Source: Arcobacteraceae bacterium (GTDB lineage: Bacteria; Campylobacterota; Campylobacteria; Campylobacterales; Arcobacteraceae). From it: 58,883 nucleotides of DNA. The notes beneath the pieces were generated by a model. It did no database searches. It saw only the letters and a program-made list of their open reading frames with translations, and was not told the DNA's origin. A program made the position numbers and the translations under genes. The stretch is taken from the NCBI GenBank assembly GCA_021107755.1, contig JAIOSF010000011.1:1-58883 (forward strand), in the 5' to 3' direction. Within the stretch, counting starts at the first letter, position 1. Each line of letters begins with the position of its first letter. Positions 1 to 58,883 of this stretch are shown here, piece by piece.

Positions 1-11
1 AGGAATTATAA

Positions 12-425
12 ATGAATCAAAATGAGGTAGTAAAAAGTGATGCTGGTTTTTTAGAGTATATTGGAGCTGAAGTTATAGACTTTGGTGATGGATATGCTCA
101 ACTTGCATTTGATGTAAAACCACATCACAAACAACATATGGGTGTGGTACATGGTGGAGCGATTGCTACACTTGCTGATCATACTGGATGGTATGCTGTA
201 GTATCTCAAATTGAAGATGGATATACAAGTGTAACTATTGAGATAAAAATAAACTATCTAAAACCAGCTACTGGTGAGATTCTAAGAGCTGAAGCAAAAG
301 TTGTAAATAGAACAAAAAGAACTGCTTTTGCTACAATTGAAATTTTTTCAAAAGATCTCTTAGTAGCTTATGCAACTGGAACTTATGCAATATTTGATGA
401 GAAAAAAATTACTAATAAATGTTAA
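12..425 (+). CDS. PaaI-family hotdog thioesterase
   Basis: A 137-residue single hotdog-fold protein, the usual size for PaaI/YbgC-like acyl-CoA thioesterases. The characteristic HGG (residues 47-49) is followed by the LADHTGW helix, the region that carries the substrate-binding and catalytic residues in this family. No signal peptide is visible, so it should be cytoplasmic and hydrolyse an acyl- or aryl-CoA; the actual substrate cannot be told. The start is ATG with AGGA eight bases upstream. Its stop overlaps the start of the next gene by 7 bases, so the two are probably co-transcribed. Confidence 0.85.
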   Translation: MNQNEVVKSDAGFLEYIGAEVIDFGDGYAQLAFDVKPHHKQHMGVVHGGAIATLADHTGWYAVVSQIEDGYTSVTIEIKINYLKPATGEILRAEAKVVNRTKRTAFATIEIFSKDLLVAYATGTYAIFDEKKITNKC

Positions 426-871
426 ACAATAGACAAATAAGTGAACACTTTGAGGTTCAAGTAAATACTTTATACAATTGGCAAAAACATAAGCCAAAAC
501 TGTATAAATATCTACAAAATGCTGATTATAATCAAGAGAGAAATGATGAAATAAATATACTACTTAGTGAGTATTCTACTTCAATACAAAAAGAATTTTT
601 AATTGATGAAATTCAATATCTCATACAATCTCCTATTAAACTTGTATCTATGGAGGAGGTAAAAAACTTTCAAAAGATCTTTATAGAAAAAGAGTATTCT
701 CATATCCCTACAAATAGTGACAAAATTCTTTCTATTTATGACAAAATCTTAGAGTTAAATATCATTGAAAAATATATTTTATATAAAAAAATACATAAGA
801 TTAGAGAAAATAACAACCGAACAGATGAAGATATAAAACTATTTTTTCAGGAGTTTATAAATAACCCTTGA
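419..871 (+). CDS. Hypothetical protein with N-terminal helix-turn-helix
   Basis: A 150-residue protein I do not recognise. Residues 4-30 (RQISEHFEVQVNTLYNWQ) look like a helix-turn-helix of the kind seen at the N-terminus of small regulators and transposase-like DNA-binding domains. The rest is charged, Lys/Glu/Ile-rich and predicted helical, with no membrane segment or cysteine motif. The gene starts inside the end of the thioesterase gene (7-base overlap), which suggests translational coupling. DNA binding is an inference from the HTH-like segment only. Confidence 0.6.
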   Translation: MLNNRQISEHFEVQVNTLYNWQKHKPKLYKYLQNADYNQERNDEINILLSEYSTSIQKEFLIDEIQYLIQSPIKLVSMEEVKNFQKIFIEKEYSHIPTNSDKILSIYDKILELNIIEKYILYKKIHKIRENNNRTDEDIKLFFQEFINNP

Positions 872-914
872 TATACTATAAATTATTTTTAACCAAAAGA
901 AAGAAAATTCCACA

Positions 915-2210
915 ATGACTACAATAAAAATAATAATTACATTAATAACAATCATCCTCTATACAGGTTGTGCAAAAAAAGAGATAGAAACAACAACTCT
1001 CAATGACTTACAAAATATCAAACAACAACCTTATCTCTATGTAAAAGATTTAAAACCTATCCCTAAAAAGCAACAAATAAACTTTATAAAAGATTTCAAA
1101 AGAAAGTATTTTTATCCATGGCATTTAAGAAAAATCACTTTTAGTTATAAGGACGCTACATGGGGAAATATGTATGCTAATATGGAAGTTTATTCAGAGA
1201 ACTTAACCCCTATTTCTAAAGAATGGTTTGATACTATAATTACAAATTCAAATTTTGCCCAGTTTGATACATTGAGAAAAAAAGCTATTACGATTAATAA
1301 TTCCCATTTAAAAGTTTTTCCAACAATAGGTAAAATCTTTTATGACCCTAAAAAAGCAGGAGAAGGTTTCCCTTTTGATTACAATGAAAATTCAAGTATA
1401 AAGATAAATACTCCACTTTTTATATCGCATCTCTCAAAAGATAGATTATGGGCTTATGTGGAATCAAGTGTTGCTAATGGATGGATACAGATAAGTGATA
1501 TTGCGTATGTAGACAATAAATTTAGAAAAATATTTGAAAATGGCAACTATTATATAAACTTAAAAGATGACACAAATATTTATAAAAATGGTTATTTATT
1601 AAATAGTGTAGAGTTAGGGACACTTTTTCCAAAAGCAAAAAAAGGTTTTATAATAGCTTCAAAAGATTATAAAAACAATGGATTTATAAGAACCATTGAT
1701 GCAAATAATAATTTTGTAAAACTAGGGATAACTTTTACTTTAGATAATATTAAAAAACTAAGTGATGAACTTATAGGGGAAAGATATGGCTGGGGAGGAT
1801 TGCTTGAAAATAGAGATTGTTCTTTAATGATAAAAGATTTTTATACCCCTTTTGGAATATTTTTACAAAGAAATTCAAGTATGCAAAAAAATGATGGAGA
1901 GTCTATTGATCTAAGTACTTTGGATAATAAGATGAAAAAACAATTTATTATTGAAAATGCAATTCCCTTTCAAACATTAATATACTTACCCGGACATATT
2001 ATGATCTATGTTGGGATAAAAAATGGAGAACCTTTAGTTTTTCATAATATGTGGGGTGTAAAAACTGTAGATAGTCAAGGAAATTACGGAAGAAATATTA
2101 TAGGAAAAGCAGCCGTAACAACTCTTATGCCGGGGAAAGAGTTAGAGAACTTCTCAGATAAGTACTCTATCTTAAGTCGAATAAAATCAATTACAATTTT
2201 AACTCAATAA
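915..2210 (+). CDS. SH3-domain NlpC/P60 lipoprotein (cell-wall peptidase)
   Basis: A 431-residue predicted lipoprotein: the N-terminal hydrophobic stretch ends in a lipobox YTGC (Cys19). The middle holds bacterial SH3-like segments (roughly residues 130-270, including ANGWIQISDIAYVD). The C-terminal third is an NlpC/P60 papain-like domain with the catalytic Cys in ENRDCSLMIKDF (about residue 302) and the His in GHIMIYVG (about residue 361). The family cleaves peptidoglycan stem peptides. It should sit in the periplasm, anchored to a membrane. The last 12 bases overlap the 3' end of the convergent hydrolase gene. Confidence 0.8.
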   Translation: MTTIKIIITLITIILYTGCAKKEIETTTLNDLQNIKQQPYLYVKDLKPIPKKQQINFIKDFKRKYFYPWHLRKITFSYKDATWGNMYANMEVYSENLTPISKEWFDTIITNSNFAQFDTLRKKAITINNSHLKVFPTIGKIFYDPKKAGEGFPFDYNENSSIKINTPLFISHLSKDRLWAYVESSVANGWIQISDIAYVDNKFRKIFENGNYYINLKDDTNIYKNGYLLNSVELGTLFPKAKKGFIIASKDYKNNGFIRTIDANNNFVKLGITFTLDNIKKLSDELIGERYGWGGLLENRDCSLMIKDFYTPFGIFLQRNSSMQKNDGESIDLSTLDNKMKKQFIIENAIPFQTLIYLPGHIMIYVGIKNGEPLVFHNMWGVKTVDSQGNYGRNIIGKAAVTTLMPGKELENFSDKYSILSRIKSITILTQ

Positions 2211-2933
2211 GCTAAGATGTTTTTCAATATGAATAGCTATATCATCACTATACTTTAAAAAGAAATAGTGATCACCATCATAAGATTTAAATGAGCTATT
2301 TTTTATGAAACTATGGATAGTTTTCCCAGATTCTAGTGTCGTTGCAGTATCTGTTTCTCCCCAGAAAATCAAAGCATCTTTATAAAATCCTTTAAAGTAG
2401 TTACTAAAGTTTTCATCAACTACATTTTTAAATGTTTCATACATATTTTGAGGCATCCCATTTACATCATTGCTTCTAAACATTTGAGTTACTTTACTTA
2501 AACCAAATCTATTAAAAATCTTTGCCATTCGTATTGTAAGAAGTGTTTTTGCAGATTTATCTTCCACTATCCCTGCACTACTTAAAAGCACTAATAACTT
2601 AGGCATCAAACAAGTTGCAACTTTACCACCAAAAGAGTGTCCAGCTATCGTTACATCATTTGGATTTATATGAAGCTTGTTTAAAAATATTTTCATAATA
2701 TTTGCATAGTCTATTGTTGTTAATATATAATTATTATCACTTTTTCCAAATCCTGGCATATCTATATAAATATGTTTAAACTCTTTTAATTTATCTCCAA
2801 AAGCTTGTTTCATAATCTCTTTATTACTTCCCCAACCATGAAGAAATACTATCACCTCAGATTTGTCACTATTTATTAATTCATAGTTGATACTAAAACT
2901 TTTATCAAAATAATCTATTTGTTTGGTTGCCAT
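2199..2933 (-). CDS. Alpha/beta hydrolase
   Basis: A 244-residue alpha/beta hydrolase. The oxyanion-hole motif HGWG (residues 32-35) is followed by the nucleophile elbow GHSFGG (Ser100), a likely acid Asp in FWGETDT, and a C-terminal His in DGDHYFF. No signal peptide, so cytoplasmic. Substrate unknown; BioH-like or general esterase roles are possible. The ATG directly abuts the stop of the small ORF upstream (TAAATG), so it is the last gene of the minus-strand block. Its first codons are almost identical to the start of that small ORF. Confidence 0.8.
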   Translation of the reverse strand: MATKQIDYFDKSFSINYELINSDKSEVIVFLHGWGSNKEIMKQAFGDKLKEFKHIYIDMPGFGKSDNNYILTTIDYANIMKIFLNKLHINPNDVTIAGHSFGGKVATCLMPKLLVLLSSAGIVEDKSAKTLLTIRMAKIFNRFGLSKVTQMFRSNDVNGMPQNMYETFKNVVDENFSNYFKGFYKDALIFWGETDTATTLESGKTIHSFIKNSSFKSYDGDHYFFLKYSDDIAIHIEKHLSLLS

Positions 2934-3071
2934 TTATATTTTTTCTCCAAAATTTACTAGTTCATCTTCTATCTCTTGTAGAGATTGGTCAGTCACTGTC
3001 TGACTAATCTTTAGATTACCTATTTTTTCTATTAAACTATCAAGGGTTGTATCTATTTGTTTGATTGCCAA
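2934..3071 (-). CDS. Small 45-aa ORF, TTG start, unknown
   Basis: A possible 45-residue protein that begins at TTG (3069-3071) with AAGGG a few bases upstream and ends in TAA directly before the hydrolase ATG. The first codons overlap the 3' end of the histidine-kinase gene in another frame. It would be a charged helical peptide (for example TTLDSLIEKIGNLK, then LQEIEDELVNFGEK) without cysteines or membrane segments. Its N-terminus (M)AIKQID resembles the hydrolase start MATKQID, and the DNA is 19/20 identical over that stretch. It fills exactly the gap between two coupled genes. Function unknown; it could also be non-coding. Confidence 0.4.
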   Translation of the reverse strand: MAIKQIDTTLDSLIEKIGNLKISQTVTDQSLQEIEDELVNFGEKI

Positions 3072-3928
3072 ATTATCCCTTTTAAATCTAAACTAAAAAC
3101 ACTTCCTACATCTTTTGTAGAATCTATTTTTAAATCTATTTTATACTTATCACAATAAGCTTTTACTATATTTAGACCGAGCCCTATTCCACTATTTAAA
3201 CTATTTTCTTGATAATATTTATCAAAAACATGAAAAAGGTTTTTTGTATCTATACCAATTCCTGTATCACTTATTTTTAAAGTATTATTGTCTAAAAGTA
3301 TATTTATTTGTCCATTTGGTTTATTGTATTTAATTCCATTTGAGATAAGATTATCTATCACCTTTTCAAAACCGTTTTTGTCTGTTTCTATCATCAATGA
3401 TTGTGGTTGATAAATTATTTGAATATCTTTTTTTATATCTTTAAATTTTTCAATAGATTTTGTTATTATTTCACTTATATCAAAACACTCAACTGTTACA
3501 CTATCTATTTTTTCTTTAAGTGAATACTCCATCTGATTATAAAGATTTAGTAGATTATCACAAGAAGTTTCAATCCGCTCCAACCTTTCAAGATTTTTAG
3601 GATTTTGCTCTTTTTTTTGTAACATTTTTGTATTCATCTTAATTGTTGCTACGGGAGTATTTATCTCATGAAGTGTCTCTTTTATAAGGTTTTGTATCTC
3701 TTTTTCACTTTTAAACAGTGGTTGTAAAAGTGATTTACTTAACAAATAGTAAAAAACTGTTGCAAATAGAAGTAATACAAAAGTTATAGGATAAAATGTA
3801 TCTTGGTTGAATCCAAACTTCACAGTAAGAAAATTATATATTATCAAAGTTAATAGTACTGTAAATACTACAACTATTGTATTTGATATTAAAAAATCTC
3901 TTTGTTTAATATTCAATCTTATATCCAA
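3053..3928 (-). CDS. Two-component sensor histidine kinase
   Basis: A 291-residue membrane histidine kinase. Two membrane segments (about residues 13-34 and 47-65) flank a very short external loop, so it probably senses within the membrane or inside the cell. The H-box is ETLHEINTPVATIK (His87), the N-box is NLISNGIKYNKPNG, and the G-boxes are ISDTGIGID and GIGLGLNIV. No ATG lies near the expected N-terminus; TTG at 3926-3928, inside the end of the response-regulator gene, or TTG 12 bases further in, must be used. It is the cognate kinase of the overlapping upstream regulator. Confidence 0.85.
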   Translation of the reverse strand: MDIRLNIKQRDFLISNTIVVVFTVLLTLIIYNFLTVKFGFNQDTFYPITFVLLLFATVFYYLLSKSLLQPLFKSEKEIQNLIKETLHEINTPVATIKMNTKMLQKKEQNPKNLERLERIETSCDNLLNLYNQMEYSLKEKIDSVTVECFDISEIITKSIEKFKDIKKDIQIIYQPQSLMIETDKNGFEKVIDNLISNGIKYNKPNGQINILLDNNTLKISDTGIGIDTKNLFHVFDKYYQENSLNSGIGLGLNIVKAYCDKYKIDLKIDSTKDVGSVFSLDLKGIIWQSNK

Positions 3929-4571
3929 TATTTTTTAAATTTGATATAGTAAAAACAGTATCATCATCAAACAATTTTTTGATGTTATTTACATAAACAC
4001 GAATAGAACCCTCACTATACTCTTCATTCACATTCCACAGTTTATTTATAATCATCTCTTTTGAAACAATTGAGTGATTATTTTGATAAAATAGCTCAAA
4101 TAAATCTAAAGCTTTTAGACTAAACTTAATAATAACACCGTCTTTTGTCACAGTTTTATTATCAAAATTAAATTCTAAATTTCCAATACTAACAACAGAA
4201 TGTTTTTTAAATCTTTTAATAAGTGAGTTAATTCGTAAAACTAGCTCATCCATATCAAATGGCTTTGTTAAAAAGTCATCCGCTCCACTATGAAAACCCT
4301 CTTTTAAAGTTTCTTTATCTTTATAGGATGTTAAAAATATAGCAGGTGTTTCATCACTACTAGAACGCAACTCTTTTAGTAAATCTAATCCACAAATATC
4401 AGGAAGATTTATATCAAGTAGATACAAATCATATCGATTTTCAAAAGTGAGTTCTAAAAGCTTTTGAGAGTTATTTACATGGGTTACATTAAACTCACCA
4501 AACTCTTCTAAATAATCAATCAAAGAAAGACTAAAAAGTTCATCATCCTCTAGTAGTAATATATTAATCAT
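3906..4571 (-). CDS. OmpR-type response regulator
   Basis: A 221-residue regulator with a receiver domain (acidic pair Glu8/Asp9, phospho-acceptor Asp53 in LLDINLPD, conserved Lys in FLTKPFD) and a C-terminal winged helix (about residues 125-221, ending NLKNIGYKIEY). It overlaps the kinase gene downstream by about 23 bases and follows trmL with a 9-base gap, so it is probably in the same transcript. Signal and targets cannot be read from the sequence. Confidence 0.88.
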   Translation of the reverse strand: MINILLLEDDELFSLSLIDYLEEFGEFNVTHVNNSQKLLELTFENRYDLYLLDINLPDICGLDLLKELRSSSDETPAIFLTSYKDKETLKEGFHSGADDFLTKPFDMDELVLRINSLIKRFKKHSVVSIGNLEFNFDNKTVTKDGVIIKFSLKALDLFELFYQNNHSIVSKEMIINKLWNVNEEYSEGSIRVYVNNIKKLFDDDTVFTISNLKNIGYKIEY

Positions 4572-4580
4572 TTAGTTCCT

Positions 4581-5051
4581 CTAGCTTTCTTCAAATGCTT
4601 CATAATTTTGTCGAATTGCATCATACACAACTATTGATACACTATTTGCGATATTGATACTTCTTGCATCATTCTTCATAGGAATTGTTATACAGGTTTC
4701 TTTATTATTCTCTAATAGTTCTCTAGGTAGTCCGGCATCTTCTCGACCAAAATATAAATAATCCCCCACTTCATATTTAGCATCAAAGTACTTTTTTTCT
4801 GTTTTTGTAGTAGCAAAAAAGTGTCTATTGGACCTTGGATTTTTAACCCAAAACTCTTCAATATTCTCATATTCGAAAACTTCTAAATGCTCCCAATAAT
4901 CAAGCCCTGCTCTTCGAACCTCTTTTTGAGTTATCTCTCCAAAACCATAAGGTTTAATAAGATGAAGTTTTGAATTTGTAACATATGCAAGTCTTCCAAT
5001 TGTTCCCACATTTCCAGGCATTCTAGGTTCTAATAAAACGATATTAAACAT
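4581..5051 (-). CDS. trmL: tRNA (cytidine(34)-2'-O)-methyltransferase
   Basis: A 156-residue minimal SPOUT methyltransferase, the normal TrmL length. Visible motifs are the N-terminal LLEPRMPGNVGTIGRLA, the central YLYFGREDAGLP and the C-terminal IPMKNDARSINIANSVSIVVY, which form the SAM-binding knot. The family methylates the wobble ribose of tRNA-Leu isoacceptors. Its ATG shares one base with the stop of ptuB (TAATG), so translation of trmL should depend partly on the defence gene upstream. Confidence 0.88.
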   Translation of the reverse strand: MFNIVLLEPRMPGNVGTIGRLAYVTNSKLHLIKPYGFGEITQKEVRRAGLDYWEHLEVFEYENIEEFWVKNPRSNRHFFATTKTEKKYFDAKYEVGDYLYFGREDAGLPRELLENNKETCITIPMKNDARSINIANSVSIVVYDAIRQNYEAFEES

Positions 5052-5698
5052 TAAATATTTTCCTTTAATAAATCTTTATGTCTATATCTTAAAAAAGATA
5101 TATAAGCCAATCTCTCTTGATTTAATAATAAAACTGCAATCTCTTTTAAATCTTTTCCAGTGGCTTTTGCTTTTTTTGTAACAGCTTCTCTAAATTCAAC
5201 TAAAGCTTTTTTTCTAGCTTCTTGTAGATAATTATTAAATGTATTTAATTGTAATAATAGTATTGTATATAATACTTTTTCATTATTGATTCCACTTGAT
5301 TTAATCTCTCCATCATTTTCATATTTAAAATACTCTCTTATATTTTCTATGACTGTTGGATTTAAAAATTTGTTTTCATCAAAACCATTCTCTTTTTTAT
5401 GCCCACAATATTCCCTTTCATTTCCACTATCACAGATTCCATTACAAGATACAGAAATATTACTATATTCAAATGTTAAAGTTAAAGGGTCTAATGATTT
5501 TGGCTTTATATGTTCTAAGTGAGAATTTTCAACAGAAATTTTTCCTTCACAATAACAGCATAAACTATTTTGTTCATTTTCTAATATATATTTTCTTAAT
5601 TTTCGTTTATTTTGGGCGAGGTATTCATTCCACAAACTCAAAGCATTTGTATCATCTATGAAAAATTGTGGGGTATCAAATTTCTTGATATATCTCAT
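5051..5698 (-). CDS. ptuB: Septu-type HNH nuclease PtuB
   Basis: A 215-residue HNH-family protein of the type annotated as TIGR02646/retron-associated HNH nuclease. The motif order is CCYCEGK (zinc Cys pair), HLEHIKPKS (catalytic His) and NISVSCNGICD, with further Cys/His in EYCGHKK. In Septu systems PtuB is the nuclease that degrades nucleic acid when the PtuA ATPase is triggered by phage. It overlaps ptuA by 4 bases and trmL by 1. There is no reverse transcriptase nearby, so a retron assignment is unlikely. Confidence 0.8.
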   Translation of the reverse strand: MRYIKKFDTPQFFIDDTNALSLWNEYLAQNKRKLRKYILENEQNSLCCYCEGKISVENSHLEHIKPKSLDPLTLTFEYSNISVSCNGICDSGNEREYCGHKKENGFDENKFLNPTVIENIREYFKYENDGEIKSSGINNEKVLYTILLLQLNTFNNYLQEARKKALVEFREAVTKKAKATGKDLKEIAVLLLNQERLAYISFLRYRHKDLLKENI

Positions 5699-6825
5699 AT
5701 TTGTAAAGCCTTATCAAAATTTATAGCTTGAAAAAATGAACTATTTGAACTTTCATATTCTAATATTTTTACCTCCAAATCTTTTGCCTCTTGAGACTCT
5801 AATTTATTCTCTTCAAAAAGTTTTCTGTACTGATTGTGTAACTCTTCTAGCTCTTTTGGTAAATAATCAGCTCCCATAATAGTTTTTACAATTGTATTAA
5901 GGTCTCTATCAAGTGGTGGTTCGCTAAATTGTTTCGCAATTATTTTTTCATTTTCTTTTACTAGAAAAATGAGATTTTTATATGGTGTTTGAGATATAAT
6001 AAACGGAGAATGAGTAGTAACTATAAACTGATTGTTTTGCCCTATATTTGAGTATATTTTCATAATCTCTATTTGCCATTTTGGATGCAGTGCAATCTCT
6101 GGTTCATCTATAAGGATAACAGAATTATATGGATTTAATATCATCAATGCAACAACTCTAGCATAAAGTTGTTGTTCTCCACTACTTAAGTTATCTATAG
6201 TAACTTTATCCCCATTTATTGTTTCAAAAATTGGTCTATTTTGATTGTGTATATCCAAATCAATAAGCTTAGTTATAAATTCACTATCTTTAAAAATAGA
6301 ATTAAATTTATCTATAGCATCTTTTGTTCTTTCTTGTGGACTACTTTTCGAACTAAGTCTTTCCTCTTTAATCACATAATCTTTTATAAAAAACTCTGCA
6401 TTTCCTATAATATCACTTTGATTTATGATATTTGTAAACTTATATGAGTTATCAATACTACTTTTCGCTTGATAATTAAAAGTCATATTTGATGGCATAA
6501 AAATTACTCTAGGAGAAGAATGGATACCATTTTCATATTTATTATTATTCTTTACAGCATCTTTAAAATAAACAATATTTTTTAACCACGCACCATGATT
6601 TTCTGTATTGTCAACTAAATTTATATTATCATCTCTAATCATTTTGCCATTTAAGTCACTATCTGTAAATCTATTTAATATCCAATTTAATAAAGTAGTC
6701 TTCCCACTTCCATTTACACCTGCTATAATATTTACTACATTTTTATTATCTTTAGGTATCTGAAATTCAATTTTTAAATCTTCTAAAATCTGATATTTTG
6801 TAATTTCTAAACTATTTACATACAT
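5695..6825 (-). CDS. ptuA: Septu-type ATPase PtuA
   Basis: A 376-residue SMC/ABC-like ATPase of the AAA_21 type. Walker A is GVNGSGKTT (about residues 36-44), the ABC signature LSSGEQQ is followed by Walker B VILIDEPEIALHPKW, and the switch His lies in VTTHSPFI. The C-terminal part (LPKELEELHNQYRKLF onwards) is charged and helical as in PtuA and Ec78-type ATPases. It sits 25 bases after purU and overlaps ptuB by 4 bases, so the toxin-like nuclease is coupled to its regulator. Known role of the family: anti-phage sensing; the trigger here is unknown. Confidence 0.8.
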   Translation of the reverse strand: MYVNSLEITKYQILEDLKIEFQIPKDNKNVVNIIAGVNGSGKTTLLNWILNRFTDSDLNGKMIRDDNINLVDNTENHGAWLKNIVYFKDAVKNNNKYENGIHSSPRVIFMPSNMTFNYQAKSSIDNSYKFTNIINQSDIIGNAEFFIKDYVIKEERLSSKSSPQERTKDAIDKFNSIFKDSEFITKLIDLDIHNQNRPIFETINGDKVTIDNLSSGEQQLYARVVALMILNPYNSVILIDEPEIALHPKWQIEIMKIYSNIGQNNQFIVTTHSPFIISQTPYKNLIFLVKENEKIIAKQFSEPPLDRDLNTIVKTIMGADYLPKELEELHNQYRKLFEENKLESQEAKDLEVKILEYESSNSSFFQAINFDKALQI

Positions 6826-6850
6826 ATTATAACCTTTATTAAATTTTCAA

Positions 6851-7684
6851 CTACAGTATAACTGTTCTATTACCATATATAAAAACTTTATCTTTTAAAA
6901 CTAAATCTAAAGCATTTGATAATACAACTTTTTCTACATTTCTTCCAGCATCTCGCATATCTTCCCAAGAGTAATTATGATCAACTCTTGTAATATCTTG
7001 AGCGATAATTGGACCTTCATCTAAATCATCAGTGACCCAATGACTTGTAGCTCCTATGATTTTTACACCTCGCATGTGTGCTTGTTTGTATGGGTTTGCC
7101 CCTATAAATGCTGGCAAAAATGAATGGTGTATATTTAATACTTGTTTTGGGAAAGTATTTACAAATTTTGGAGTAAGTATTCTCATATATTTTGCTAATA
7201 CAATAAGTTCATAATCATATTTTTTGATAGCTTTTATGATTAAATCTTCATGATCTTCTCTACTTAAATTTTCGTGAGACACATACTCAAATGGGATATT
7301 AAACTTTTCAACTAACTCTCTTAAACTATCATGATTTGATACAACTGCTGTGATATTTGCATCTAATTCACCTGCCATATACTTAATAAGCAGATCGCCT
7401 AAACAATGCATCTCTTTAGTTGCAAGTATCACTATATCTTTTTTATTACTGTTTGTAAGTTTGATATTTGCATTTTGTGGAAGTACCTTTTCAAGGTCAC
7501 TTATTAAAACTTTTTCATCAAAACTACCTGTTATAACAGTTCTCATAAAAAACTCATTTGTTTCATTATCAACAAATTCTGCGTTGTTAACTATATTTAA
7601 GTTATGTTCAAATAGTACTTTTGAAATACTGTACACTAAACCTTTTGTATCACTTGTCTCAATGAGTAATCTGTATTCGTTCAT
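6851..7684 (-). CDS. purU: Formyltetrahydrofolate deformylase
   Basis: A 277-residue protein of typical PurU length: an N-terminal ACT domain (residues 1-80, YRLLIETSDTKGLVYSIS) and a C-terminal formyltransferase-fold domain containing LNIHHSFLPAF and TDDLDEGPII, which hold the catalytic His and Asp. It hydrolyses 10-formyl-THF to formate and THF, balancing one-carbon pools. It is the first gene of the minus-strand block and its upstream region is shared with the divergent L,D-transpeptidase gene. Confidence 0.9.
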   Translation of the reverse strand: MNEYRLLIETSDTKGLVYSISKVLFEHNLNIVNNAEFVDNETNEFFMRTVITGSFDEKVLISDLEKVLPQNANIKLTNSNKKDIVILATKEMHCLGDLLIKYMAGELDANITAVVSNHDSLRELVEKFNIPFEYVSHENLSREDHEDLIIKAIKKYDYELIVLAKYMRILTPKFVNTFPKQVLNIHHSFLPAFIGANPYKQAHMRGVKIIGATSHWVTDDLDEGPIIAQDITRVDHNYSWEDMRDAGRNVEKVVLSNALDLVLKDKVFIYGNRTVIL

Positions 7685-7751
7685 TCATCTCTCTTTTATC
7701 TATTATTTTATTCATTAACTCGCGATAATATCATATCTTTAGTTTAAATTG

Positions 7752-7757
7752 TATAAA
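7752..7757 (+). promoter_or_regulatory. -10 element of the L,D-transpeptidase gene
   Basis: TATAAA ends 8 bases before the ATG at 7766, so transcription should start at or within a base or two of the start codon. No Shine-Dalgarno sequence is visible between them, consistent with a leaderless or nearly leaderless mRNA. Confidence 0.45.
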
Positions 7758-7765
7758 ATAAGATT

Positions 7766-8692
7766 ATGATAAAAATGATATTAATAATGAGTTTAGTTGT
7801 AAATTTACTATTTTCTAGCGATATAGATATAAATCAGCTTCAAGATGAATTTAAAGAAAATGTAATAGAACTCAATGCTTATAAGCAAAGATATTCTCAT
7901 TTTCTTGAAAAAAATTGTCAAGAAGACTATAAGTGTTTACAAGAACAAATAAAGAGACTTAAAACTTGGGAAAGTGTTCAAAGAGATAAAAAAATACAAA
8001 GAATACTAAAACAAAAACTTTCTAAAACTCTTTATGATAAAGAATATTGGAATAAAATTTTAGCAAAATTAGAAACAAAAAAAATATCTTTTGAAGAGAG
8101 TCAATTTGTAAGTATAATTGATTTAGAAAATCAATATTTTATAGTTGCTCTTTGGGATAACCAATCAAAAAAATACGAGTATATCGGAAGAGATTTAATC
8201 TCAAGTGGAAATATCAAAAGAGAAGCGGAAGTAAAATATGGTGATAATCATTATTTAAAAACACCTGCAGGTGTTTTTGAAACACAGTTAGGTTGGCGTT
8301 CTGATGGGAAAAAGAAAGATGATAATTTCACATTAGGATATGGTGAAAAAGATAGATATGTTTTCTATTTTGGAAAGCATGAAACCGTTAGATACAACAC
8401 CTTTGATAAAGCAGGAAATAAAATACAAAATCCTGATAAATGGAGACTTATAAGAGATAATCTAGACTTCGCTCTCCACTCTCACAAATCATCAATGCCT
8501 ATGGGAACACCCAACTCTCATGGCTGTGTAAGAACGACAGATGAACTCAATAGATTTTTAGACAATAATCTAGTTCTTCATAAAAATGTACTGAATGGTT
8601 CACAATGGAATCATAAATATGCCAAAGCACCTGAAGTGCCTACATATTTTAATTTAGCAGGAAAATATTTAATAGTTTTAGACAATATTTAG
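7766..8692 (+). CDS. L,D-transpeptidase (YkuD/ErfK family)
   Basis: A 308-residue exported protein (hydrophobic residues 1-17 act as signal). The C-terminal half is a YkuD domain with the catalytic motif HSHKSSMPMGTPNSHGCVR, where the Cys in SHGCVR is the nucleophile. An Arg/Lys-rich helical stretch (residues 20-95) precedes it. The family forms or trims 3-3 peptidoglycan cross-links or attaches proteins to the wall. Its TAG stop and the TAA of the convergent pirin gene are both encoded by one TTAG. Confidence 0.85.
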   Translation: MIKMILIMSLVVNLLFSSDIDINQLQDEFKENVIELNAYKQRYSHFLEKNCQEDYKCLQEQIKRLKTWESVQRDKKIQRILKQKLSKTLYDKEYWNKILAKLETKKISFEESQFVSIIDLENQYFIVALWDNQSKKYEYIGRDLISSGNIKREAEVKYGDNHYLKTPAGVFETQLGWRSDGKKKDDNFTLGYGEKDRYVFYFGKHETVRYNTFDKAGNKIQNPDKWRLIRDNLDFALHSHKSSMPMGTPNSHGCVRTTDELNRFLDNNLVLHKNVLNGSQWNHKYAKAPEVPTYFNLAGKYLIVLDNI

Positions 8693-9399
8693 AGTGGGAA
8701 ACTACTCATCTCTATAAACAAAAAGTGTGAATCTTCTAAAGCTTGAATATCAATTTTTGTTTCAGCTACAATCTCCATAGCATCTCCATACTCTAAAGTA
8801 ATACCATTAATATTGGAACTTCCCTCAATCTGTACAAAATAGATTTGTCTATTTTCTTTTATTAAAAAGCTTAAATCCTTTGACTTTTCTAACTGACTTA
8901 CATAGATATTTACATCTTGATGAATCTTTATTTTAGCGTCTCCACTGTCTGAGGAAACAATATTGAGAAACTTATTTTTTGACTCTAGTATATCAAATCT
9001 ATGAAAACCATACAAAAGTTCCAACCCTTTTGTAGGTGGTACTATCCATATTTGTAAAAGTCGTAAATCTTCACTCTTACTCCAGTTATATTCACTATGT
9101 CTTACCCCTGTTCCAGCACTCATATACTGCACTTCTCCCCTTTTGAGTGTCTCTTCATTTCCCATAGAGTCTTTATGTGTAATTTCACCTTTTACCACAT
9201 AAGAGATAATCTCCATATCTCTATGAGGATGTGTATCAAAACCACTTTGTGGATGGATAATATCATCGTTTAAGACACGCAAAACTCCAAAATTCGTATT
9301 GTCATAGTTTACATAATCTGCAAATGAAAAATGAAATCTACTCTCAAGCCAACCTAAATTTGAACTGCCCATATTTTCTTTTGGTAATTTTCTTATCAT
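8689..9399 (-). CDS. Pirin family protein
   Basis: A 236-residue bicupin of the pirin/YhhW family. The metal site is visible in FDTHPHRDMEIISYVV (HxH) and the following GEITHKDSMGNEE, then GEVQYMSAGTGVRHSEYN. Members bind iron; some act as quercetinases or redox sensors, but the role here is unknown. ATG start with a GAGG ribosome-binding site. Its stop overlaps the stop of the L,D-transpeptidase. Confidence 0.88.
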   Translation of the reverse strand: MIRKLPKENMGSSNLGWLESRFHFSFADYVNYDNTNFGVLRVLNDDIIHPQSGFDTHPHRDMEIISYVVKGEITHKDSMGNEETLKRGEVQYMSAGTGVRHSEYNWSKSEDLRLLQIWIVPPTKGLELLYGFHRFDILESKNKFLNIVSSDSGDAKIKIHQDVNIYVSQLEKSKDLSFLIKENRQIYFVQIEGSSNINGITLEYGDAMEIVAETKIDIQALEDSHFLFIEMSSFPL

Positions 9400-9454
9400 T
9401 GTAAACTCCTCAATAATATCTTTTATTTTTGGTAAGGGAAAATATTAAATCTCT

Positions 9455-9521
9455 TTGACATAGTATAGTCAAGTATTTATAAAAATTTATTATAAATTAA
9501 AGAAAAAAGACTAAAATAGTC
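9455..9521 (+). promoter_or_regulatory. Promoter and inverted-repeat operator region of the metal permease gene
   Basis: TTGACA (9455-9460), a 17-base spacer and TATAAA (9478-9483) make a near-consensus sigma-70 promoter, unusual for Campylobacterota. The -35 is part of an inverted repeat TTGAC-N8-GTCAA (9455-9472), and a second palindrome GACTA-AAA-TAGTC lies at 9509-9521, just past the expected start of transcription. Two related inverted repeats flanking a strong promoter suggest repression, for example by a metal-responsive regulator; that regulator is not in the window. Confidence 0.6.
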
Positions 9522-9542
9522 CTAATTAAAAAAGGATAGCAA

Positions 9543-10550
9543 ATGAATATTATAATTGAATTTTTTGATAACTTACTTTTATTGGCAAACGCGATGAGTT
9601 TTTACATTTTACTCGGTCTTTTAATTGCAGGTATATTAAAACAACTTATCCCAGATAACTTTATCTCCTCTCATTTAGGAAAAAGTAAAACAAGTTCTGT
9701 AATAAAAGCAACTCTTCTTGGAATACCTATGCCTGTGTGTTCTTGCAGTGTAATTCCTTTAGCAAAATCATTACATAAAGAAGGGGCAAGTAAAGGTGCC
9801 GTACAAAGTTTTTTAATCTCTACACCAATTACTGGTGTTGATTCAATATTAGCAACTTATAGTTTTTTTGGCTGGATATTTACACTTTATAGAGTAATCA
9901 CCTCAGTAATTATCGCTATTCTAACTGGTATATTTCAAAACTATTTTGATAATAAAGAAGAAACAATACTCCAAAAAGAATCTACTTCTTGTTGTACATC
10001 TTGTTGTTCTACTCCAAAGAAAAAACAAAAATTCAGTATAAAAGAAAGTTTTAAATATGGCTATATAACTCTTTTTAAAGATATTTATTTTTCATTATTT
10101 ATTGGTCTTATTTTAGGTACAGCATTTACAACTTTTTTACCAAAAGAGTTATTAACAACTCTTTTTGAACATCAGTTTCTAACATATATTGCTGTTTTGG
10201 TAATAGCTATGCCACTTTATGTGTGCGCAACTGCTTCATTACCTATAGCGGCTGGATTTATTTTAAGTGGTATGAGTGGTGGAGCTGCATTTGTATTTTT
10301 AAGTGCTGGACCTGCTACTAATACTGTAACTATGGGTGTAGTTGCTTCAATGTTTGGTAAAAAATCACTATTCTTATATATAGGAACTATTGCCATAATG
10401 AGCATTTTCTTTGGTTATATTTTTGATACTTATTTTAATAATTTAGAAATGTTAACGATTATGAATCATTCTGAAGAGCTCAATTTTTTAAACTATATAA
10501 GTACTACAATTATGTTTGGATTGATATTTTTCTATATGTTCAAAAAATAG
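9543..10550 (+). CDS. SO_0444-type Cu/Zn efflux permease
   Basis: A 335-residue permease of the DUF318/ArsP-like family with about eight to ten hydrophobic segments. It has the conserved PVCSCSVIPLAKSLHKEGAS motif (about residues 63-82) and a second copy-like motif CATASLPIAAG. A cytoplasmic loop carries the cysteine cluster SCCTSCCST near residue 150, matching members annotated as SO_0444 family copper/zinc efflux transporters. It is expected in the inner membrane and probably responds to metal, given the operator-like promoter. It is a single-gene unit. Confidence 0.8.
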   Translation: MNIIIEFFDNLLLLANAMSFYILLGLLIAGILKQLIPDNFISSHLGKSKTSSVIKATLLGIPMPVCSCSVIPLAKSLHKEGASKGAVQSFLISTPITGVDSILATYSFFGWIFTLYRVITSVIIAILTGIFQNYFDNKEETILQKESTSCCTSCCSTPKKKQKFSIKESFKYGYITLFKDIYFSLFIGLILGTAFTTFLPKELLTTLFEHQFLTYIAVLVIAMPLYVCATASLPIAAGFILSGMSGGAAFVFLSAGPATNTVTMGVVASMFGKKSLFLYIGTIAIMSIFFGYIFDTYFNNLEMLTIMNHSEELNFLNYISTTIMFGLIFFYMFKK

Positions 10551-10619
10551 AATTATCAAATTTAATATAAAGTGAATCTTCGATATAATCGCGGATAATT
10601 TAAAATACTTAGGGAAAAT

Positions 10620-13235
10620 ATGAGCAACAAATACAATCCAAAAGAGACTGAAGATAAATACTATAAAATATGGGAAGATAGAGGTTATTTTGAAATAGAT
10701 GGAAATAAATCTATTCAAGAAGCAGGTAAAAACTTTGCTATCATGATGCCACCACCAAATGTAACAGGAAGCTTACATATTGGTCATGCACTTACATTTA
10801 CACTGCAAGATATCATCACTAGATACAAAAGAATGGATGGGTTTAAAACTCTATGGCAACCGGGAACTGACCATGCAGGAATTGCAACTCAAAATGTAGT
10901 TGAGAAACAACTGTTAAGTGAAGGTACTACAAAAGAGGAGATTGGACGAGAAGAGTTTCTAAAACGAGCTTGGAAACAAAAAGAAACTAGTGGTGGAAAC
11001 ATAGTACATCAGATGAGAAAACTAGGAGTAAGTCCAGCTTGGAAAAGAGAACGATTTACTATGGATGATGGACTCAAAGAGGCTGTTAAGGAAGCTTTTG
11101 TTCATCTATACAACGAAGGTATGATAGTACAAAATAACTACATGATAAACTGGTGTACACATGATGGTGCATTATCAGATATCGAAGTTGAACATGATGA
11201 AGTAAATGGTAAATTTTACCATATGATTTACAAATTTGCTGATGGTAGCGGGGAAGTTGAAGTTGCAACAACAAGACCTGAAACATATTTTGGGGATACA
11301 GCTATTATGGTACATCCTGAAGATACTAGATATACTGATATAGTTGGGAAAGAAGTTCTTCTACCTCTAACTGATAGAAAAATTAAAATCATCACAGACT
11401 CACATGTTGATATGGAGTTTGGAACAGGTATTGTTAAAGTAACTCCTGCGCATGACCAAAATGACTATGAAGTGGGGAAAAGACACGATTTAGAGTTTAT
11501 CACTGTATTTGATGAAAAAGGTATTTTAAATGATTACTGTGGAGAGTTTGCAGGGTTAGAGAGACTAGAAGCTAGACCTGTTATTGTAAAAGCTTTAGAA
11601 GATGCTGGGTATATTGTTAAAATCGAAGAGCATGTACATCAAGTTGGACATTGTTACAGATGTAAAAATATTGTTGAGCCATATATCTCTAAACAATGGT
11701 TTGTACGAAGTGAAGTTGCAAAAAAATCAATAGAAAAAACATATGCAGGTGAAGCACAGTTTCATCCATCACATTGGTTAAACTCATACAGAGCTTGGAT
11801 GGATGAGCTAAGAGACTGGTGTATCTCAAGACAACTTTGGTGGGGACATAGAATACCTGTGTTTACTTGTGAGGATTGTGGTCATCAATGGGCTGACAAA
11901 GCTGATGAGCCAGAAGCATGTCCACATTGTGCTAGTAAAAACTTCACACAAGACCCAGATGTACTTGATACTTGGTTTAGTTCTGCACTTTGGGCATTTT
12001 CACCACTTGGTTGGGGAAATAATGGTCAGATGTCTGAAACTTTTACCCCTGAAGACTTAAAAGACTTCTATCCAAATAGTTTACTTATCACTGGTTTTGA
12101 TATTATGTTCTTCTGGGTTGCTAGAATGATGATGATGGGGGAGCACTTTCAAGGGCAACTACCATTTAAAGATATCTATATGCACGCTCTTGTAAGAGAT
12201 GAACATGGTGCAAAAATGTCAAAATCAAAAGGGAATGTTATCGATCCACTTGATATGGTTGAGGAACACTCAGCTGATATTATTAGATTTACACTTGCAT
12301 TTTTAGCAGTTCAAGGAAGAGATATAAAACTAGGTGCCAAAAACTTAGAGCAGTTTAGAAACTTTACAAATAAACTTTACAATGCTTCTAACTTCTTACA
12401 ACTTAATGTTGATACATTTCCTGATTTAGCGGATATTGAGATTACAACTCCACTTGGAAAATGGATGCAAAGTAGATTAGCAAATGCAGTTGATGAGATA
12501 AGAGACTCAATTGAAAGCTACAGGTTTAATGAATCTGCAAGCAGCCTTTACAAGTTTGTATGGAATGAGTTCTGTGACTGGGGTATTGAGTATTCAAAAG
12601 CATCAAAAGAGAGTATTGTAGAACTTGGTGCTATTTTTAAAGAGACACTTAAAATGATATCTCCATTTATGCCATTTATCTCTGAACACTTATATCATAA
12701 ACTTAGTGGTACTACACTTGAAAATGGTCAGTCTGTTATGGTTATGAACTTTCCAAAAGATATAAAAAAAGATAGTGAAGTAGAAGCTATGTTTGCTATC
12801 ATCGAAGAAGCTATTACAGCAATAAGAAGAGCTAAAGTTATCATCGATATGGGAAATAGTAAAATACCAAAAGCTTACATCAAATTAAATGACAATATGA
12901 ATGTTGAAGTTATGAAACCATTTATAGAAAAACTTGGCAAGTGTGAGACTATAGAGTTTGTAGTAGCTAAAGTAGCTGATGCCATTACAGATGTAAGTGA
13001 TAATCTTGAAGTATATATCCCAACAGGTGAAATAGATATGACACCAATTATCTCTAAGTTAGAAAAACAAAAAGAGAAGTTGGAAAAAGAGATAGGAAAA
13101 CTTTCAGGTATGTTATCAAATGAAAGATTTGTAGCAAATGCACCAGCAAATGTAATAGAGGAAAATAAAGCAGGACTAGCAGCAGCACAAGAAAAACTTG
13201 AAAAAGTTGAAGCTGAATTAAAGTCTTTAAGTTAG
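10620..13235 (+). CDS. valS: Valyl-tRNA synthetase
   Basis: An 871-residue class I aminoacyl-tRNA synthetase, full length. The HIGH-like motif is PPNVTGSLHIGHAL and the KMSKS loop is AKMSKSKGNVIDP. Between them lie the CP1 editing domain (with the GTGIVKVTPAHDQNDYEVG region) and a Cys zinc knuckle (CEDCGHQW, CPHC). The C-terminal coiled coil (KLEKQKEKLEKEIGKL) is the usual tRNA-contacting arm. A TATAAT at 10584-10589 is a likely -10, and the AGGG before the ATG is the ribosome-binding site. A rho-independent terminator follows. Confidence 0.97.
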   Translation: MSNKYNPKETEDKYYKIWEDRGYFEIDGNKSIQEAGKNFAIMMPPPNVTGSLHIGHALTFTLQDIITRYKRMDGFKTLWQPGTDHAGIATQNVVEKQLLSEGTTKEEIGREEFLKRAWKQKETSGGNIVHQMRKLGVSPAWKRERFTMDDGLKEAVKEAFVHLYNEGMIVQNNYMINWCTHDGALSDIEVEHDEVNGKFYHMIYKFADGSGEVEVATTRPETYFGDTAIMVHPEDTRYTDIVGKEVLLPLTDRKIKIITDSHVDMEFGTGIVKVTPAHDQNDYEVGKRHDLEFITVFDEKGILNDYCGEFAGLERLEARPVIVKALEDAGYIVKIEEHVHQVGHCYRCKNIVEPYISKQWFVRSEVAKKSIEKTYAGEAQFHPSHWLNSYRAWMDELRDWCISRQLWWGHRIPVFTCEDCGHQWADKADEPEACPHCASKNFTQDPDVLDTWFSSALWAFSPLGWGNNGQMSETFTPEDLKDFYPNSLLITGFDIMFFWVARMMMMGEHFQGQLPFKDIYMHALVRDEHGAKMSKSKGNVIDPLDMVEEHSADIIRFTLAFLAVQGRDIKLGAKNLEQFRNFTNKLYNASNFLQLNVDTFPDLADIEITTPLGKWMQSRLANAVDEIRDSIESYRFNESASSLYKFVWNEFCDWGIEYSKASKESIVELGAIFKETLKMISPFMPFISEHLYHKLSGTTLENGQSVMVMNFPKDIKKDSEVEAMFAIIEEAITAIRRAKVIIDMGNSKIPKAYIKLNDNMNVEVMKPFIEKLGKCETIEFVVAKVADAITDVSDNLEVYIPTGEIDMTPIISKLEKQKEKLEKEIGKLSGMLSNERFVANAPANVIEENKAGLAAAQEKLEKVEAELKSLS

Positions 13236-13257
13236 TAATGATTTAATTCTTATACTT

Positions 13258-13290
13258 AAAAGGAAGGTGTTTTTACATCTTCCTTTTTTT
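13258..13290 (+). terminator. Rho-independent terminator after valS
   Basis: AAAAGGAAGGTG pairs with CATCTTCCTTTT across a TTTTTA loop (one G-U pair) and is followed by a T run. Confidence 0.85.
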
Positions 13291-13333
13291 ATAAAAAATT
13301 TTACTTACCTTACAAATATAAAGGAGATAAACC

Positions 13334-13771
13334 ATGGATAAATATTTAAAAGTAGCAATAGAAGAAGCAAAAAAAGGGCTCAAAGAAGATGGTATACCTA
13401 TTGGGTCGGTACTTGTCATTGATAATAAGATTGTTGGACGAGGACATAACAGACGAGTACAAAATGGAAGTTCCATATTGCATGCAGAGATGGATTGTTT
13501 AGAAAATGCTGGACGACTAAGTGCTACTGATTATCAAAAAGCAACACTCTACTCCACTTTATCCCCTTGTGATATGTGTAGTGGTGCTGTTTTACTTTAT
13601 GGTATCCCTAAAGTTGTTATAGGCGAAAATCGTACATTTTGTGGACCAGAAGAATATGTGAAATCTAGAGGTGTAGAAGTTTCAGTGCTAGATAATCCTG
13701 AGTGTTATCAACTTATGGAAAAATTTATAGAAAACAATCCTACTCTATGGGATGAGGATATTGGAGTTTAA
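13334..13771 (+). CDS. Cytosine/nucleoside deaminase, yeast-Fcy1-like
   Basis: A 145-residue zinc deaminase. HAEMDCLENAGR carries the zinc His and catalytic Glu, and TLSPCDMCSGAVLLYGIP carries the two zinc cysteines. Beyond the shared fold, the N-terminal GVPIGS-like segment (GIPIGSVLV), the VGRGHNRR stretch, VIGENRTF and the C-terminal LWDEDIG closely follow yeast cytosine deaminase as I remember it. That makes cytosine (free base) a better guess than the tRNA adenosine deaminase TadA, whose motifs differ. Monocistronic, with AAGGAGAT before the ATG. Confidence 0.75.
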   Translation: MDKYLKVAIEEAKKGLKEDGIPIGSVLVIDNKIVGRGHNRRVQNGSSILHAEMDCLENAGRLSATDYQKATLYSTLSPCDMCSGAVLLYGIPKVVIGENRTFCGPEEYVKSRGVEVSVLDNPECYQLMEKFIENNPTLWDEDIGV

Positions 13772-13847
13772 TAGTAAGTTTTCAATCCAAATATAGTACA
13801 ATAGATTCTTATTATTGTAACAATTTAAATACAAAGGAGAAACTACT

Positions 13848-15131
13848 ATGAAAAAAATATTTGACAATATCTCAAAGGTTTGGATTATTGTTTTTGTTAT
13901 ATTATTTATAGTTACTTTTGTATATATTCAACTAACAGCCCCTACTTCTAAAAAAACATTAAGTATCGCCACAGCTCCTATAGGAAGTGATAGTTATGCA
14001 TATGCTATGTCATACAAAGCACTTTTAGAACCTGAGGGTGTAGAGCTTGAAGTGATACCTACTCTTGGAAGTTTAGATACTATTGGGTATCTTAAAGCAA
14101 AACAAGCTGATATTGGATTTGTTCATAGTGGAATACTTCTAAACAAAAGAGAATATAACTTTGAATCTCTTGCGAGTGTTTATTATGAGCCTCTTTGGAT
14201 ATTTTATAGAAATGATGGCTATAGTATGAATTATCTCATTGAAGCTACAGGAAAAAACCTAGGTATTAGTATGACCAATGACGGCACCTTTGATTTAGCA
14301 CAAAAACTTTCCCTCTCAAATGGTTTAATAGAAAATGTAAATACAACTTATATCTATGATGAAGATGCCTTAAAACAATTAAAAAACAAAACAATAGATA
14401 TTTTTATAACACTTGCTACAAAAGACAATCAAAATATACAAAACCTCTTAGCGGACCCAGATGTAGAGATTATGAGTCTTAAAAGAATCAATGCCTATAC
14501 TCAAAAATTTGATTATCTTCTGTCATTAAAACTCTATGAGGGAAGTATTGATTTATATAAAAACCTCCCATCAAAAGATGTAAACCTTTTAAGTACAACA
14601 CAAAACCTTGTATGTAATCCAGAAATACCAGGAGAACTTATAAGATTATTTTTAAAAAAAGTACAACAGATGCACGGAGAAAAAACATTTTTTCAAAATG
14701 CAGATGAGTTTTTAAACTCAAAACATATCGATACCGTTATTAATGATGATGCACAACTGTACCTACTCAACGGGGAATCATGGCTAGAAAAGATATTTCC
14801 ATATTGGATAGCTTCAAATATAGATAGGCTAAAACTACTTATTATCCCACTTATTTGGCTTATTATTCCACTCTTTAAAAGTATAATACCTTTATATGTA
14901 ATAACAACCAGAGCAAAAATTTATAGATGGTATGAACAACTTGATACTATAAATAAAAGGCTCAATAATAAAGAGAACTTAAGTGAGATAAAAAGAGATA
15001 TTGCCCACTTAAAAGAGGATATAGAAACAAAAACTCAAGTGCCACTCTCTTATAAAGGGGAGTTTTATAATCTTATTGTTCATATTGAACTTTTAGAAAA
15101 CAAAATAGATAAAATAGAAAAGAGCTTATAA
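13848..15131 (+). CDS. TAXI-family solute-binding protein, membrane-anchored
   Basis: A 427-residue protein with an N-terminal membrane anchor (residues 12-29), a periplasmic TAXI/TRAP binding domain (LSIATAPIGSDSYAYAMSYKALLE, KAKQADIGFVHSG, the NMT1-like fold) and a second membrane segment near residues 325-350 (LKLLIIPLIWLIIPLF), ending in a cytoplasmic helical tail. No TRAP permease genes adjoin it, so it may act as a sensor or partner of a distant transporter. It has an AAAGGAGA ribosome-binding site. Its 3' end overlaps the beta-lactamase gene by 6 bases. Confidence 0.75.
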   Translation: MKKIFDNISKVWIIVFVILFIVTFVYIQLTAPTSKKTLSIATAPIGSDSYAYAMSYKALLEPEGVELEVIPTLGSLDTIGYLKAKQADIGFVHSGILLNKREYNFESLASVYYEPLWIFYRNDGYSMNYLIEATGKNLGISMTNDGTFDLAQKLSLSNGLIENVNTTYIYDEDALKQLKNKTIDIFITLATKDNQNIQNLLADPDVEIMSLKRINAYTQKFDYLLSLKLYEGSIDLYKNLPSKDVNLLSTTQNLVCNPEIPGELIRLFLKKVQQMHGEKTFFQNADEFLNSKHIDTVINDDAQLYLLNGESWLEKIFPYWIASNIDRLKLLIIPLIWLIIPLFKSIIPLYVITTRAKIYRWYEQLDTINKRLNNKENLSEIKRDIAHLKEDIETKTQVPLSYKGEFYNLIVHIELLENKIDKIEKSL

Positions 15132-15878
15132 AATACCTTTTAGTTTTAAAGCTTCCATTACTATTTGTTTTCTATAGATTAATTGATCCCTACTGATATC
15201 TCCATTAAAAGAAAAAAACCAAACTTTGTCTTTTTTTTCTATATAGCCAACATACCAACCTACTACACCTGACCAACCAGATTTTGCTCTAATAGTATAG
15301 TTGTCATTTTGTTCAACTATCAATATCTTTTTTGTGATATCTATATATTTTTGTTCAAATGGTAATTGATTTTTATAGAGTCTTTGTAGAAACTCTATTT
15401 GTTGTACTGCAGATATTTTTATATCTCCCTCTAACCAAAACTTTGAGACAACATCACCTACTTTATGGTTTCCATAGTCTATTTTTTGTAAATATTCTAA
15501 ATAGTTCTCTTTTCCTATTTTTTGTGCAAACTTTTCATAACACCATACACACGATACAGCTATTGCTGTTTGAAGGTTTTGGTTTTCATTCCAAGGTTTA
15601 TAAGTTCGAACTACTCCATCCCATTTTATAGTTTCATACTCATCTTTTATCACTTGCTCTTGAAGTGCTATAAGTGTATTTGGTATTTTAAATGTTGAAG
15701 CTGGGATATATTGTGTTAAGGCTCTTTTTGTATTGTATATATAGTTTTCTTTGTTATCTAAACTGCTTAATACAAGTGTACCATTTATATTAGATTTTTT
15801 AAATATAGCTTCTAACTCTCTATCATTTGCAAAAGAGAAACTTAATAAAAGAAAAAAAATAAGTAAAATAATTTTCAT
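15126..15878 (-). CDS. Class D (OXA-type) beta-lactamase
   Basis: A 250-residue exported enzyme (signal peptide about residues 1-17). Class D motifs are in order: STFK (Ser61 nucleophile, Lys64 that is normally carboxylated), SxV as SCV (109-111), YGN (135-137), WLEG (148-151) and KSG (199-201). Length and motifs are complete, so it is probably active and hydrolyses beta-lactams in the periplasm. The SCVWC segment puts two cysteines (110 and 113) beside the active site. No mobile element is near, so it looks like an intrinsic chromosomal gene. Confidence 0.88.
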   Translation of the reverse strand: MKIILLIFFLLLSFSFANDRELEAIFKKSNINGTLVLSSLDNKENYIYNTKRALTQYIPASTFKIPNTLIALQEQVIKDEYETIKWDGVVRTYKPWNENQNLQTAIAVSCVWCYEKFAQKIGKENYLEYLQKIDYGNHKVGDVVSKFWLEGDIKISAVQQIEFLQRLYKNQLPFEQKYIDITKKILIVEQNDNYTIRAKSGWSGVVGWYVGYIEKKDKVWFFSFNGDISRDQLIYRKQIVMEALKLKGIL

Positions 15879-15881
15879 ATA

Positions 15882-17864
15882 CTACAACTCTTCTGGTTTC
15901 CCAAAATAATATCCTTGAGAATAGTCAACTCCAAGCTCATTTAAAATATTAAAAATAGATTCATTTTCCACATACTCTGCAATAGTTTCAATATTTTGTT
16001 TTTTTGCAAAAAGTACTATTGTCTCAACAATGTTTCTACTAAAAGTATCATGTTCTATGTTTTTTACTAAAGAGCCATCGATTTTCACAATATCAGGTTC
16101 AAACTCTAAAATTCTTTCAAAGTTAGAATATCCAGCACCAAAATCATCGATAGCTATTTGAACCCCTTTGGCTTTTACGGTGCGAATAAACTCTTTTATA
16201 ATATTAAAATTCTCTACATTTTCATCTTCAAGAAGTTCAAATATAATTCTATGTGCATCCTCTTTATATTGTTCTAAAAGGGAAAATATCTGTACTCTTG
16301 TTTGCTCTTTTTCTATATCTTTTACTGAAATATTTATAGAAAGTTTTGTATTTATTGTGTGTAAAATTTTAAAAGAGTTTTCTAATACTCTTTGGGTTAT
16401 TTTACTATAATAGTTTCCTTTTTTAGAGACATTTAAAAAATGAAAAGGGGAAAGAATATTGCCACCTTCATCTATAAGTCTTACTAGTGACTCGTATTTT
16501 TCTACCTCTTTTGTTTTGTTATTAATAATAGGTTGAAAGTATGAAACAATATTGAAATTATCAAGGGCAATTTTTACTGTTTTAATCATCTCTAAATTTT
16601 CTTTTGCTTCTTTTGAAGCAATAATAGAAGAATCATTTGAAAAACTCACTTTACTTTTTGCTCTTAAGGCATTGTCTAGTCCTTCCTTTGCATCTTCATA
16701 AAGCATAAACTTCCCAATAGAGTAACTTACTGTGATATTAATATCAAATTCCATATCATCAAATTCTAAATTTGAATTTTTAACATTATCCACAAAGGTA
16801 TTGAGATACTCGTCTATATTGAGTTTTGTAGTATTAAAGTTATTAAATTCTGTCAATAAAGCAAAACTTCCATTACCTAAGGAGTAAACATTTTCAAAGC
16901 TATATTCTTTTGGAAGATATGAGAGAAGATTAAACGCAAAGTTTTTTTCCACTTGATCGACCGTTGCCGCATTATAAAATTTTTCAAACATTTCAAATTC
17001 ATCCATTTGCAATAAAACTAAAATAGAGAGTTCATTTTCTTCTATTTGCTCAAAAAGATACTTTTTATCATCCACCACTGCATTTAAACTATCTCGAACT
17101 GCTACATATTCAACCACAGTACCTTCAATATCCTTAATAGGTGTAATAATTGTTCTCACATAATAAGAACTCCCACTTTTAGATTTGTTTTTAACTACCC
17201 CTTCCCAAGGCTCCTCTTTTTCTTTTATAGTATCCCACATTTTTTCATATATCTCATTTGTATTTTCATGATGTCTTGTAATACTATGTTTTTGTCCTAA
17301 AAGTTCATCTCTTTTATATCCACTTATCTTACAAAAACTATCATTTACATAAGTTATAGTTCCTTGTGTATCTGTTTTAGAGATAACACCACTTTTATCA
17401 AGAAGAGATAGATATTGTTCAAGGTAGTATTTTTGATTTTTTGCTTCATGTTCAAGTTTAAACTTTTCAATTGCTTTTTCAATAGCATCAAGAAGTTGTT
17501 CAAAGTTAAGAGGTTTTAAAATATATCCATCTACATTAAGTTGAATAGTTTTGAGAAGTATATCAGCTTCATAGTGTTGTGAAAGCACTATTGTGTAGCA
17601 GTTATGTTCGATATCTTTTATTTTTTTTAACATCTCTATACCATTTAATTTTGGTAGATCAATATCGGTGATAACCATATCTATTTTGTTCTCTTGAAAC
17701 TTCTTTAACCCATCTTCTCCATCAATTGCAATGACTAGATTATCAAATATCGTTGACAAAAAATTTGAAGTACTTTTTTGTTCTTCACAATCGGATTCTA
17801 CATACATTACACGAATATTTGTAGAAGATGAATTTAACTTTTTTAATCTATCTGCCATACACAA
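15882..17864 (-). CDS. Receiver-PAS-(degenerate GGDEF)-EAL phosphodiesterase
   Basis: A 660-residue cytoplasmic protein. It has an N-terminal receiver domain (MVITDIDLPKLNG with the phospho-acceptor Asp), a PAS domain (about 150-260, GTITYVNDSFCKISGY, Aer-like), a GGDEF-like domain whose signature is degenerate (LGNGSFAL), and an EAL domain (about 420-660). EAL residues look intact: ESLVR, ELLEDE, IDDFGAGYSN, KIDGSLV, AEYVEN and QGYYFGKP. Most likely it degrades c-di-GMP under control of phosphorylation and a PAS ligand. No kinase gene adjoins it, so its partner is unknown. Confidence 0.85.
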   Translation of the reverse strand: MCMADRLKKLNSSSTNIRVMYVESDCEEQKSTSNFLSTIFDNLVIAIDGEDGLKKFQENKIDMVITDIDLPKLNGIEMLKKIKDIEHNCYTIVLSQHYEADILLKTIQLNVDGYILKPLNFEQLLDAIEKAIEKFKLEHEAKNQKYYLEQYLSLLDKSGVISKTDTQGTITYVNDSFCKISGYKRDELLGQKHSITRHHENTNEIYEKMWDTIKEKEEPWEGVVKNKSKSGSSYYVRTIITPIKDIEGTVVEYVAVRDSLNAVVDDKKYLFEQIEENELSILVLLQMDEFEMFEKFYNAATVDQVEKNFAFNLLSYLPKEYSFENVYSLGNGSFALLTEFNNFNTTKLNIDEYLNTFVDNVKNSNLEFDDMEFDINITVSYSIGKFMLYEDAKEGLDNALRAKSKVSFSNDSSIIASKEAKENLEMIKTVKIALDNFNIVSYFQPIINNKTKEVEKYESLVRLIDEGGNILSPFHFLNVSKKGNYYSKITQRVLENSFKILHTINTKLSINISVKDIEKEQTRVQIFSLLEQYKEDAHRIIFELLEDENVENFNIIKEFIRTVKAKGVQIAIDDFGAGYSNFERILEFEPDIVKIDGSLVKNIEHDTFSRNIVETIVLFAKKQNIETIAEYVENESIFNILNELGVDYSQGYYFGKPEEL

Positions 17865-18000
17865 ACCTTATTAGCGTTTACACTACTAAATTTTTTATAA
17901 ATTATTATATCTTTTTTTATCTCAAATTTATATTTGAATATATTTACTATAAACACTATTAAGAGATAAAAATACCCTATAAAATCACAGCTCTTTTTGA

Positions 18001-18006
18001 TATAAT
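18001..18006 (+). promoter_or_regulatory. -10 element of the UbiD-family gene
   Basis: A perfect TATAAT ends only 6 bases before the ATG at 18013. The expected transcription start coincides with the A of the start codon, and no Shine-Dalgarno sequence is present, so the mRNA is probably leaderless. Confidence 0.6.
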
Positions 18007-18012
18007 AATTGC

Positions 18013-19836
18013 ATGGAAGATAAAATAATAAAACAACTAAAACAACACAATTTACTAAAAGTTATTGATGAACCTCTTGATATTTACTTAGAGATTCCAC
18101 ATATTGCCTATATAGAGGTTAAAAAAGAGGATAGCAAAGCGCTTCTTTTTACTAATCCTATAGATAAAAAAAACCATAAAGAGTTTACAACTCCTGTTTT
18201 GATGAATGTTTTTTGTAATGAGGAAGCAGTAGAGCTTTTTATAGGAGATGGAGATAAAATAGCAGCTGAAATTCAAAGCCTATTAAAGATGAAACCACCA
18301 AGTGGTTTTATGGATAAGCTTTCAATGTTTGGACAACTTTTCAATCTTAAATCAGTATTTCCAAAACGATTGAGTTCTAAAGGTGAATGTCAACAAATTA
18401 TAAAAAAAGGTGCTGAAGCAAAGCTTAGTGACCTACCAATTCTAACTACTTGGGAACAAGATGGTGGACCATTTATCACTATGGGGCAAGTGTATACCAC
18501 AAGCTTAGATGGAAAGATGCACAATGTAGGGATGTATAGACTTCAAGTGTATGATGACCAAACTTTAGGGATGCACTGGCAGATACACAAAGATAGCAAC
18601 CACTTCTTCCACGAATACAAAAAAGCTGGCAAAAAAATGCCTGTAAGTATAGGAATTGGTGGAGATCCTATGTATATTTGGTGTGGACAAGCACCACTTC
18701 CTATAGGTGTATTTGAGCTTATGCTTTATGGTTTTGTAAAAAAAGAGAATGCAAGACTTGTAAAATCAATCACAAATGATATCTATGTACCACACGATGT
18801 TGACTTTGTAATTGAAGGTTTTGTAGATGTTGAAAATATGAGAATGGAAGGACCTTTTGGAGATCATACTGGATATTATACCCTAGAAGAGGAGTATCCA
18901 TTTTTAGAAGTAACTGCCATCACATCTAAGAAAAATCCAGTATTTGCAGCTACTGTTGTAGGGAAACCACTTTTAGAAGATAAATATATGGGTCACGCAA
19001 CAGAGCGTATTTTCCTTCCTCTACTTCAAACTACTGCACCTGATTTGATAGACTATTATATGCCTGAAAATGGTGTGTTTCACAATCTTATCTTAGGAAA
19101 AATAAAAACAGCCTATCCAGGTCATGCACAACAAATCATGCATGCATTTTGGGGTGTAGGTCAAATGAGTTTTGTAAAACACGCAATTTTCGTAAATCAA
19201 GATGCTCCAGAGTTATCTAGTGATGAGATTATCCCATATATTTTAAATAGAGTTGATACTGAAACACTTCTTATTACCAAAGGTGTAGTAGATGCACTTG
19301 ACCATAGCAGTCCTAAGTTTGCAGTTGGTGGAAAGCTTGGAGTTGATTGTACAGGAGATGAGATAGAAGAACTTGGTATTGAAGTTTTAGAAGATGCCCT
19401 ACTCCTAGAAAAAATGCAAAATATCTCTGCTGATATCAAAGGTTTAAAACAATACTTCACAGATACAAAAAATCCAATAGTAGTGATAAGTGTAGAGAAA
19501 AACAGAAGTCAAAAGTACCTCATAGAGGAGTTAAAACCCCTATTCTCTCATATCAAAATATTAGCAATAGTAGATGAAAAAAACAACACTTTAGACAATC
19601 CTTATATGCTAGTATGGAGAGTTGTAAACAATATAGATAGCAATAGAGATATCTATATAGATGGGCATACGATAAGTATAGATGCTACAAATAAAAACAG
19701 TCATGATAACTTCCAAAGAAGATGGCCAGATGATGTTGTTTGTACTACAAGTGTGATTGAGGATTTGAGAAAGAGAAAGATTATTAATGTGGATGATGCG
19801 TTTATTGATTTTTGGGGAATTGTAGAGGGGAAATAA
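18013..19836 (+). CDS. UbiD-family (menaquinone-type) decarboxylase
   Basis: A 607-residue UbiD-family decarboxylase, matching the long form annotated in Campylobacterota as a menaquinone biosynthesis decarboxylase. Recognisable segments are ADLPILTTWEQDGGPFITMGQ, GIGGDPMYIWCGQAPLP and EGPFGDHTGYYTLEEEYP, the last holding the conserved acidic residues. The family needs prenylated FMN made by UbiX. The chain runs past the core domain (KGVVDALDHSSPKFAVGGKLGVD) as in this subfamily. It stands alone, with no other quinone genes next to it. Confidence 0.85.
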   Translation: MEDKIIKQLKQHNLLKVIDEPLDIYLEIPHIAYIEVKKEDSKALLFTNPIDKKNHKEFTTPVLMNVFCNEEAVELFIGDGDKIAAEIQSLLKMKPPSGFMDKLSMFGQLFNLKSVFPKRLSSKGECQQIIKKGAEAKLSDLPILTTWEQDGGPFITMGQVYTTSLDGKMHNVGMYRLQVYDDQTLGMHWQIHKDSNHFFHEYKKAGKKMPVSIGIGGDPMYIWCGQAPLPIGVFELMLYGFVKKENARLVKSITNDIYVPHDVDFVIEGFVDVENMRMEGPFGDHTGYYTLEEEYPFLEVTAITSKKNPVFAATVVGKPLLEDKYMGHATERIFLPLLQTTAPDLIDYYMPENGVFHNLILGKIKTAYPGHAQQIMHAFWGVGQMSFVKHAIFVNQDAPELSSDEIIPYILNRVDTETLLITKGVVDALDHSSPKFAVGGKLGVDCTGDEIEELGIEVLEDALLLEKMQNISADIKGLKQYFTDTKNPIVVISVEKNRSQKYLIEELKPLFSHIKILAIVDEKNNTLDNPYMLVWRVVNNIDSNRDIYIDGHTISIDATNKNSHDNFQRRWPDDVVCTTSVIEDLRKRKIINVDDAFIDFWGIVEGK

Positions 19837-20040
19837 AAAATACTTTTTATAGTCAAATGTTTAAGAATACCTTATTTAAGGTGTTTGTCGTTGTTTTGAT
19901 ATACGACATTTTTGATGTATGTTATTTGTTAGTTTTCAGGGTGTTTTATATAATGTATGTTCAATAAATAGTTATATCTAAGATTATAAAACAATAAAAT
20001 TTCAATATATCTATTTATTAAATTCAATGAAAAATTTAAG

Positions 20041-20046
20041 TATAAT
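20041..20046 (+). promoter_or_regulatory. -10 element of the 233-aa membrane protein gene
   Basis: TATAAT ends 5 bases before the ATG at 20052, with no ribosome-binding site between, again suggesting a leaderless mRNA. The 215-base gap before it (19837-20051) otherwise holds only a weak inverted repeat, ACCTT-ATTT-AAGGT at 19869-19882, with no T run. Confidence 0.5.
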
Positions 20047-20051
20047 GGTTT

Positions 20052-20753
20052 ATGAAAAAAGAAAATATATCCATATTAATTAGCACTATCAGTTTATTAA
20101 TTGCAGCTTTTGCAATTTGGCTACCTTTTTATCAAAATAAATTAAAAGAAAAAGAAATTCTACAAATAGATATTAATTTAGATAAAAATTCTAAAATCCA
20201 ATATTTAAATGAAAAAGTTCTTCAATTTCCATTCATAGTAACAATTTCAAATAATTCATTGGTTTCTTTATCTATAGTTGACTATTATTTTTCTCAGTTT
20301 GATAATAATAGGGAAGGTTATGTTTTTGATGGCATAGATGGTAAAATATTACCTATTGATAATAAAGTAGTAAAGTTTCCAATTTTTTTAGAGTCAGGTA
20401 AGAGTATAAAATTTAAGGTTTTAGTTGGTTATAGGTTTTCTTTAGATAATAAAAATATATTAAAGATGAATATTATAGATTTAGCTAATAAAAATTTATT
20501 AAATATATTTGGTTTTGCTAGTCTAGAAGAAAAGAATGATAACATACCTATTTATTTAATGAGTACTACTACAGGAAGAGGAAATACATTTTTTAAAGAT
20601 TTTGCCTTAGCTTCTATATATACAACTTTAACTGAAAAAGATATAGAAAAATTTTCTTCTCAGCTAGGAGTCCACTATCTAGATTTAAATCCCAAACAAT
20701 TAACCAAACAGATGGAGTTTAAAGAGAATAAAAAAATTTTAATTAGAAAGTAA
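20052..20753 (+). CDS. Hypothetical single-pass membrane protein
   Basis: A 233-residue protein I cannot assign. A single N-terminal membrane segment (residues 7-26, ISILISTISLLIAAFAIWLP) is followed by a soluble part rich in beta-type segments (FPFIVTISNNSLVSLSIVDY), which resembles the small membrane-anchored immunoglobulin-like proteins found in accessory regions. No cysteines or catalytic motifs stand out. The very high AT content and position before toxin-antitoxin remnants suggest an accessory gene. Confidence 0.6.
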   Translation: MKKENISILISTISLLIAAFAIWLPFYQNKLKEKEILQIDINLDKNSKIQYLNEKVLQFPFIVTISNNSLVSLSIVDYYFSQFDNNREGYVFDGIDGKILPIDNKVVKFPIFLESGKSIKFKVLVGYRFSLDNKNILKMNIIDLANKNLLNIFGFASLEEKNDNIPIYLMSTTTGRGNTFFKDFALASIYTTLTEKDIEKFSSQLGVHYLDLNPKQLTKQMEFKENKKILIRK

Positions 20754-20852
20754 ATATAACAAATCGTTGGAAAGAAAAACAAGGTTACACTGCAGTTATT
20801 TAAGCTTTTATCTTGTAAAGTTACTTAGATGAAAATTTGAAGAACCAAATAG

Positions 20853-20965
20853 AAATATCACCTTGTTTTTCAACTCAAACATTATAAAAATGATGAAAAT
20901 AATATTAGAATTATAAGTGCTAGATGAAATCTCGCAGGAACGAGGACAAAATCGACCAAATCTGA
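20853..20965 (+). pseudogene. Decayed BrnT toxin remnant
   Basis: One frame reads HYKNDENNIRIISAR and then a TGA (20925-20927). The adjacent frame continues KSRRNEDKI to a stop at 20963-20965. BrnT toxins end in a stretch like RIISARKxxxxE, and brnT normally lies directly upstream of brnA, exactly as here. A shift of one or two bases at 20925 would join the two parts. No start codon or N-terminal half is recognisable upstream, where stops interrupt the frame. I read this as the dead 3' end of a toxin gene. Confidence 0.55.
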
Positions 20966-20992
20966 AACAAAACAATATAAGGAGTATCTATC

Positions 20993-21202
20993 ATGAGAGA
21001 AGAATATGATTTTAGTAATTCAGTAAAAAATTCGTATGCTAAAAAAGTTAAAAAACAAATTTCAATAAAAATTGAAGAGGATACTATTGAGTATTTTAAA
21101 GAGTTAGCAAAAGAAGTTGGTATCCCATATCAAAATTTGATGAACTCGTATTTAACAAATTGTGCTGTTAAGCATGTAGAACCAAAATTGAAATGGGCAT
21201 AA
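20993..21202 (+). CDS. brnA: BrnA-family antitoxin
   Basis: A 69-residue protein. The opening MREEYDFSNSVKNSYAKK matches the BrnA start (xxEYDFSKAxRG-like), followed by a ribbon-helix-helix region (KKQISIKIEEDTIEYFKELAKEVGIPYQNLMNSYL). BrnA represses its own operon and neutralises the RelE-fold RNase BrnT. Here the toxin upstream is only a remnant, so this is an orphan antitoxin. ATAAGGAG lies 8 bases before the ATG. It may still regulate or protect against related toxins in trans. Confidence 0.75.
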   Translation: MREEYDFSNSVKNSYAKKVKKQISIKIEEDTIEYFKELAKEVGIPYQNLMNSYLTNCAVKHVEPKLKWA

Positions 21203-21219
21203 ATGGGATATTCCCTCAT

Positions 21220-21241
21220 CCCCAATTTTCAGTTGGTGGGG
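21220..21241 (+). terminator. Possible weak terminator hairpin after brnA
   Basis: CCCCAA and TTGG(T)GGGG form a short GC-rich hairpin 18 bases after the brnA stop, but no T run follows, so termination is uncertain. Confidence 0.3.
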
Positions 21242-21361
21242 TGCATATCAAAAATGCTTATGAAGATTTTTGAGTATTAATATCAAACATCATACAGACT
21301 CTTTTTTTATCTCAAAAATGATATATTTTTAATATTAATTATACCCTCAAAGGAGCAACCT

Positions 21362-21499
21362 ATGTACGATGATGATTTTGAATATGAAGATGATATTTTA
21401 GACGATGATTTCCCAGACTATGAAGATGATTTATACGGGATTGATGGTTTTGAAGATGAAGAGGAAGGTGACGAAGATTTCTATGAAAATGACTACTAA
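21362..21499 (+). CDS. Small highly acidic protein, 45 aa
   Basis: An ATG-initiated 45-codon ORF with a strong ribosome-binding site (AAAGGAG, 7 bases upstream) and an excellent terminator 15 bases after the stop, so it is a complete small transcription unit. The peptide has 25 Asp/Glu out of 45, several aromatic residues (DDFEYEDD, DYEDDLYG, DFYEND) and no Lys or Arg. Nothing indicates an enzyme. DNA-mimic, metal-binding or chaperone-like roles are possible; function unknown. Confidence 0.65.
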   Translation: MYDDDFEYEDDILDDDFPDYEDDLYGIDGFEDEEEGDEDFYENDY

Positions 21500-21514
21500 C
21501 TATTAACAAACATT

Positions 21515-21549
21515 AAAAAAGGGTGCTACAATTGTAGCACCCTTTTTTT
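21515..21549 (+). terminator. Rho-independent terminator (probably bidirectional)
   Basis: GGGTGCTACAATTGTAGCACCC is a perfect inverted repeat with an A run before it and a T run after it. It separates the small acidic gene from oorC, which comes from the other side, so it may serve both. Confidence 0.9.
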
Positions 21550-21565
21550 ATATCTTTAAAGAGAA

Positions 21566-22129
21566 TTATTTCATTTTAGCTTTTGCTTCATCAGAATATT
21601 TATATCCTAAATCATACGCTTTTATATTTACTTCATGTACTTTTGCAGGTACTTTAGAAAGCATAACCTCTTTTAAAACTTCTTTATCAATAGCATTTTC
21701 AAAATTATTTGCAATAGCAAGAGCGATAACTGATTGAGTAATAACATTCCCAACCTCCTCTTTTGCTATAGTAATAATTGGTATCTCTACAATATTCCAT
21801 TTTTTTCTATCTTCTGCAGTTGGATGTACAAGATTTGGTTCAACAACAATTGTACCACCCTCAGATACTCCACCTTTAAATAAGTCATAACTTACTTGTG
21901 CTACTGAAAGCATAAAGTCAATCTCACCATCATTTGCATATGGGTAAAAAATCTCATCATCATCTAAAGTGATATCAACAACAGTTGCACCACCTCTAAC
22001 TTGTGAAGTATATGTAGCAGTTTTTAGTCCATGCCCACCAGTTTTAATCTTTGCAGCTGCAAAAATCTCACCAGCAAGAAGAACACCTTGTCCACCAACA
22101 CCTGTAAATCTCATTAATGTTCTAGCCAT
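21566..22129 (-). CDS. oorC: 2-oxoglutarate:acceptor oxidoreductase, gamma subunit
   Basis: A 187-residue gamma-domain subunit (RFTGVGGQGVLLAGEIFAAA at the N-terminus, typical of POR/KOR gamma) and last of the oorDABC operon. With OorA, B and D it decarboxylates 2-oxoglutarate to succinyl-CoA and reduces ferredoxin or flavodoxin. The start is ATG with GGAGAC 5-6 bases upstream, 9 bases after oorB. Confidence 0.93.
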   Translation of the reverse strand: MARTLMRFTGVGGQGVLLAGEIFAAAKIKTGGHGLKTATYTSQVRGGATVVDITLDDDEIFYPYANDGEIDFMLSVAQVSYDLFKGGVSEGGTIVVEPNLVHPTAEDRKKWNIVEIPIITIAKEEVGNVITQSVIALAIANNFENAIDKEVLKEVMLSKVPAKVHEVNIKAYDLGYKYSDEAKAKMK

Positions 22130-22138
22130 AGTGTCTCC

Positions 22139-22996
22139 TTATATCTTTTTCTCAAAGTCATCTTGAGTGATAACTTTTCTTTTACCTTGTTGTACAGCTT
22201 TAATATCTTCGTACATATCACAGTATTCTCTAACCTCAGTATCATGTTTTAACACACCTGTTGGGAACATATTTAATTGTTCTTCAGGAGTTAATTTTTC
22301 ATATTTACTTAATGGAGTAGTAATAGAATCAATCCAGTCTAGGTTTTCCATAGCTGATTGCATTTTATTTTTTCTACCAAGGTTAATATGACAGTTAGAC
22401 ATAACATCAAAGAAACTAAATCCTCTATGTTCAAAACCTTTTACTAAAGTTCTCTCTAGTTTTTTAGGATCAAGCATAGTCTCTCTTGCTACAAATGAAG
22501 CACCAGAAGCGATAGCTAATTTACAAGCATCAAAAGTTGGGTCAATATTACCAGCTTTTTGAGATACAGTCCACATACCTTGAGGTGTTGTAGGACTTGT
22601 TTGTGAATTTGTCAGACCATAGATGAAGTTATTGATAACAATCATGTTGATATCGATATTTCTTCTACAACCATGAATTGTATGATTTCCACCAATAGCC
22701 AGTGCATCACCATCTCCAGCAACACAAATTACATGTTTATCTGGATTTGCTAACTTAACACCTGTTGCCCAAGCTACAGTTCTACCATGAGTTGTATGGA
22801 TTGTATTAAAGTCAACATATGAAGAAAATCTTCCTGAACACCCAATACCAGAAACAACACAAACATCATCTTGTTTCCAACCACATTTATCAATAGCTCT
22901 AATAACGGCTTTTAAAATAACACCATCACCACATCCCCAACACCATAGTGTTGGCATTTTTTCTAATCTTAAGTATTTATCGTAATTAAATGCCAT
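22139..22996 (-). CDS. oorB: 2-oxoglutarate:acceptor oxidoreductase, beta subunit
   Basis: A 285-residue thiamine-pyrophosphate subunit. TPP/metal binding is seen in CVAGDGDALAIGGNHTIH and INNFIYGLTNSQTSPTTPQG, and iron-sulfur/active-site Cys in LWCWGCGDG and SGIGCSGR. I place the start at ATG 22994-22996 (MAFNYDKYL), preceded by GGAGG with nine bases between. A longer reading frame from 23023 would overlap oorA and lacks a better ribosome-binding site. Confidence 0.93.
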   Translation of the reverse strand: MAFNYDKYLRLEKMPTLWCWGCGDGVILKAVIRAIDKCGWKQDDVCVVSGIGCSGRFSSYVDFNTIHTTHGRTVAWATGVKLANPDKHVICVAGDGDALAIGGNHTIHGCRRNIDINMIVINNFIYGLTNSQTSPTTPQGMWTVSQKAGNIDPTFDACKLAIASGASFVARETMLDPKKLERTLVKGFEHRGFSFFDVMSNCHINLGRKNKMQSAMENLDWIDSITTPLSKYEKLTPEEQLNMFPTGVLKHDTEVREYCDMYEDIKAVQQGKRKVITQDDFEKKI

Positions 22997-22997
22997 C

Positions 22998-24149
22998 TTA
23001 GAATACCTCCTTAACTTTCTCAACTATCTCATAAGGTGAAATAGCTCTACCATTAACTTTATATAGACCCTCTAAATCAAGTCTTCCTGAAACTCTCTCA
23101 ACCTCTTCTGTATATTGTCTGATATTTAACTCAACACAAAGTACATTTTTAGTCATATCAGTAAAGTGTCTTATTCTATCTGCTGGACTTGGCCATAAAG
23201 TTATTGGTCTAAATAAACCAGCTTTAATACCATCTTTTCTTAAATGTCTAATAGCCTCTTTAGCTGCAAGTGAAACTGAACCGTAAGCTACAATCAGTAC
23301 CTCACCATCACTTCCATCAAAATCATCTAACATAAACTCTTCATTTAGTTCTAACTCATCTGTATGCATCATAACTTTGTCTTCAAGTCTTTGAATTAAG
23401 TTTTTACATGTTGTAATCTCTTCTGTTGGAAAACCTTTTGCATCATGATGTAATCCTGTAAAGTGGTATCTATACCCTTTAAACATTGGATTTAATACTG
23501 CAGCTTCGTCACCTGCAACACCATATGGTCTATAATCTTCAGGTGCACCATCAAAGGTTTTTCTTGGAACAATTCCAGCTTTGACCTCTTCTAGTGTAGG
23601 TATCATAGCTTTACCATGCATGTGACCTAAAGTCTCATCTGTAAGTACAATAACTGGTTGCATAAATCTATCTGCAAGGTTAAATGCTCTTACCACTTCT
23701 GTATAACACTCAGCTAAGTTACCAGCACAAAGTGTGATAGATCTGTAGTCACCATGAGATGGGTTTCTTGCTTGTCTAACATCACCTTGAGAAACTCTTG
23801 TAGGAAGACCAGTAGATGGACCACCTCTCATAACATTTACAAGAACCATTGGTACTTCTGCCATTTGAGCAAGACCTAAGTTTTCAGCTTTTAATGAAAC
23901 ACCTGGACCTGAAGTTGCTGTTAAAGCTCTTACACCAGACATTGCAGCACCAACTGTTGCAGCAATCCCAGCAATCTCATCTTCCATTTGTATTGCAGCT
24001 CCACCAGACTTTGGTAAAAGGTCTGATATAGTATGCATTACCTCACTTGATGGTGTAATTGGATATCCACCAAAAAATTGACATCCTGCATCTACAGCAG
24101 CAATTGCATTTAAGTCATTACCAGTAGATATAATTTCTCTAGTTGCCAT
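22998..24149 (-). CDS. oorA: 2-oxoglutarate:acceptor oxidoreductase, alpha subunit
   Basis: A 383-residue alpha subunit: NDLNAIAAVDAGCQFFGGYPITPSSE begins the pyrimidine-binding domain, GPGVSLKAENLGLAQMAEVPMV follows, and a C-terminal transketolase-like domain (VLIVAYGSVSLAAKEAI) closes it. It is separated from oorD by 11 bases and from oorB by one, which argues for one transcript and fixed stoichiometry. Confidence 0.94.
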   Translation of the reverse strand: MATREIISTGNDLNAIAAVDAGCQFFGGYPITPSSEVMHTISDLLPKSGGAAIQMEDEIAGIAATVGAAMSGVRALTATSGPGVSLKAENLGLAQMAEVPMVLVNVMRGGPSTGLPTRVSQGDVRQARNPSHGDYRSITLCAGNLAECYTEVVRAFNLADRFMQPVIVLTDETLGHMHGKAMIPTLEEVKAGIVPRKTFDGAPEDYRPYGVAGDEAAVLNPMFKGYRYHFTGLHHDAKGFPTEEITTCKNLIQRLEDKVMMHTDELELNEEFMLDDFDGSDGEVLIVAYGSVSLAAKEAIRHLRKDGIKAGLFRPITLWPSPADRIRHFTDMTKNVLCVELNIRQYTEEVERVSGRLDLEGLYKVNGRAISPYEIVEKVKEVF

Positions 24150-24160
24150 TCATTTTCTCC

Positions 24161-24493
24161 TTATTTCCCGTAATTTTCAGGTAGTCTATAGTTATTTTCT
24201 ACAATTGCAGCAGCTCTAGCTTTTGCTTCATCTGTTAATTTTGCAAACTTAATATTATCTGCTTTTTTATCTGCAACATAAATTGCGAAATCTGGACAGT
24301 TTAACTCACAGTCATTACAACCAATACAACTATCAATCGCAACAATATCTATCATTGCTCCTAAAGTTGAAGCAGGTTCTGCTTTCATAGATAACACTCC
24401 CGCTGGACAAACAGATACACATATATCACATGCTTTACATCTTGCTGTATCAACCCATACTGGAGTATTTTCAGGTGCTTTCATTAAAGACAT
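24161..24493 (-). CDS. oorD: 2-oxoglutarate:acceptor oxidoreductase, ferredoxin (delta) subunit
   Basis: A 110-residue two-[4Fe-4S] subunit with CKACDICVSVCPAG and CIGCNDCELNCPD. I prefer the start at ATG 24491-24493 (MSLMKAPENTPVW), which has GGGGAAAAT directly upstream; the frame extends to 24514 but without a ribosome-binding site there. It passes electrons from the TPP subunit to the acceptor. First gene of the operon. Confidence 0.92.
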   Translation of the reverse strand: MSLMKAPENTPVWVDTARCKACDICVSVCPAGVLSMKAEPASTLGAMIDIVAIDSCIGCNDCELNCPDFAIYVADKKADNIKFAKLTDEAKARAAAIVENNYRLPENYGK

Positions 24494-24661
24494 ATTTTCC
24501 CCTTCATTATTCAATTAAATTAAATAGAATATATGATTCTCATACATTACTAAAAACATAGTATCGTATATTGATTAATATAGTTTTTAATATCTAAAGA
24601 GATTTTCCCATATAGTATTTTAGTGTTACTATTTGAATCATATATACTCTTATACAATTTT

Positions 24662-25135
24662 TTATTTTAAGATTATTTCAACTCTTCTGTTGATTGCTCT
24701 ACCCTCTGGTGTTACATTTGTTGCTATTGGCATAGTTTCCCCATACCATTTAACAGATATTCTCTCACTATCAATACCCATAGCCTCTAAATGTTTTAAA
24801 ACTGTATACACTCTTTTTTTTGAAAGTATTAGGTTTGTTTGATAGTCTGCTGTTGAATCTGTATGCCCCTTTAGTACAATAGTGTAACCAAAAGCTTCAC
24901 TTGCTAACTGGGCATATTCTTGAAGTTGTTGCATATTTGTCATATCAAGCATATATAAATTATGATCAAAATTGACAATACGCTTTATCTCTTTAGTACA
25001 TCCTTGCATATCTACAAATACACCAGCAGGTGTATCTAGGCAAATATCTATATCATCCTGAACTAAATCATTGTCCATATCAACAGCAAGTAATGAGCTA
25101 AAACTCAACAGTAATGCAAAAATAATAGTATTCAT
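24662..25135 (-). CDS. OmpA-family peptidoglycan-associated protein
   Basis: A 157-residue exported protein (signal peptide about residues 1-17, ending SLLAVD). Residues 19-45 form an Asp-rich calcium-type motif (DMDNDLVQDDIDICLD), and residues 60-157 are an OmpA C-terminal domain with VLKGHTDSTADYQTNLILSKKR and the final NRRVEIIL, which bind diaminopimelate in peptidoglycan. There is no beta-barrel, so it is a periplasmic wall-binding protein of unknown partner. It is alone between oor and a DedA-like gene. Confidence 0.82.
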   Translation of the reverse strand: MNTIIFALLLSFSSLLAVDMDNDLVQDDIDICLDTPAGVFVDMQGCTKEIKRIVNFDHNLYMLDMTNMQQLQEYAQLASEAFGYTIVLKGHTDSTADYQTNLILSKKRVYTVLKHLEAMGIDSERISVKWYGETMPIATNVTPEGRAINRRVEIILK

Positions 25136-25194
25136 AAAAAACCTTTGTGTATATAAATCAATTATAGTTATAGCTGACTTAAATATTTATTAGT

Positions 25195-25200
25195 TATTAT
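25195..25200 (+). promoter_or_regulatory. -10 element of the DedA-like gene
   Basis: TATTAT ends 5 bases before the ATG at 25206, and no ribosome-binding site is present. Another candidate leaderless message. Confidence 0.4.
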
Positions 25201-25205
25201 GTCAT

Positions 25206-25631
25206 ATGAATTATCTCTATCTCTTTTTTATCGCTTTAATTTCTGCAACAATTCTTCCCATGGGAAGTGAAGCATTACTTTTATATGACATTTCTATCGA
25301 TTTAAATATCTATCTACTTTTTCTTAGTGCTACTTTTGGTAACTCTTTAGGGTCGCTGATAAATTATTGGCTTGGATTAAAAGGTGAGGAGTATTTATTA
25401 AATCATAATGTTATTAAAGAGAAACATATTAATAAAGGAAAAAAGTATTTTGATAAGTATGGGGGATATTCACTTCTTTTATCTTGGGTACCTATAATTG
25501 GTGACCCAATAACTTTTGTAGCTGGTATGTTACAATACAACTTAAAAAGATTTATCATTCTAATTATCATAGCAAAAGGTAGTAGATACCTTTTTTTAAT
25601 AATTAGTTATAAGTTTTTTATTACCTCTTAA
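25206..25631 (+). CDS. YqaA/DedA-like (VTT) membrane protein
   Basis: A 141-residue protein with three to four membrane segments. GLKGEEYLLNHNVIKEKHINKGKKYFDKYGGYSLLLSWVPIIGDPITFVAGM contains the G-x-WxPxxGDP-like motif of the YqaA branch of the DedA/SNARE-associated family. DedA proteins flip undecaprenyl phosphate or other lipids, but the short YqaA branch is not well characterised. Its stop and that of the convergent dUTPase gene share one TTAA. Confidence 0.75.
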   Translation: MNYLYLFFIALISATILPMGSEALLLYDISIDLNIYLLFLSATFGNSLGSLINYWLGLKGEEYLLNHNVIKEKHINKGKKYFDKYGGYSLLLSWVPIIGDPITFVAGMLQYNLKRFIILIIIAKGSRYLFLIISYKFFITS

Positions 25632-26563
25632 GAGTCTAACATATCATATTTAATTTGTAACTCTTTGTATACTGTGTTATAAGAAGCATTTTCCAACTCT
25701 TCCAATATCTCTATCATCACTACATTATCTTCTTGTCCATTCCATTCTTTTATATAAGTACCCTCTTTATAGCCATTGTCTTGTCTAAACTTATTTAAAG
25801 AGTTTTTCCCTATATAAAGTTTTTGTAACCAAGTGAAGCTAAGACCTGAAAGTTTACAACATCTAAAGAATTGATCAATAAATCTCTCAACACCACTAAA
25901 TTGTGGCATATTTCCAGTTTCTATTGCAAATGCTATATAAGAAAGTTTTTCAGCTTCTTTTACTATAAGTTTCACATCTATATCTTCTATCTCTACAGCT
26001 TCATAGATACAATGTGTATTTACTAAAGATACCGCTTTTGGAATATTTGTCTCTTGTAAAATATAGCTCATTAAAAAGTGCCATACATCTACAAGTTCCA
26101 CATGAAGATTATTAAGATCTGGTTGATCACTGATATTTTTCCAATGTTTCCAAGGTGTAGAATCAATAAGTTCCGCTACTTCCATATGAATACATCTTAA
26201 CCAATTAATCTCTTTGTCGTATTTATTTATACCTAATTCCCAGTTTGTACCATTTGTATCATCGTTAAGTTTCTTTTGTAATACAAACATCTCTTCTAAT
26301 TTTGCAGGAAAACTTGAAGACTCTTCAAGCAAAGCAGCAAGAGGTAAACACTCTTCAACCAAAAGATCAAGTGAATTATTATCACCCGGTACATCTTGTT
26401 CCCCTTGAAGGAGATGTACAATAAGAGCTATTGTATAAGGTATCTCATCTCTTTGCTCCCAATCTAATATATCACTAGGTGTCACACCTACATAATTAGC
26501 AAAACTCTCAATTGTAGAAAAACCTAGATTTTTAACAGTTGTTTTTAACTCTTCATATAACAA
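25628..26563 (-). CDS. dut: Dimeric dUTPase with N-terminal HTH extension
   Basis: A 311-residue protein. From about residue 87 it follows the dimeric all-alpha dUTPase of Campylobacter (LEEMFVLQKKLNDDTNG, HMEVAELIDSTPWKHWKN, ELVDVWHFLMSY, with the Glu/Asp Mg-binding residues), which converts dUTP to dUMP. The first 80 residues are an addition with a helix-turn-helix-like sequence (TIESFANYVGVTPSDILDWEQRDEIP). The start is TTG at 26561-26563 with AGGAGA seven bases upstream; no in-frame ATG is nearby. The HTH may bind DNA or mediate assembly. Confidence 0.82.
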   Translation of the reverse strand: MLYEELKTTVKNLGFSTIESFANYVGVTPSDILDWEQRDEIPYTIALIVHLLQGEQDVPGDNNSLDLLVEECLPLAALLEESSSFPAKLEEMFVLQKKLNDDTNGTNWELGINKYDKEINWLRCIHMEVAELIDSTPWKHWKNISDQPDLNNLHVELVDVWHFLMSYILQETNIPKAVSLVNTHCIYEAVEIEDIDVKLIVKEAEKLSYIAFAIETGNMPQFSGVERFIDQFFRCCKLSGLSFTWLQKLYIGKNSLNKFRQDNGYKEGTYIKEWNGQEDNVVMIEILEELENASYNTVYKELQIKYDMLDS

Positions 26564-26659
26564 TTCATTCTCCTATATATTCTTCATCAATTATGATACA
26601 ATCATTTTGTTTAAATTATTTGATTTATAACAATTTTTAGTTCAATTCACTATTCAGTT

Positions 26660-26836
26660 TTATATTTTTCTATTTTTTGGTTCATAGAAACTACACTCTA
26701 CTCCACTACTTTGTTTTACAACTATAGCTGGTAAAGCCTGAGACTTAAAACCATAAGCTCTACACCCATGTGGCTTGTTTTTTTCCCATGTCACATAGTA
26801 AGACTTACATCGTTGGCATATAATTCTTTTATCCAT
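26660..26836 (-). CDS. Small conserved zinc-ribbon-like protein
   Basis: A 58-residue protein beginning MDKRIICQRCKSYYVTW with four cysteines (CxxC, then C in HGCRAYGF and C in GVECSFYEP), which could bind one zinc or an Fe-S centre. Similar short proteins are widespread in proteobacteria but I know no function. The ATG at 26834-26836 is preferred over TTG six bases upstream. Confidence 0.6.
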   Translation of the reverse strand: MDKRIICQRCKSYYVTWEKNKPHGCRAYGFKSQALPAIVVKQSSGVECSFYEPKNRKI

Positions 26837-27073
26837 AGTCAATATTATAATTAAATATGTTTTAAGAAGAGTTTATATAGAATAATTCTTAATATTAGAG
26901 TATAGGTTAATCTGCATTCAGTTTTTAAGATTGAAACTTATTAGTAGTTAAATAGTGTCGAATAGTTACACTTTGCTATACTCCACTACAAAAAAAACTA
27001 ATCATTTAAATTTTATAATCTTAATTATGCTAATTTAATTACTTATAAATATGATAGATTTTAGGGAAACATT

Positions 27074-28015
27074 ATGACAAATAGAAAAGTTGGGATTATT
27101 GGTGCAGGAGCAGTAGGAGCAACAGCTGCATTTAGTTTAGCGATGACTGGAACTTGTAACGAAATAATCCTTTATGATATAGATACAGATATTGCTATTG
27201 GAAAAGCTATAGATATCGAACAAGCAACTTCATTCTCTCCATCTGGTACAAAAGTTTGGGGAGCAGAACAACCATCTGATATGAAAAATTGTGATATTGT
27301 AGTTATAACTGCAGGAGTTCCAAGAACAGGAGAGATGACAAGAGAAGATTTACTCCTTATAAATGCAAAAATAACTAAAGAGGTAGTTGAAAATATAAAA
27401 CTATACTCACCTAATGCAATAATTATCTGTGTATCAAATCCATTAGATGTGATGAGTTATGTTTGTCACAAAATCACAGGATGGGATAGTAGTAGGATTA
27501 TTGGTATGGCTGGAGCTTTAGATAGTTCTAGAATGGCATATCAAATCAACAACCACCTAGGATATGGAAGAGCACAGACACGAGCTATGGTTATAGGTGA
27601 TCACGGTGAAAATATGATACCTGTACCATCACTCTCTTCAATTGGTGGAGTTCCAATTACAGAGATAATCTCAAAAGAGAATATGGAGCAAATTATTGCT
27701 CGAACTAAAACAGGAGGAGCTGTAATAGTAAAACATCTAGGAACTAGTGCCTATTATGCACCAGGAAGATGTGTAGCTGTTATGGTTGAAGCTATTTTAA
27801 ATGATAGTCAAATTATTATCCCATCATCTGTTTTACTTAATGGTGAATATGGATATAAAGATGTATCAGTTGGTGTTCCTATCATTGTTGGAAAAAATGG
27901 AGTTGAAAAAATTATCGAACTAGAGTTAGATGAAGAACTTCAAGACAAATTTAAACAGTCTGTTACAACCATAAAAAAAGGTATTGAGGTTTTAACTAAG
28001 AATAATTTTTTCTAA
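27074..28015 (+). CDS. mdh: Malate dehydrogenase
   Basis: A 313-residue LDH/MDH-fold dehydrogenase: the NAD-binding GAGAVGATAAF at the N-terminus, VPRTGEMTREDLL with the substrate Arg typical of MDH, SNPLDVMSY and the catalytic His in GDHGENMIP. It interconverts malate and oxaloacetate. AGGGAAAC precedes the ATG and a strong terminator follows, so it is a single-gene unit. The 231-base region upstream (26843-27073) shows only AT-rich promoter-like sequence. Confidence 0.93.
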   Translation: MTNRKVGIIGAGAVGATAAFSLAMTGTCNEIILYDIDTDIAIGKAIDIEQATSFSPSGTKVWGAEQPSDMKNCDIVVITAGVPRTGEMTREDLLLINAKITKEVVENIKLYSPNAIIICVSNPLDVMSYVCHKITGWDSSRIIGMAGALDSSRMAYQINNHLGYGRAQTRAMVIGDHGENMIPVPSLSSIGGVPITEIISKENMEQIIARTKTGGAVIVKHLGTSAYYAPGRCVAVMVEAILNDSQIIIPSSVLLNGEYGYKDVSVGVPIIVGKNGVEKIIELELDEELQDKFKQSVTTIKKGIEVLTKNNFF

Positions 28016-28045
28016 TAACTAAAACAAAAAGTAGCAAAACTACAC

Positions 28046-28080
28046 AAAAAAGGATAAGCAAAAAAGCTTATCCTTTTTTT
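28046..28080 (+). terminator. Rho-independent terminator after mdh
   Basis: GGATAAGC and GCTTATCC pair around an A6-rich loop and are followed by a T run. Confidence 0.9.
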
Positions 28081-28146
28081 TATAGTTTATTAACTAGTTT
28101 GATGATATTATTAAGTCATAAAATATTTTAGTAATATGGAGTTTAC

Positions 28147-28998
28147 ATGAGAGTAATAGAGTTTAACGATGTAGTAAAAGCTGTTAGAGATATCATTGTT
28201 CACTGTGGAACGGACTTACCACAAGATGCTTATGATGCTTTAAAACAAGCTATGGAAGATGAGAAATCACCGGTATCAAAAGAGGTATTAAAACAAATTT
28301 TAGAAAATGCAGATATTGCAAAAGATGAGAAAAGACCTTTGTGTCAAGATACAGGACTTGCAGTGTTTTTTGTAAAAGTTGGTGATGAAGTAAAAATTAA
28401 TGGTGGACTTCTAAAAGATGCTATAAATAAAGGGACAGAACAAGGGTATACAGATGCTTATCTTAGAGCTAGTACATGTGAGCCATTCAGTCGTGCAAAT
28501 CTAAAAGATACAGTTGGATATAACCTACCAGCAATTATCCATTTTGATATTGTTGCTGGAGATAAAATAGACATCGAATATGCAGCAAAAGGTGGTGGAA
28601 GTGAAAATGTATCACGAGCTACAGTATTTCCACCAGCTGCTGGGAAAGATGGAATTGTTGAGTATGTAAAAGAGGTTATTTCAAATGCTGGACCAAATCC
28701 TTGTCCTCCTATTACAGTTGGAGTTGGGATTGGTGGTACTTTTGAAAAAGCTGCTATTAGTTCAAAGCATGCTCTTTTTAGAACATTAGGGACACATAAT
28801 GAAGATCCAGAGATGGATGAGTTAGAGCAAAGAATCTTAACTGAGATAAACAATCTTGGTATTGGTGCTATGGGTATGGGTGGAACAAAAACAGCTCTTG
28901 CAGTTCATATAGAATCAAATCCATGTCATATAGCTAGTTTACCAGTATCTGTAAATGTTCAGTGTCATAGTTCTAGACACACACATATCACAATTTAA
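28147..28998 (+). CDS. Fumarate hydratase class I, alpha subunit
   Basis: A 283-residue Fe-S hydro-lyase alpha subunit with the cluster-binding cysteines in RPLCQDTGLAVFF, RASTCEPFSR and PNPCPPITVGVGIGG. Together with the beta subunit 13 bases downstream it makes the oxygen-sensitive [4Fe-4S] fumarase that hydrates fumarate to malate; a tartrate dehydratase is the other family option, but the TCA neighbours favour fumarase. TGGAG before the ATG. Confidence 0.92.
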   Translation: MRVIEFNDVVKAVRDIIVHCGTDLPQDAYDALKQAMEDEKSPVSKEVLKQILENADIAKDEKRPLCQDTGLAVFFVKVGDEVKINGGLLKDAINKGTEQGYTDAYLRASTCEPFSRANLKDTVGYNLPAIIHFDIVAGDKIDIEYAAKGGGSENVSRATVFPPAAGKDGIVEYVKEVISNAGPNPCPPITVGVGIGGTFEKAAISSKHALFRTLGTHNEDPEMDELEQRILTEINNLGIGAMGMGGTKTALAVHIESNPCHIASLPVSVNVQCHSSRHTHITI

Positions 28999-29011
28999 GA
29001 GGCAATGAAAA

Positions 29012-29569
29012 ATGAGTAAAACATATAATTTAACAACTCCATTAACAGAAGAACAAACAAGAATTTTAAAAGCTGGCGATATAGTATATCTTAGTGGTGT
29101 AATATTTACAGCTCGTGATGCTGCACATAAAAGACTTGTTGATTTAATAGAAGCTGGAGAGGAGCTTCCTTTTGATTTAGAAGGAAGTGTAATATATTTT
29201 GTAGGACCAACACCTCCAAAACCAGGTGACCCTATAGGAAGTGCTGGACCAACTACAAGTTACAGAATGGATAGTTACTCCCCAACTATGTTAAAACATG
29301 GTAGTAAAGGGATGATAGGAAAAGGGAAAAGAAACCAAGATGTAAAAGATGCTTGTAAAGAGTATGGTGGAATTTATTTTGGTGCAACAGGTGGTGCTGG
29401 TGCACTTCTTGGGAAACAGATTAAATCTGCTGAAGTTATTGCGTATCCAGAATTGGGACCTGAAGCTGTTAGAAAACTTGAAGTTGAAAACTTTCCAGTA
29501 ACAGTTATCAATGATACTTATGGTGCGGATCTTTATCAAATGGGTCGAGAGCAGTATGAGATAAAATAA
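29012..29569 (+). CDS. Fumarate hydratase class I, beta subunit
   Basis: A 185-residue beta subunit (swivelling domain) with YFVGPTPPKPGDPIGSAGPTTSYRMD and GKGKRNQDVKDACKEYGGIYFGATGGAGALL, the usual sequence around the active-site residues. Full length. It completes the two-subunit enzyme with the gene just upstream. Confidence 0.92.
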   Translation: MSKTYNLTTPLTEEQTRILKAGDIVYLSGVIFTARDAAHKRLVDLIEAGEELPFDLEGSVIYFVGPTPPKPGDPIGSAGPTTSYRMDSYSPTMLKHGSKGMIGKGKRNQDVKDACKEYGGIYFGATGGAGALLGKQIKSAEVIAYPELGPEAVRKLEVENFPVTVINDTYGADLYQMGREQYEIK

Positions 29570-29592
29570 AGTAATACTAAATGTATTACTTT
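29568..29592 (+). terminator. AT-rich hairpin at the end of the fumarase operon
   Basis: AAAGTAATAC and GTATTACTTT form a perfect 10-bp stem with a TAAAT loop overlapping the stop. The T run is short, so it may be a terminator or an mRNA 3'-end stabiliser. A 14-base sequence TTATAARYCAAAGT is repeated 41 bases apart at 29591 and 29632, and a second small hairpin TCTAG-N8-CTAGA follows near 29645. Confidence 0.55.
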
Positions 29593-29743
29593 ATAAGCCA
29601 AAGTAAAATAACAATAATTCAATCTACTATTTTATAAATCAAAGTCTAGTATCAACGCTAGATTTTAAATAATTATCTCAAAAAATTAATCATGATTTAA
29701 CATAATTTTTTATACACTTAAGTATTAATAGAAAGGATTTGAA

Positions 29744-30049
29744 ATGATTAATTTAAAATATGTAATATATAATTCGCTATTGATTGCTACTTGTAGTATA
29801 ACTTTACATGCTTCACAGTTAAGTGACGATGCCTTAAAAGGTAAGGAGTTATTTAATAAAGCAAATTGTAAAAAATGTCACATTGTAGATGGAGAGTTTG
29901 ATAAGATGAACCAGAAGGTTCAAAATATTAAAAACTTAGCATCATGGGTAAGTGCATGTGACAATTCTCTCCAGATTGGATGGTTTCCAGAGGAACAAGA
30001 GAAAGTAACAAAGTATCTAAACGAAACACATTATAAGTTAGAAAAGTAA
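29744..30049 (+). CDS. Small periplasmic c-type cytochrome
   Basis: A 101-residue exported protein (signal peptide about residues 1-23) with one haem-binding motif CKKCH (42-46) preceded by GKELFNKAN as in class I cytochromes c. No Met is placed at the usual distance for the distal haem ligand; the only later Met is close to the haem motif, so the sixth ligand is unclear. It ends in LNETHYKLEK. It probably shuttles electrons in the periplasm. AAAGGA precedes the ATG. Confidence 0.8.
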   Translation: MINLKYVIYNSLLIATCSITLHASQLSDDALKGKELFNKANCKKCHIVDGEFDKMNQKVQNIKNLASWVSACDNSLQIGWFPEEQEKVTKYLNETHYKLEK

Positions 30050-30120
30050 CATTTTTCTAACTTTTGATACAATTTGTAACTTATTTTACCTAAAAATATA
30101 TTTTTAATAAAAATCTAAAA

Positions 30121-30147
30121 CTAGTTAAATGACTAACTAGCTATAAT
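30121..30147 (+). promoter_or_regulatory. Inverted repeat and -10 of sucCD
   Basis: CTAGTTA-N6-TAACTAG (30121-30140) is a perfect 7-bp inverted repeat that ends one base before TATAAT (30142-30147), so it fills the -35/spacer region of the promoter. Its size and place suggest a dimeric regulator binding site. A half-site TAACTAG also occurs upstream of the fumarase genes at 28091-28097. Confidence 0.6.
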
Positions 30148-30181
30148 TTTTTAAATTCAAATCTAGTCAACAGGAGAAACG

Positions 30182-31354
30182 ATGAATATTCACGAATATC
30201 AAGCGAAACAAATTTTTGCTAAATACGGCGTACCTACTCCAAGAGGTATCGTTGCAAATACACCATCACAAGCAGTTGCGGCTGCACATGAATTAGGTGG
30301 AAGCATTTGGGTCGTTAAAGCTCAAATCCATGCAGGTGGAAGAGGACTTGGTGGTGGAGTAAAAGTTGCTAAATCAATCGAAGAGGTTGAACAACTAGCA
30401 AGTGAAATTTTACACATGACTTTAGTAACACACCAAACAGGACCTGAAGGGAAAGAGGTACATAAAGTATATATCGAAGAGGGAGCTGATATCAAAGATG
30501 AGCTTTACCTAGGTGTAGTTTTAGATAGAGCTAAAGAGATGCCAGTTATTATGGCGTCTACCCAAGGTGGTATGGAGATAGAAAAAGTAGCAGAAGAGTC
30601 ACCAGAAAAAATCATTAAAGTTGCAGTTGACCCTGCAATTGGATTCCAAGGTTTTCATGGTCGAGCACTAGTTTTTGGACTAGGTATCACAGATAAAGCT
30701 GAACAAAGTAAATTTATAAAATTTGCAAAAGCATTATATACTGTTTATATGGAAAATGATGCTGAGATGATTGAGATAAATCCTCTTATTAAAACAGGAG
30801 CTGGAGATTTCTTAGCACTTGATGGAAAAATGGGATTTGATGATTCTGCACTAGGAAGACACCCTGATATTGAAGATATGAGAGATATTAGTGAAGAAGA
30901 CCATGATGAAAGAGAAGCTAGTCAATATGGTCTTTCATATATTTCACTTGATGGTGAAATTGGTTGTATGGTAAATGGTGCTGGTCTTGCTATGGGTACT
31001 ATGGATACTATTAACTATATGGGTGGAACACCTGCAAACTTCCTTGATGTTGGTGGAAAAGCAAATGCTGAGACTGTTGCAAAAGGTTTTGAAATTATTT
31101 TAAAAAATCCAAAAGTAAAAGCAATTTTTGTTAATATTTTTGGTGGTATTGTAAGATGTGATAGAATTGCTAATGGTATACTAGAAGCTACAAAAATGGT
31201 AGATGTAAGAGTCCCTGTTATTGTAAGACTTGATGGAACAAATGCACCAGAAGCAGCAGAGATACTTAAAAATGCTGGAATATCAAATGTAATTAGTGCA
31301 ACAGATTTAGGTGATGGTGCGAAAAAAGCAGTTGAAGCTGCGGCAGCACAATAA
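30182..31354 (+). CDS. sucC: Succinyl-CoA synthetase (ADP-forming), beta subunit
   Basis: A 390-residue full-length beta subunit: N-terminal ATP-grasp domain (MNIHEYQAKQIFAKYGVPTP, VKAQIHAGGRGLGGGVK) and C-terminal CoA-ligase domain (FVNIFGGIVRCDRIANGI). With SucD it interconverts succinyl-CoA and succinate with ATP formation. CAGGAGAAA is the ribosome-binding site. It is the first gene of sucCD. Confidence 0.96.
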   Translation: MNIHEYQAKQIFAKYGVPTPRGIVANTPSQAVAAAHELGGSIWVVKAQIHAGGRGLGGGVKVAKSIEEVEQLASEILHMTLVTHQTGPEGKEVHKVYIEEGADIKDELYLGVVLDRAKEMPVIMASTQGGMEIEKVAEESPEKIIKVAVDPAIGFQGFHGRALVFGLGITDKAEQSKFIKFAKALYTVYMENDAEMIEINPLIKTGAGDFLALDGKMGFDDSALGRHPDIEDMRDISEEDHDEREASQYGLSYISLDGEIGCMVNGAGLAMGTMDTINYMGGTPANFLDVGGKANAETVAKGFEIILKNPKVKAIFVNIFGGIVRCDRIANGILEATKMVDVRVPVIVRLDGTNAPEAAEILKNAGISNVISATDLGDGAKKAVEAAAAQ

Positions 31355-31367
31355 GGGAGTATAATAG

Positions 31368-32240
31368 ATGTCAATTTTAGTAAATAAAGATACAAAAGTA
31401 ATCGTTCAAGGTTTCACTGGTAAAGAGGGAACTTTTCATGCTGAGCAATGTATAGCTTATGGAACAAATATTGTGGGTGGTGTTACTCCCAATAAAGGTG
31501 GTCAAGAGCATTTAGGTAAACCTGTATTTAATACTGTTCAATGTGCTGTAGATGCAACGGGTGCAACAGTGTCTATGATATTTGTGCCGCCTGTTTTTGT
31601 GGCAGATGCTGTTATGGAAGCTGCTGATGCAGGGATTGAACTAGCTGTTATTATTACAGAAGGTGCTCCTGTTAGAGATATGCAAGCTGCAAAAGCATAT
31701 GCTATGAAACATGGTATGATGACAATTGGACCAAACTGTCCAGGAATTATTACAGCTGAAGAATGTAAAATAGGTATTATGCCAGGTGCAATTTTCAAAA
31801 AAGGAAATGTAGGTCTTATCTCTAAAAGTGGAACATTAACATATGAAGGTGCAAACCAAGTGTGTAATGAAGGTTTTGGTATTACAACTGCTGTTGGTAT
31901 TGGTGGAGATCCAATTATTGGATTATCATACAAACAACTTCTTCCTATGTTTGAAGCAGATCCAGAAACAGAAGCAATTGTTATGATTGGTGAGATTGGT
32001 GGAGATTTAGAGATACAAGCTGCTGCTTATATCAAAGAGAACATCACAAAACCAGTTGTAGCATTTATTGCTGGTCAAACTGCGCCTAAAGGGAAAAGAA
32101 TGGGTCATGCTGGTGCTATCGTAAGTGGCGGTGCTGGAACTGCAGCTGAAAAAATGGCTGCTTTAGAAGCTGCTGGAGTTAGAGTTGTTGTAAGTCCAGC
32201 TGAAATTGGAAAAGCTGTAAAAGAAGTTTTAACCAAATAA
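31368..32240 (+). CDS. sucD: Succinyl-CoA synthetase, alpha subunit
   Basis: A 290-residue alpha subunit with the CoA-binding N-terminal domain ([26 protein letters not shown]) and the phospho-His in [15 protein letters not shown]. It follows sucC by 13 bases and is followed by a strong terminator. Confidence 0.96.
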
Positions 32241-32258
32241 CTTTATTAAGTTTGCAGT

Positions 32259-32294
32259 AAAAAGCCCCTTTGAGTTTCAAAGGGGCTTTTTTTA
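32259..32294. terminator. Bidirectional rho-independent terminator
   Basis: A 15-bp perfect stem (AAAAAGCCCCTTTGA and its complement) with a GTT loop and T runs on both strands. It lies between the ends of sucD and the convergent sensor cyclase gene and can serve both. Confidence 0.95.
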
Positions 32295-32307
32295 TACAAA
32301 ATATTTT

Positions 32308-35300
32308 CTAACTTAAATCTTTATCTTTATATAGAATAGCTTGATTACGACCACTTTCTTTTGCTTGATAAAGTGCCAAGTCTGCAAAATGGTAAATCTC
32401 TTTCATGTTAGCTAGTTTTTCACCACTATCAGTATAAAGACCAATAGATACAGTTATATAGTCACTTGCCTTATTATATTTATGTTCAAGATTTAAAGCT
32501 TCTATACTCTCATTAACTAGTTTTGCAAACTTAACTGCATCTTCCTCAAAATATTGTGTAAAGGTAATAGCAAACTCTTCTCCACCAATTCTATACGCAA
32601 TATCAGAAGAGCGCTGACATATTTTTTGCAACTCTTTACCAACCTCTTCTAATACATAATCACCTTTTTGATGACCGTAATTATCATTATATTGTTTAAA
32701 AAAATCAATATCTAATATCATTAAACCAAAAGTATGATTATCTCTTTTTGCTCTATTGAGCTCTTTTTCAAATACTTCATTAAAATATCGCTTATTATAA
32801 AGTTTAGTTAACTCATCTTTGATAGATAACTCTTCAACAAGTTTCTTATTGGTAATATCATGTCTGATTGCAGTGTATCCTGTTATATTTTTATCATCAT
32901 CAAATATAGGTGAGATAACAGCATCAACCCAGTAGAATGTTCCATTTTTATTTTTATTTTTAATCTCACCTTTCCAAGTTTTTCCAGATGTAATCGTCGA
33001 CCATAAATCTTCAAATAATTCTTTTGGGGTATCTGGATGTCTTATAATATTATGTCTTTTCCCTATAAGTTCTGCTTTTGTATACCCACTAATATCACAA
33101 AAGGCTTGCGATACATAAGTTATTACTCCTCTTTTGTCTGTTGTTGAAGTTAAAACATTCTCATCTACCACTTCGATATATTCAGATAACCGATTATTTA
33201 TCTGCTTAACTTCTAAATTAACTTTATTTATAGCCCTATTTTTTATAATTACAGTTAGAATAATTACTAAAAATACACTCACTATATAAAAAAGCAATTT
33301 ATAGTTCATCTGCTCTTCATACTTAATAGATAGCCACTTATTTAATATCTCTTGATTTTTTTCTGCAGATATGTTATTAATTAGTTTATTAAAAATATCT
33401 TTTAGTATTGGTTCGTCATTTCTTGTTGCTATTGGTAATCCAACACTCTCTTGTAGTTTTCCATCTATTTTCAGATTTCCTAAAAAATGTTCTTGAATGT
33501 TATACCCAATTACTGGTAATACACCAATACATCCATATACACTCCCTTTATTTACTTTTGAAAGTCCATCGTAAATATCTTTTACTTCAACTATTTTAAT
33601 ACTTGGGTATTGTTTCTTTAATACCTCTATATATGCAAAACCTTTTACAATAGCAAAAGTTTCAGATAACACATCTGAAATATCATTTATAAAAGGTTTA
33701 TTTTGTTTAGTTGCGATAACTAAAGGTATATCCATAATATTTTGTGTGAAGCTAAACTCTTTTCTTCTCTCATTTGTATCCATCATAATTGTTACAAAAT
33801 CACATTTTCTATTTTTAGCAGATTCTATTGTATCTGTCCACTCTTGCGTTTTATATATCTTCATTGAGATAGGTAAGTTCTTTTCAAACTCTTTTATATA
33901 TTGAGATGTCATACCAATATGTTGTTCATTCTCTATTTTTTCAAATGGTAACCAATTTGGATTGATACAATATTTGAGTTCTTTTTTTTGTTTAAGATAT
34001 GCTAGTTCTTCATCATTCCATTGAATAGTATTTTCAGACTTAACATTTAACCACTTTTTTTGTAATGAAAGAAGCTCATTAAAAGATAAAGAGGAGTTTG
34101 CTTTCTCTAAAATTGACTTTAAGAGATAATTATCTTTAGCAATTCCAAAATATGCACCCGTATTTTGAGGGATATGTGCTACTTGGTCCATCTTTAATGT
34201 TTTTAAGTTTCCTAGCCATCCACTATTTTTATAATACTCTACCGTTGCTAAATTATCTATTACAGCATCTGCTTTCCCAGACGCAACAGCTTCTACAGCT
34301 TCTTTAACAGTTGGAGTAGCTAATAACTTTTGATTTGGATATTTATCTTGTAAAATACGGTGAAGAAATGTATTTTTTAACACAGAGATAGTTTTGTCTT
34401 TTAAATCATCAAAAGAGTTTATACCACTCTCTTTTATTACCCCTAATGCTACTTGATAATTAAAATTGTTTATATCTGTATAGGTAATAAATTTCTTTCT
34501 CTCTTCAGTAATTGCTACACCAGGAATTAAGTCGAGTTGTTTGTTTTTTAACATCACTAATGATTCTTCCCATGTTTTACCAGTTATAAACTCAATTTGA
34601 ATACCTAAAACTTTTCCAATTAACCGAACATAATCAACTGAGTATCCTAATACTTTATTATTCTCATTAAAATTATAAGGGGGAAATGAGGATAAATTTT
34701 GAACTTTTAATATTGGGTTGTTTTTTAAATATTCTTTTTCCTCTTTTGTTAAATCTATGGAGTGGTGATTATTTACATACTCTTCAAAAATAAAATCTTG
34801 TATCTCAAATTTATCTTTTGAAAGTCCATATTCTTCATATAAATTATAAGTATATTGTATTCTTCCCCTATCAATAGTTCCCAAAGGGATAGTATCTTTT
34901 AATATAAGTTGTTCAATTGCATTTGCTTCAAATCTCAAATGTTCAATTGATTTAGTTTTATTATACTTTTTGTGAATTAATTGAATAATCTCTTCTTTAT
35001 TATTTAAAGCATACTTCCATCCTTTTAAAGTTGCTTCTTTAAATCGTTTTACTCGCAGAGGATGTTTCTCTACCTCATTTTGATTGGTAAACAACATATC
35101 ACCATATAAATCAAAACCATAATTCATTGGGTTTATAATATTAATTCCTATATTTCTTTCTTGAAAATAAAATGGTTCATTACTCAAATAGGCAGGGGTG
35201 AGATCTACCTCTTTATTTATAAGCTTTAAATAGTCATTTTTCTCTCTTTTTCGAATAATATTAGGTTTAATATTTAGCTTTTTTAACATCGCTAAAATTG

Positions 35301-35712
35301 AAAAACCATCAGTATCATTTGGATAAAAAATCATATTCTTCTTATTTAATTCATAGGGTGAACTTATTCCACTACTTTTTAATGCTATTAAAACACTAGG
35401 TGAGTGTTGAAAAATTGGAGAGACAACTACTACTGGCTGTTTTTTTGCTTTATACAACATTAAAATAGAATCAGAAATTCCATATTGAGCTTCATTATTT
35501 ATAACCTGTTCTACATTATTGAATCGTATATCTCTTTGTTTAATGTCAACATCAAGTCCAACTTCGTCATAAAAGCCTTTCTCTTTGGCTGCATAATATC
35601 CTGCAAATTGAAACTGATGAAACCACTTAAGTTGTAATGTTACTTTTTCATTACCATACATAGAGGATATAAAAGATAACAACAATAAAATATATATAAC
35701 AAAAACCTTCAT
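32308..35712 (-). CDS. Sensor diguanylate cyclase with three periplasmic binding domains
   Basis: A 1134-residue one-component sensor. After a signal/anchor (residues 1-18) come an NMT1/THI5-type binding domain (KVTLQLKWFHQFQFAGYYAA), a first SBP_bac_3 domain (KVQNLSSFPPYNFNENNK) and a second SBP_bac_3 domain (KYCINPNWLPFEKIEN). A membrane segment (YKLLFYIVSVFLVIILTVII) leads to a PAS domain (GVITYVSQAFCDISGY) and a GGDEF domain with intact RIGGEEFAI. It should make c-di-GMP in response to periplasmic ligands. I choose ATG 35710-35712 with GGAGGT upstream over an upstream TTG. Terminator shared with sucD. Confidence 0.88.
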   Translation of the reverse strand: MKVFVIYILLLLSFISSMYGNEKVTLQLKWFHQFQFAGYYAAKEKGFYDEVGLDVDIKQRDIRFNNVEQVINNEAQYGISDSILMLYKAKKQPVVVVSPIFQHSPSVLIALKSSGISSPYELNKKNMIFYPNDTDGFSILAMLKKLNIKPNIIRKREKNDYLKLINKEVDLTPAYLSNEPFYFQERNIGINIINPMNYGFDLYGDMLFTNQNEVEKHPLRVKRFKEATLKGWKYALNNKEEIIQLIHKKYNKTKSIEHLRFEANAIEQLILKDTIPLGTIDRGRIQYTYNLYEEYGLSKDKFEIQDFIFEEYVNNHHSIDLTKEEKEYLKNNPILKVQNLSSFPPYNFNENNKVLGYSVDYVRLIGKVLGIQIEFITGKTWEESLVMLKNKQLDLIPGVAITEERKKFITYTDINNFNYQVALGVIKESGINSFDDLKDKTISVLKNTFLHRILQDKYPNQKLLATPTVKEAVEAVASGKADAVIDNLATVEYYKNSGWLGNLKTLKMDQVAHIPQNTGAYFGIAKDNYLLKSILEKANSSLSFNELLSLQKKWLNVKSENTIQWNDEELAYLKQKKELKYCINPNWLPFEKIENEQHIGMTSQYIKEFEKNLPISMKIYKTQEWTDTIESAKNRKCDFVTIMMDTNERRKEFSFTQNIMDIPLVIATKQNKPFINDISDVLSETFAIVKGFAYIEVLKKQYPSIKIVEVKDIYDGLSKVNKGSVYGCIGVLPVIGYNIQEHFLGNLKIDGKLQESVGLPIATRNDEPILKDIFNKLINNISAEKNQEILNKWLSIKYEEQMNYKLLFYIVSVFLVIILTVIIKNRAINKVNLEVKQINNRLSEYIEVVDENVLTSTTDKRGVITYVSQAFCDISGYTKAELIGKRHNIIRHPDTPKELFEDLWSTITSGKTWKGEIKNKNKNGTFYWVDAVISPIFDDDKNITGYTAIRHDITNKKLVEELSIKDELTKLYNKRYFNEVFEKELNRAKRDNHTFGLMILDIDFFKQYNDNYGHQKGDYVLEEVGKELQKICQRSSDIAYRIGGEEFAITFTQYFEEDAVKFAKLVNESIEALNLEHKYNKASDYITVSIGLYTDSGEKLANMKEIYHFADLALYQAKESGRNQAILYKDKDLS

Positions 35713-35830
35713 AAATACCTCCAAAATCAATTAACTTAATGATAACATATCTATATAAAATAAGAGCAAAGTTATAGGATAACTAAATTTGAGTATAATA
35801 AATACAATATTTCTATAAAAGGATTACTAT

Positions 35831-36700
35831 ATGTTACGCCATACAACAACAAATTTAAACAAACTAGTTATTATAATACTCTCACTTTTTCTTATCATCA
35901 TATCTTATACCGTTCAAATAGATCAAAAAGGGGAATCTATAGTTGAAGACTCTCTTAACAATGCAGTCAAAGTATTTGCTGTAGCAAAAGGTCTTAATGG
36001 TGCAATCTCATTAGCTCAAGGTACAGAGATAAATGCAGCAATTCTAACAATTAGTATAGGAGAAGTACTAGACCCTATTAATGATTTAGTGGAACAATTT
36101 TCTTGGATAATGTTAGCAAGTATTACCTCTTTAGGAATTCAAAAAATACTTTTAAATTTTGTTTCTGGAGATATTTTCACATTTATTGTTATTTTAGCTA
36201 TTGTTATTTTAAACATTTGGATGTTTGTAAGATTTACAAATGATGTTAAAATTAGGGATATATTTTTTAGGGTTACAATTATTCTAATCTTTTTACGATT
36301 TAGTATCCCTATAATGTCTATGTTAAACAGTTTTGTCTATGAACACTATGTAAAAAATGATTATAATATAGAGATAAATCAAAGTTTGATTGATAAGTCA
36401 TCACAAGAGATTAATAATATCACACAACAAACTATTGAAGATAAAAATGGTATAGATAAAACTAACAATGGTAGTTTATATGATTCTGTAAAAGAAACTT
36501 TTAATAGTGTTACAAATAATATTTTCAATCTAGAATATTATAAAAATAAAGTAAAAGAGTATCAAACAACCACAGAAAAGACAAGTGATTATATCTTAAA
36601 TCTTATAGTCGCCTTTAGTTTTAAAACAATATTTTTCCCACTTGTGTTTTTGTTTTTACTCTATCAACTTTTAAAAAGTGTTATTAGAATTGGGAAATAA
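35831..36700 (+). CDS. Hypothetical polytopic membrane protein
   Basis: A 289-residue protein with four predicted membrane segments (near residues 11-30, 117-136, 145-165 and 260-285). A charged, Asn/Lys-rich external or cytoplasmic loop lies between the third and fourth segments. No known motif. Good promoter (TATAAT near 35793), AAAGGA ribosome-binding site and a strong terminator make it a stand-alone gene. Function unknown. Confidence 0.65.
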   Translation: MLRHTTTNLNKLVIIILSLFLIIISYTVQIDQKGESIVEDSLNNAVKVFAVAKGLNGAISLAQGTEINAAILTISIGEVLDPINDLVEQFSWIMLASITSLGIQKILLNFVSGDIFTFIVILAIVILNIWMFVRFTNDVKIRDIFFRVTIILIFLRFSIPIMSMLNSFVYEHYVKNDYNIEINQSLIDKSSQEINNITQQTIEDKNGIDKTNNGSLYDSVKETFNSVTNNIFNLEYYKNKVKEYQTTTEKTSDYILNLIVAFSFKTIFFPLVFLFLLYQLLKSVIRIGK

Positions 36701-36728
36701 AAAAGGTGGTCAAAATGACCACCTTTTT
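36699..36728. terminator. Bidirectional rho-independent terminator
   Basis: AAAAAGGTGGTCA and its perfect complement around an AAA loop, with T runs on both strands. It ends the membrane-protein gene and the convergent fdhD-tupC operon; the tupC stop lies within it. Confidence 0.93.
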
Positions 36729-37749
36729 ATATCCAACAAACTTCATTAAGATCAATATTAATATTAATCCTATCACCAGGTAACAATCTTTGCTCTTCCA
36801 TATATTTTCGAGATATTTTACAATTAAAACAGACACCAGCTATGGTAAACTCTATTTGTAAAAAAGTCCCCTCTTCTTGCATATGAATAGAGTTTATTAC
36901 ACCTATAAGTGTATTTTCATTTATCATCCCTATACAATCATCTTTACATATTTCAATAAATTCAGACTTTATCATCACAACTGAATCCTTTTTTTTACCA
37001 GTACTATTAGGAACTGTTAACTCTTGTCCATCAATAAATCGTTTTACAAGATTTCCATTTATATCTTTTTCCCATGGTGCAAAAAGGAGATTTACACTTC
37101 CACTCTCAACTAATTCACCTTGGAAAAGTGCTATTTTTTTATCACAAATATTATTTAACCAGTTGTGGTCGTGACTTGAGATAAGTATTGTTGTATTATA
37201 TTTTTTCTTTGCTAAGAGTATTGCTTCTTTTATAAGTTGTACAGAATTTGTATCTACCCCTGAAGTAGGTTCATCTAAAATTAAAACTTTTGGCTTAAGA
37301 ACTAATCTAGAAGCTAAAGCTACCCTTTGTGATTCTCCACCTGAGAGTTGACTCCATTTTCTTTTTCCAAATGAACTATCAAGTCCAACTTGCTCTAGCG
37401 CTTCATAAACTTTTTTTTCAATATTGTCAGATTTATCTCGAATCCTTAATCCATATGCAATATTATCAAAAACTGTTCGTTTAAGAAGATATGGGTCTTG
37501 AGGTACCATAGCTATACTTTGTTTCATTTCTGCATTAAGTTTTTTATTCTCAATACCATTAAAAAGTATATCCCCTTTTGTTGGTTTATCAGCAAAAGAA
37601 AGTAGTGAAAGTAATGTAGACTTACCACTACCATTAGGTCCTAAAAAACCAATAATTTGATTTTCTTCTAATTTTAACCTATCAATACTAAGAACTTTTT
37701 TATCATCATAATACTGTTCAATACCATTAAGTTCATACAATACACTCAT
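36727..37749 (-). CDS. tupC: Tungstate ABC transporter, ATP-binding protein
   Basis: A 340-residue ABC ATPase: Walker A GPNGSGKST, signature LSGGESQRVALA, Walker B VLILDEPTSGVD, switch ISSHDH. Beyond residue 235 a C-terminal extension (IEICKDDCIGMINENTLIGVINSIHM) looks like a TOBE/MOP-type anion-sensing domain. The start is set at ATG 37747-37749, whose bases overlap the tupB stop (ATGA) and which has AAGGAA at good distance; an in-frame ATG nine bases upstream is too close to that site. Last gene of the operon. Confidence 0.85.
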   Translation of the reverse strand: MSVLYELNGIEQYYDDKKVLSIDRLKLEENQIIGFLGPNGSGKSTLLSLLSFADKPTKGDILFNGIENKKLNAEMKQSIAMVPQDPYLLKRTVFDNIAYGLRIRDKSDNIEKKVYEALEQVGLDSSFGKRKWSQLSGGESQRVALASRLVLKPKVLILDEPTSGVDTNSVQLIKEAILLAKKKYNTTILISSHDHNWLNNICDKKIALFQGELVESGSVNLLFAPWEKDINGNLVKRFIDGQELTVPNSTGKKKDSVVMIKSEFIEICKDDCIGMINENTLIGVINSIHMQEEGTFLQIEFTIAGVCFNCKISRKYMEEQRLLPGDRININIDLNEVCWI

Positions 37750-38441
37750 TGTGTCCATTTCCTTTTTAACATAGATAATGCTATATTTACTGTTAATGCC
37801 ACTGCAAATAAAACAAGTCCCAAAGCAATACCTGTAACAAATTCACCTTTTCCTGTCTCTAATGCAATTGCAGTTGTTACAGTTCGTGTATGGTATTTTA
37901 TATTTCCACCAACCATCATCGATATACCAATCTCTGTGATAATTCTCCCATAAGCAGTCATAGCAGCTGTCATAAGACCAAATCTAGCTTCAACTAATGT
38001 GGCAACTAATATTTGATACTGATGTGCCCCTAAACCTTTTAATGATTTATATAATCTTTTATCTACAGATTCAACTTGAGCTGCTGTTAAGGCTATAATT
38101 ATAGGAAGTCCTAAAACTATTTGCCCTATAATTATTGCCTGTTGTGTAAATAATAAATTATATTCACCAAATGGTCCCACTTGAGAAAGCATAGTATATG
38201 CAATAAGTCCAATAACAACTGTTGGTAATGCTAAAAGAGTATCAACAATTGTTCTAATGACAGCTTTTCCAAAAAAATTATAATACCCAAGAAAAAAGCC
38301 AAGTGGTAAACCTATCAATAAACTAATTAACAATGACCATGATGAAACTGTTATTGTTGTTGTAATAGCAGAATATACACTCTCGTTTCCTGATATGAGT
38401 AATTCTATCGCTTCATTAAAACCATCTGTAAAAAGATTCAT
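37746..38441 (-). CDS. tupB: Tungstate ABC transporter, permease
   Basis: A 231-residue permease of the ModB/TupB type with about five membrane segments and the ABC-coupling EAA-like loop (SVDKRLYKSLKGLGAHQYQILVATLVEARFGLM). It overlaps tupC by 4 bases. It moves oxyanion delivered by TupA into the cytoplasm. Confidence 0.88.
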   Translation of the reverse strand: MNLFTDGFNEAIELLISGNESVYSAITTTITVSSWSLLISLLIGLPLGFFLGYYNFFGKAVIRTIVDTLLALPTVVIGLIAYTMLSQVGPFGEYNLLFTQQAIIIGQIVLGLPIIIALTAAQVESVDKRLYKSLKGLGAHQYQILVATLVEARFGLMTAAMTAYGRIITEIGISMMVGGNIKYHTRTVTTAIALETGKGEFVTGIALGLVLFAVALTVNIALSMLKRKWTQ

Positions 38442-38470
38442 TCTTCTAATCTACCTTAGCCTTTTTGTAT

Positions 38471-39286
38471 CTATTTTCCAGCATTAGGTATAAATAATGC
38501 TTGCCCCAATAATCTAAAATCAGCAATTGTTTGTTGTGTTTGAGGGTTTATAACCCACTGTGTAAATTGTTCTGCTAATTGAGGTTTCACATTTGCACAT
38601 TTCTCTTTATTGATAGACACTACAGAGTATTGGTTAAATAATGTTTTATCACCCTCAACTACGACTTCTAAAGTATTACTATCACCTTTTTGAGACATAT
38701 ATTTAATCCAAGTTCCTCTATCTGTCATAGTATATCCACCTTTTTCAGCAGCCATGTTTATTGTTCTTAACATACCTTGTCCTGTTTGAACATACCAACT
38801 TGAAGCAGATTTTGCATCAACATTTGCATTTTTCCATAAAGAAAGCTCTTTTTTATTTGTCCCTGAATTATCACCACGGCTAAAAAACTTCTCCTCTTTA
38901 TCTTTAATAGTTTTTAAAGCTGTACTTGGTGTCATACCTTTTATATGTGCAGGATCTTTTTTTGGTCCAATAATTACAAAATCATTATACATCACTTGTT
39001 TTCTATTTACCCCATACCCAGTAGCTATAAATTTTTTCTCAGATGCTGGTGCATGAACAAATAAAATATCTACATCACAGTTTCCACCCATTTTTAAAGC
39101 TTTTCCAGTTCCTGTTGCAACCCATTTTAGTGTAGTACCTGTATCTTTTTCAAACTTTGGAGCTAGATAATCTAAAAGTCCTGTATTATCTGTACTTGTT
39201 GTTGTTGCCATCATTAATGTATCTTTTGCAGTTAAACTTAAACTTAAAACTGCTGTTAATCCTAGTGTAATTAGTGTTTTATTCAT
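38471..39286 (-). CDS. tupA: Tungstate-binding periplasmic protein
   Basis: A 271-residue exported protein (signal peptide about residues 1-20). The binding segment MATTTSTDNTGLLDYLAPKFEKDTG contains the TTTS motif that distinguishes TupA from ModA. It lies 12 bases downstream of moeA. Tungsten uptake next to formate dehydrogenase genes suggests the enzyme uses W, although Mo cannot be excluded from sequence. Confidence 0.9.
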   Translation of the reverse strand: MNKTLITLGLTAVLSLSLTAKDTLMMATTTSTDNTGLLDYLAPKFEKDTGTTLKWVATGTGKALKMGGNCDVDILFVHAPASEKKFIATGYGVNRKQVMYNDFVIIGPKKDPAHIKGMTPSTALKTIKDKEEKFFSRGDNSGTNKKELSLWKNANVDAKSASSWYVQTGQGMLRTINMAAEKGGYTMTDRGTWIKYMSQKGDSNTLEVVVEGDKTLFNQYSVVSINKEKCANVKPQLAEQFTQWVINPQTQQTIADFRLLGQALFIPNAGK

Positions 39287-39298
39287 TTTTTCCCTTTT

Positions 39299-40546
39299 TT
39301 AGTTAAATATATTTATTCTATTTTTTATTAATTTATTGTCAAACTTAACAACAAATACCTCTTGCTTTGTATCTATAGTTGAAGTATTATTATCTGTAAC
39401 TAATATTGAGTTACTCTCATACAAAGCTGTAATCATTCCCGAACCATACTTATTATTTCTTGTTACCGTAAAATCTCCTTGTATTAAATTTCCTAAAACT
39501 AAATTTACTCTTCCTGATTTAGTTTTAAACTCTTTTTGATTTGTTGCTTTTACAACATCATGATATATATATTCACTTCCTTGAAGTTTATTTAGAACTG
39601 GTAGTGCAAAAAGATGCATATTTATCATTGCAGTAAGTGGATTACCTGGTAAGCACATCACAGCAGTTTTATCTAAACTTCCCATCATAATAGGTCGTCC
39701 AGGCTTCACATTTACCCCATGAAACATCACCTCTAATCCATTTTTTAAAAATGCTTCCCCTACAAAATCAGCTTCACCCATAGAGATACCACCTGTAGTA
39801 ATAATCACATCATACTTTTTTAAACTTTTTATGAAACTCACAGAAGATTCTAAATTATCAGGGATAACACCACCATAAGAAGCATCAAAACCTATTTGTT
39901 TTAAAAGTGCAATAAGACCAAAAGAGTTACAGTTATAGATCTCCTCATCATTTGATATTTGCCATGGTTCTTTGAGTTCATTTCCCGTTGATACAATAAT
40001 TATTGATAATTTTTTATAAACCTCTACAGTCATAATACCTTGAGATGCTAGTAAAATAATATGCGATGAGTTTAAAACTTCACCAGCTTCAAACATAACA
40101 TTACCTTGTTGTTGCTCTTCACCTTTTAATCGTAAATTTGAACCTTCTTTTATATTCTCAGGTATCCTTACACTTTCATTTGTAACATCAAAACAATGTT
40201 CTATTGGGATAATAGTATCAGCATCAGAGGGTACTTTGGCCCCTGTCATTATTTTATAACACTCGCCACTATTTAATGATTCCTTAACAGCATCTCCATA
40301 ATCTCCTGCAAAAATTGTTTTATTAATAGTAAGTGTTTTTCCAGCATCTTCAAACTTAACTGCGAATCCATCCATTGCAGAATTATTAAAAGCTGGAAGA
40401 TTTTTTATACATACAATCTCTTTTGATAAAACCCTATTCATTGCATCCCACAAAGATACAATCTCTGTTAAAGTAGTATTTGTAACAAGTTCTAAACTCT
40501 TGTCCACTGCCTCATTAAAATCTAAGTATGTTAATTGATTAGTCAT
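39299..40546 (-). CDS. moeA: Molybdopterin molybdotransferase (MoeA)
   Basis: A 415-residue MoeA with all domains: N-terminal lid (LPAFNNSAMDGFAVK), central MPT-binding domain (IIVSTGNEL, ITTGGISMGEADFV, PGRPIMMG) and a C-terminal beta domain. It inserts Mo or W into adenylated molybdopterin. Its ATG overlaps the preceding desulfurase gene by 8 bases, and its place in the fdhD-tup operon suggests it serves formate dehydrogenase, possibly with preference for tungsten. Confidence 0.92.
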   Translation of the reverse strand: MTNQLTYLDFNEAVDKSLELVTNTTLTEIVSLWDAMNRVLSKEIVCIKNLPAFNNSAMDGFAVKFEDAGKTLTINKTIFAGDYGDAVKESLNSGECYKIMTGAKVPSDADTIIPIEHCFDVTNESVRIPENIKEGSNLRLKGEEQQQGNVMFEAGEVLNSSHIILLASQGIMTVEVYKKLSIIIVSTGNELKEPWQISNDEEIYNCNSFGLIALLKQIGFDASYGGVIPDNLESSVSFIKSLKKYDVIITTGGISMGEADFVGEAFLKNGLEVMFHGVNVKPGRPIMMGSLDKTAVMCLPGNPLTAMINMHLFALPVLNKLQGSEYIYHDVVKATNQKEFKTKSGRVNLVLGNLIQGDFTVTRNNKYGSGMITALYESNSILVTDNNTSTIDTKQEVFVVKFDNKLIKNRINIFN

Positions 40547-41525
40547 TTAATATCCTTATTTGTTTATATCTTTTAAACATCAATTCTACAACTTGTATTA
40601 TCTCTGCCTCTGTCATATATTCACTAAAAGATATTGATATAGCATTTCTACTCTGATCTTGGGTATACCCCATCTCTTGAATTACTCTTGAAGGTTTTGA
40701 TAATCCTAATGAACACCCTTCCCCATTTGTAATAAGTATCTCATCTAGAGCAAGTGTTCGTATTAGCTCTCTTGCTTTAATACCTTTTAAGCCAAAATGT
40801 AGTGTATACTCTAAAGTCTCATTTGAATCTACAAAAAGATAAATATCATCACCAAAAGTTTTCAGTAAAATATCTTTAAACAGTTCTTTTAAAGAGCTAT
40901 TAAAAGAACTATTTTTATTTAATAACTCTTTGATTACCACAACTGCTAAATTATCTTTATATCCTATAGTTTGCTCTTCAAATAAACCATTTGCTAATAT
41001 TATTCCAGATATTGCAAAACCACTTAACTTATATGGGTCAAAATACAACGCATCACTTTTAGTTGATATATCAAAGCTTCCGTTAGAGATAATTTTTCCG
41101 TTTGTTATTTTTTTAAGACTTTCTAAATCATTTTTTACATAAGTATCTACTGTATATGAAGAGATAAATATAAAATCTAAATTACTATTTTTTATACTAT
41201 CAATATCTATATGTCCATCTTGCTTTAAACCAATCCAAACAACATCAAACCCTAAAGATTCATAAAGTTTACCTGCTTCATATAGTGCCTCTGTTTCACC
41301 TACACTAATGGCAATTTTCCCTTGCAATCCTAAATGACACAGTAAGCTTAAAAATCCATCACTATTAAATGAAAATGATTTTAAATCTCCAAAGTTAAAT
41401 GACCTTAATAAATCAGCCTCTAATTTTAAATAGGTATCATTATTTTTTAATATATCCAATGCAAAATCAGCAGATACTGCTATATCTTTCGGTACTGGGT
41501 ATTGATGGGTATTTAACTTTATCAT
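40539..41525 (-). CDS. Cysteine desulfurase-like PLP enzyme of the fdh operon
   Basis: A 328-residue class V aminotransferase-fold protein, about 60-70 residues shorter than IscS. The PLP lysine is Lys166 in DPYKLSGFAISGIIL, the equivalent of the IscS HK-xx-GP-xG motif. The persulfide cysteine is Cys271 in ITNGEGCSLGLSKPSRV, like the SACTS loop of IscS. N-terminal family motifs are weak. FdhD needs sulfur from a cysteine desulfurase to activate formate dehydrogenase, so this is probably a dedicated sulfur donor. It overlaps moeA and sits one base from the ModE-like gene. Confidence 0.75.
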   Translation of the reverse strand: MIKLNTHQYPVPKDIAVSADFALDILKNNDTYLKLEADLLRSFNFGDLKSFSFNSDGFLSLLCHLGLQGKIAISVGETEALYEAGKLYESLGFDVVWIGLKQDGHIDIDSIKNSNLDFIFISSYTVDTYVKNDLESLKKITNGKIISNGSFDISTKSDALYFDPYKLSGFAISGIILANGLFEEQTIGYKDNLAVVVIKELLNKNSSFNSSLKELFKDILLKTFGDDIYLFVDSNETLEYTLHFGLKGIKARELIRTLALDEILITNGEGCSLGLSKPSRVIQEMGYTQDQSRNAISISFSEYMTEAEIIQVVELMFKRYKQIRILND

Positions 41526-41894
41526 TTAACTCTCTTTAAGATGTAATATATCTGTTTTACTATCGATAAATAAATCTTTAAATCTCTCTTGTGTATAGGC
41601 TCGAACATCTTTTTTGAGTATTTTAAAGTTTTCAATTATCTCTTTTGCTTTTGGAGTAAGTGTACTTCCACCTTGCTCTCCACCACCTTTTTGGGTTATT
41701 ACAAGTTCATCCTCAATATACTTTTCAAGCACTTTTATATGTGTCCATGTTTTTTTGTAATTTAATCCCATCATTTGTGCTGCTTCAGCGATTGAGCCTT
41801 TTTCATCTATATACTCTAGAATTTCAGTTTTTCCACCACCAAATACTAAATTATTTTTATCATCTTCAATCCATACTTTAACTCTTACTTCCAT
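41526..41894 (-). CDS. ModE-like winged-helix regulator without anion domain
   Basis: A 122-residue winged-helix protein of the ModE N-terminal/LysR-like type (EYIDEKGSIAEAAQMMGLNYKKTWTHIKVLEKY, GGGEQGGSTLTPKAKEIIENF). The C-terminal molybdate-binding MOP domains of classical ModE are absent, as in the ModE-like proteins of Campylobacter. Likely role: oxyanion- or cofactor-responsive control of fdh or tup genes. It lies in the operon it may regulate and overlaps the upstream gene by 17 bases. The palindrome at 43112-43130 is a candidate target. Confidence 0.8.
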   Translation of the reverse strand: MEVRVKVWIEDDKNNLVFGGGKTEILEYIDEKGSIAEAAQMMGLNYKKTWTHIKVLEKYIEDELVITQKGGGEQGGSTLTPKAKEIIENFKILKKDVRAYTQERFKDLFIDSKTDILHLKES

Positions 41895-42312
41895 TTTTAT
41901 CTCCTTTGCTTTCTTTTAATCTAAAACATCCAAGTTGACAATTTATAACTTCAAAATCACTATTTTTAACAGTTGAACCAACTTTATGTAAGCTTGATTT
42001 TTTTGCCTCATCCCAATAAACTTTACAGTCTAGTTTCTTTTCTTTTTCATACTGTTGTACTAAATCATTATAAATATTCTCATCTTTATTTGAGAACTCT
42101 AAATTCCCAAATACCCCAAGTTCACAATCTGTAATCCTGATATTAAGACTTTTTGTAATTGCAGATATTGCAAAAGGCTCAACATCAATTAACCTAGCAA
42201 CTTTAAAAGCTTTTATACATGATAGTTTTCCATTATCATTGAGATGGTTTTTTATTATCTGCTTTTGTTTTTCACTCAAAGATACTTTTACATTATCATC
42301 AATACTAGACAT
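41878..42312 (-). CDS. Protein with paired CxLGxF motifs, formate dehydrogenase-linked
   Basis: A 144-residue protein of unknown function. A DNA-binding-like helical start (KQKQIIKNHLNDNGKLSCIKAFKVARLIDVEPFAISAITKSLNI) ends in ITDCELGVFGN, and the C-terminus has a second such motif, VINCQLGCFRL. I recall the CQLGCF ending from the tails of some ModE-like or molybdenum-linked proteins, here as a separate gene next to ModE. The start at ATG 42310-42312 has GGGAGAA six bases upstream. It may bind a metal or persulfide via the cysteines (inference). Confidence 0.6.
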   Translation of the reverse strand: MSSIDDNVKVSLSEKQKQIIKNHLNDNGKLSCIKAFKVARLIDVEPFAISAITKSLNIRITDCELGVFGNLEFSNKDENIYNDLVQQYEKEKKLDCKVYWDEAKKSSLHKVGSTVKNSDFEVINCQLGCFRLKESKGDKNGSKS

Positions 42313-43093
42313 CAATTCTCCCTGCATGAGTGTAGATATTCATCTTTTTTCCTCTTGCAAATCCTATTAGGGTAACTCCATGTTTATGTGCTGTCTGAAC
42401 ACCTAAATATGTTGGGGCTGTTCTTGATATAATGATTGGAATTTTATGCATTACTGCTTTTGTAACCATCTCTGAACTTAATCTTCCAGATACAAAAAGG
42501 ATTGACTTTGTTGTGTCAAGTCCTTGTAGTTTGCATTTTCCAACCACTTTATCAATTGCATTGTGTCTTCCTATATCTTCTGCTGTAATTGTATTTCCAT
42601 CAAGAAGATATATCATCGCTTTATGAACACAACCAGTTAAGTTGTATAGTTCACTTTCATGGTAAAATATTTTAATCTCACTTGAGATTGTTTCTGGTTT
42701 TACTTTAAATGCCGTTTGATTAAATGGTATCTCTACCCCACCTTCAACATTTCCAGTTACTCCACCTCCACATCCACTTACTAATGTTTTTTCTGTGTAA
42801 AGATGTTCTAAGGAGTCTTCGTTTATAGTTGCAATCACATCAACTCTTAGTCCATCTTCACTTACTTTTAACTCTTTTATGTCTTTCATTGAAGAGATAA
42901 CATTTTCACTCATTAAAAAACCAATTGCATGGGCATCTTGATCTTTTGGGATACACATCATTGAGATAGCTTTTTCACCATTTAAATATAAGTTTAATCT
43001 GGACTCATCGATAGTTACATCTTCTACTTGTGTTGCTTCATTTTCTATAAGTTTGTCTATAATAACTGTTTTTAAGTACTTGCTATTTTCCAT
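42305..43093 (-). CDS. fdhD: Formate dehydrogenase sulfurtransferase FdhD
   Basis: A 262-residue FdhD with the conserved DEQ-type segments (GEKAISMMCIPKDQDAHAIGFLMSE) and the C-terminal TAEDIGRHNAIDKVVGK and LFVSGRLSSEMVTKA regions that bind cofactor and contact FdhA. FdhD transfers sulfur to the Mo/W cofactor. The usual CxxC motif is only half present: the sequence is VSGCGGGVTGN (Cys108), so only the first cysteine remains. It is the first gene of an eight-gene operon that runs to tupC. Confidence 0.9.
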   Translation of the reverse strand: MENSKYLKTVIIDKLIENEATQVEDVTIDESRLNLYLNGEKAISMMCIPKDQDAHAIGFLMSENVISSMKDIKELKVSEDGLRVDVIATINEDSLEHLYTEKTLVSGCGGGVTGNVEGGVEIPFNQTAFKVKPETISSEIKIFYHESELYNLTGCVHKAMIYLLDGNTITAEDIGRHNAIDKVVGKCKLQGLDTTKSILFVSGRLSSEMVTKAVMHKIPIIISRTAPTYLGVQTAHKHGVTLIGFARGKKMNIYTHAGRIDV

Positions 43094-43111
43094 TTTTATC
43101 TATACCTTTTA

Positions 43112-43141
43112 ATATGCAAAATTTGCATATTTAAAATTATA
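43112..43141 (-). promoter_or_regulatory. Promoter and 19-bp palindrome of the fdhD-tupC operon
   Basis: TATAAT (minus strand, 43136-43141) is followed at the expected transcription start by ATATGCAAAATTTGCATAT (43112-43130), a perfect palindrome around one central base. It ends 18 bases before the fdhD ATG. Such a position would block transcription when bound. The ModE-like protein encoded in the same operon is a possible ligand, by inference only. Confidence 0.6.
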
Positions 43142-43143
43142 AG

Positions 43144-43178
43144 AAAAACAATGGAGACTTTTTTCAAAGTCTTCATTG
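43144..43178 (-). terminator. Terminator of the fdhABC operon
   Basis: On the minus strand CAATGAAGACTTT pairs with AAAGTCTCCATTG around a GAAA loop (one mismatch) and runs into TTTTTC, just after the fdhC stop. Confidence 0.8.
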
Positions 43179-43183
43179 AATTC

Positions 43184-44143
43184 TTAGTTTCTTAAATCTT
43201 CTTCCTCTAAAACATCTGGTCTTAACTGTTCTAGATACTCAACTGGTAATTTACCTGTTATTACTCCTGGGATGTAACCTTTTACAGATACAAAATAAGA
43301 GTACACAGTTTCAAATGTAAAGAACGAAATAATCGCACTTCCCATAAAATGTATAAACAATATAAATCGTTTCAATTGAATTGTTTGTGCATGTGTGCTA
43401 GCATCTGGGAACATAAACCAAATTATAAATCCACTCATAACTAGTAAAAATCCAAAAGCAACATACATATAATAATTGATTCTATTCATAGGTTCATACA
43501 TACCTCTTAAGAAAATTTTATTCCAAATTTTCACACTAGGTCGTACAAAAAACTTATGATCTTTAAATGCAACTATTGTCATAATTAACCATACAGGCAT
43601 CCAACCTAATCCAACTATCTCATGTGTAGCTCTCATAAGTCTTGCAAGTTCTCCTCCACCAGTCCAGTTTCCAAATGTAATTGAAAAACCAGTGATAAAT
43701 AGATAAATCATAATAACAATATTCAACAAAATCACAATTCTTTGAAAAACAGAATACACAAGTACCTTATCGTCATTTCTTGTTATTTTTGCTTGCTTTC
43801 TACCTTTTGCAACAACAAACATTATTGCAAATAATACAAACTCAAAAGAAAAAACTATAGGCAGTAAATGTTGTCTCTCTTCAAATGCTCTTATAACCTC
43901 AGGTGCAATTGCATTATAGTTTGGACCAAACAATGCAACTTCCATCTGCTCATGTCTTGTTAATGTCTCAAATGGAACTACTTGACCTGTAAAATTACCT
44001 TGTGCCATTTGCAATAAAAACTGATACACATAATTTATATCAGCAATTGTCGCTAACCAAAAATACCAATATGTTAAAAGAGCAAATAACAGACCTATAA
44101 TTAAATAGGTCTTATATTCAGCTAAAAAACTTTTATTTTCCAT
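43184..44143 (-). CDS. fdhC: Formate dehydrogenase cytochrome b subunit
   Basis: A 319-residue membrane subunit with four to five hydrophobic segments and histidines in and near them (RATHEIVGLGWMPVW, KRFILFIHFMGSAIISFFTFE) that can bind the b-type haems. It passes electrons from FdhB to the menaquinone pool. I choose ATG 44141-44143 (MENKSFLAEYKTY); it overlaps the fdhB 3' end by 11 bases. The longer frame upstream lies inside fdhB and is not needed. Confidence 0.88.
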   Translation of the reverse strand: MENKSFLAEYKTYLIIGLLFALLTYWYFWLATIADINYVYQFLLQMAQGNFTGQVVPFETLTRHEQMEVALFGPNYNAIAPEVIRAFEERQHLLPIVFSFEFVLFAIMFVVAKGRKQAKITRNDDKVLVYSVFQRIVILLNIVIMIYLFITGFSITFGNWTGGGELARLMRATHEIVGLGWMPVWLIMTIVAFKDHKFFVRPSVKIWNKIFLRGMYEPMNRINYYMYVAFGFLLVMSGFIIWFMFPDASTHAQTIQLKRFILFIHFMGSAIISFFTFETVYSYFVSVKGYIPGVITGKLPVEYLEQLRPDVLEEEDLRN

Positions 44144-44741
44144 ACGCTTTATCCCATCCATATGGCGCCGACTGTACTCCGTGACCAGATGAAAGGACTC
44201 TTTCTCTATAAATATTAGAAACTGACTCAGAATCTCCAACTAACAGTGCTTTTGTAGAACACATAGCTGCACAAACTGGAACTTTACCCTCAGCAATTCT
44301 ATTTTGCCCGTATAATTCTCGTTCATGTTCTGAATTAGTTTCATCAGGACCTCCTGCACACATTGTACATTTGTCCATAACACCTTTAGTTCCAAATGCT
44401 CCATCTTTAGGGAACTGCGGAGCTCCAAAAGGACAAGCATATAAACAATATGAACAACCAATACATTTATCTTTATCATGAAGCACTATTCCATCTTCCC
44501 TAATATAAAAACAATCTACTGGGCACACTTGTTCACAAGGCGCATCTGTACAGTGCATACAAGCAACAGATAAAGAAAATTCTTCACCTTGTTTACCCTC
44601 ATTCACTGTAATTACTTTTCTTCTACTAATCTCTACTGGTAACTCATGAGCTTCGGCACAAGCAACTGAACAACCATCACAATGGATACATCGTTGTTCA
44701 TCACAGTAAAATTTCATTCTTGAAAAATCTGGTTTACTCAT
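44133..44741 (-). CDS. fdhB: Formate dehydrogenase iron-sulfur subunit
   Basis: A 202-residue four-cluster ferredoxin-like subunit: CIHCDGCSVAC, CMHCTDAPCEQVC, CIGCSYCLYACPFGAP and CTMCAGG. It links the catalytic subunit to the cytochrome b subunit. It lacks a membrane anchor of its own. It lies 9 bases after fdhA and overlaps fdhC. Confidence 0.93.
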   Translation of the reverse strand: MSKPDFSRMKFYCDEQRCIHCDGCSVACAEAHELPVEISRRKVITVNEGKQGEEFSLSVACMHCTDAPCEQVCPVDCFYIREDGIVLHDKDKCIGCSYCLYACPFGAPQFPKDGAFGTKGVMDKCTMCAGGPDETNSEHERELYGQNRIAEGKVPVCAAMCSTKALLVGDSESVSNIYRERVLSSGHGVQSAPYGWDKAYGK

Positions 44742-44750
44742 ATCTTACTC

Positions 44751-47582
44751 CTAAGCTCTTTCAATTCGACACAATCCACCTTTTGTCTCAGGGATTTGTG
44801 TAACAATGTCGTAACCATAATTAGTTACTGTATTTGCGCTCTCACCAATTGCGTATGGTGCTGTTCCTTCTGGGTACTTATGTAATAAGCTCTCCCCTTC
44901 CATAACACCTGCAAAATGAAATGGTAAGAACACTCTATCTTCAGATACACTATACGAATACTTAGCTTTTACTTTTATCTTAGTACCTTGTGGTGAATGT
45001 ATCCACATCATAGAACCATCTCTGATACCATGTCGTCCAGCTAAGTCTGGATTAATATCACAGAACATCTCTGGTGTTAACTTCGCAAGATACTTCGATG
45101 CTCTATTTTCCATACCAGCACCATTTAAGTTTACAAGTCTACCTGTCACAAGATTTACTGGGAAATCTTTTGCCCAATCTTGTTTACTTTGTTCACTCAC
45201 ATATCTTGTATCAACTCTATAGTGATCTTTTTTGTCTGCAAAACTTGGATACTTTTTAGTCAAATCTGTTCGTGGAGAGTGTAATGGCTCTCTATGTAAC
45301 GGTATTTGATCTGCAAATGTCCATACTTTTGCTCTAGCTTTTGCATTTCCATAAGGAGCGATTCCTCTCTCCATACATTTTTCAGCGATAATATTAGATG
45401 TATCAACTTTCCAGTTTTTACCTATTCTCTTTTTCTCGTCTTCTGTTAATGTAATACCAAGAACTTTTTCAATATTGTCTTTGGTAATTTCTGGATAACC
45501 ATCTTTATTTGCAGAGTCTTTAGGTGCACTACCTTTGCCTGCAAGTAAATCTTGACCATCATGTTCTAGACCAAATCTATTTCTAAATCCCATACCACCT
45601 TCAGCAACACTTCTGTTGATGTTATATAATAATGGTGAACCAGAATGTTTTTCAGTCCAACAAGGCCATGGTAAACCATAATACTCACCAGTCATATCTC
45701 CATATCCTCGACCAGACACCTCGTCAAACATATGCCAATTTTCTTGATGTTCTTTCAATCTTTTTGCTGTCCAACCTGTTAAACCAATAGTTTTAATAGT
45801 TCTAGCAATCTCATCAGTCGCATCTTCTGGCCAATTGTAGTTAGTTTTATTTTCTCTAACTTTCATACCAGCAGTAAGCTGTTCATAAAAACCTAATCTC
45901 TTAGCTAATTCAAACATAATATCTTGATCTGCTTTTGATTCATACATTGGTTTAACTACTTCACTTCTCCACTGAGCAGATCTGTTTGTAGCAGTAACCG
46001 AACCTGCTGTTTCAAATTGTGTAGCAGCTGGTAAAATATATACATCATCTTGCTTATCAGTAATAATTGCACCCTCATTTACAAATGGGTCACAAAATAC
46101 TGCAATATCAAGATTATCTAATGCTTCTTTTACTTTTTTAGTTTGTGCTGTTGATGTAATACCATTACCCATTACAAATAAAGCTTTTAATCTTGTACCT
46201 GCATTGTGAATTGCATCTTCTCCTGGATTACCACCAAGAACTCCAGCCCACCATCTAGCTAATGTAAATCCTTTTTTACCCATCCATGATGGATCTTTAA
46301 ATCTACCTTGAAGCCAATCAAAATCAACATTCCACATTTTTGCAAAATATTTCCAAGAACCTTCACTTAATCCATAATACCCTGGTAATGTATGTGATAA
46401 ACAACACATATCAGTAGCACCTTGAACATTATCGTGACCTCTTAAAATATTACATCCACCACCTTCAACACCCATGTTTCCAAGAGCAAGTTGTAAAATT
46501 GGAGCCATTCTTGTATTTGAACTTCCGTTAGTATGTTGAGTAAGTCCCATAGCCCAGATTAAAGTACCTGGAGTATTTTGTGCATAATGTTTAGTGATTT
46601 GAACAATTAAATCTGCTTTAACACCTGTAACATCTGCTACTCTTTCAATAGGCCAATTTTTAGCCTCTTTCATAATATCTTCCATACCATAAACTCTATC
46701 TTTGATAAAGTCTTCGTTATGCCATCCATTTTCAAATATAATATTTAACATCCCATACATAAATGGAATATCAGTACCTGGTCTAATTTGTGCATAATAA
46801 TCAGCTTTTGCAGCTGTTTTTGTAAATCTAGGATCTACAACAATTATTTTTGCATTGTTTCTCTCTTTTGCTTTTAAGAAATGTTGGAATCCAACTGGGT
46901 GATTAACCGCAGGATTTGCTCCAAAAATAATGATCGCTTTTGAATTCTGGATATCTCCCAGAGAATTTGTCATAGCACCATAACCCCATGTATTTGCCAC
47001 ACCGGCAACTGTTGAGCTATGTCAAATTCTAGCTTGATGATCTATATTATTTGTTCCAAACATTGCAGCAAATTTTCTGAAGTAATATGATTGCTCCGTA
47101 CCAAATTTTGCTGACCCTAAAAACATTGCTGAATCTGGTCCATCAGTTTTTCTTAAAGATTCTAATTTAGATGCAATTCCATCTAAAGCTTCATCCCAAG
47201 AAATTCTTTGCCATTTTCCACCTTTTTTTACCATCGGGTGTTTTAATCTTACCTCTGATCTAACCATATCAATCATATCAGCACCTTTACAACAGTGCCC
47301 TCCAAGTGATACTGGATGATCTTGAGCAACTTCCTGTCTTACCCAAACACCATTTTGAACTTCTGCTAATATACCACAACCAACTGAACAAGCTGTACAA
47401 ATAGTTTTCACCATTTTAGAACCTGGGAATGGATTTTTAATCTCTTCCGCAGTTGCTTCTCTTGTTGCGTTTGCACTAGCAAAAGATGATGTGACACCAA
47501 ATGCAGTAGCAATAGCAGACATTTTTAAAAATGATCTTCTACCAACTTTTGCACTGAGTGTTTCATATGTATTTATTGACAT
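44751..47582 (-). CDS. fdhA: Selenocysteine formate dehydrogenase, catalytic subunit
   Basis: A 943-residue protein read through an in-frame TGA at 47022-47024 (residue 187) as selenocysteine: HQARI-U-HSSTVAGVANTWGYG, the exact site of the active-site Sec/Cys in formate dehydrogenases. The N-terminus has a Tat signal (GRRSFLKM, Arg15/16), so it is exported folded; then come the [4Fe-4S] cysteines (ICTACSVGCG, GGHCCKG) and the Mo/W-bis-MGD domains. The frame is open on both sides of the TGA, a SECIS hairpin follows it, and selD, selA, selB and tRNA-Sec are in the same window. Confidence 0.95.
46994..47024 (-). promoter_or_regulatory. Sec UGA codon and SECIS element of fdhA
   Basis: Reading the minus strand, TGA (47022-47024) is followed after 13 bases by the hairpin TTGCC-GGTGT-GGCAA (46994-47008). 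The GG-U-containing apical loop and the distance match bacterial SECIS elements that bind SelB. Confidence 0.8.
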
Positions 47583-47597
47583 ATGTATCTCCTGTCA

Positions 47598-47804
47598 TTA
47601 TTTTGCGAACTTGTAGAACTCTTCCCACACCGCAGTTTTTGTATAAAGAATCTCTTTTTTTCGAGAGCTTCCTTTTACAACACCATTGTTTGAATCATCT
47701 TGAACAGATGAATTACCACTAGCAGCCAATACACTTGTACTTGCAACTGTACCTGCAGTTATAATCGCTGAGTTTTTAATAAAATCTCTTCTGCTTTTTT
47801 GCAC
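47598..47804 (-). CDS. Small Tat-signal protein of formate dehydrogenase operons
   Basis: A 68-residue protein with a twin-arginine signal (KSRRDFIKNSA) and a short mature part (KEILYTKTAVWEEFYKFAK). Such proteins occur just before fdhA in many epsilon- and other proteobacteria (formate dehydrogenase region Tat-target family); the function is unknown. The start is GTG at 47802-47804 with GGAGG upstream. The 100 bases before it contain two small hairpins (CTATG-AGTC-CATAG and CTCTT-CA-AAGAG on either strand). Confidence 0.8.
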   Translation of the reverse strand: MQKSRRDFIKNSAIITAGTVASTSVLAASGNSSVQDDSNNGVVKGSSRKKEILYTKTAVWEEFYKFAK

Positions 47805-47904
47805 GACTGACCTCCTTATAGAAAAATAAGCCCCTATGAGTCCATAGAGACTTTAGAAAGAAAGCAAAACTCTTTTTCTAAAACCTCTTTGAAGAGATAT
47901 CTAC

Positions 47905-48678
47905 TTAAAGACTCTCCTCCACATCATAAGCTATATCAATTGGACATGATTCATCTATTCTATTTTTTGGTCCAAGTGCTTTTAATGCTTTATTTTTAGC
48001 TCTTCTTTGAGCTTCCTCTTCTGAAATATCTTCACATGATTCTTTCACTATTTTTTCTTTTGGAAGTGGTTTTGAAACTTCTAAATATAATCTTTCAAAT
48101 GCTATAAAAGAGTGAAGAACTACCATAAGATCTTTATAAATATCTGCAGATTCATGCTCATAAATTTGAGCTGCTACTTCATCAACAAATTCGTTTAATA
48201 TTGATGAAAATATACAATGTATCGTGTTTGAATATTCTTCTTCACCTTTTGCAACTAACTCACATAGTTCAGCTAAAAATGCAAATATAAATCCAATAGA
48301 ATCTTCATATTCATAAAAATTTTTTTCATCTCGTCTTAGTTTTGTTTTTGCTATAAACTGAAGCATCTCTACTCTTTTTTTACCAGACTCAATTCCCTCA
48401 TCATAAAAAGAGGCTGTAAGTCTTACCTTTTGAGTCAACGGATTATAAAAAAGATTATCATACTCTTCAACTAACTTTACATTTGATGTGGGATCTAATT
48501 TATTTGATAACTCAATAAGTGCTGCACCAGATGAACTATCTAAAGAGTTTTCTTTTAGTATATTAACTAATCTGACTAACTCTAAATAATTAGTAGTATC
48601 ACTTGCCACTATAAAAAAGTTTGCAAATGTGTTGTAGTATAAAGCTCGTGCTTTTGTTATATCTTGGTTATTAGGCAT
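47905..48678 (-). CDS. TorD-family chaperone for formate dehydrogenase
   Basis: A 257-residue all-helical TorD/DmsD-like protein (RALYYNTFANFFIV, LVEEYDNLFYNPLTQKVRLTASFYDEG, DSIGFIFAFLAELCELV). These chaperones hold the apo-catalytic subunit and its Tat signal until the cofactor is inserted. A C-terminal tail (about residues 215-257, with CPIDIAYDVEESL) goes beyond the domain. It overlaps the polyferredoxin gene by 8 bases. Confidence 0.83.
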   Translation of the reverse strand: MPNNQDITKARALYYNTFANFFIVASDTTNYLELVRLVNILKENSLDSSSGAALIELSNKLDPTSNVKLVEEYDNLFYNPLTQKVRLTASFYDEGIESGKKRVEMLQFIAKTKLRRDEKNFYEYEDSIGFIFAFLAELCELVAKGEEEYSNTIHCIFSSILNEFVDEVAAQIYEHESADIYKDLMVVLHSFIAFERLYLEVSKPLPKEKIVKESCEDISEEEAQRRAKNKALKALGPKNRIDESCPIDIAYDVEESL

Positions 48679-50362
48679 CTACTGCTCCTTGAGATTTTTT
48701 ATCATAATAACTTTGCATCATTATTTTTGGTTTACAGTCTGCACAACAATATAAACTTCTCTCTTTAACTGGGTCTGATGAAAATATTGGAGACATCATT
48801 GTTGCAATTTTTTGAATTGATTTTACTGTTGCAAACTCTTTTCCACACTCAACACAGGCAAAAAGTTCATCTTTGGCTAATATGTTTTCTTTAAACCAAT
48901 TTGGTTCTAACTCAATAATATCTCGCTCTATAGTTAAACAATCAGCTTCAGGACAAGAAACTTCACAGTAACCACATGAGGTACAAAGACTTGGGTTGAG
49001 TCGTAGTGTGTTATCTTTTGCTTCTGCTTGAAGTGCATTCACATTACAAGCTCCAACACACACTAAACATAAAGTACAATTAGCCTCATTTACTTTTACT
49101 TTTGCATAATGGATATGTTCACCTGTTTGTACAACACCTAAATTCTCATCACCTACAATATGTTTTAATCGTAATGAAAAAATTTCTCTTTTACTGAAAC
49201 TTTCTTGTGCTAGGTTATAGTAAGAGTCTTCGATAAATGAAACTTTTTCTAAAGCCTCTTGGAGTTGTTCTTTATCTTGAGCTACTAAAATAACATCTTT
49301 ACCATATTTTTTTTGATAAATATCATTGAGTATTCTAATAGCATCACCAGTACCCTTAGAGATAAAATCAGTGTAAAATACAATTTGAGATGCTGATATT
49401 TGCGCTAAGGTTAAAAGAGTTGATTCATGTAAAAACTTCTCACCATCAATTGAAAATGGTAATACATTCTCTTTTAATTCTACTTGTAGGTTCTCTATAT
49501 CCATTTTACTTGGGATGATTAAAGGGTGTGTTTCTTTATAAAATTTACTCATCTCAAACAGTGCTTCTTTATTTGAAGCAGCATAATCCAATGCACCACT
49601 AGGACATACAGAGATACAACCGCCACAACCATGACAATCAATTTGGGAAAATTCTAGATGTTTTTTTTCATCATCTTTTAATATAGCAACAGTAGGACAA
49701 ACCTCTTCACACTTAGAGCATATCTCTTCTCTTCTTTCGTGATATTGACAAATAGTTGAATCATAAGTGGTAAATTTTGTATATTCAAAAGATTCTATAT
49801 TAGCTCTTACTGTGGATAATACTTCTTTCAATGATGATTGTAAAGGATCAAATATACCACTTTGTTTCAGTCCCAACTCTTGTGCATCAAACCAAACTAT
49901 TTGATCAATTTGTACTGTGATATCTTTATTGTTTTTATCAACAACAACTGTTAGGTTTCCGATATGACCCTCGATTGATTTTATACTATCACTTTGGATG
50001 TAATATAAATCAAACTCATCTTTATCTATATTTGACATAAAAGTTTTTGCTTCATCTTCAGTAGCTACTAATAAAACTTTATTTTCAATATTAGCTGAGT
50101 ATGAAATATCTTGTGCGTAATCATATTTTGTTGCTGCAATCTCATAAAGTTTATGCACATTAATTATTTTATCAGCAATACTATCTTGTGTATTGTTTAA
50201 ATAAAAATCTACATCTTTTGTGTAAACTTCTGAGTTAACTTCACCATTATTAGATATTAAAAAGCGTTTACTTTTTAATTCTTCTACATTTGAAGAGACT
50301 GTGATTTCCTCATTTAAAGGAAAATCTAAATTGATTTTGTTGTAATATACAAATTCTGACAT
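48671..50362 (-). CDS. Polyferredoxin-like protein of the fdh operon
   Basis: A 563-residue cytoplasmic protein with two pairs of [4Fe-4S] motifs: CSKCEEVCP with CHGCGGCISVCPSG (about residues 215-260), and CTLCLVCVGACN with CTSCGYCEVSCPEADC (about 435-480). A C-terminal CVECGKEF...CCADC region may bind zinc. It has no signal peptide or membrane segment. Genes like this open fdh clusters in Campylobacterota, but the role (electron transfer or assembly) is not known. First gene of the operon; the inverted repeat at 50386-50403 lies just upstream. Confidence 0.8.
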   Translation of the reverse strand: MSEFVYYNKINLDFPLNEEITVSSNVEELKSKRFLISNNGEVNSEVYTKDVDFYLNNTQDSIADKIINVHKLYEIAATKYDYAQDISYSANIENKVLLVATEDEAKTFMSNIDKDEFDLYYIQSDSIKSIEGHIGNLTVVVDKNNKDITVQIDQIVWFDAQELGLKQSGIFDPLQSSLKEVLSTVRANIESFEYTKFTTYDSTICQYHERREEICSKCEEVCPTVAILKDDEKKHLEFSQIDCHGCGGCISVCPSGALDYAASNKEALFEMSKFYKETHPLIIPSKMDIENLQVELKENVLPFSIDGEKFLHESTLLTLAQISASQIVFYTDFISKGTGDAIRILNDIYQKKYGKDVILVAQDKEQLQEALEKVSFIEDSYYNLAQESFSKREIFSLRLKHIVGDENLGVVQTGEHIHYAKVKVNEANCTLCLVCVGACNVNALQAEAKDNTLRLNPSLCTSCGYCEVSCPEADCLTIERDIIELEPNWFKENILAKDELFACVECGKEFATVKSIQKIATMMSPIFSSDPVKERSLYCCADCKPKIMMQSYYDKKSQGAVDA

Positions 50363-50385
50363 ATACTATATCCTAATTTAAAAAT

Positions 50386-50414
50386 GGTAAAAAATTCTTT
50401 ACCTAAATTTTATA
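50386..50414 (-). promoter_or_regulatory. Putative operator GGTAAA-N6-TTTACC at the fdh operon promoter
   Basis: GGTAAAAAATTCTTTACC (50386-50403) is an 18-bp inverted repeat. On the minus strand a -10-like TATAAA (50409-50414) lies just before it, so the repeat covers the expected transcription start, 24 bases before the first ATG. The same 18-bp architecture is found at 56097-56114. Confidence 0.6.
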
Positions 50415-50492
50415 GGATTACTATTTAACTCTAGCTTAAATTATAAAAAAAAATCACTTATTTATAAAAGCTTTATTTATATATATTTTTTG

Positions 50493-50498
50493 TACACT
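50493..50498 (+). promoter_or_regulatory. -10 element of the three-component operon
   Basis: TACACT ends 5 bases before the ATG at 50504 and there is no ribosome-binding site, so the message may be leaderless. Divergent to the fdh operon. Confidence 0.35.
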
Positions 50499-50503
50499 GT
50501 TAT

Positions 50504-51649
50504 ATGTTAAAAAGATTACCTATACTTATATTTTTACTTATATTATTTTATGTATATACTAAAGAAAGAAATTTCAAAGAAAACACCATAAAAATAGGTA
50601 CTTCACTGCCAAATACTGGTATGATTAAACAGTGGGGAAAATCTGTAGAAGCAGGTGCAAACTCCTATTTTAAATATGCTAATGAAAACAATATTATAAA
50701 AGATAAAAAAATAGATTTAATAATATATGATGATAAATATGAACCTGATTTAACTCTAGATAATCTTAAGAAACTAATATATATTGATAAAGTTTATGCA
50801 CTTTTTGGTTTTGTTGGCACCCCAACAGTAAAAAATATATTACCAATTTTGGATGAAGAAAACATACCATTAATAGCTCCATTTACAGGTGCCTCTTTTT
50901 TAAGAAGAAAAAATCATTCAAACTATATAAATTTTAGAAGCTCATATAATGAAGAGATAGAGACGCTGGTTAAATATCTTAACGATACCAAGAAACTAAA
51001 TAAATTTGCTGTTTTTTACCAAAACGATGATTATGGTGAAGAGGGTTATGTTTCACTAATTAATTCACTCAAAAAGAGGAACCTTCAACTTGTAGCAGAA
51101 GGTTCTTATAAGAGAAATACTATCTCTATAAATCATGCAATACATGAAATAAGGCATACAACTCCTGAAGTTATAATGATGATTGGTGCGTATAAAGCTA
51201 ACGCCCTATTTATAAAAAAAGCAAAAGAAGATTCAAATTTTAAAAACACTATATTTTGTAATATATCATTTGGAGATGCAAATGCAATGGTTCATGAGTT
51301 ACAAGCATTAAATGTTGATACAAAAAACTTAATATTCTCACAAGTTGTTCCTAACTATTTAGATAGTTCTATCCCCGTTGTAAAAGAGTATCAAACATTG
51401 ATGAAAAAATATTATCCAGATGAAAAACTTAGTTTTATATCTCTTGAAGCATTTCTAGCATCAAAAACTTTTGTTTGGGCACTTTCTAAAATTGAGGGGA
51501 ATATTACAAGAAGTAAACTCTTAAAATTATTAAAAAAAGTTCCGCCTAATCTTTTAGAGGGTTTACACTTAAATTTTAAGAACTCACAACTACTAAATAA
51601 AATTTATCTTTTTGAATATGAAAAATCAACATTTAAGCTCATAAAATAA
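50504..51649 (+). CDS. Periplasmic ligand-binding protein of a three-component system
   Basis: A 381-residue Peripla_BP_6/LivK-like protein with an N-terminal hydrophobic signal (about residues 4-18). Fold markers are IKIGTSLPNTGMIKQWGKSVEAGANSYF, VYALFGFVGTPTVKNILPILDEENIPLIAPF and FAVFYQNDDYGEEGY. No amino-acid permease genes are near; instead its stop shares one base with the kinase start (TAATG). It most likely binds a small solute and presents it to that kinase. Divergence from the fdh operon makes a formate-related ligand plausible but unproven. Confidence 0.82.
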   Translation: MLKRLPILIFLLILFYVYTKERNFKENTIKIGTSLPNTGMIKQWGKSVEAGANSYFKYANENNIIKDKKIDLIIYDDKYEPDLTLDNLKKLIYIDKVYALFGFVGTPTVKNILPILDEENIPLIAPFTGASFLRRKNHSNYINFRSSYNEEIETLVKYLNDTKKLNKFAVFYQNDDYGEEGYVSLINSLKKRNLQLVAEGSYKRNTISINHAIHEIRHTTPEVIMMIGAYKANALFIKKAKEDSNFKNTIFCNISFGDANAMVHELQALNVDTKNLIFSQVVPNYLDSSIPVVKEYQTLMKKYYPDEKLSFISLEAFLASKTFVWALSKIEGNITRSKLLKLLKKVPPNLLEGLHLNFKNSQLLNKIYLFEYEKSTFKLIK

Positions 51650-53217
51650 TGAAAAACTTACTTAATCAGATAACAACTTATTATGAAAATTTAGATTTTA
51701 AATACAAAACAGGTTTCTTAGTATTTATAATCACTGGTGGGATGTTATGGATTATAATATTTTCACAAATCTCTATTTTTACAATTAAGCAAGATTTCGA
51801 TGTTTTATATGATACAAGAACAAAAAAAATTATCCGTTTAGAAAATATAAAAGATGCCTATAATGTAAATATAAAAGATACACTTCATGATTTAAAAAAT
51901 AATGATATTACAAAAGCACAATCAATAGATGTCCTTGAACTTGCAATTGATATTATAGATAAAAATTGGAAACTATATAAAGAAAATATTTATAAACCAC
52001 AAAAACCTTTCTTTATCAAAAAATTTCTTGTTAAAGAAGATAAATACTATGAAAATAAAACTTTAGAAAAAAGCCTTATAAATAATATAGATAAAAAACT
52101 TCTCACTATTAAAAGCAATATTTATACTATTATAAAATCAAAAAAAATTCCTAGTATTGAAAATTTAAATCTTCAAATTAATGCTATTAGTATCTATATT
52201 ACTAGTTTAATTAACTATGATTTATCACTTGCTGTACAAGAACAAAGAAATACTCAAAAAAGCTTTAATACAATTATGATTTTGTCAATTATTGCTATTA
52301 TTTTAGTATTTTTATTTTCTGTTTTATTTTCAATTCTTATTATCAATAACTTTAAGAACCTCCATAATTCTCTCGAAGAAAAAGTTACAAATAAAACGAA
52401 AGAGCTAATGGAACTTAATAAATACCTTAAGGTGAAAGTATCAAAAGAGGTTTCACAAAACAGAAAAAAAGATCTTATCATGTTTCAACAAGCACGATTT
52501 GCCAGTCTGGGTGAGATGCTTAATAATATTGCACACCAATGGCGACAGCCATTGGGTTCTATTACTATGATTATTCAAAGTTTCCAAACAAAAATGGAGA
52601 TGGGAAAACTTACAAATGAATTAATACAAACAAAAGTAGATGATGCCCTACTTCTTGCTAATAATATGTCAAATACTCTTGATGATTTTAAAAACTTTTT
52701 TAGTCCTGCAAAAAATAAAAGTATATTCTTTATAAGTGATTGTATTGAACACTCAATAGAGTTATCAAAATATCTTCTTGAAGCACAAAATATTCAGCTA
52801 AAACTTGAAATAAAAGATAATCTGGAACTTAACACCTATTATAATGAATTATCTCATGTTTTTTTAAATATTATTTCTAATTCCAAAGATGCTTTAAGTG
52901 CAACTTCTAAAAAAAATGATAAAATTATAAAAATTATTGTTAGCGAATTTAGAGATACCGTTATTATCAATTTTTTAGATAATGGTGGTGGTATAGATGA
53001 AGAGATTGTACCAAAGATTTTCGAACCTTACTACACAACAAAATATAAAAGTGCTGGTACTGGTATAGGGCTTTATATGTCAAAACAAATTCTTGAAAAA
53101 CATATGAATGGTTCAATAACCTATAAAAATATTTTACATAAAATCGATGATCTTAATAATGATAAATGTTCACTATTTACAATAAAAATACCAATCAATG
53201 AAAACAAGGTAATATAA
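51649..53217 (+). CDS. Sensor histidine kinase of the three-component system
   Basis: A 522-residue kinase: membrane segment 1 (about residues 21-41), a periplasmic domain of roughly 165 residues, membrane segment 2 (about 207-232), a coiled coil (EEKVTNKTKELMELNKYLK), the H-box NNIAHQWRQPLG (His296), the N-box FLNIISNSKDAL, and the G-boxes LDNGGGID and GTGIGLYMS. Overlaps of one base with both neighbours (TAATG) point to tight co-translation. Confidence 0.9.
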   Translation: MKNLLNQITTYYENLDFKYKTGFLVFIITGGMLWIIIFSQISIFTIKQDFDVLYDTRTKKIIRLENIKDAYNVNIKDTLHDLKNNDITKAQSIDVLELAIDIIDKNWKLYKENIYKPQKPFFIKKFLVKEDKYYENKTLEKSLINNIDKKLLTIKSNIYTIIKSKKIPSIENLNLQINAISIYITSLINYDLSLAVQEQRNTQKSFNTIMILSIIAIILVFLFSVLFSILIINNFKNLHNSLEEKVTNKTKELMELNKYLKVKVSKEVSQNRKKDLIMFQQARFASLGEMLNNIAHQWRQPLGSITMIIQSFQTKMEMGKLTNELIQTKVDDALLLANNMSNTLDDFKNFFSPAKNKSIFFISDCIEHSIELSKYLLEAQNIQLKLEIKDNLELNTYYNELSHVFLNIISNSKDALSATSKKNDKIIKIIVSEFRDTVIINFLDNGGGIDEEIVPKIFEPYYTTKYKSAGTGIGLYMSKQILEKHMNGSITYKNILHKIDDLNNDKCSLFTIKIPINENKVI

Positions 53218-53879
53218 TGGAAAACAGAAATTTAAATATTCTACTTGAATTTAATATACTCTATTTAGAAGATGATATAAACTTATCAAAACATACAACA
53301 GATGTACTTGAAGATTTTGTAAAAAATATCTATTCAGTACAAACATCACAAGAAGCTATGGATATAATTAAAACAAAAAAAATAGATCTTATTATTTCAG
53401 ATATATTACTTGAAAATGAAAATGGTATTGATTTTTTAAAAGAACTTAAAAATAATAATATCTCTATACCTGCCATATTAACTACAGCATATACCGATAC
53501 CAAATATTTACTTGATGCTATACAACTTAAAGTGGAAAACTATATCATCAAACCTATCAATATAAAAGAGCTTTTAAATACACTCCATGATGTACTACTC
53601 CCTATTGTACAAGAAAAACAAATCAAAAAAAATACAAATGTCATTAAAACTATCTCTGCTGTGACCGATTCAAAACAAGTGGAGGTGGTAAAATATATTA
53701 TTGCTAACTTAGATAGTAATAACCAATTAATTACTTCATATAGTGAGATTACAGATACTATATCTATTTCTAAACCAACATTAATAAAACTATTTAAAGA
53801 GTTAACAGAGAAAAATATTTTAATCAAAACTTCACATAAGACTTATAGATTTAACGAACAAGCACTAGATAATATGTAA
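53217..53879 (+). CDS. Response regulator with winged-helix output
   Basis: A 220-residue regulator. Receiver domain with acidic pair Glu18/Asp19/Asp20, phospho-acceptor Asp62 in LIISDILLENENG, and Lys in YIIKPINIKEL. The output part (about 150-220) reads ISAVTDSKQVEVVKYI and then a helix-turn-helix ITDTISISKPTLIKLFKEL with a wing-like end; this is not the OmpR or NarL type. It probably controls genes nearby such as fdh or sel, perhaps via GGTAAA-N6-TTTACC (inference). Confidence 0.85.
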   Translation: MENRNLNILLEFNILYLEDDINLSKHTTDVLEDFVKNIYSVQTSQEAMDIIKTKKIDLIISDILLENENGIDFLKELKNNNISIPAILTTAYTDTKYLLDAIQLKVENYIIKPINIKELLNTLHDVLLPIVQEKQIKKNTNVIKTISAVTDSKQVEVVKYIIANLDSNNQLITSYSEITDTISISKPTLIKLFKELTEKNILIKTSHKTYRFNEQALDNM

Positions 53880-53905
53880 ATTCACTATTATATAATAGTA
53901 ATTAT

Positions 53906-53945
53906 GGTAAAAATAATTTGACTAAAATATAACTTATGGTAAAAT
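53906..53945 (+). promoter_or_regulatory. Promoter with repeated TATGGTAAAA half-sites
   Basis: TTGACT (53918-53923), 16 bases, TAAAAT (53940-53945) form a likely promoter. TATGGTAAAA occurs twice, with the GG pairs at 53906 and 53938 (32 bases, about three helix turns apart). The first copy reads GGTAAA-N6-TTGACT, a partial version of the 18-bp inverted repeat at 50386 and 56097. Confidence 0.45.
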
Positions 53946-53966
53946 TAAGAAAAAAAGGGGAAAATA

Positions 53967-54170
53967 ATGTTTATACAATTAAATGAAAGAGTTTATTTAA
54001 ACTTTAATAAAATTACTAGAACAAAAATAGATCATGTAGAAGATGGTATTAGAGTGAGATTTTATGAGGGGCAAGATCAAGTTGCAAAATCACAAAAGTT
54101 TGATGATGTTGATAGTGCTAATAAATGGTTAAGTTCATTATTAGAAAAGGTTAATAAACAATTTTCATAA
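53967..54170 (+). CDS. Hypothetical small protein, 67 aa
   Basis: A 67-residue soluble protein (FIQLNERVYLNFNKITRTKID, then RVRFYEGQDQVAKSQKFDDV and a helix ANKWLSSLLEKVNKQ), probably a small beta-beta-alpha fold. AAAGGGGAAA is its ribosome-binding site and it has its own promoter. I do not recognise the family; no cysteines or catalytic residues stand out. Confidence 0.6.
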   Translation: MFIQLNERVYLNFNKITRTKIDHVEDGIRVRFYEGQDQVAKSQKFDDVDSANKWLSSLLEKVNKQFS

Positions 54171-54244
54171 GCTCTTGGTACTAATTTAAAACTACAAAGG
54201 AAGAAACTAAAGTAATACTTGTTCAGTTCATTAATTTTATATAA

Positions 54245-54517
54245 CTACTCTTGAACAACTCCTGTATATGTTGTAGTTTTAATAGCTTGTAAAATATTGG
54301 TTTCATCTATTTTAGATTCATCATATTTTACTTTAGCTATTTTTGTATTTAGAGTCACCTTTACCGCTTCTACACCATCAAGCTTTTTTATTGCTTTTTT
54401 AATCATCATAGTACAAAGTGGACAGTGCATCTTATCAATTTTGATATTTACTGTCTTACCAAAAGAAAATGAGATAGGTAAGAACAACAAGACTAAACTT
54501 ATAAATATTTTTCTCAT
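54245..54517 (-). CDS. MerP-like periplasmic heavy-metal-binding protein
   Basis: A 90-residue protein with a signal peptide (about residues 1-20) and one HMA domain with DKMHCPLCTMMIKKAIKKLDGVEAVKV, the CxxC metal site as in MerP. It follows the MerT-like gene by 3 bases. It would carry Hg(II) or another soft metal to the membrane transporter. No mercuric reductase is in the window, so copper or another cation is possible. Confidence 0.82.
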   Translation of the reverse strand: MRKIFISLVLLFLPISFSFGKTVNIKIDKMHCPLCTMMIKKAIKKLDGVEAVKVTLNTKIAKVKYDESKIDETNILQAIKTTTYTGVVQE

Positions 54518-54520
54518 ATT

Positions 54521-54844
54521 TTACTCCACAAAATAAACTGAAAACTCAGGATAAAATAATAATATCATCAACCCTAAACCAAATAAAACAATACTAATAT
54601 ATGTTTTAAGTTTTTTACTTTCACACTCACATTTCATTTTTTGTTTTTTTGTTAAAATAAAAATTATAAAAAATAGTACTGAGAGAATTCCAAGAGGAAT
54701 CCTTAAAAAGTCTAACTGTATTAAAAATGACAATGAACCTAAAGAGATACCAAAAAACAGAAATAAAAATGCTGGTAAACAACATGCAGTTGAAAGTACA
54801 GCAGTAACTACTGCTGATACTACAAAACTACGATTTTTCATCAT
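54521..54844 (-). CDS. MerT-like metal transporter
   Basis: A 107-residue protein with three membrane segments. The first contains the vicinal cysteines STACCLPAFLF as in MerT, and a cytoplasmic loop has CECESKK. It imports metal passed on by MerP. It overlaps the transglutaminase gene by 4 bases (ATGA). Together with MerP and no MerA this may be a non-mercury system. Confidence 0.78.
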   Translation of the reverse strand: MMKNRSFVVSAVVTAVLSTACCLPAFLFLFFGISLGSLSFLIQLDFLRIPLGILSVLFFIIFILTKKQKMKCECESKKLKTYISIVLFGLGLMILLFYPEFSVYFVE

Positions 54845-55935
54845 TTTTCTTGAGAAGTGTACTGATATTTGAAGTTTTTTGCATCGTAATAATCTACAAC
54901 ATCATCATCCATCTCAGCATAAGGATACCCAAGCATATTTAAAGGGTATTGCGCTGGTTTTGGTTCTAATATAAAATCTCTAGCATAATTAAATGCTACC
55001 CAGTTCATCTCCCAATTTCCAAAGAAATATTTTTTTAGATCTTGAATCTTTTTATCATTGATATCTCGTTTTTCTTGCTTCATAACTTTTGTTACATCTG
55101 CTGGATCTGCTGGAACCCAACCTATACCATTGAGATAAAACTCTGCACGACAATGTTGTCCACCTGTAATCTTTGCAAAACCTTTTTCATCAGCTTTACC
55201 ACAAGATTTTGATATTTTTGAAGCACCTGCTCTTATACCAAATACTTCTCTTGCTGGAATTCCAGCATTTCTTAAAAGTGCTACAAATATAGAACTTACA
55301 TCTGTACATTTTCCACCAAATAGCTTCTCTTCTATAATTCTAGTAGCATCTCCTACTCCACAACCTAGAACTTTTTCATCTCTATACATATGAGATACTG
55401 TCCAGTCAAATATTTTTTGACTTTTTTCTAAAGGTGTATCATTTTTATCTACAATAGTATATACAAAATTTGTGATAGTTTTTGATAATGGTGTATGTGT
55501 AGTACCTTTTAAAAACTCTTTCACTTTAGTTGGAAAAGTTGTACTATTAGTTGCTAAATTTAGGTTAACACTTCTTTCACTCATACTTACTTTAAAATGT
55601 ACTTTTAATTTTCTTGATTTACTATTTTTATTCCATTTTGCATACAATAATTTTGTATTATATGGATTGTTATTTGAAATATGAGCTTCATCAAAATCTC
55701 CCTCATAAGAGATATCTAAAACCTTTTGATACTCACTATCAAGAGGTAGAGGAACCCAAAGTTGTGCTACTTGATTATTTATCTCTAATTCAAATGAATT
55801 TTCAATAGAAAAAACTCTTGTATCTTTTGTGATACCAAATCTATAAATATCAGAATTAGCAAATAGTATATTTGGAGCTATTACAGCCGAACTTGCAAGT
55901 ATTGTTGCACCTTTTAGAAATAATCTTCTTTCCAT
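54841..55935 (-). CDS. Tat-exported transglutaminase-like protein
   Basis: A 364-residue protein with a twin-arginine signal (MERRLFLKGATILASSAV). The transglutaminase-like domain (about residues 160-300) has the Cys in GGKCTDVSSIFVALLRNAGIPAREVFGIR, the His in QHCRAEFYLNGIGWVPAD and the Asp following, giving a complete Cys-His-Asp triad. Members can be peptidases or amidases. The link to the MerT/MerP-like pair downstream (4-base overlap) is unusual and its meaning unclear. Confidence 0.8.
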   Translation of the reverse strand: MERRLFLKGATILASSAVIAPNILFANSDIYRFGITKDTRVFSIENSFELEINNQVAQLWVPLPLDSEYQKVLDISYEGDFDEAHISNNNPYNTKLLYAKWNKNSKSRKLKVHFKVSMSERSVNLNLATNSTTFPTKVKEFLKGTTHTPLSKTITNFVYTIVDKNDTPLEKSQKIFDWTVSHMYRDEKVLGCGVGDATRIIEEKLFGGKCTDVSSIFVALLRNAGIPAREVFGIRAGASKISKSCGKADEKGFAKITGGQHCRAEFYLNGIGWVPADPADVTKVMKQEKRDINDKKIQDLKKYFFGNWEMNWVAFNYARDFILEPKPAQYPLNMLGYPYAEMDDDVVDYYDAKNFKYQYTSQEK

Positions 55936-56096
55936 TGTTTACCTTTTTTAGAGTCTGTAACTCTTTTTATTTTTGTTCGTAAGGAAACTCCTTATACAAA
56001 AGGTAAAGTAATATATACTTCATCTTAATACCATAACCTATGGTTTTGAACTTGTTACTGAAATAATAATAGATTAAAATAAAAATAAACTTAAAA

Positions 56097-56114
56097 GGTA
56101 AAATATATTTTACC
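56097..56114. promoter_or_regulatory. Palindrome GGTAAA-N6-TTTACC upstream of selD
   Basis: GGTAAAATATATTTTACC is a perfect 18-bp palindrome with the same arms and spacing as the repeat at 50386-50403. A T run follows, so a weak hairpin terminator is an alternative, although no gene ends just before it. Confidence 0.55.
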
Positions 56115-56201
56115 AATTTTTTTTACTAACTTTAATTATATTTATACTATACTTTTATAATAAAGCACCTAAGGTATAGGTATACATAGATATAACTTCA
56201 A

Positions 56202-56228
56202 TTGTCACATCTTAAATCTACCTATAAT
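56202..56228 (+). promoter_or_regulatory. selD promoter
   Basis: TTGTCA (56202-56207), 15 bases, TATAAT (56223-56228), 27 bases before the selD ATG, which has AAAGAG before it. The spacer is short, but the -10 is perfect. Confidence 0.55.
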
Positions 56229-56255
56229 CATGCACAAATAAAATAAAGAGCAATT

Positions 56256-57293
56256 ATGAAAAGTAAATATAAATTAACCAAATTTGTACAAGCAGCTGGT
56301 TGAGCAGCAAAAATGGGTCCGGGGGACCTGAAACAAACTATTTGCCAACTTAAACCAGATAATGAAAATATACTTGTAGGATTTGAAAATAATGAAGATG
56401 CATCAGTATTTAAAATAAATGATAATGAGGCATTGGTACAAACACTTGATTTTATAACACCAGTTGTTGATGATCCATATATCTATGGAAAAATTGCAGC
56501 AGCAAACTCTTTGTCAGATATATTTGCGATGGGTGCTGATGTGAAAACTGCTATGAATATAGTGGGTTTTGATGCTAAAAATTTTGGATATGAAGTTTTA
56601 AATGAGATACTTCGTGGCGGAAATGATAAAATAAAAGAGTGTGGTGGAGTTTTAATGGGTGGACACACCATTGAAACACCTGAGATGTACTATGGATTAA
56701 GTGTAACAGGGATGATACACCCCTCAAATATTTTAAAAAATAACAGTGGAAAAATTGGAGATGTTTTAATACTTACAAAGCCAATTGGGCTTGGTGTATT
56801 AACAACTGCAATAAAAAGAGATTTACTAGACCCCTCTATGATAAAGGAAGTAATAAAAGTAATGGAATGTTTAAACTATGAAACTTCAAAGATATTAAAA
56901 GAGTATAGAGTAAGTGCTTGTACAGATATTACAGGGTTTAGTCTTTTAGGACATAGTTTAGAGTCAACAAGAGATGATATATCTTATAAACTTTATAATG
57001 ACTCTATTCCTGTTTTTGATAAAGTAAGAGAACTTACAGAACAAGATGTAGTACCAGGTGGAAGTAAAAAAAATAAAAAATACTTAGAAGATAAAGTATC
57101 CTATGCATCAAGTATTAGTGAGATAAGAAAACAAATTTTATGTGATGCACAAACTTCAGGAGGGCTTTTAGTAGCAATAGATAAAAATGATGCCAAAGAA
57201 TATCTAAAAAGAATAGAGAATTTTACTTTTGGATATGCAAAAATTATTGGGGAAATTGTCCCAAGAGTTGATAAGCCAATTGTTGTTGTTTAG
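56256..57293 (+). CDS. selD: Selenide, water dikinase (selenoprotein SelD)
   Basis: A 345-residue SelD starting at ATG 56256 with an in-frame TGA at 56301-56303 read as selenocysteine (residue 16): KFVQAAG-U-AAKMGPGD, the catalytic position of SelD, where other species have Cys or Sec. The rest is full length with DNEALVQTLDFITPVVDDPY and GGHTIETPEMYYGLSVTG for ATP/Mg binding. It makes selenophosphate for Sec synthesis, so it needs its own product. A start at ATG 56313, just after the TGA, would lose the catalytic residue and is rejected. Confidence 0.93.
56301..56330 (+). promoter_or_regulatory. Sec UGA codon and SECIS-like hairpin of selD
   Basis: TGA (56301-56303) is followed after 11 bases by GGGTCC-GGG-GGACCT, a GC-rich hairpin with G's in the loop. 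Placement and loop bases fit a bacterial SECIS, although the hairpin is also part of codons for the conserved GPGD. Confidence 0.7.
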
Positions 57294-57298
57294 GGAAA

Positions 57299-57397
57299 TG
57301 GTGAGAAGGTGTAGGAATCGAACCTACCGAGGCGTTTACACAAATACCTCCAATCAGGGTTGAAACCTGTGGTGTCCACCAGGATCACATACCCCCC
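57299..57397 (-). tRNA. selC: tRNA-Sec (anticodon UCA)
   Basis: On the minus strand: anticodon arm CAGG-TTTCAAC-CCTG with anticodon UCA, T-arm GTAGG-TTCGATT-CCTAC, an encoded CCA, and a long variable arm closed by GAGGT/GCCTC, all typical of tRNA-Sec. The 5' end GGGGGGT can pair with the 3' acceptor strand (ACCTTCTC) only with several G-U pairs, so the exact 5' boundary is uncertain. A -10-like TAAAAT (minus, 57410-57415) lies 13 bases upstream. It lies antisense between selD and selA. Confidence 0.85.
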
Positions 57398-57450
57398 AAA
57401 AACAAAGAAATTTTACACAATAAATATTAAAATAAACTGAAAGGGTAAAA

Positions 57451-58800
57451 ATGTTTTTACTAAAATCTATACCTAAAGTGGATAAGTTTGTCCAACACAA
57501 AGCCTTTAGTGCGATGTCAGCTAAATTGATAACTAAAATATCAAAAGATATTATACAAAAACTTAGAGATGATATTTTAGAAGAGAAAGCAACATCTGTG
57601 GATGAGAATCTTCTTATTGAAGAGGTTCTAAAAAAATACAAAGAGATAACCTCACCATCCTTACAAAAAGTTATTAATGCCACAGGGGTAATAGTACATA
57701 CAAATTTAGGAAGAAGTCTTATCTCTCCTGAAAGCTTTGATAGAGTTAAAGATATTGTAACTTCATATAATAATTTAGAGTATGATTTAGAAAAAGGACA
57801 ACGGGGAGAACGATATTCTCATATCTCAAATACTCTTTGTCAACTTCTTGATTGTGAAGATGTTTTAATAGTTAACAATAATGCAAGTGCAGTATTTTTA
57901 GTTCTTAATACTTTTGCTAAAAATAAAGAAGTTGTAGTAAGTCGAGGAGAACTTGTGGAGATTGGTGGTAGTTTTCGAGTTCCTGATGTTATGGCAAGTA
58001 GTGGAGCTATTTTAAAAGAGATTGGTACAACTAATAAAACACACCTAAAAGACTATGAAAATGCTTGCAATGAAAACAGCGCAATTCTGATGAAAGTACA
58101 TAAGTCAAACTACTCAATTGAAGGCTTTTCAAGTGAAGTATCTCATGAAGAGATAGTCAATGTAGCTACAAAAAACAATCTAATAGATTATTATGATATG
58201 GGTAGTGGTCATATGATTGATTTACCATATAATTTAAATCAAACAGAACCTAGTGTAAAAGAAATTATGAAAGTAAATCCAAGTTTAGTAAGCTTTTCTG
58301 GTGATAAACTTTTAGGTTCAGTACAAGCTGGAATTATTGTAGGGAAGAAAAAGTATATAGATAAATTAAAGAAAAACCAACTCTTAAGAATGTTACGAGT
58401 TGATAAACTTACCCTTGCTATTTTAGAAGACAATATCATCTCGCTTCTTCTTGATAAAAAAGAAAATATTCCTACTTTAAATATGCTTTTTACTCCAATA
58501 ACTACTCTAAAGTCTAGAGCTAGTGAGGTAGAAAATAAAATACAAAATATTTGTACTTGTAATATTATTGAAACTCAAACAGTTATTGGGGGTGGAACAA
58601 CTCCAAATAAAAAGATACCTACTATTGCTTTAAGTATTGAATTTAAAAATTATAAACCAAGTAAAATAGAAAAACTTTTTAGAGAAAAAAAAGTTATAGG
58701 TAGAATTGAAAACGATAAGTTTTTATTAGATTTTAGAAGTATTCAAGATTCAGAAATAGAATCAATAACTAAGATAATTAGTGAAATTTGTAATGGATAA
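57451..58800 (+). CDS. selA: L-seryl-tRNA(Sec) selenium transferase
   Basis: A 449-residue SelA with the usual N-terminal helical domain (LPKVDK-like start [18 protein letters not shown]), the motif [18 protein letters not shown], and the PLP lysine in [25 protein letters not shown]. It converts Ser-tRNA(Sec) to Sec-tRNA(Sec) using selenophosphate from SelD. AAAGGG precedes the ATG. Overlaps selB by 8 bases. Confidence 0.95.
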
Positions 58801-58883
58801 TTATATAATAGGTACATGTGGTCATAACGACCATGGGAAAACTGCATTGGTAAAAGCATTAAATGGATTTGAAGGTGATACAA
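58793..58883 (+). CDS. selB: Selenocysteine-specific elongation factor SelB (partial)
   Basis: The first 30 codons of SelB run off the window end. The G1 loop [19 protein letters not shown] is that of SelB/EF-Tu-type GTPases. SelB brings Sec-tRNA to UGA codons with a SECIS. The start ATG lies inside the end of selA, which implies translational coupling. Confidence 0.88.

Follow-up and report, generated by a model that had tools for sequence, protein, structure and literature searches.

A conserved RGTAAA-N6-TTTACY palindrome as the probable operator of a selenium-formate regulon in Arcobacteraceae and neighbouring families

Introduction

Transcriptional regulators of the LysR_Se/HrsM kind have been described for selenium metabolism in Methanococcus and selenium-using bacteria (PMC5322559, PMC9312934), and the selenium transcription regulators named in the parts of the literature consulted were of the LysR type. 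The passages on LysR_Se/HrsM in those two papers do not mention the operator described here. In C. jejuni, the FdhT/FdhU (YedE/YedF) proteins exert post-transcriptional control of formate dehydrogenase (review PMC6682613, from Shaw et al. 2012), and the relevant sections of that review, which covers respiratory regulation in these bacteria, place selenium control of formate dehydrogenase at the level of accessory proteins only.

The locus analysed here lies in a stretch of 58,883 nucleotides from an Arcobacteraceae bacterium (GCA_021107755.1, contig JAIOSF010000011.1), referred to below as the window. It resembles the LysR_Se/HrsM systems in that transcriptional control is tied to selenium and selenocysteine genes; however, those regulators are one-component LysR proteins, whereas the candidate in this case is a system of periplasmic binding protein (PBP), kinase and response regulator (RR) together with a palindrome for which the papers found give no description. 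Like FdhT/FdhU, it ties selenium acquisition to a selenocysteine formate dehydrogenase, and YedE/FdhT itself is one of the operator targets, but FdhT and FdhU have been described as post-transcriptional accessory proteins and not as a transcriptional regulon. A search of open-licence papers yielded no description of an RGTAAAN6TTTACY operator.

Periplasmic-binding-protein-coupled two-component systems include TorT-TorS-TorR and LuxP-LuxQ. Adjoining genes for a periplasmic binding protein, a membrane kinase and a response regulator are common to these systems and to the window; the differences are that the binding protein here is of the Leu/Ile/Val type, that the regulator has a RepL-like winged helix rather than an OmpR or NarL domain, and that the targets concern selenium and formate. 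Palindromic operators ahead of anaerobic respiratory genes are also familiar as FNR/Crp boxes, but the half-sites and spacing of those boxes (TTGAT-N4-ATCAA) differ from GGTAAA-N6-TTTACC, and an FNR/Crp box was rejected as an identity for the operator sequences.

Results

Two palindromes in the window and the genome

Two GGTAAAN6TTTACC palindromes of 18 bp each, GGTAAAAAATTCTTTACC at 50386-50403 and GGTAAAATATATTTTACC at 56097-56114, were present in the window. Both had been reported in the first-pass annotation and were confirmed by pattern scan, as was its statement that the window holds no other match. These two were also the only exact matches in the whole 2.62-Mb genome, in which the reversed pattern, used as a control, had none. 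Over 104 genomes of the family the reversed control gave 45 exact matches, approximately 0.43 per genome or 0.01 per 59 kb, in agreement with the earlier estimate of about 0.01 chance matches per window.

The wider form RGTAAAN6TTTACY matched eight times in the genome. Apart from the two sites, four matches fell within unrelated genes, one overlapped the start codon of selA and another was located at the 3' end of a gene. Promoter-type sites of this form were therefore confined, within this genome, to the two intergenic regions of the fdh/sel module, and the full-genome scan proposed by the annotation revealed no excess of intragenic matches. The copy at the start of selA (57444-57461), which has one mismatch, is composed of the ribosome-binding site, the ATG and conserved Leu codons; it was rejected as an operator and is probably fortuitous. 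When one mismatch was allowed, 24 matches were found across the genome compared to 22 for the reversed control, which is background level. This background level is in line with an AT-rich coincidence in the window, but the palindrome recurs in dozens of genomes at positions that are orthologous, as well as at an unlinked yedE gene, which has already refuted chance or composition as the explanation, and its probability is negligible.

Genes around the two sites

Site 1 separates a plus-strand signalling gene set (50504-53879) from a divergent, minus-strand run of fdh genes. The signalling set encodes a Leu/Ile/Val-type periplasmic binding protein, PBP6 (50504-51649, plus strand; Pfam Peripla_BP_6 and PDB relatives), a histidine kinase (51649-53217, plus strand; Pfam HATPase_c) and the RR (53217-53879, plus strand), a candidate binder with a RepL-like match, for which the structure model comprised a receiver and a winged helix-turn-helix (mean pLDDT of 88). 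The minus-strand run consists, in order, of genes for FeSX, a TorD-like protein, a small Tat protein, selenocysteine FdhA, FdhB, FdhC and FdhD, an unnamed open reading frame, a ModE-like gene, a desulfurase-like gene, moeA and tupABC. FeSX (48671-50362, minus strand), the first gene of the operon, encodes a multi-[4Fe-4S] ferredoxin-like protein recognised by Pfam Fer4 matches and family tracking. The fdhA gene (44751-47582, minus strand; Fdh-alpha match) carries an in-frame selenocysteine TGA at 47022-47024 within the motif NIDHQARI-U-HSS.

Two further features of this run were recorded. The desulfurase-like gene (40539-41525, within the fdh-tup run) encodes a cysteine-desulfurase-like PLP protein that scored below all NCBIfam cut-offs and also adjoins fdhD in G021, and the tupABC-type tungstate transporter genes (36727-39286) follow the fdh run, with a TupA score of 337 bits against a cut-off of 400. 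In four genomes (G003, G014, G078 and G079; L166, L167, L188 and L196) a cysteine FdhA adjoins the same module, and some of these cysteine operons border the same operator.

The ModE-like or TupR-like protein of the run (41526-41894) might itself bind the palindrome, with molybdate or tungstate as the signal; it has DNA-binding character (ModE_repress 69 bits, below the cut-off of 98.5) and is encoded together with fdh and tupABC. However, several genomes that keep the sites, among them G002, G003, G004, G012, G014, G015, G017 and G019, yielded no relative at E ≤ 1e-10, and its absence from many site-bearing genomes makes this protein a most improbable binder.

Site 2 lies between the transglutaminase-merT-merP unit on the minus strand and selD on the plus strand, followed by selA and an antisense tRNA-Sec. 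The selD gene, for selenophosphate synthetase (56256-57293, plus strand, with its ATG at 56256), has, like fdhA, an in-frame selenocysteine codon of its own (TGA at 56301-56303). The selenocysteine synthase gene selA lies at 57451-58800 (plus strand), and the tRNA-Sec gene (57303-57397, minus strand) lies between selD and selA. In an Rfam search of the window nothing reached the gathering threshold, and only tRNA-Sec came just under it. The divergent unit begins with a transglutaminase-like gene (54841-55935, minus strand; Pfam) and continues with a MerT-like small membrane protein (54521-54844, minus strand), which had weak matches to the MerT_CopZ_Se and MerTP models, below cut-off, and a MerP-like metal-binding protein (54245-54517, minus strand). 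This unit (54245-55935) accompanies selD and has the operator at a near-fixed distance. The annotation had placed the second site upstream of selD, which was correct; the site also faces the divergent unit, as it does in relatives, so that it can serve both.

The operator at fdh promoters

Among the Arcobacteraceae genomes that carry both the RR and FeSX, 70 of 70 had a site within 130 bp of FeSX, with at most one mismatch to RGTAAAN6TTTACY; the match was exact in 58, and the expectation from shuffled sequence for those 70 regions was 1.2. In most genomes its position relative to the FeSX ATG was -30 to -42. All 57 PBP6|FeSX intergenic regions in GTDB genomes held the operator, including named records from Sulfurospirillum, Poseidonibacter, Malaciobacter and Aliarcobacter, and a second, torD-led fdh operon bore it in six g10 genomes.

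In the window, site 1 lies 24-41 bp ahead of the FeSX ATG and just 3' of the presumed -10 element of the fdh operon (TATAAAAT, 50407-50414, minus strand), and alignment placed it directly 3' of a TATAAAAT- or TATAGAAT-like -10 in relatives. The fdh upstream regions often had a second operator copy 54-55 bp further upstream, just ahead of a direct repeat of the type TTTAAG-N5-TTTAA. The fdh promoter of the window has only the copy placed after the -10, with no upstream copy; its direct repeat (TTTAAGCTAGAGTTAAA, 50424-50440, minus strand) lies in the -35 region. This repeat is conserved, and upstream of FeSX it persists where the palindrome is missing (L284, L285 and L305), as in the f15 loci. 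It is a possible site for a second regulator.

Operator copies at selD, transglutaminase and yedE

In several genera the same palindrome preceded a number of transcription units with related functions, not all of them linked. At selD, 61 promoters had an exact site when the pattern was relaxed slightly to RGTAAAN6TTTAMY; some selD genes had no site, for example those of G042, G055, G067 and G086-G089. The transglutaminase genes had an exact site in 33 of 39 cases at a near-constant distance, mostly -148 to -162 (-179 in the window). Where selD and the transglutaminase gene are apart (G003, G032 and G057) each had its own copy, one of those in G057 being mismatched. The yedE/fdhT selenium transporter gene, which is unlinked from the fdh locus, had an exact site in 29 of 31 cases, and its product was identified as NCBIfam selen_YedE_FdhT (598 bits, cut-off 350). 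No yedE gene was detected in the window's own genome at the threshold used.

Downstream of the operator, matches to TATAAT (at least five of six positions) clustered at a distance of 29 nt for yedE and fdh and of 30-32 nt for selD. At yedE, selD and many fdh promoters the operator thus precedes the -10 by about 30 nt, which places its centre near -52. That three kinds of promoter share one geometry suggests an activator, and the extra copy after the fdh -10 would suit repression.

This geometry also bears on whether the palindrome could act as an RNA hairpin or attenuator in 5' leaders. At fdh it would sit near the 5' end of the transcript, but the selD, transglutaminase and yedE sites are upstream of the presumed -10 (by about 30 nt at selD and yedE), where transcription is not expected, and a role in RNA is very unlikely.

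A hairpin in the leaders of three targets

In the course of this analysis a leader hairpin of at least six pairs, with a loop of 3-5 bases containing GG (most often GGU or GGA), was observed at 37 of 39 transglutaminase, 26 of 31 yedE and 17 of 74 selD genes, where composition-preserving shuffles predict about one per gene set. At yedE three of six pairs had changed on both sides with pairing kept in 100% of cases; at the transglutaminase gene three of five pairs showed covariation, and the selD signal was weaker. The hairpin is often followed by UACAU or GACAU, and examples from yedE leaders are L309:1367-1458 and L328:1368-1459. In the window, the selD leader has such a hairpin at 56167-56181 on the plus strand (ACCTA-AGGTA-TAGGT, followed by ATACAT), its loop containing GGU, and the transglutaminase hairpin (ACCATA-GGT-TATGGT) lies at 56030-56044 on the minus strand, both coordinates being hand-counted to within 2 nt. 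There was no Rfam match to it in the window or in eight tested loci.

Control of the E. coli selAB leader is SECIS-like and involves a hairpin with a loop G. The hairpins described here share that loop G and their position in selenium-gene leaders, but they are found on selD, transglutaminase-merTP and yedE, with a candidate link to SelB. SECIS hairpins of this bacterial group have a 5-6 bp stem and an invariant G in the loop (PMC4607533). A 5-6 bp hairpin, an apical-loop G and compensatory changes were all found in the leader element, which, by this resemblance, is a candidate SECIS-like or riboswitch-like element.

Co-occurrence of the operator and the response regulator

Exact sites in the 104 family genomes numbered 109 compared with 33 for the reversed control in RR-positive genomes, and 16 compared with 12 in RR-negative genomes. 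At FeSX loci a site was present in 82 of 83 RR-positive cases and in none of 14 RR-negative cases. The RR-negative set consisted of 12 f10 genomes, G070 and G117, in all of which neither RR nor site was detected; these 14 genomes represent only three independent absences, so the Fisher p-value overstates the evidence because the RR-negative lineages are few. The RR group extends to other families of the order, and at f16, f20, f9 and f6 loci a site (at most one mismatch) lay beside FeSX in 12 of 13 cases, all with the PBP6/kinase/RR system. In the f20 and f9 loci selA follows the RR gene; in G318 (f7) no fdh gene adjoins the signalling genes, and a site lies between them and the selD-selA pair that they face.

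The association had exceptions in both directions. The f15 loci have an RR of about 50% identity and keep the direct repeat but not the palindrome; exact f15 matches inside the PBP6 gene were dismissed as coding coincidence. The RR was also kept in G021, which has neither selD nor FeSX, and in G258, and no site was found in either. Conversely, G066, G088, G089 and G097 had a site with no detected RR, a gene that may be missing through assembly gaps only: the G089 contig ends within the kinase gene, and the G097 assembly, with its site at selD, is 88% complete. Where PBP6 does not adjoin a target gene the site was absent (0 of 8), which indicates that the operator follows the targets and not the signalling genes. 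Autoregulation of the signalling genes through the operator was not supported by these eight cases.

Discussion

The first-pass annotation had proposed a regulon coupling formate dehydrogenase with selenium metabolism, and the scan of related genomes that it called for bore this out: sites were conserved at fdh/sel genes, with the operator at fixed positions before fdh, selD, transglutaminase-merTP and the unlinked yedE. Whatever protein binds it, RGTAAA-N6-TTTACY is, on this comparative evidence, almost certainly the conserved operator of a selenium-formate regulon.

The annotation had added that the adjacent RR perhaps exerts this control. That part gained from the co-occurrence (82 of 83 compared with 0 of 14) and lost from the genomes that keep the RR without a site, and it stays a correlation. 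Together with co-occurrence, the position of its gene, the winged helix and the placement of selA beside it in f20 and f9 make the RR encoded at 53217-53879 the best candidate binder, by correlation only. Because f15, G021 and G258 keep the RR without the palindrome, and unlinked signalling genes lack it, the target of the RR may be the direct repeat, the palindrome or both.

In a different arrangement, the palindrome would be a true selenium-regulon operator bound by another, unlinked factor, such as a one-component regulator of the LysR_Se/HrsM kind or another that responds to selenium or redox state, and the RR would act through TTTAAG-N5-TTTAA at the fdh -35. In f15, which has the RR and no palindrome, nothing but the direct repeat has been retained; the operator tracks target genes rather than signalling genes; and the relevant parts of PMC5322559 and PMC9312934 name LysR_Se/HrsM as the selenium regulator. 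Set against this, the palindrome and the RR go closely together in several families and are both missing in f10, G070 and G117, and the window contains no recognised LysR_Se gene, its sole LysR-type helix-turn-helix belonging to the ModE-like protein. We regard an unlinked factor as plausible, though not as the probable answer. The explanation as a whole, a regulon with the adjacent RR as binder of the palindrome, is one towards which we lean slightly, its RR part being drawn from co-occurrence.

With the RR as binder, a dimeric regulator, most likely the RR driven by the adjacent PBP6-kinase pair, would bind the palindrome. At selD, transglutaminase-merTP, yedE and many fdh promoters, where the regulator would sit some 50 bp ahead of the start, binding would lead to activation; at the copy that directly follows the fdh operon's -10, it would either block that promoter or modulate it. 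Selenium uptake, selenophosphate and selenocysteine synthesis and the selenocysteine formate dehydrogenase would thereby be made together. For the signal, we infer a selenium compound or a formate-related cue. A more elaborate scheme, which we find doubtful and offer tentatively, would have two layers: the PBP/kinase/RR system would sense the selenium or formate cue and act on the RGTAAAN6TTTACY operator at Sec-fdh, selD, transglutaminase-merTP and yedE, and the GGU/GGA-loop leader hairpin at selD, transglutaminase and yedE would contribute feedback, either SECIS-like (through SelB) or in the manner of a riboswitch.

With an operator and its targets defined, the link between selenium and formate becomes directly testable, and a candidate sensor is indicated. 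The transglutaminase-merT-merP unit is now placed among selenium genes. As the comparative data support well, the operator appears to tie together selenium uptake, selenocysteine synthesis and selenium-dependent formate oxidation in the relatives of Arcobacter and in several neighbouring families.
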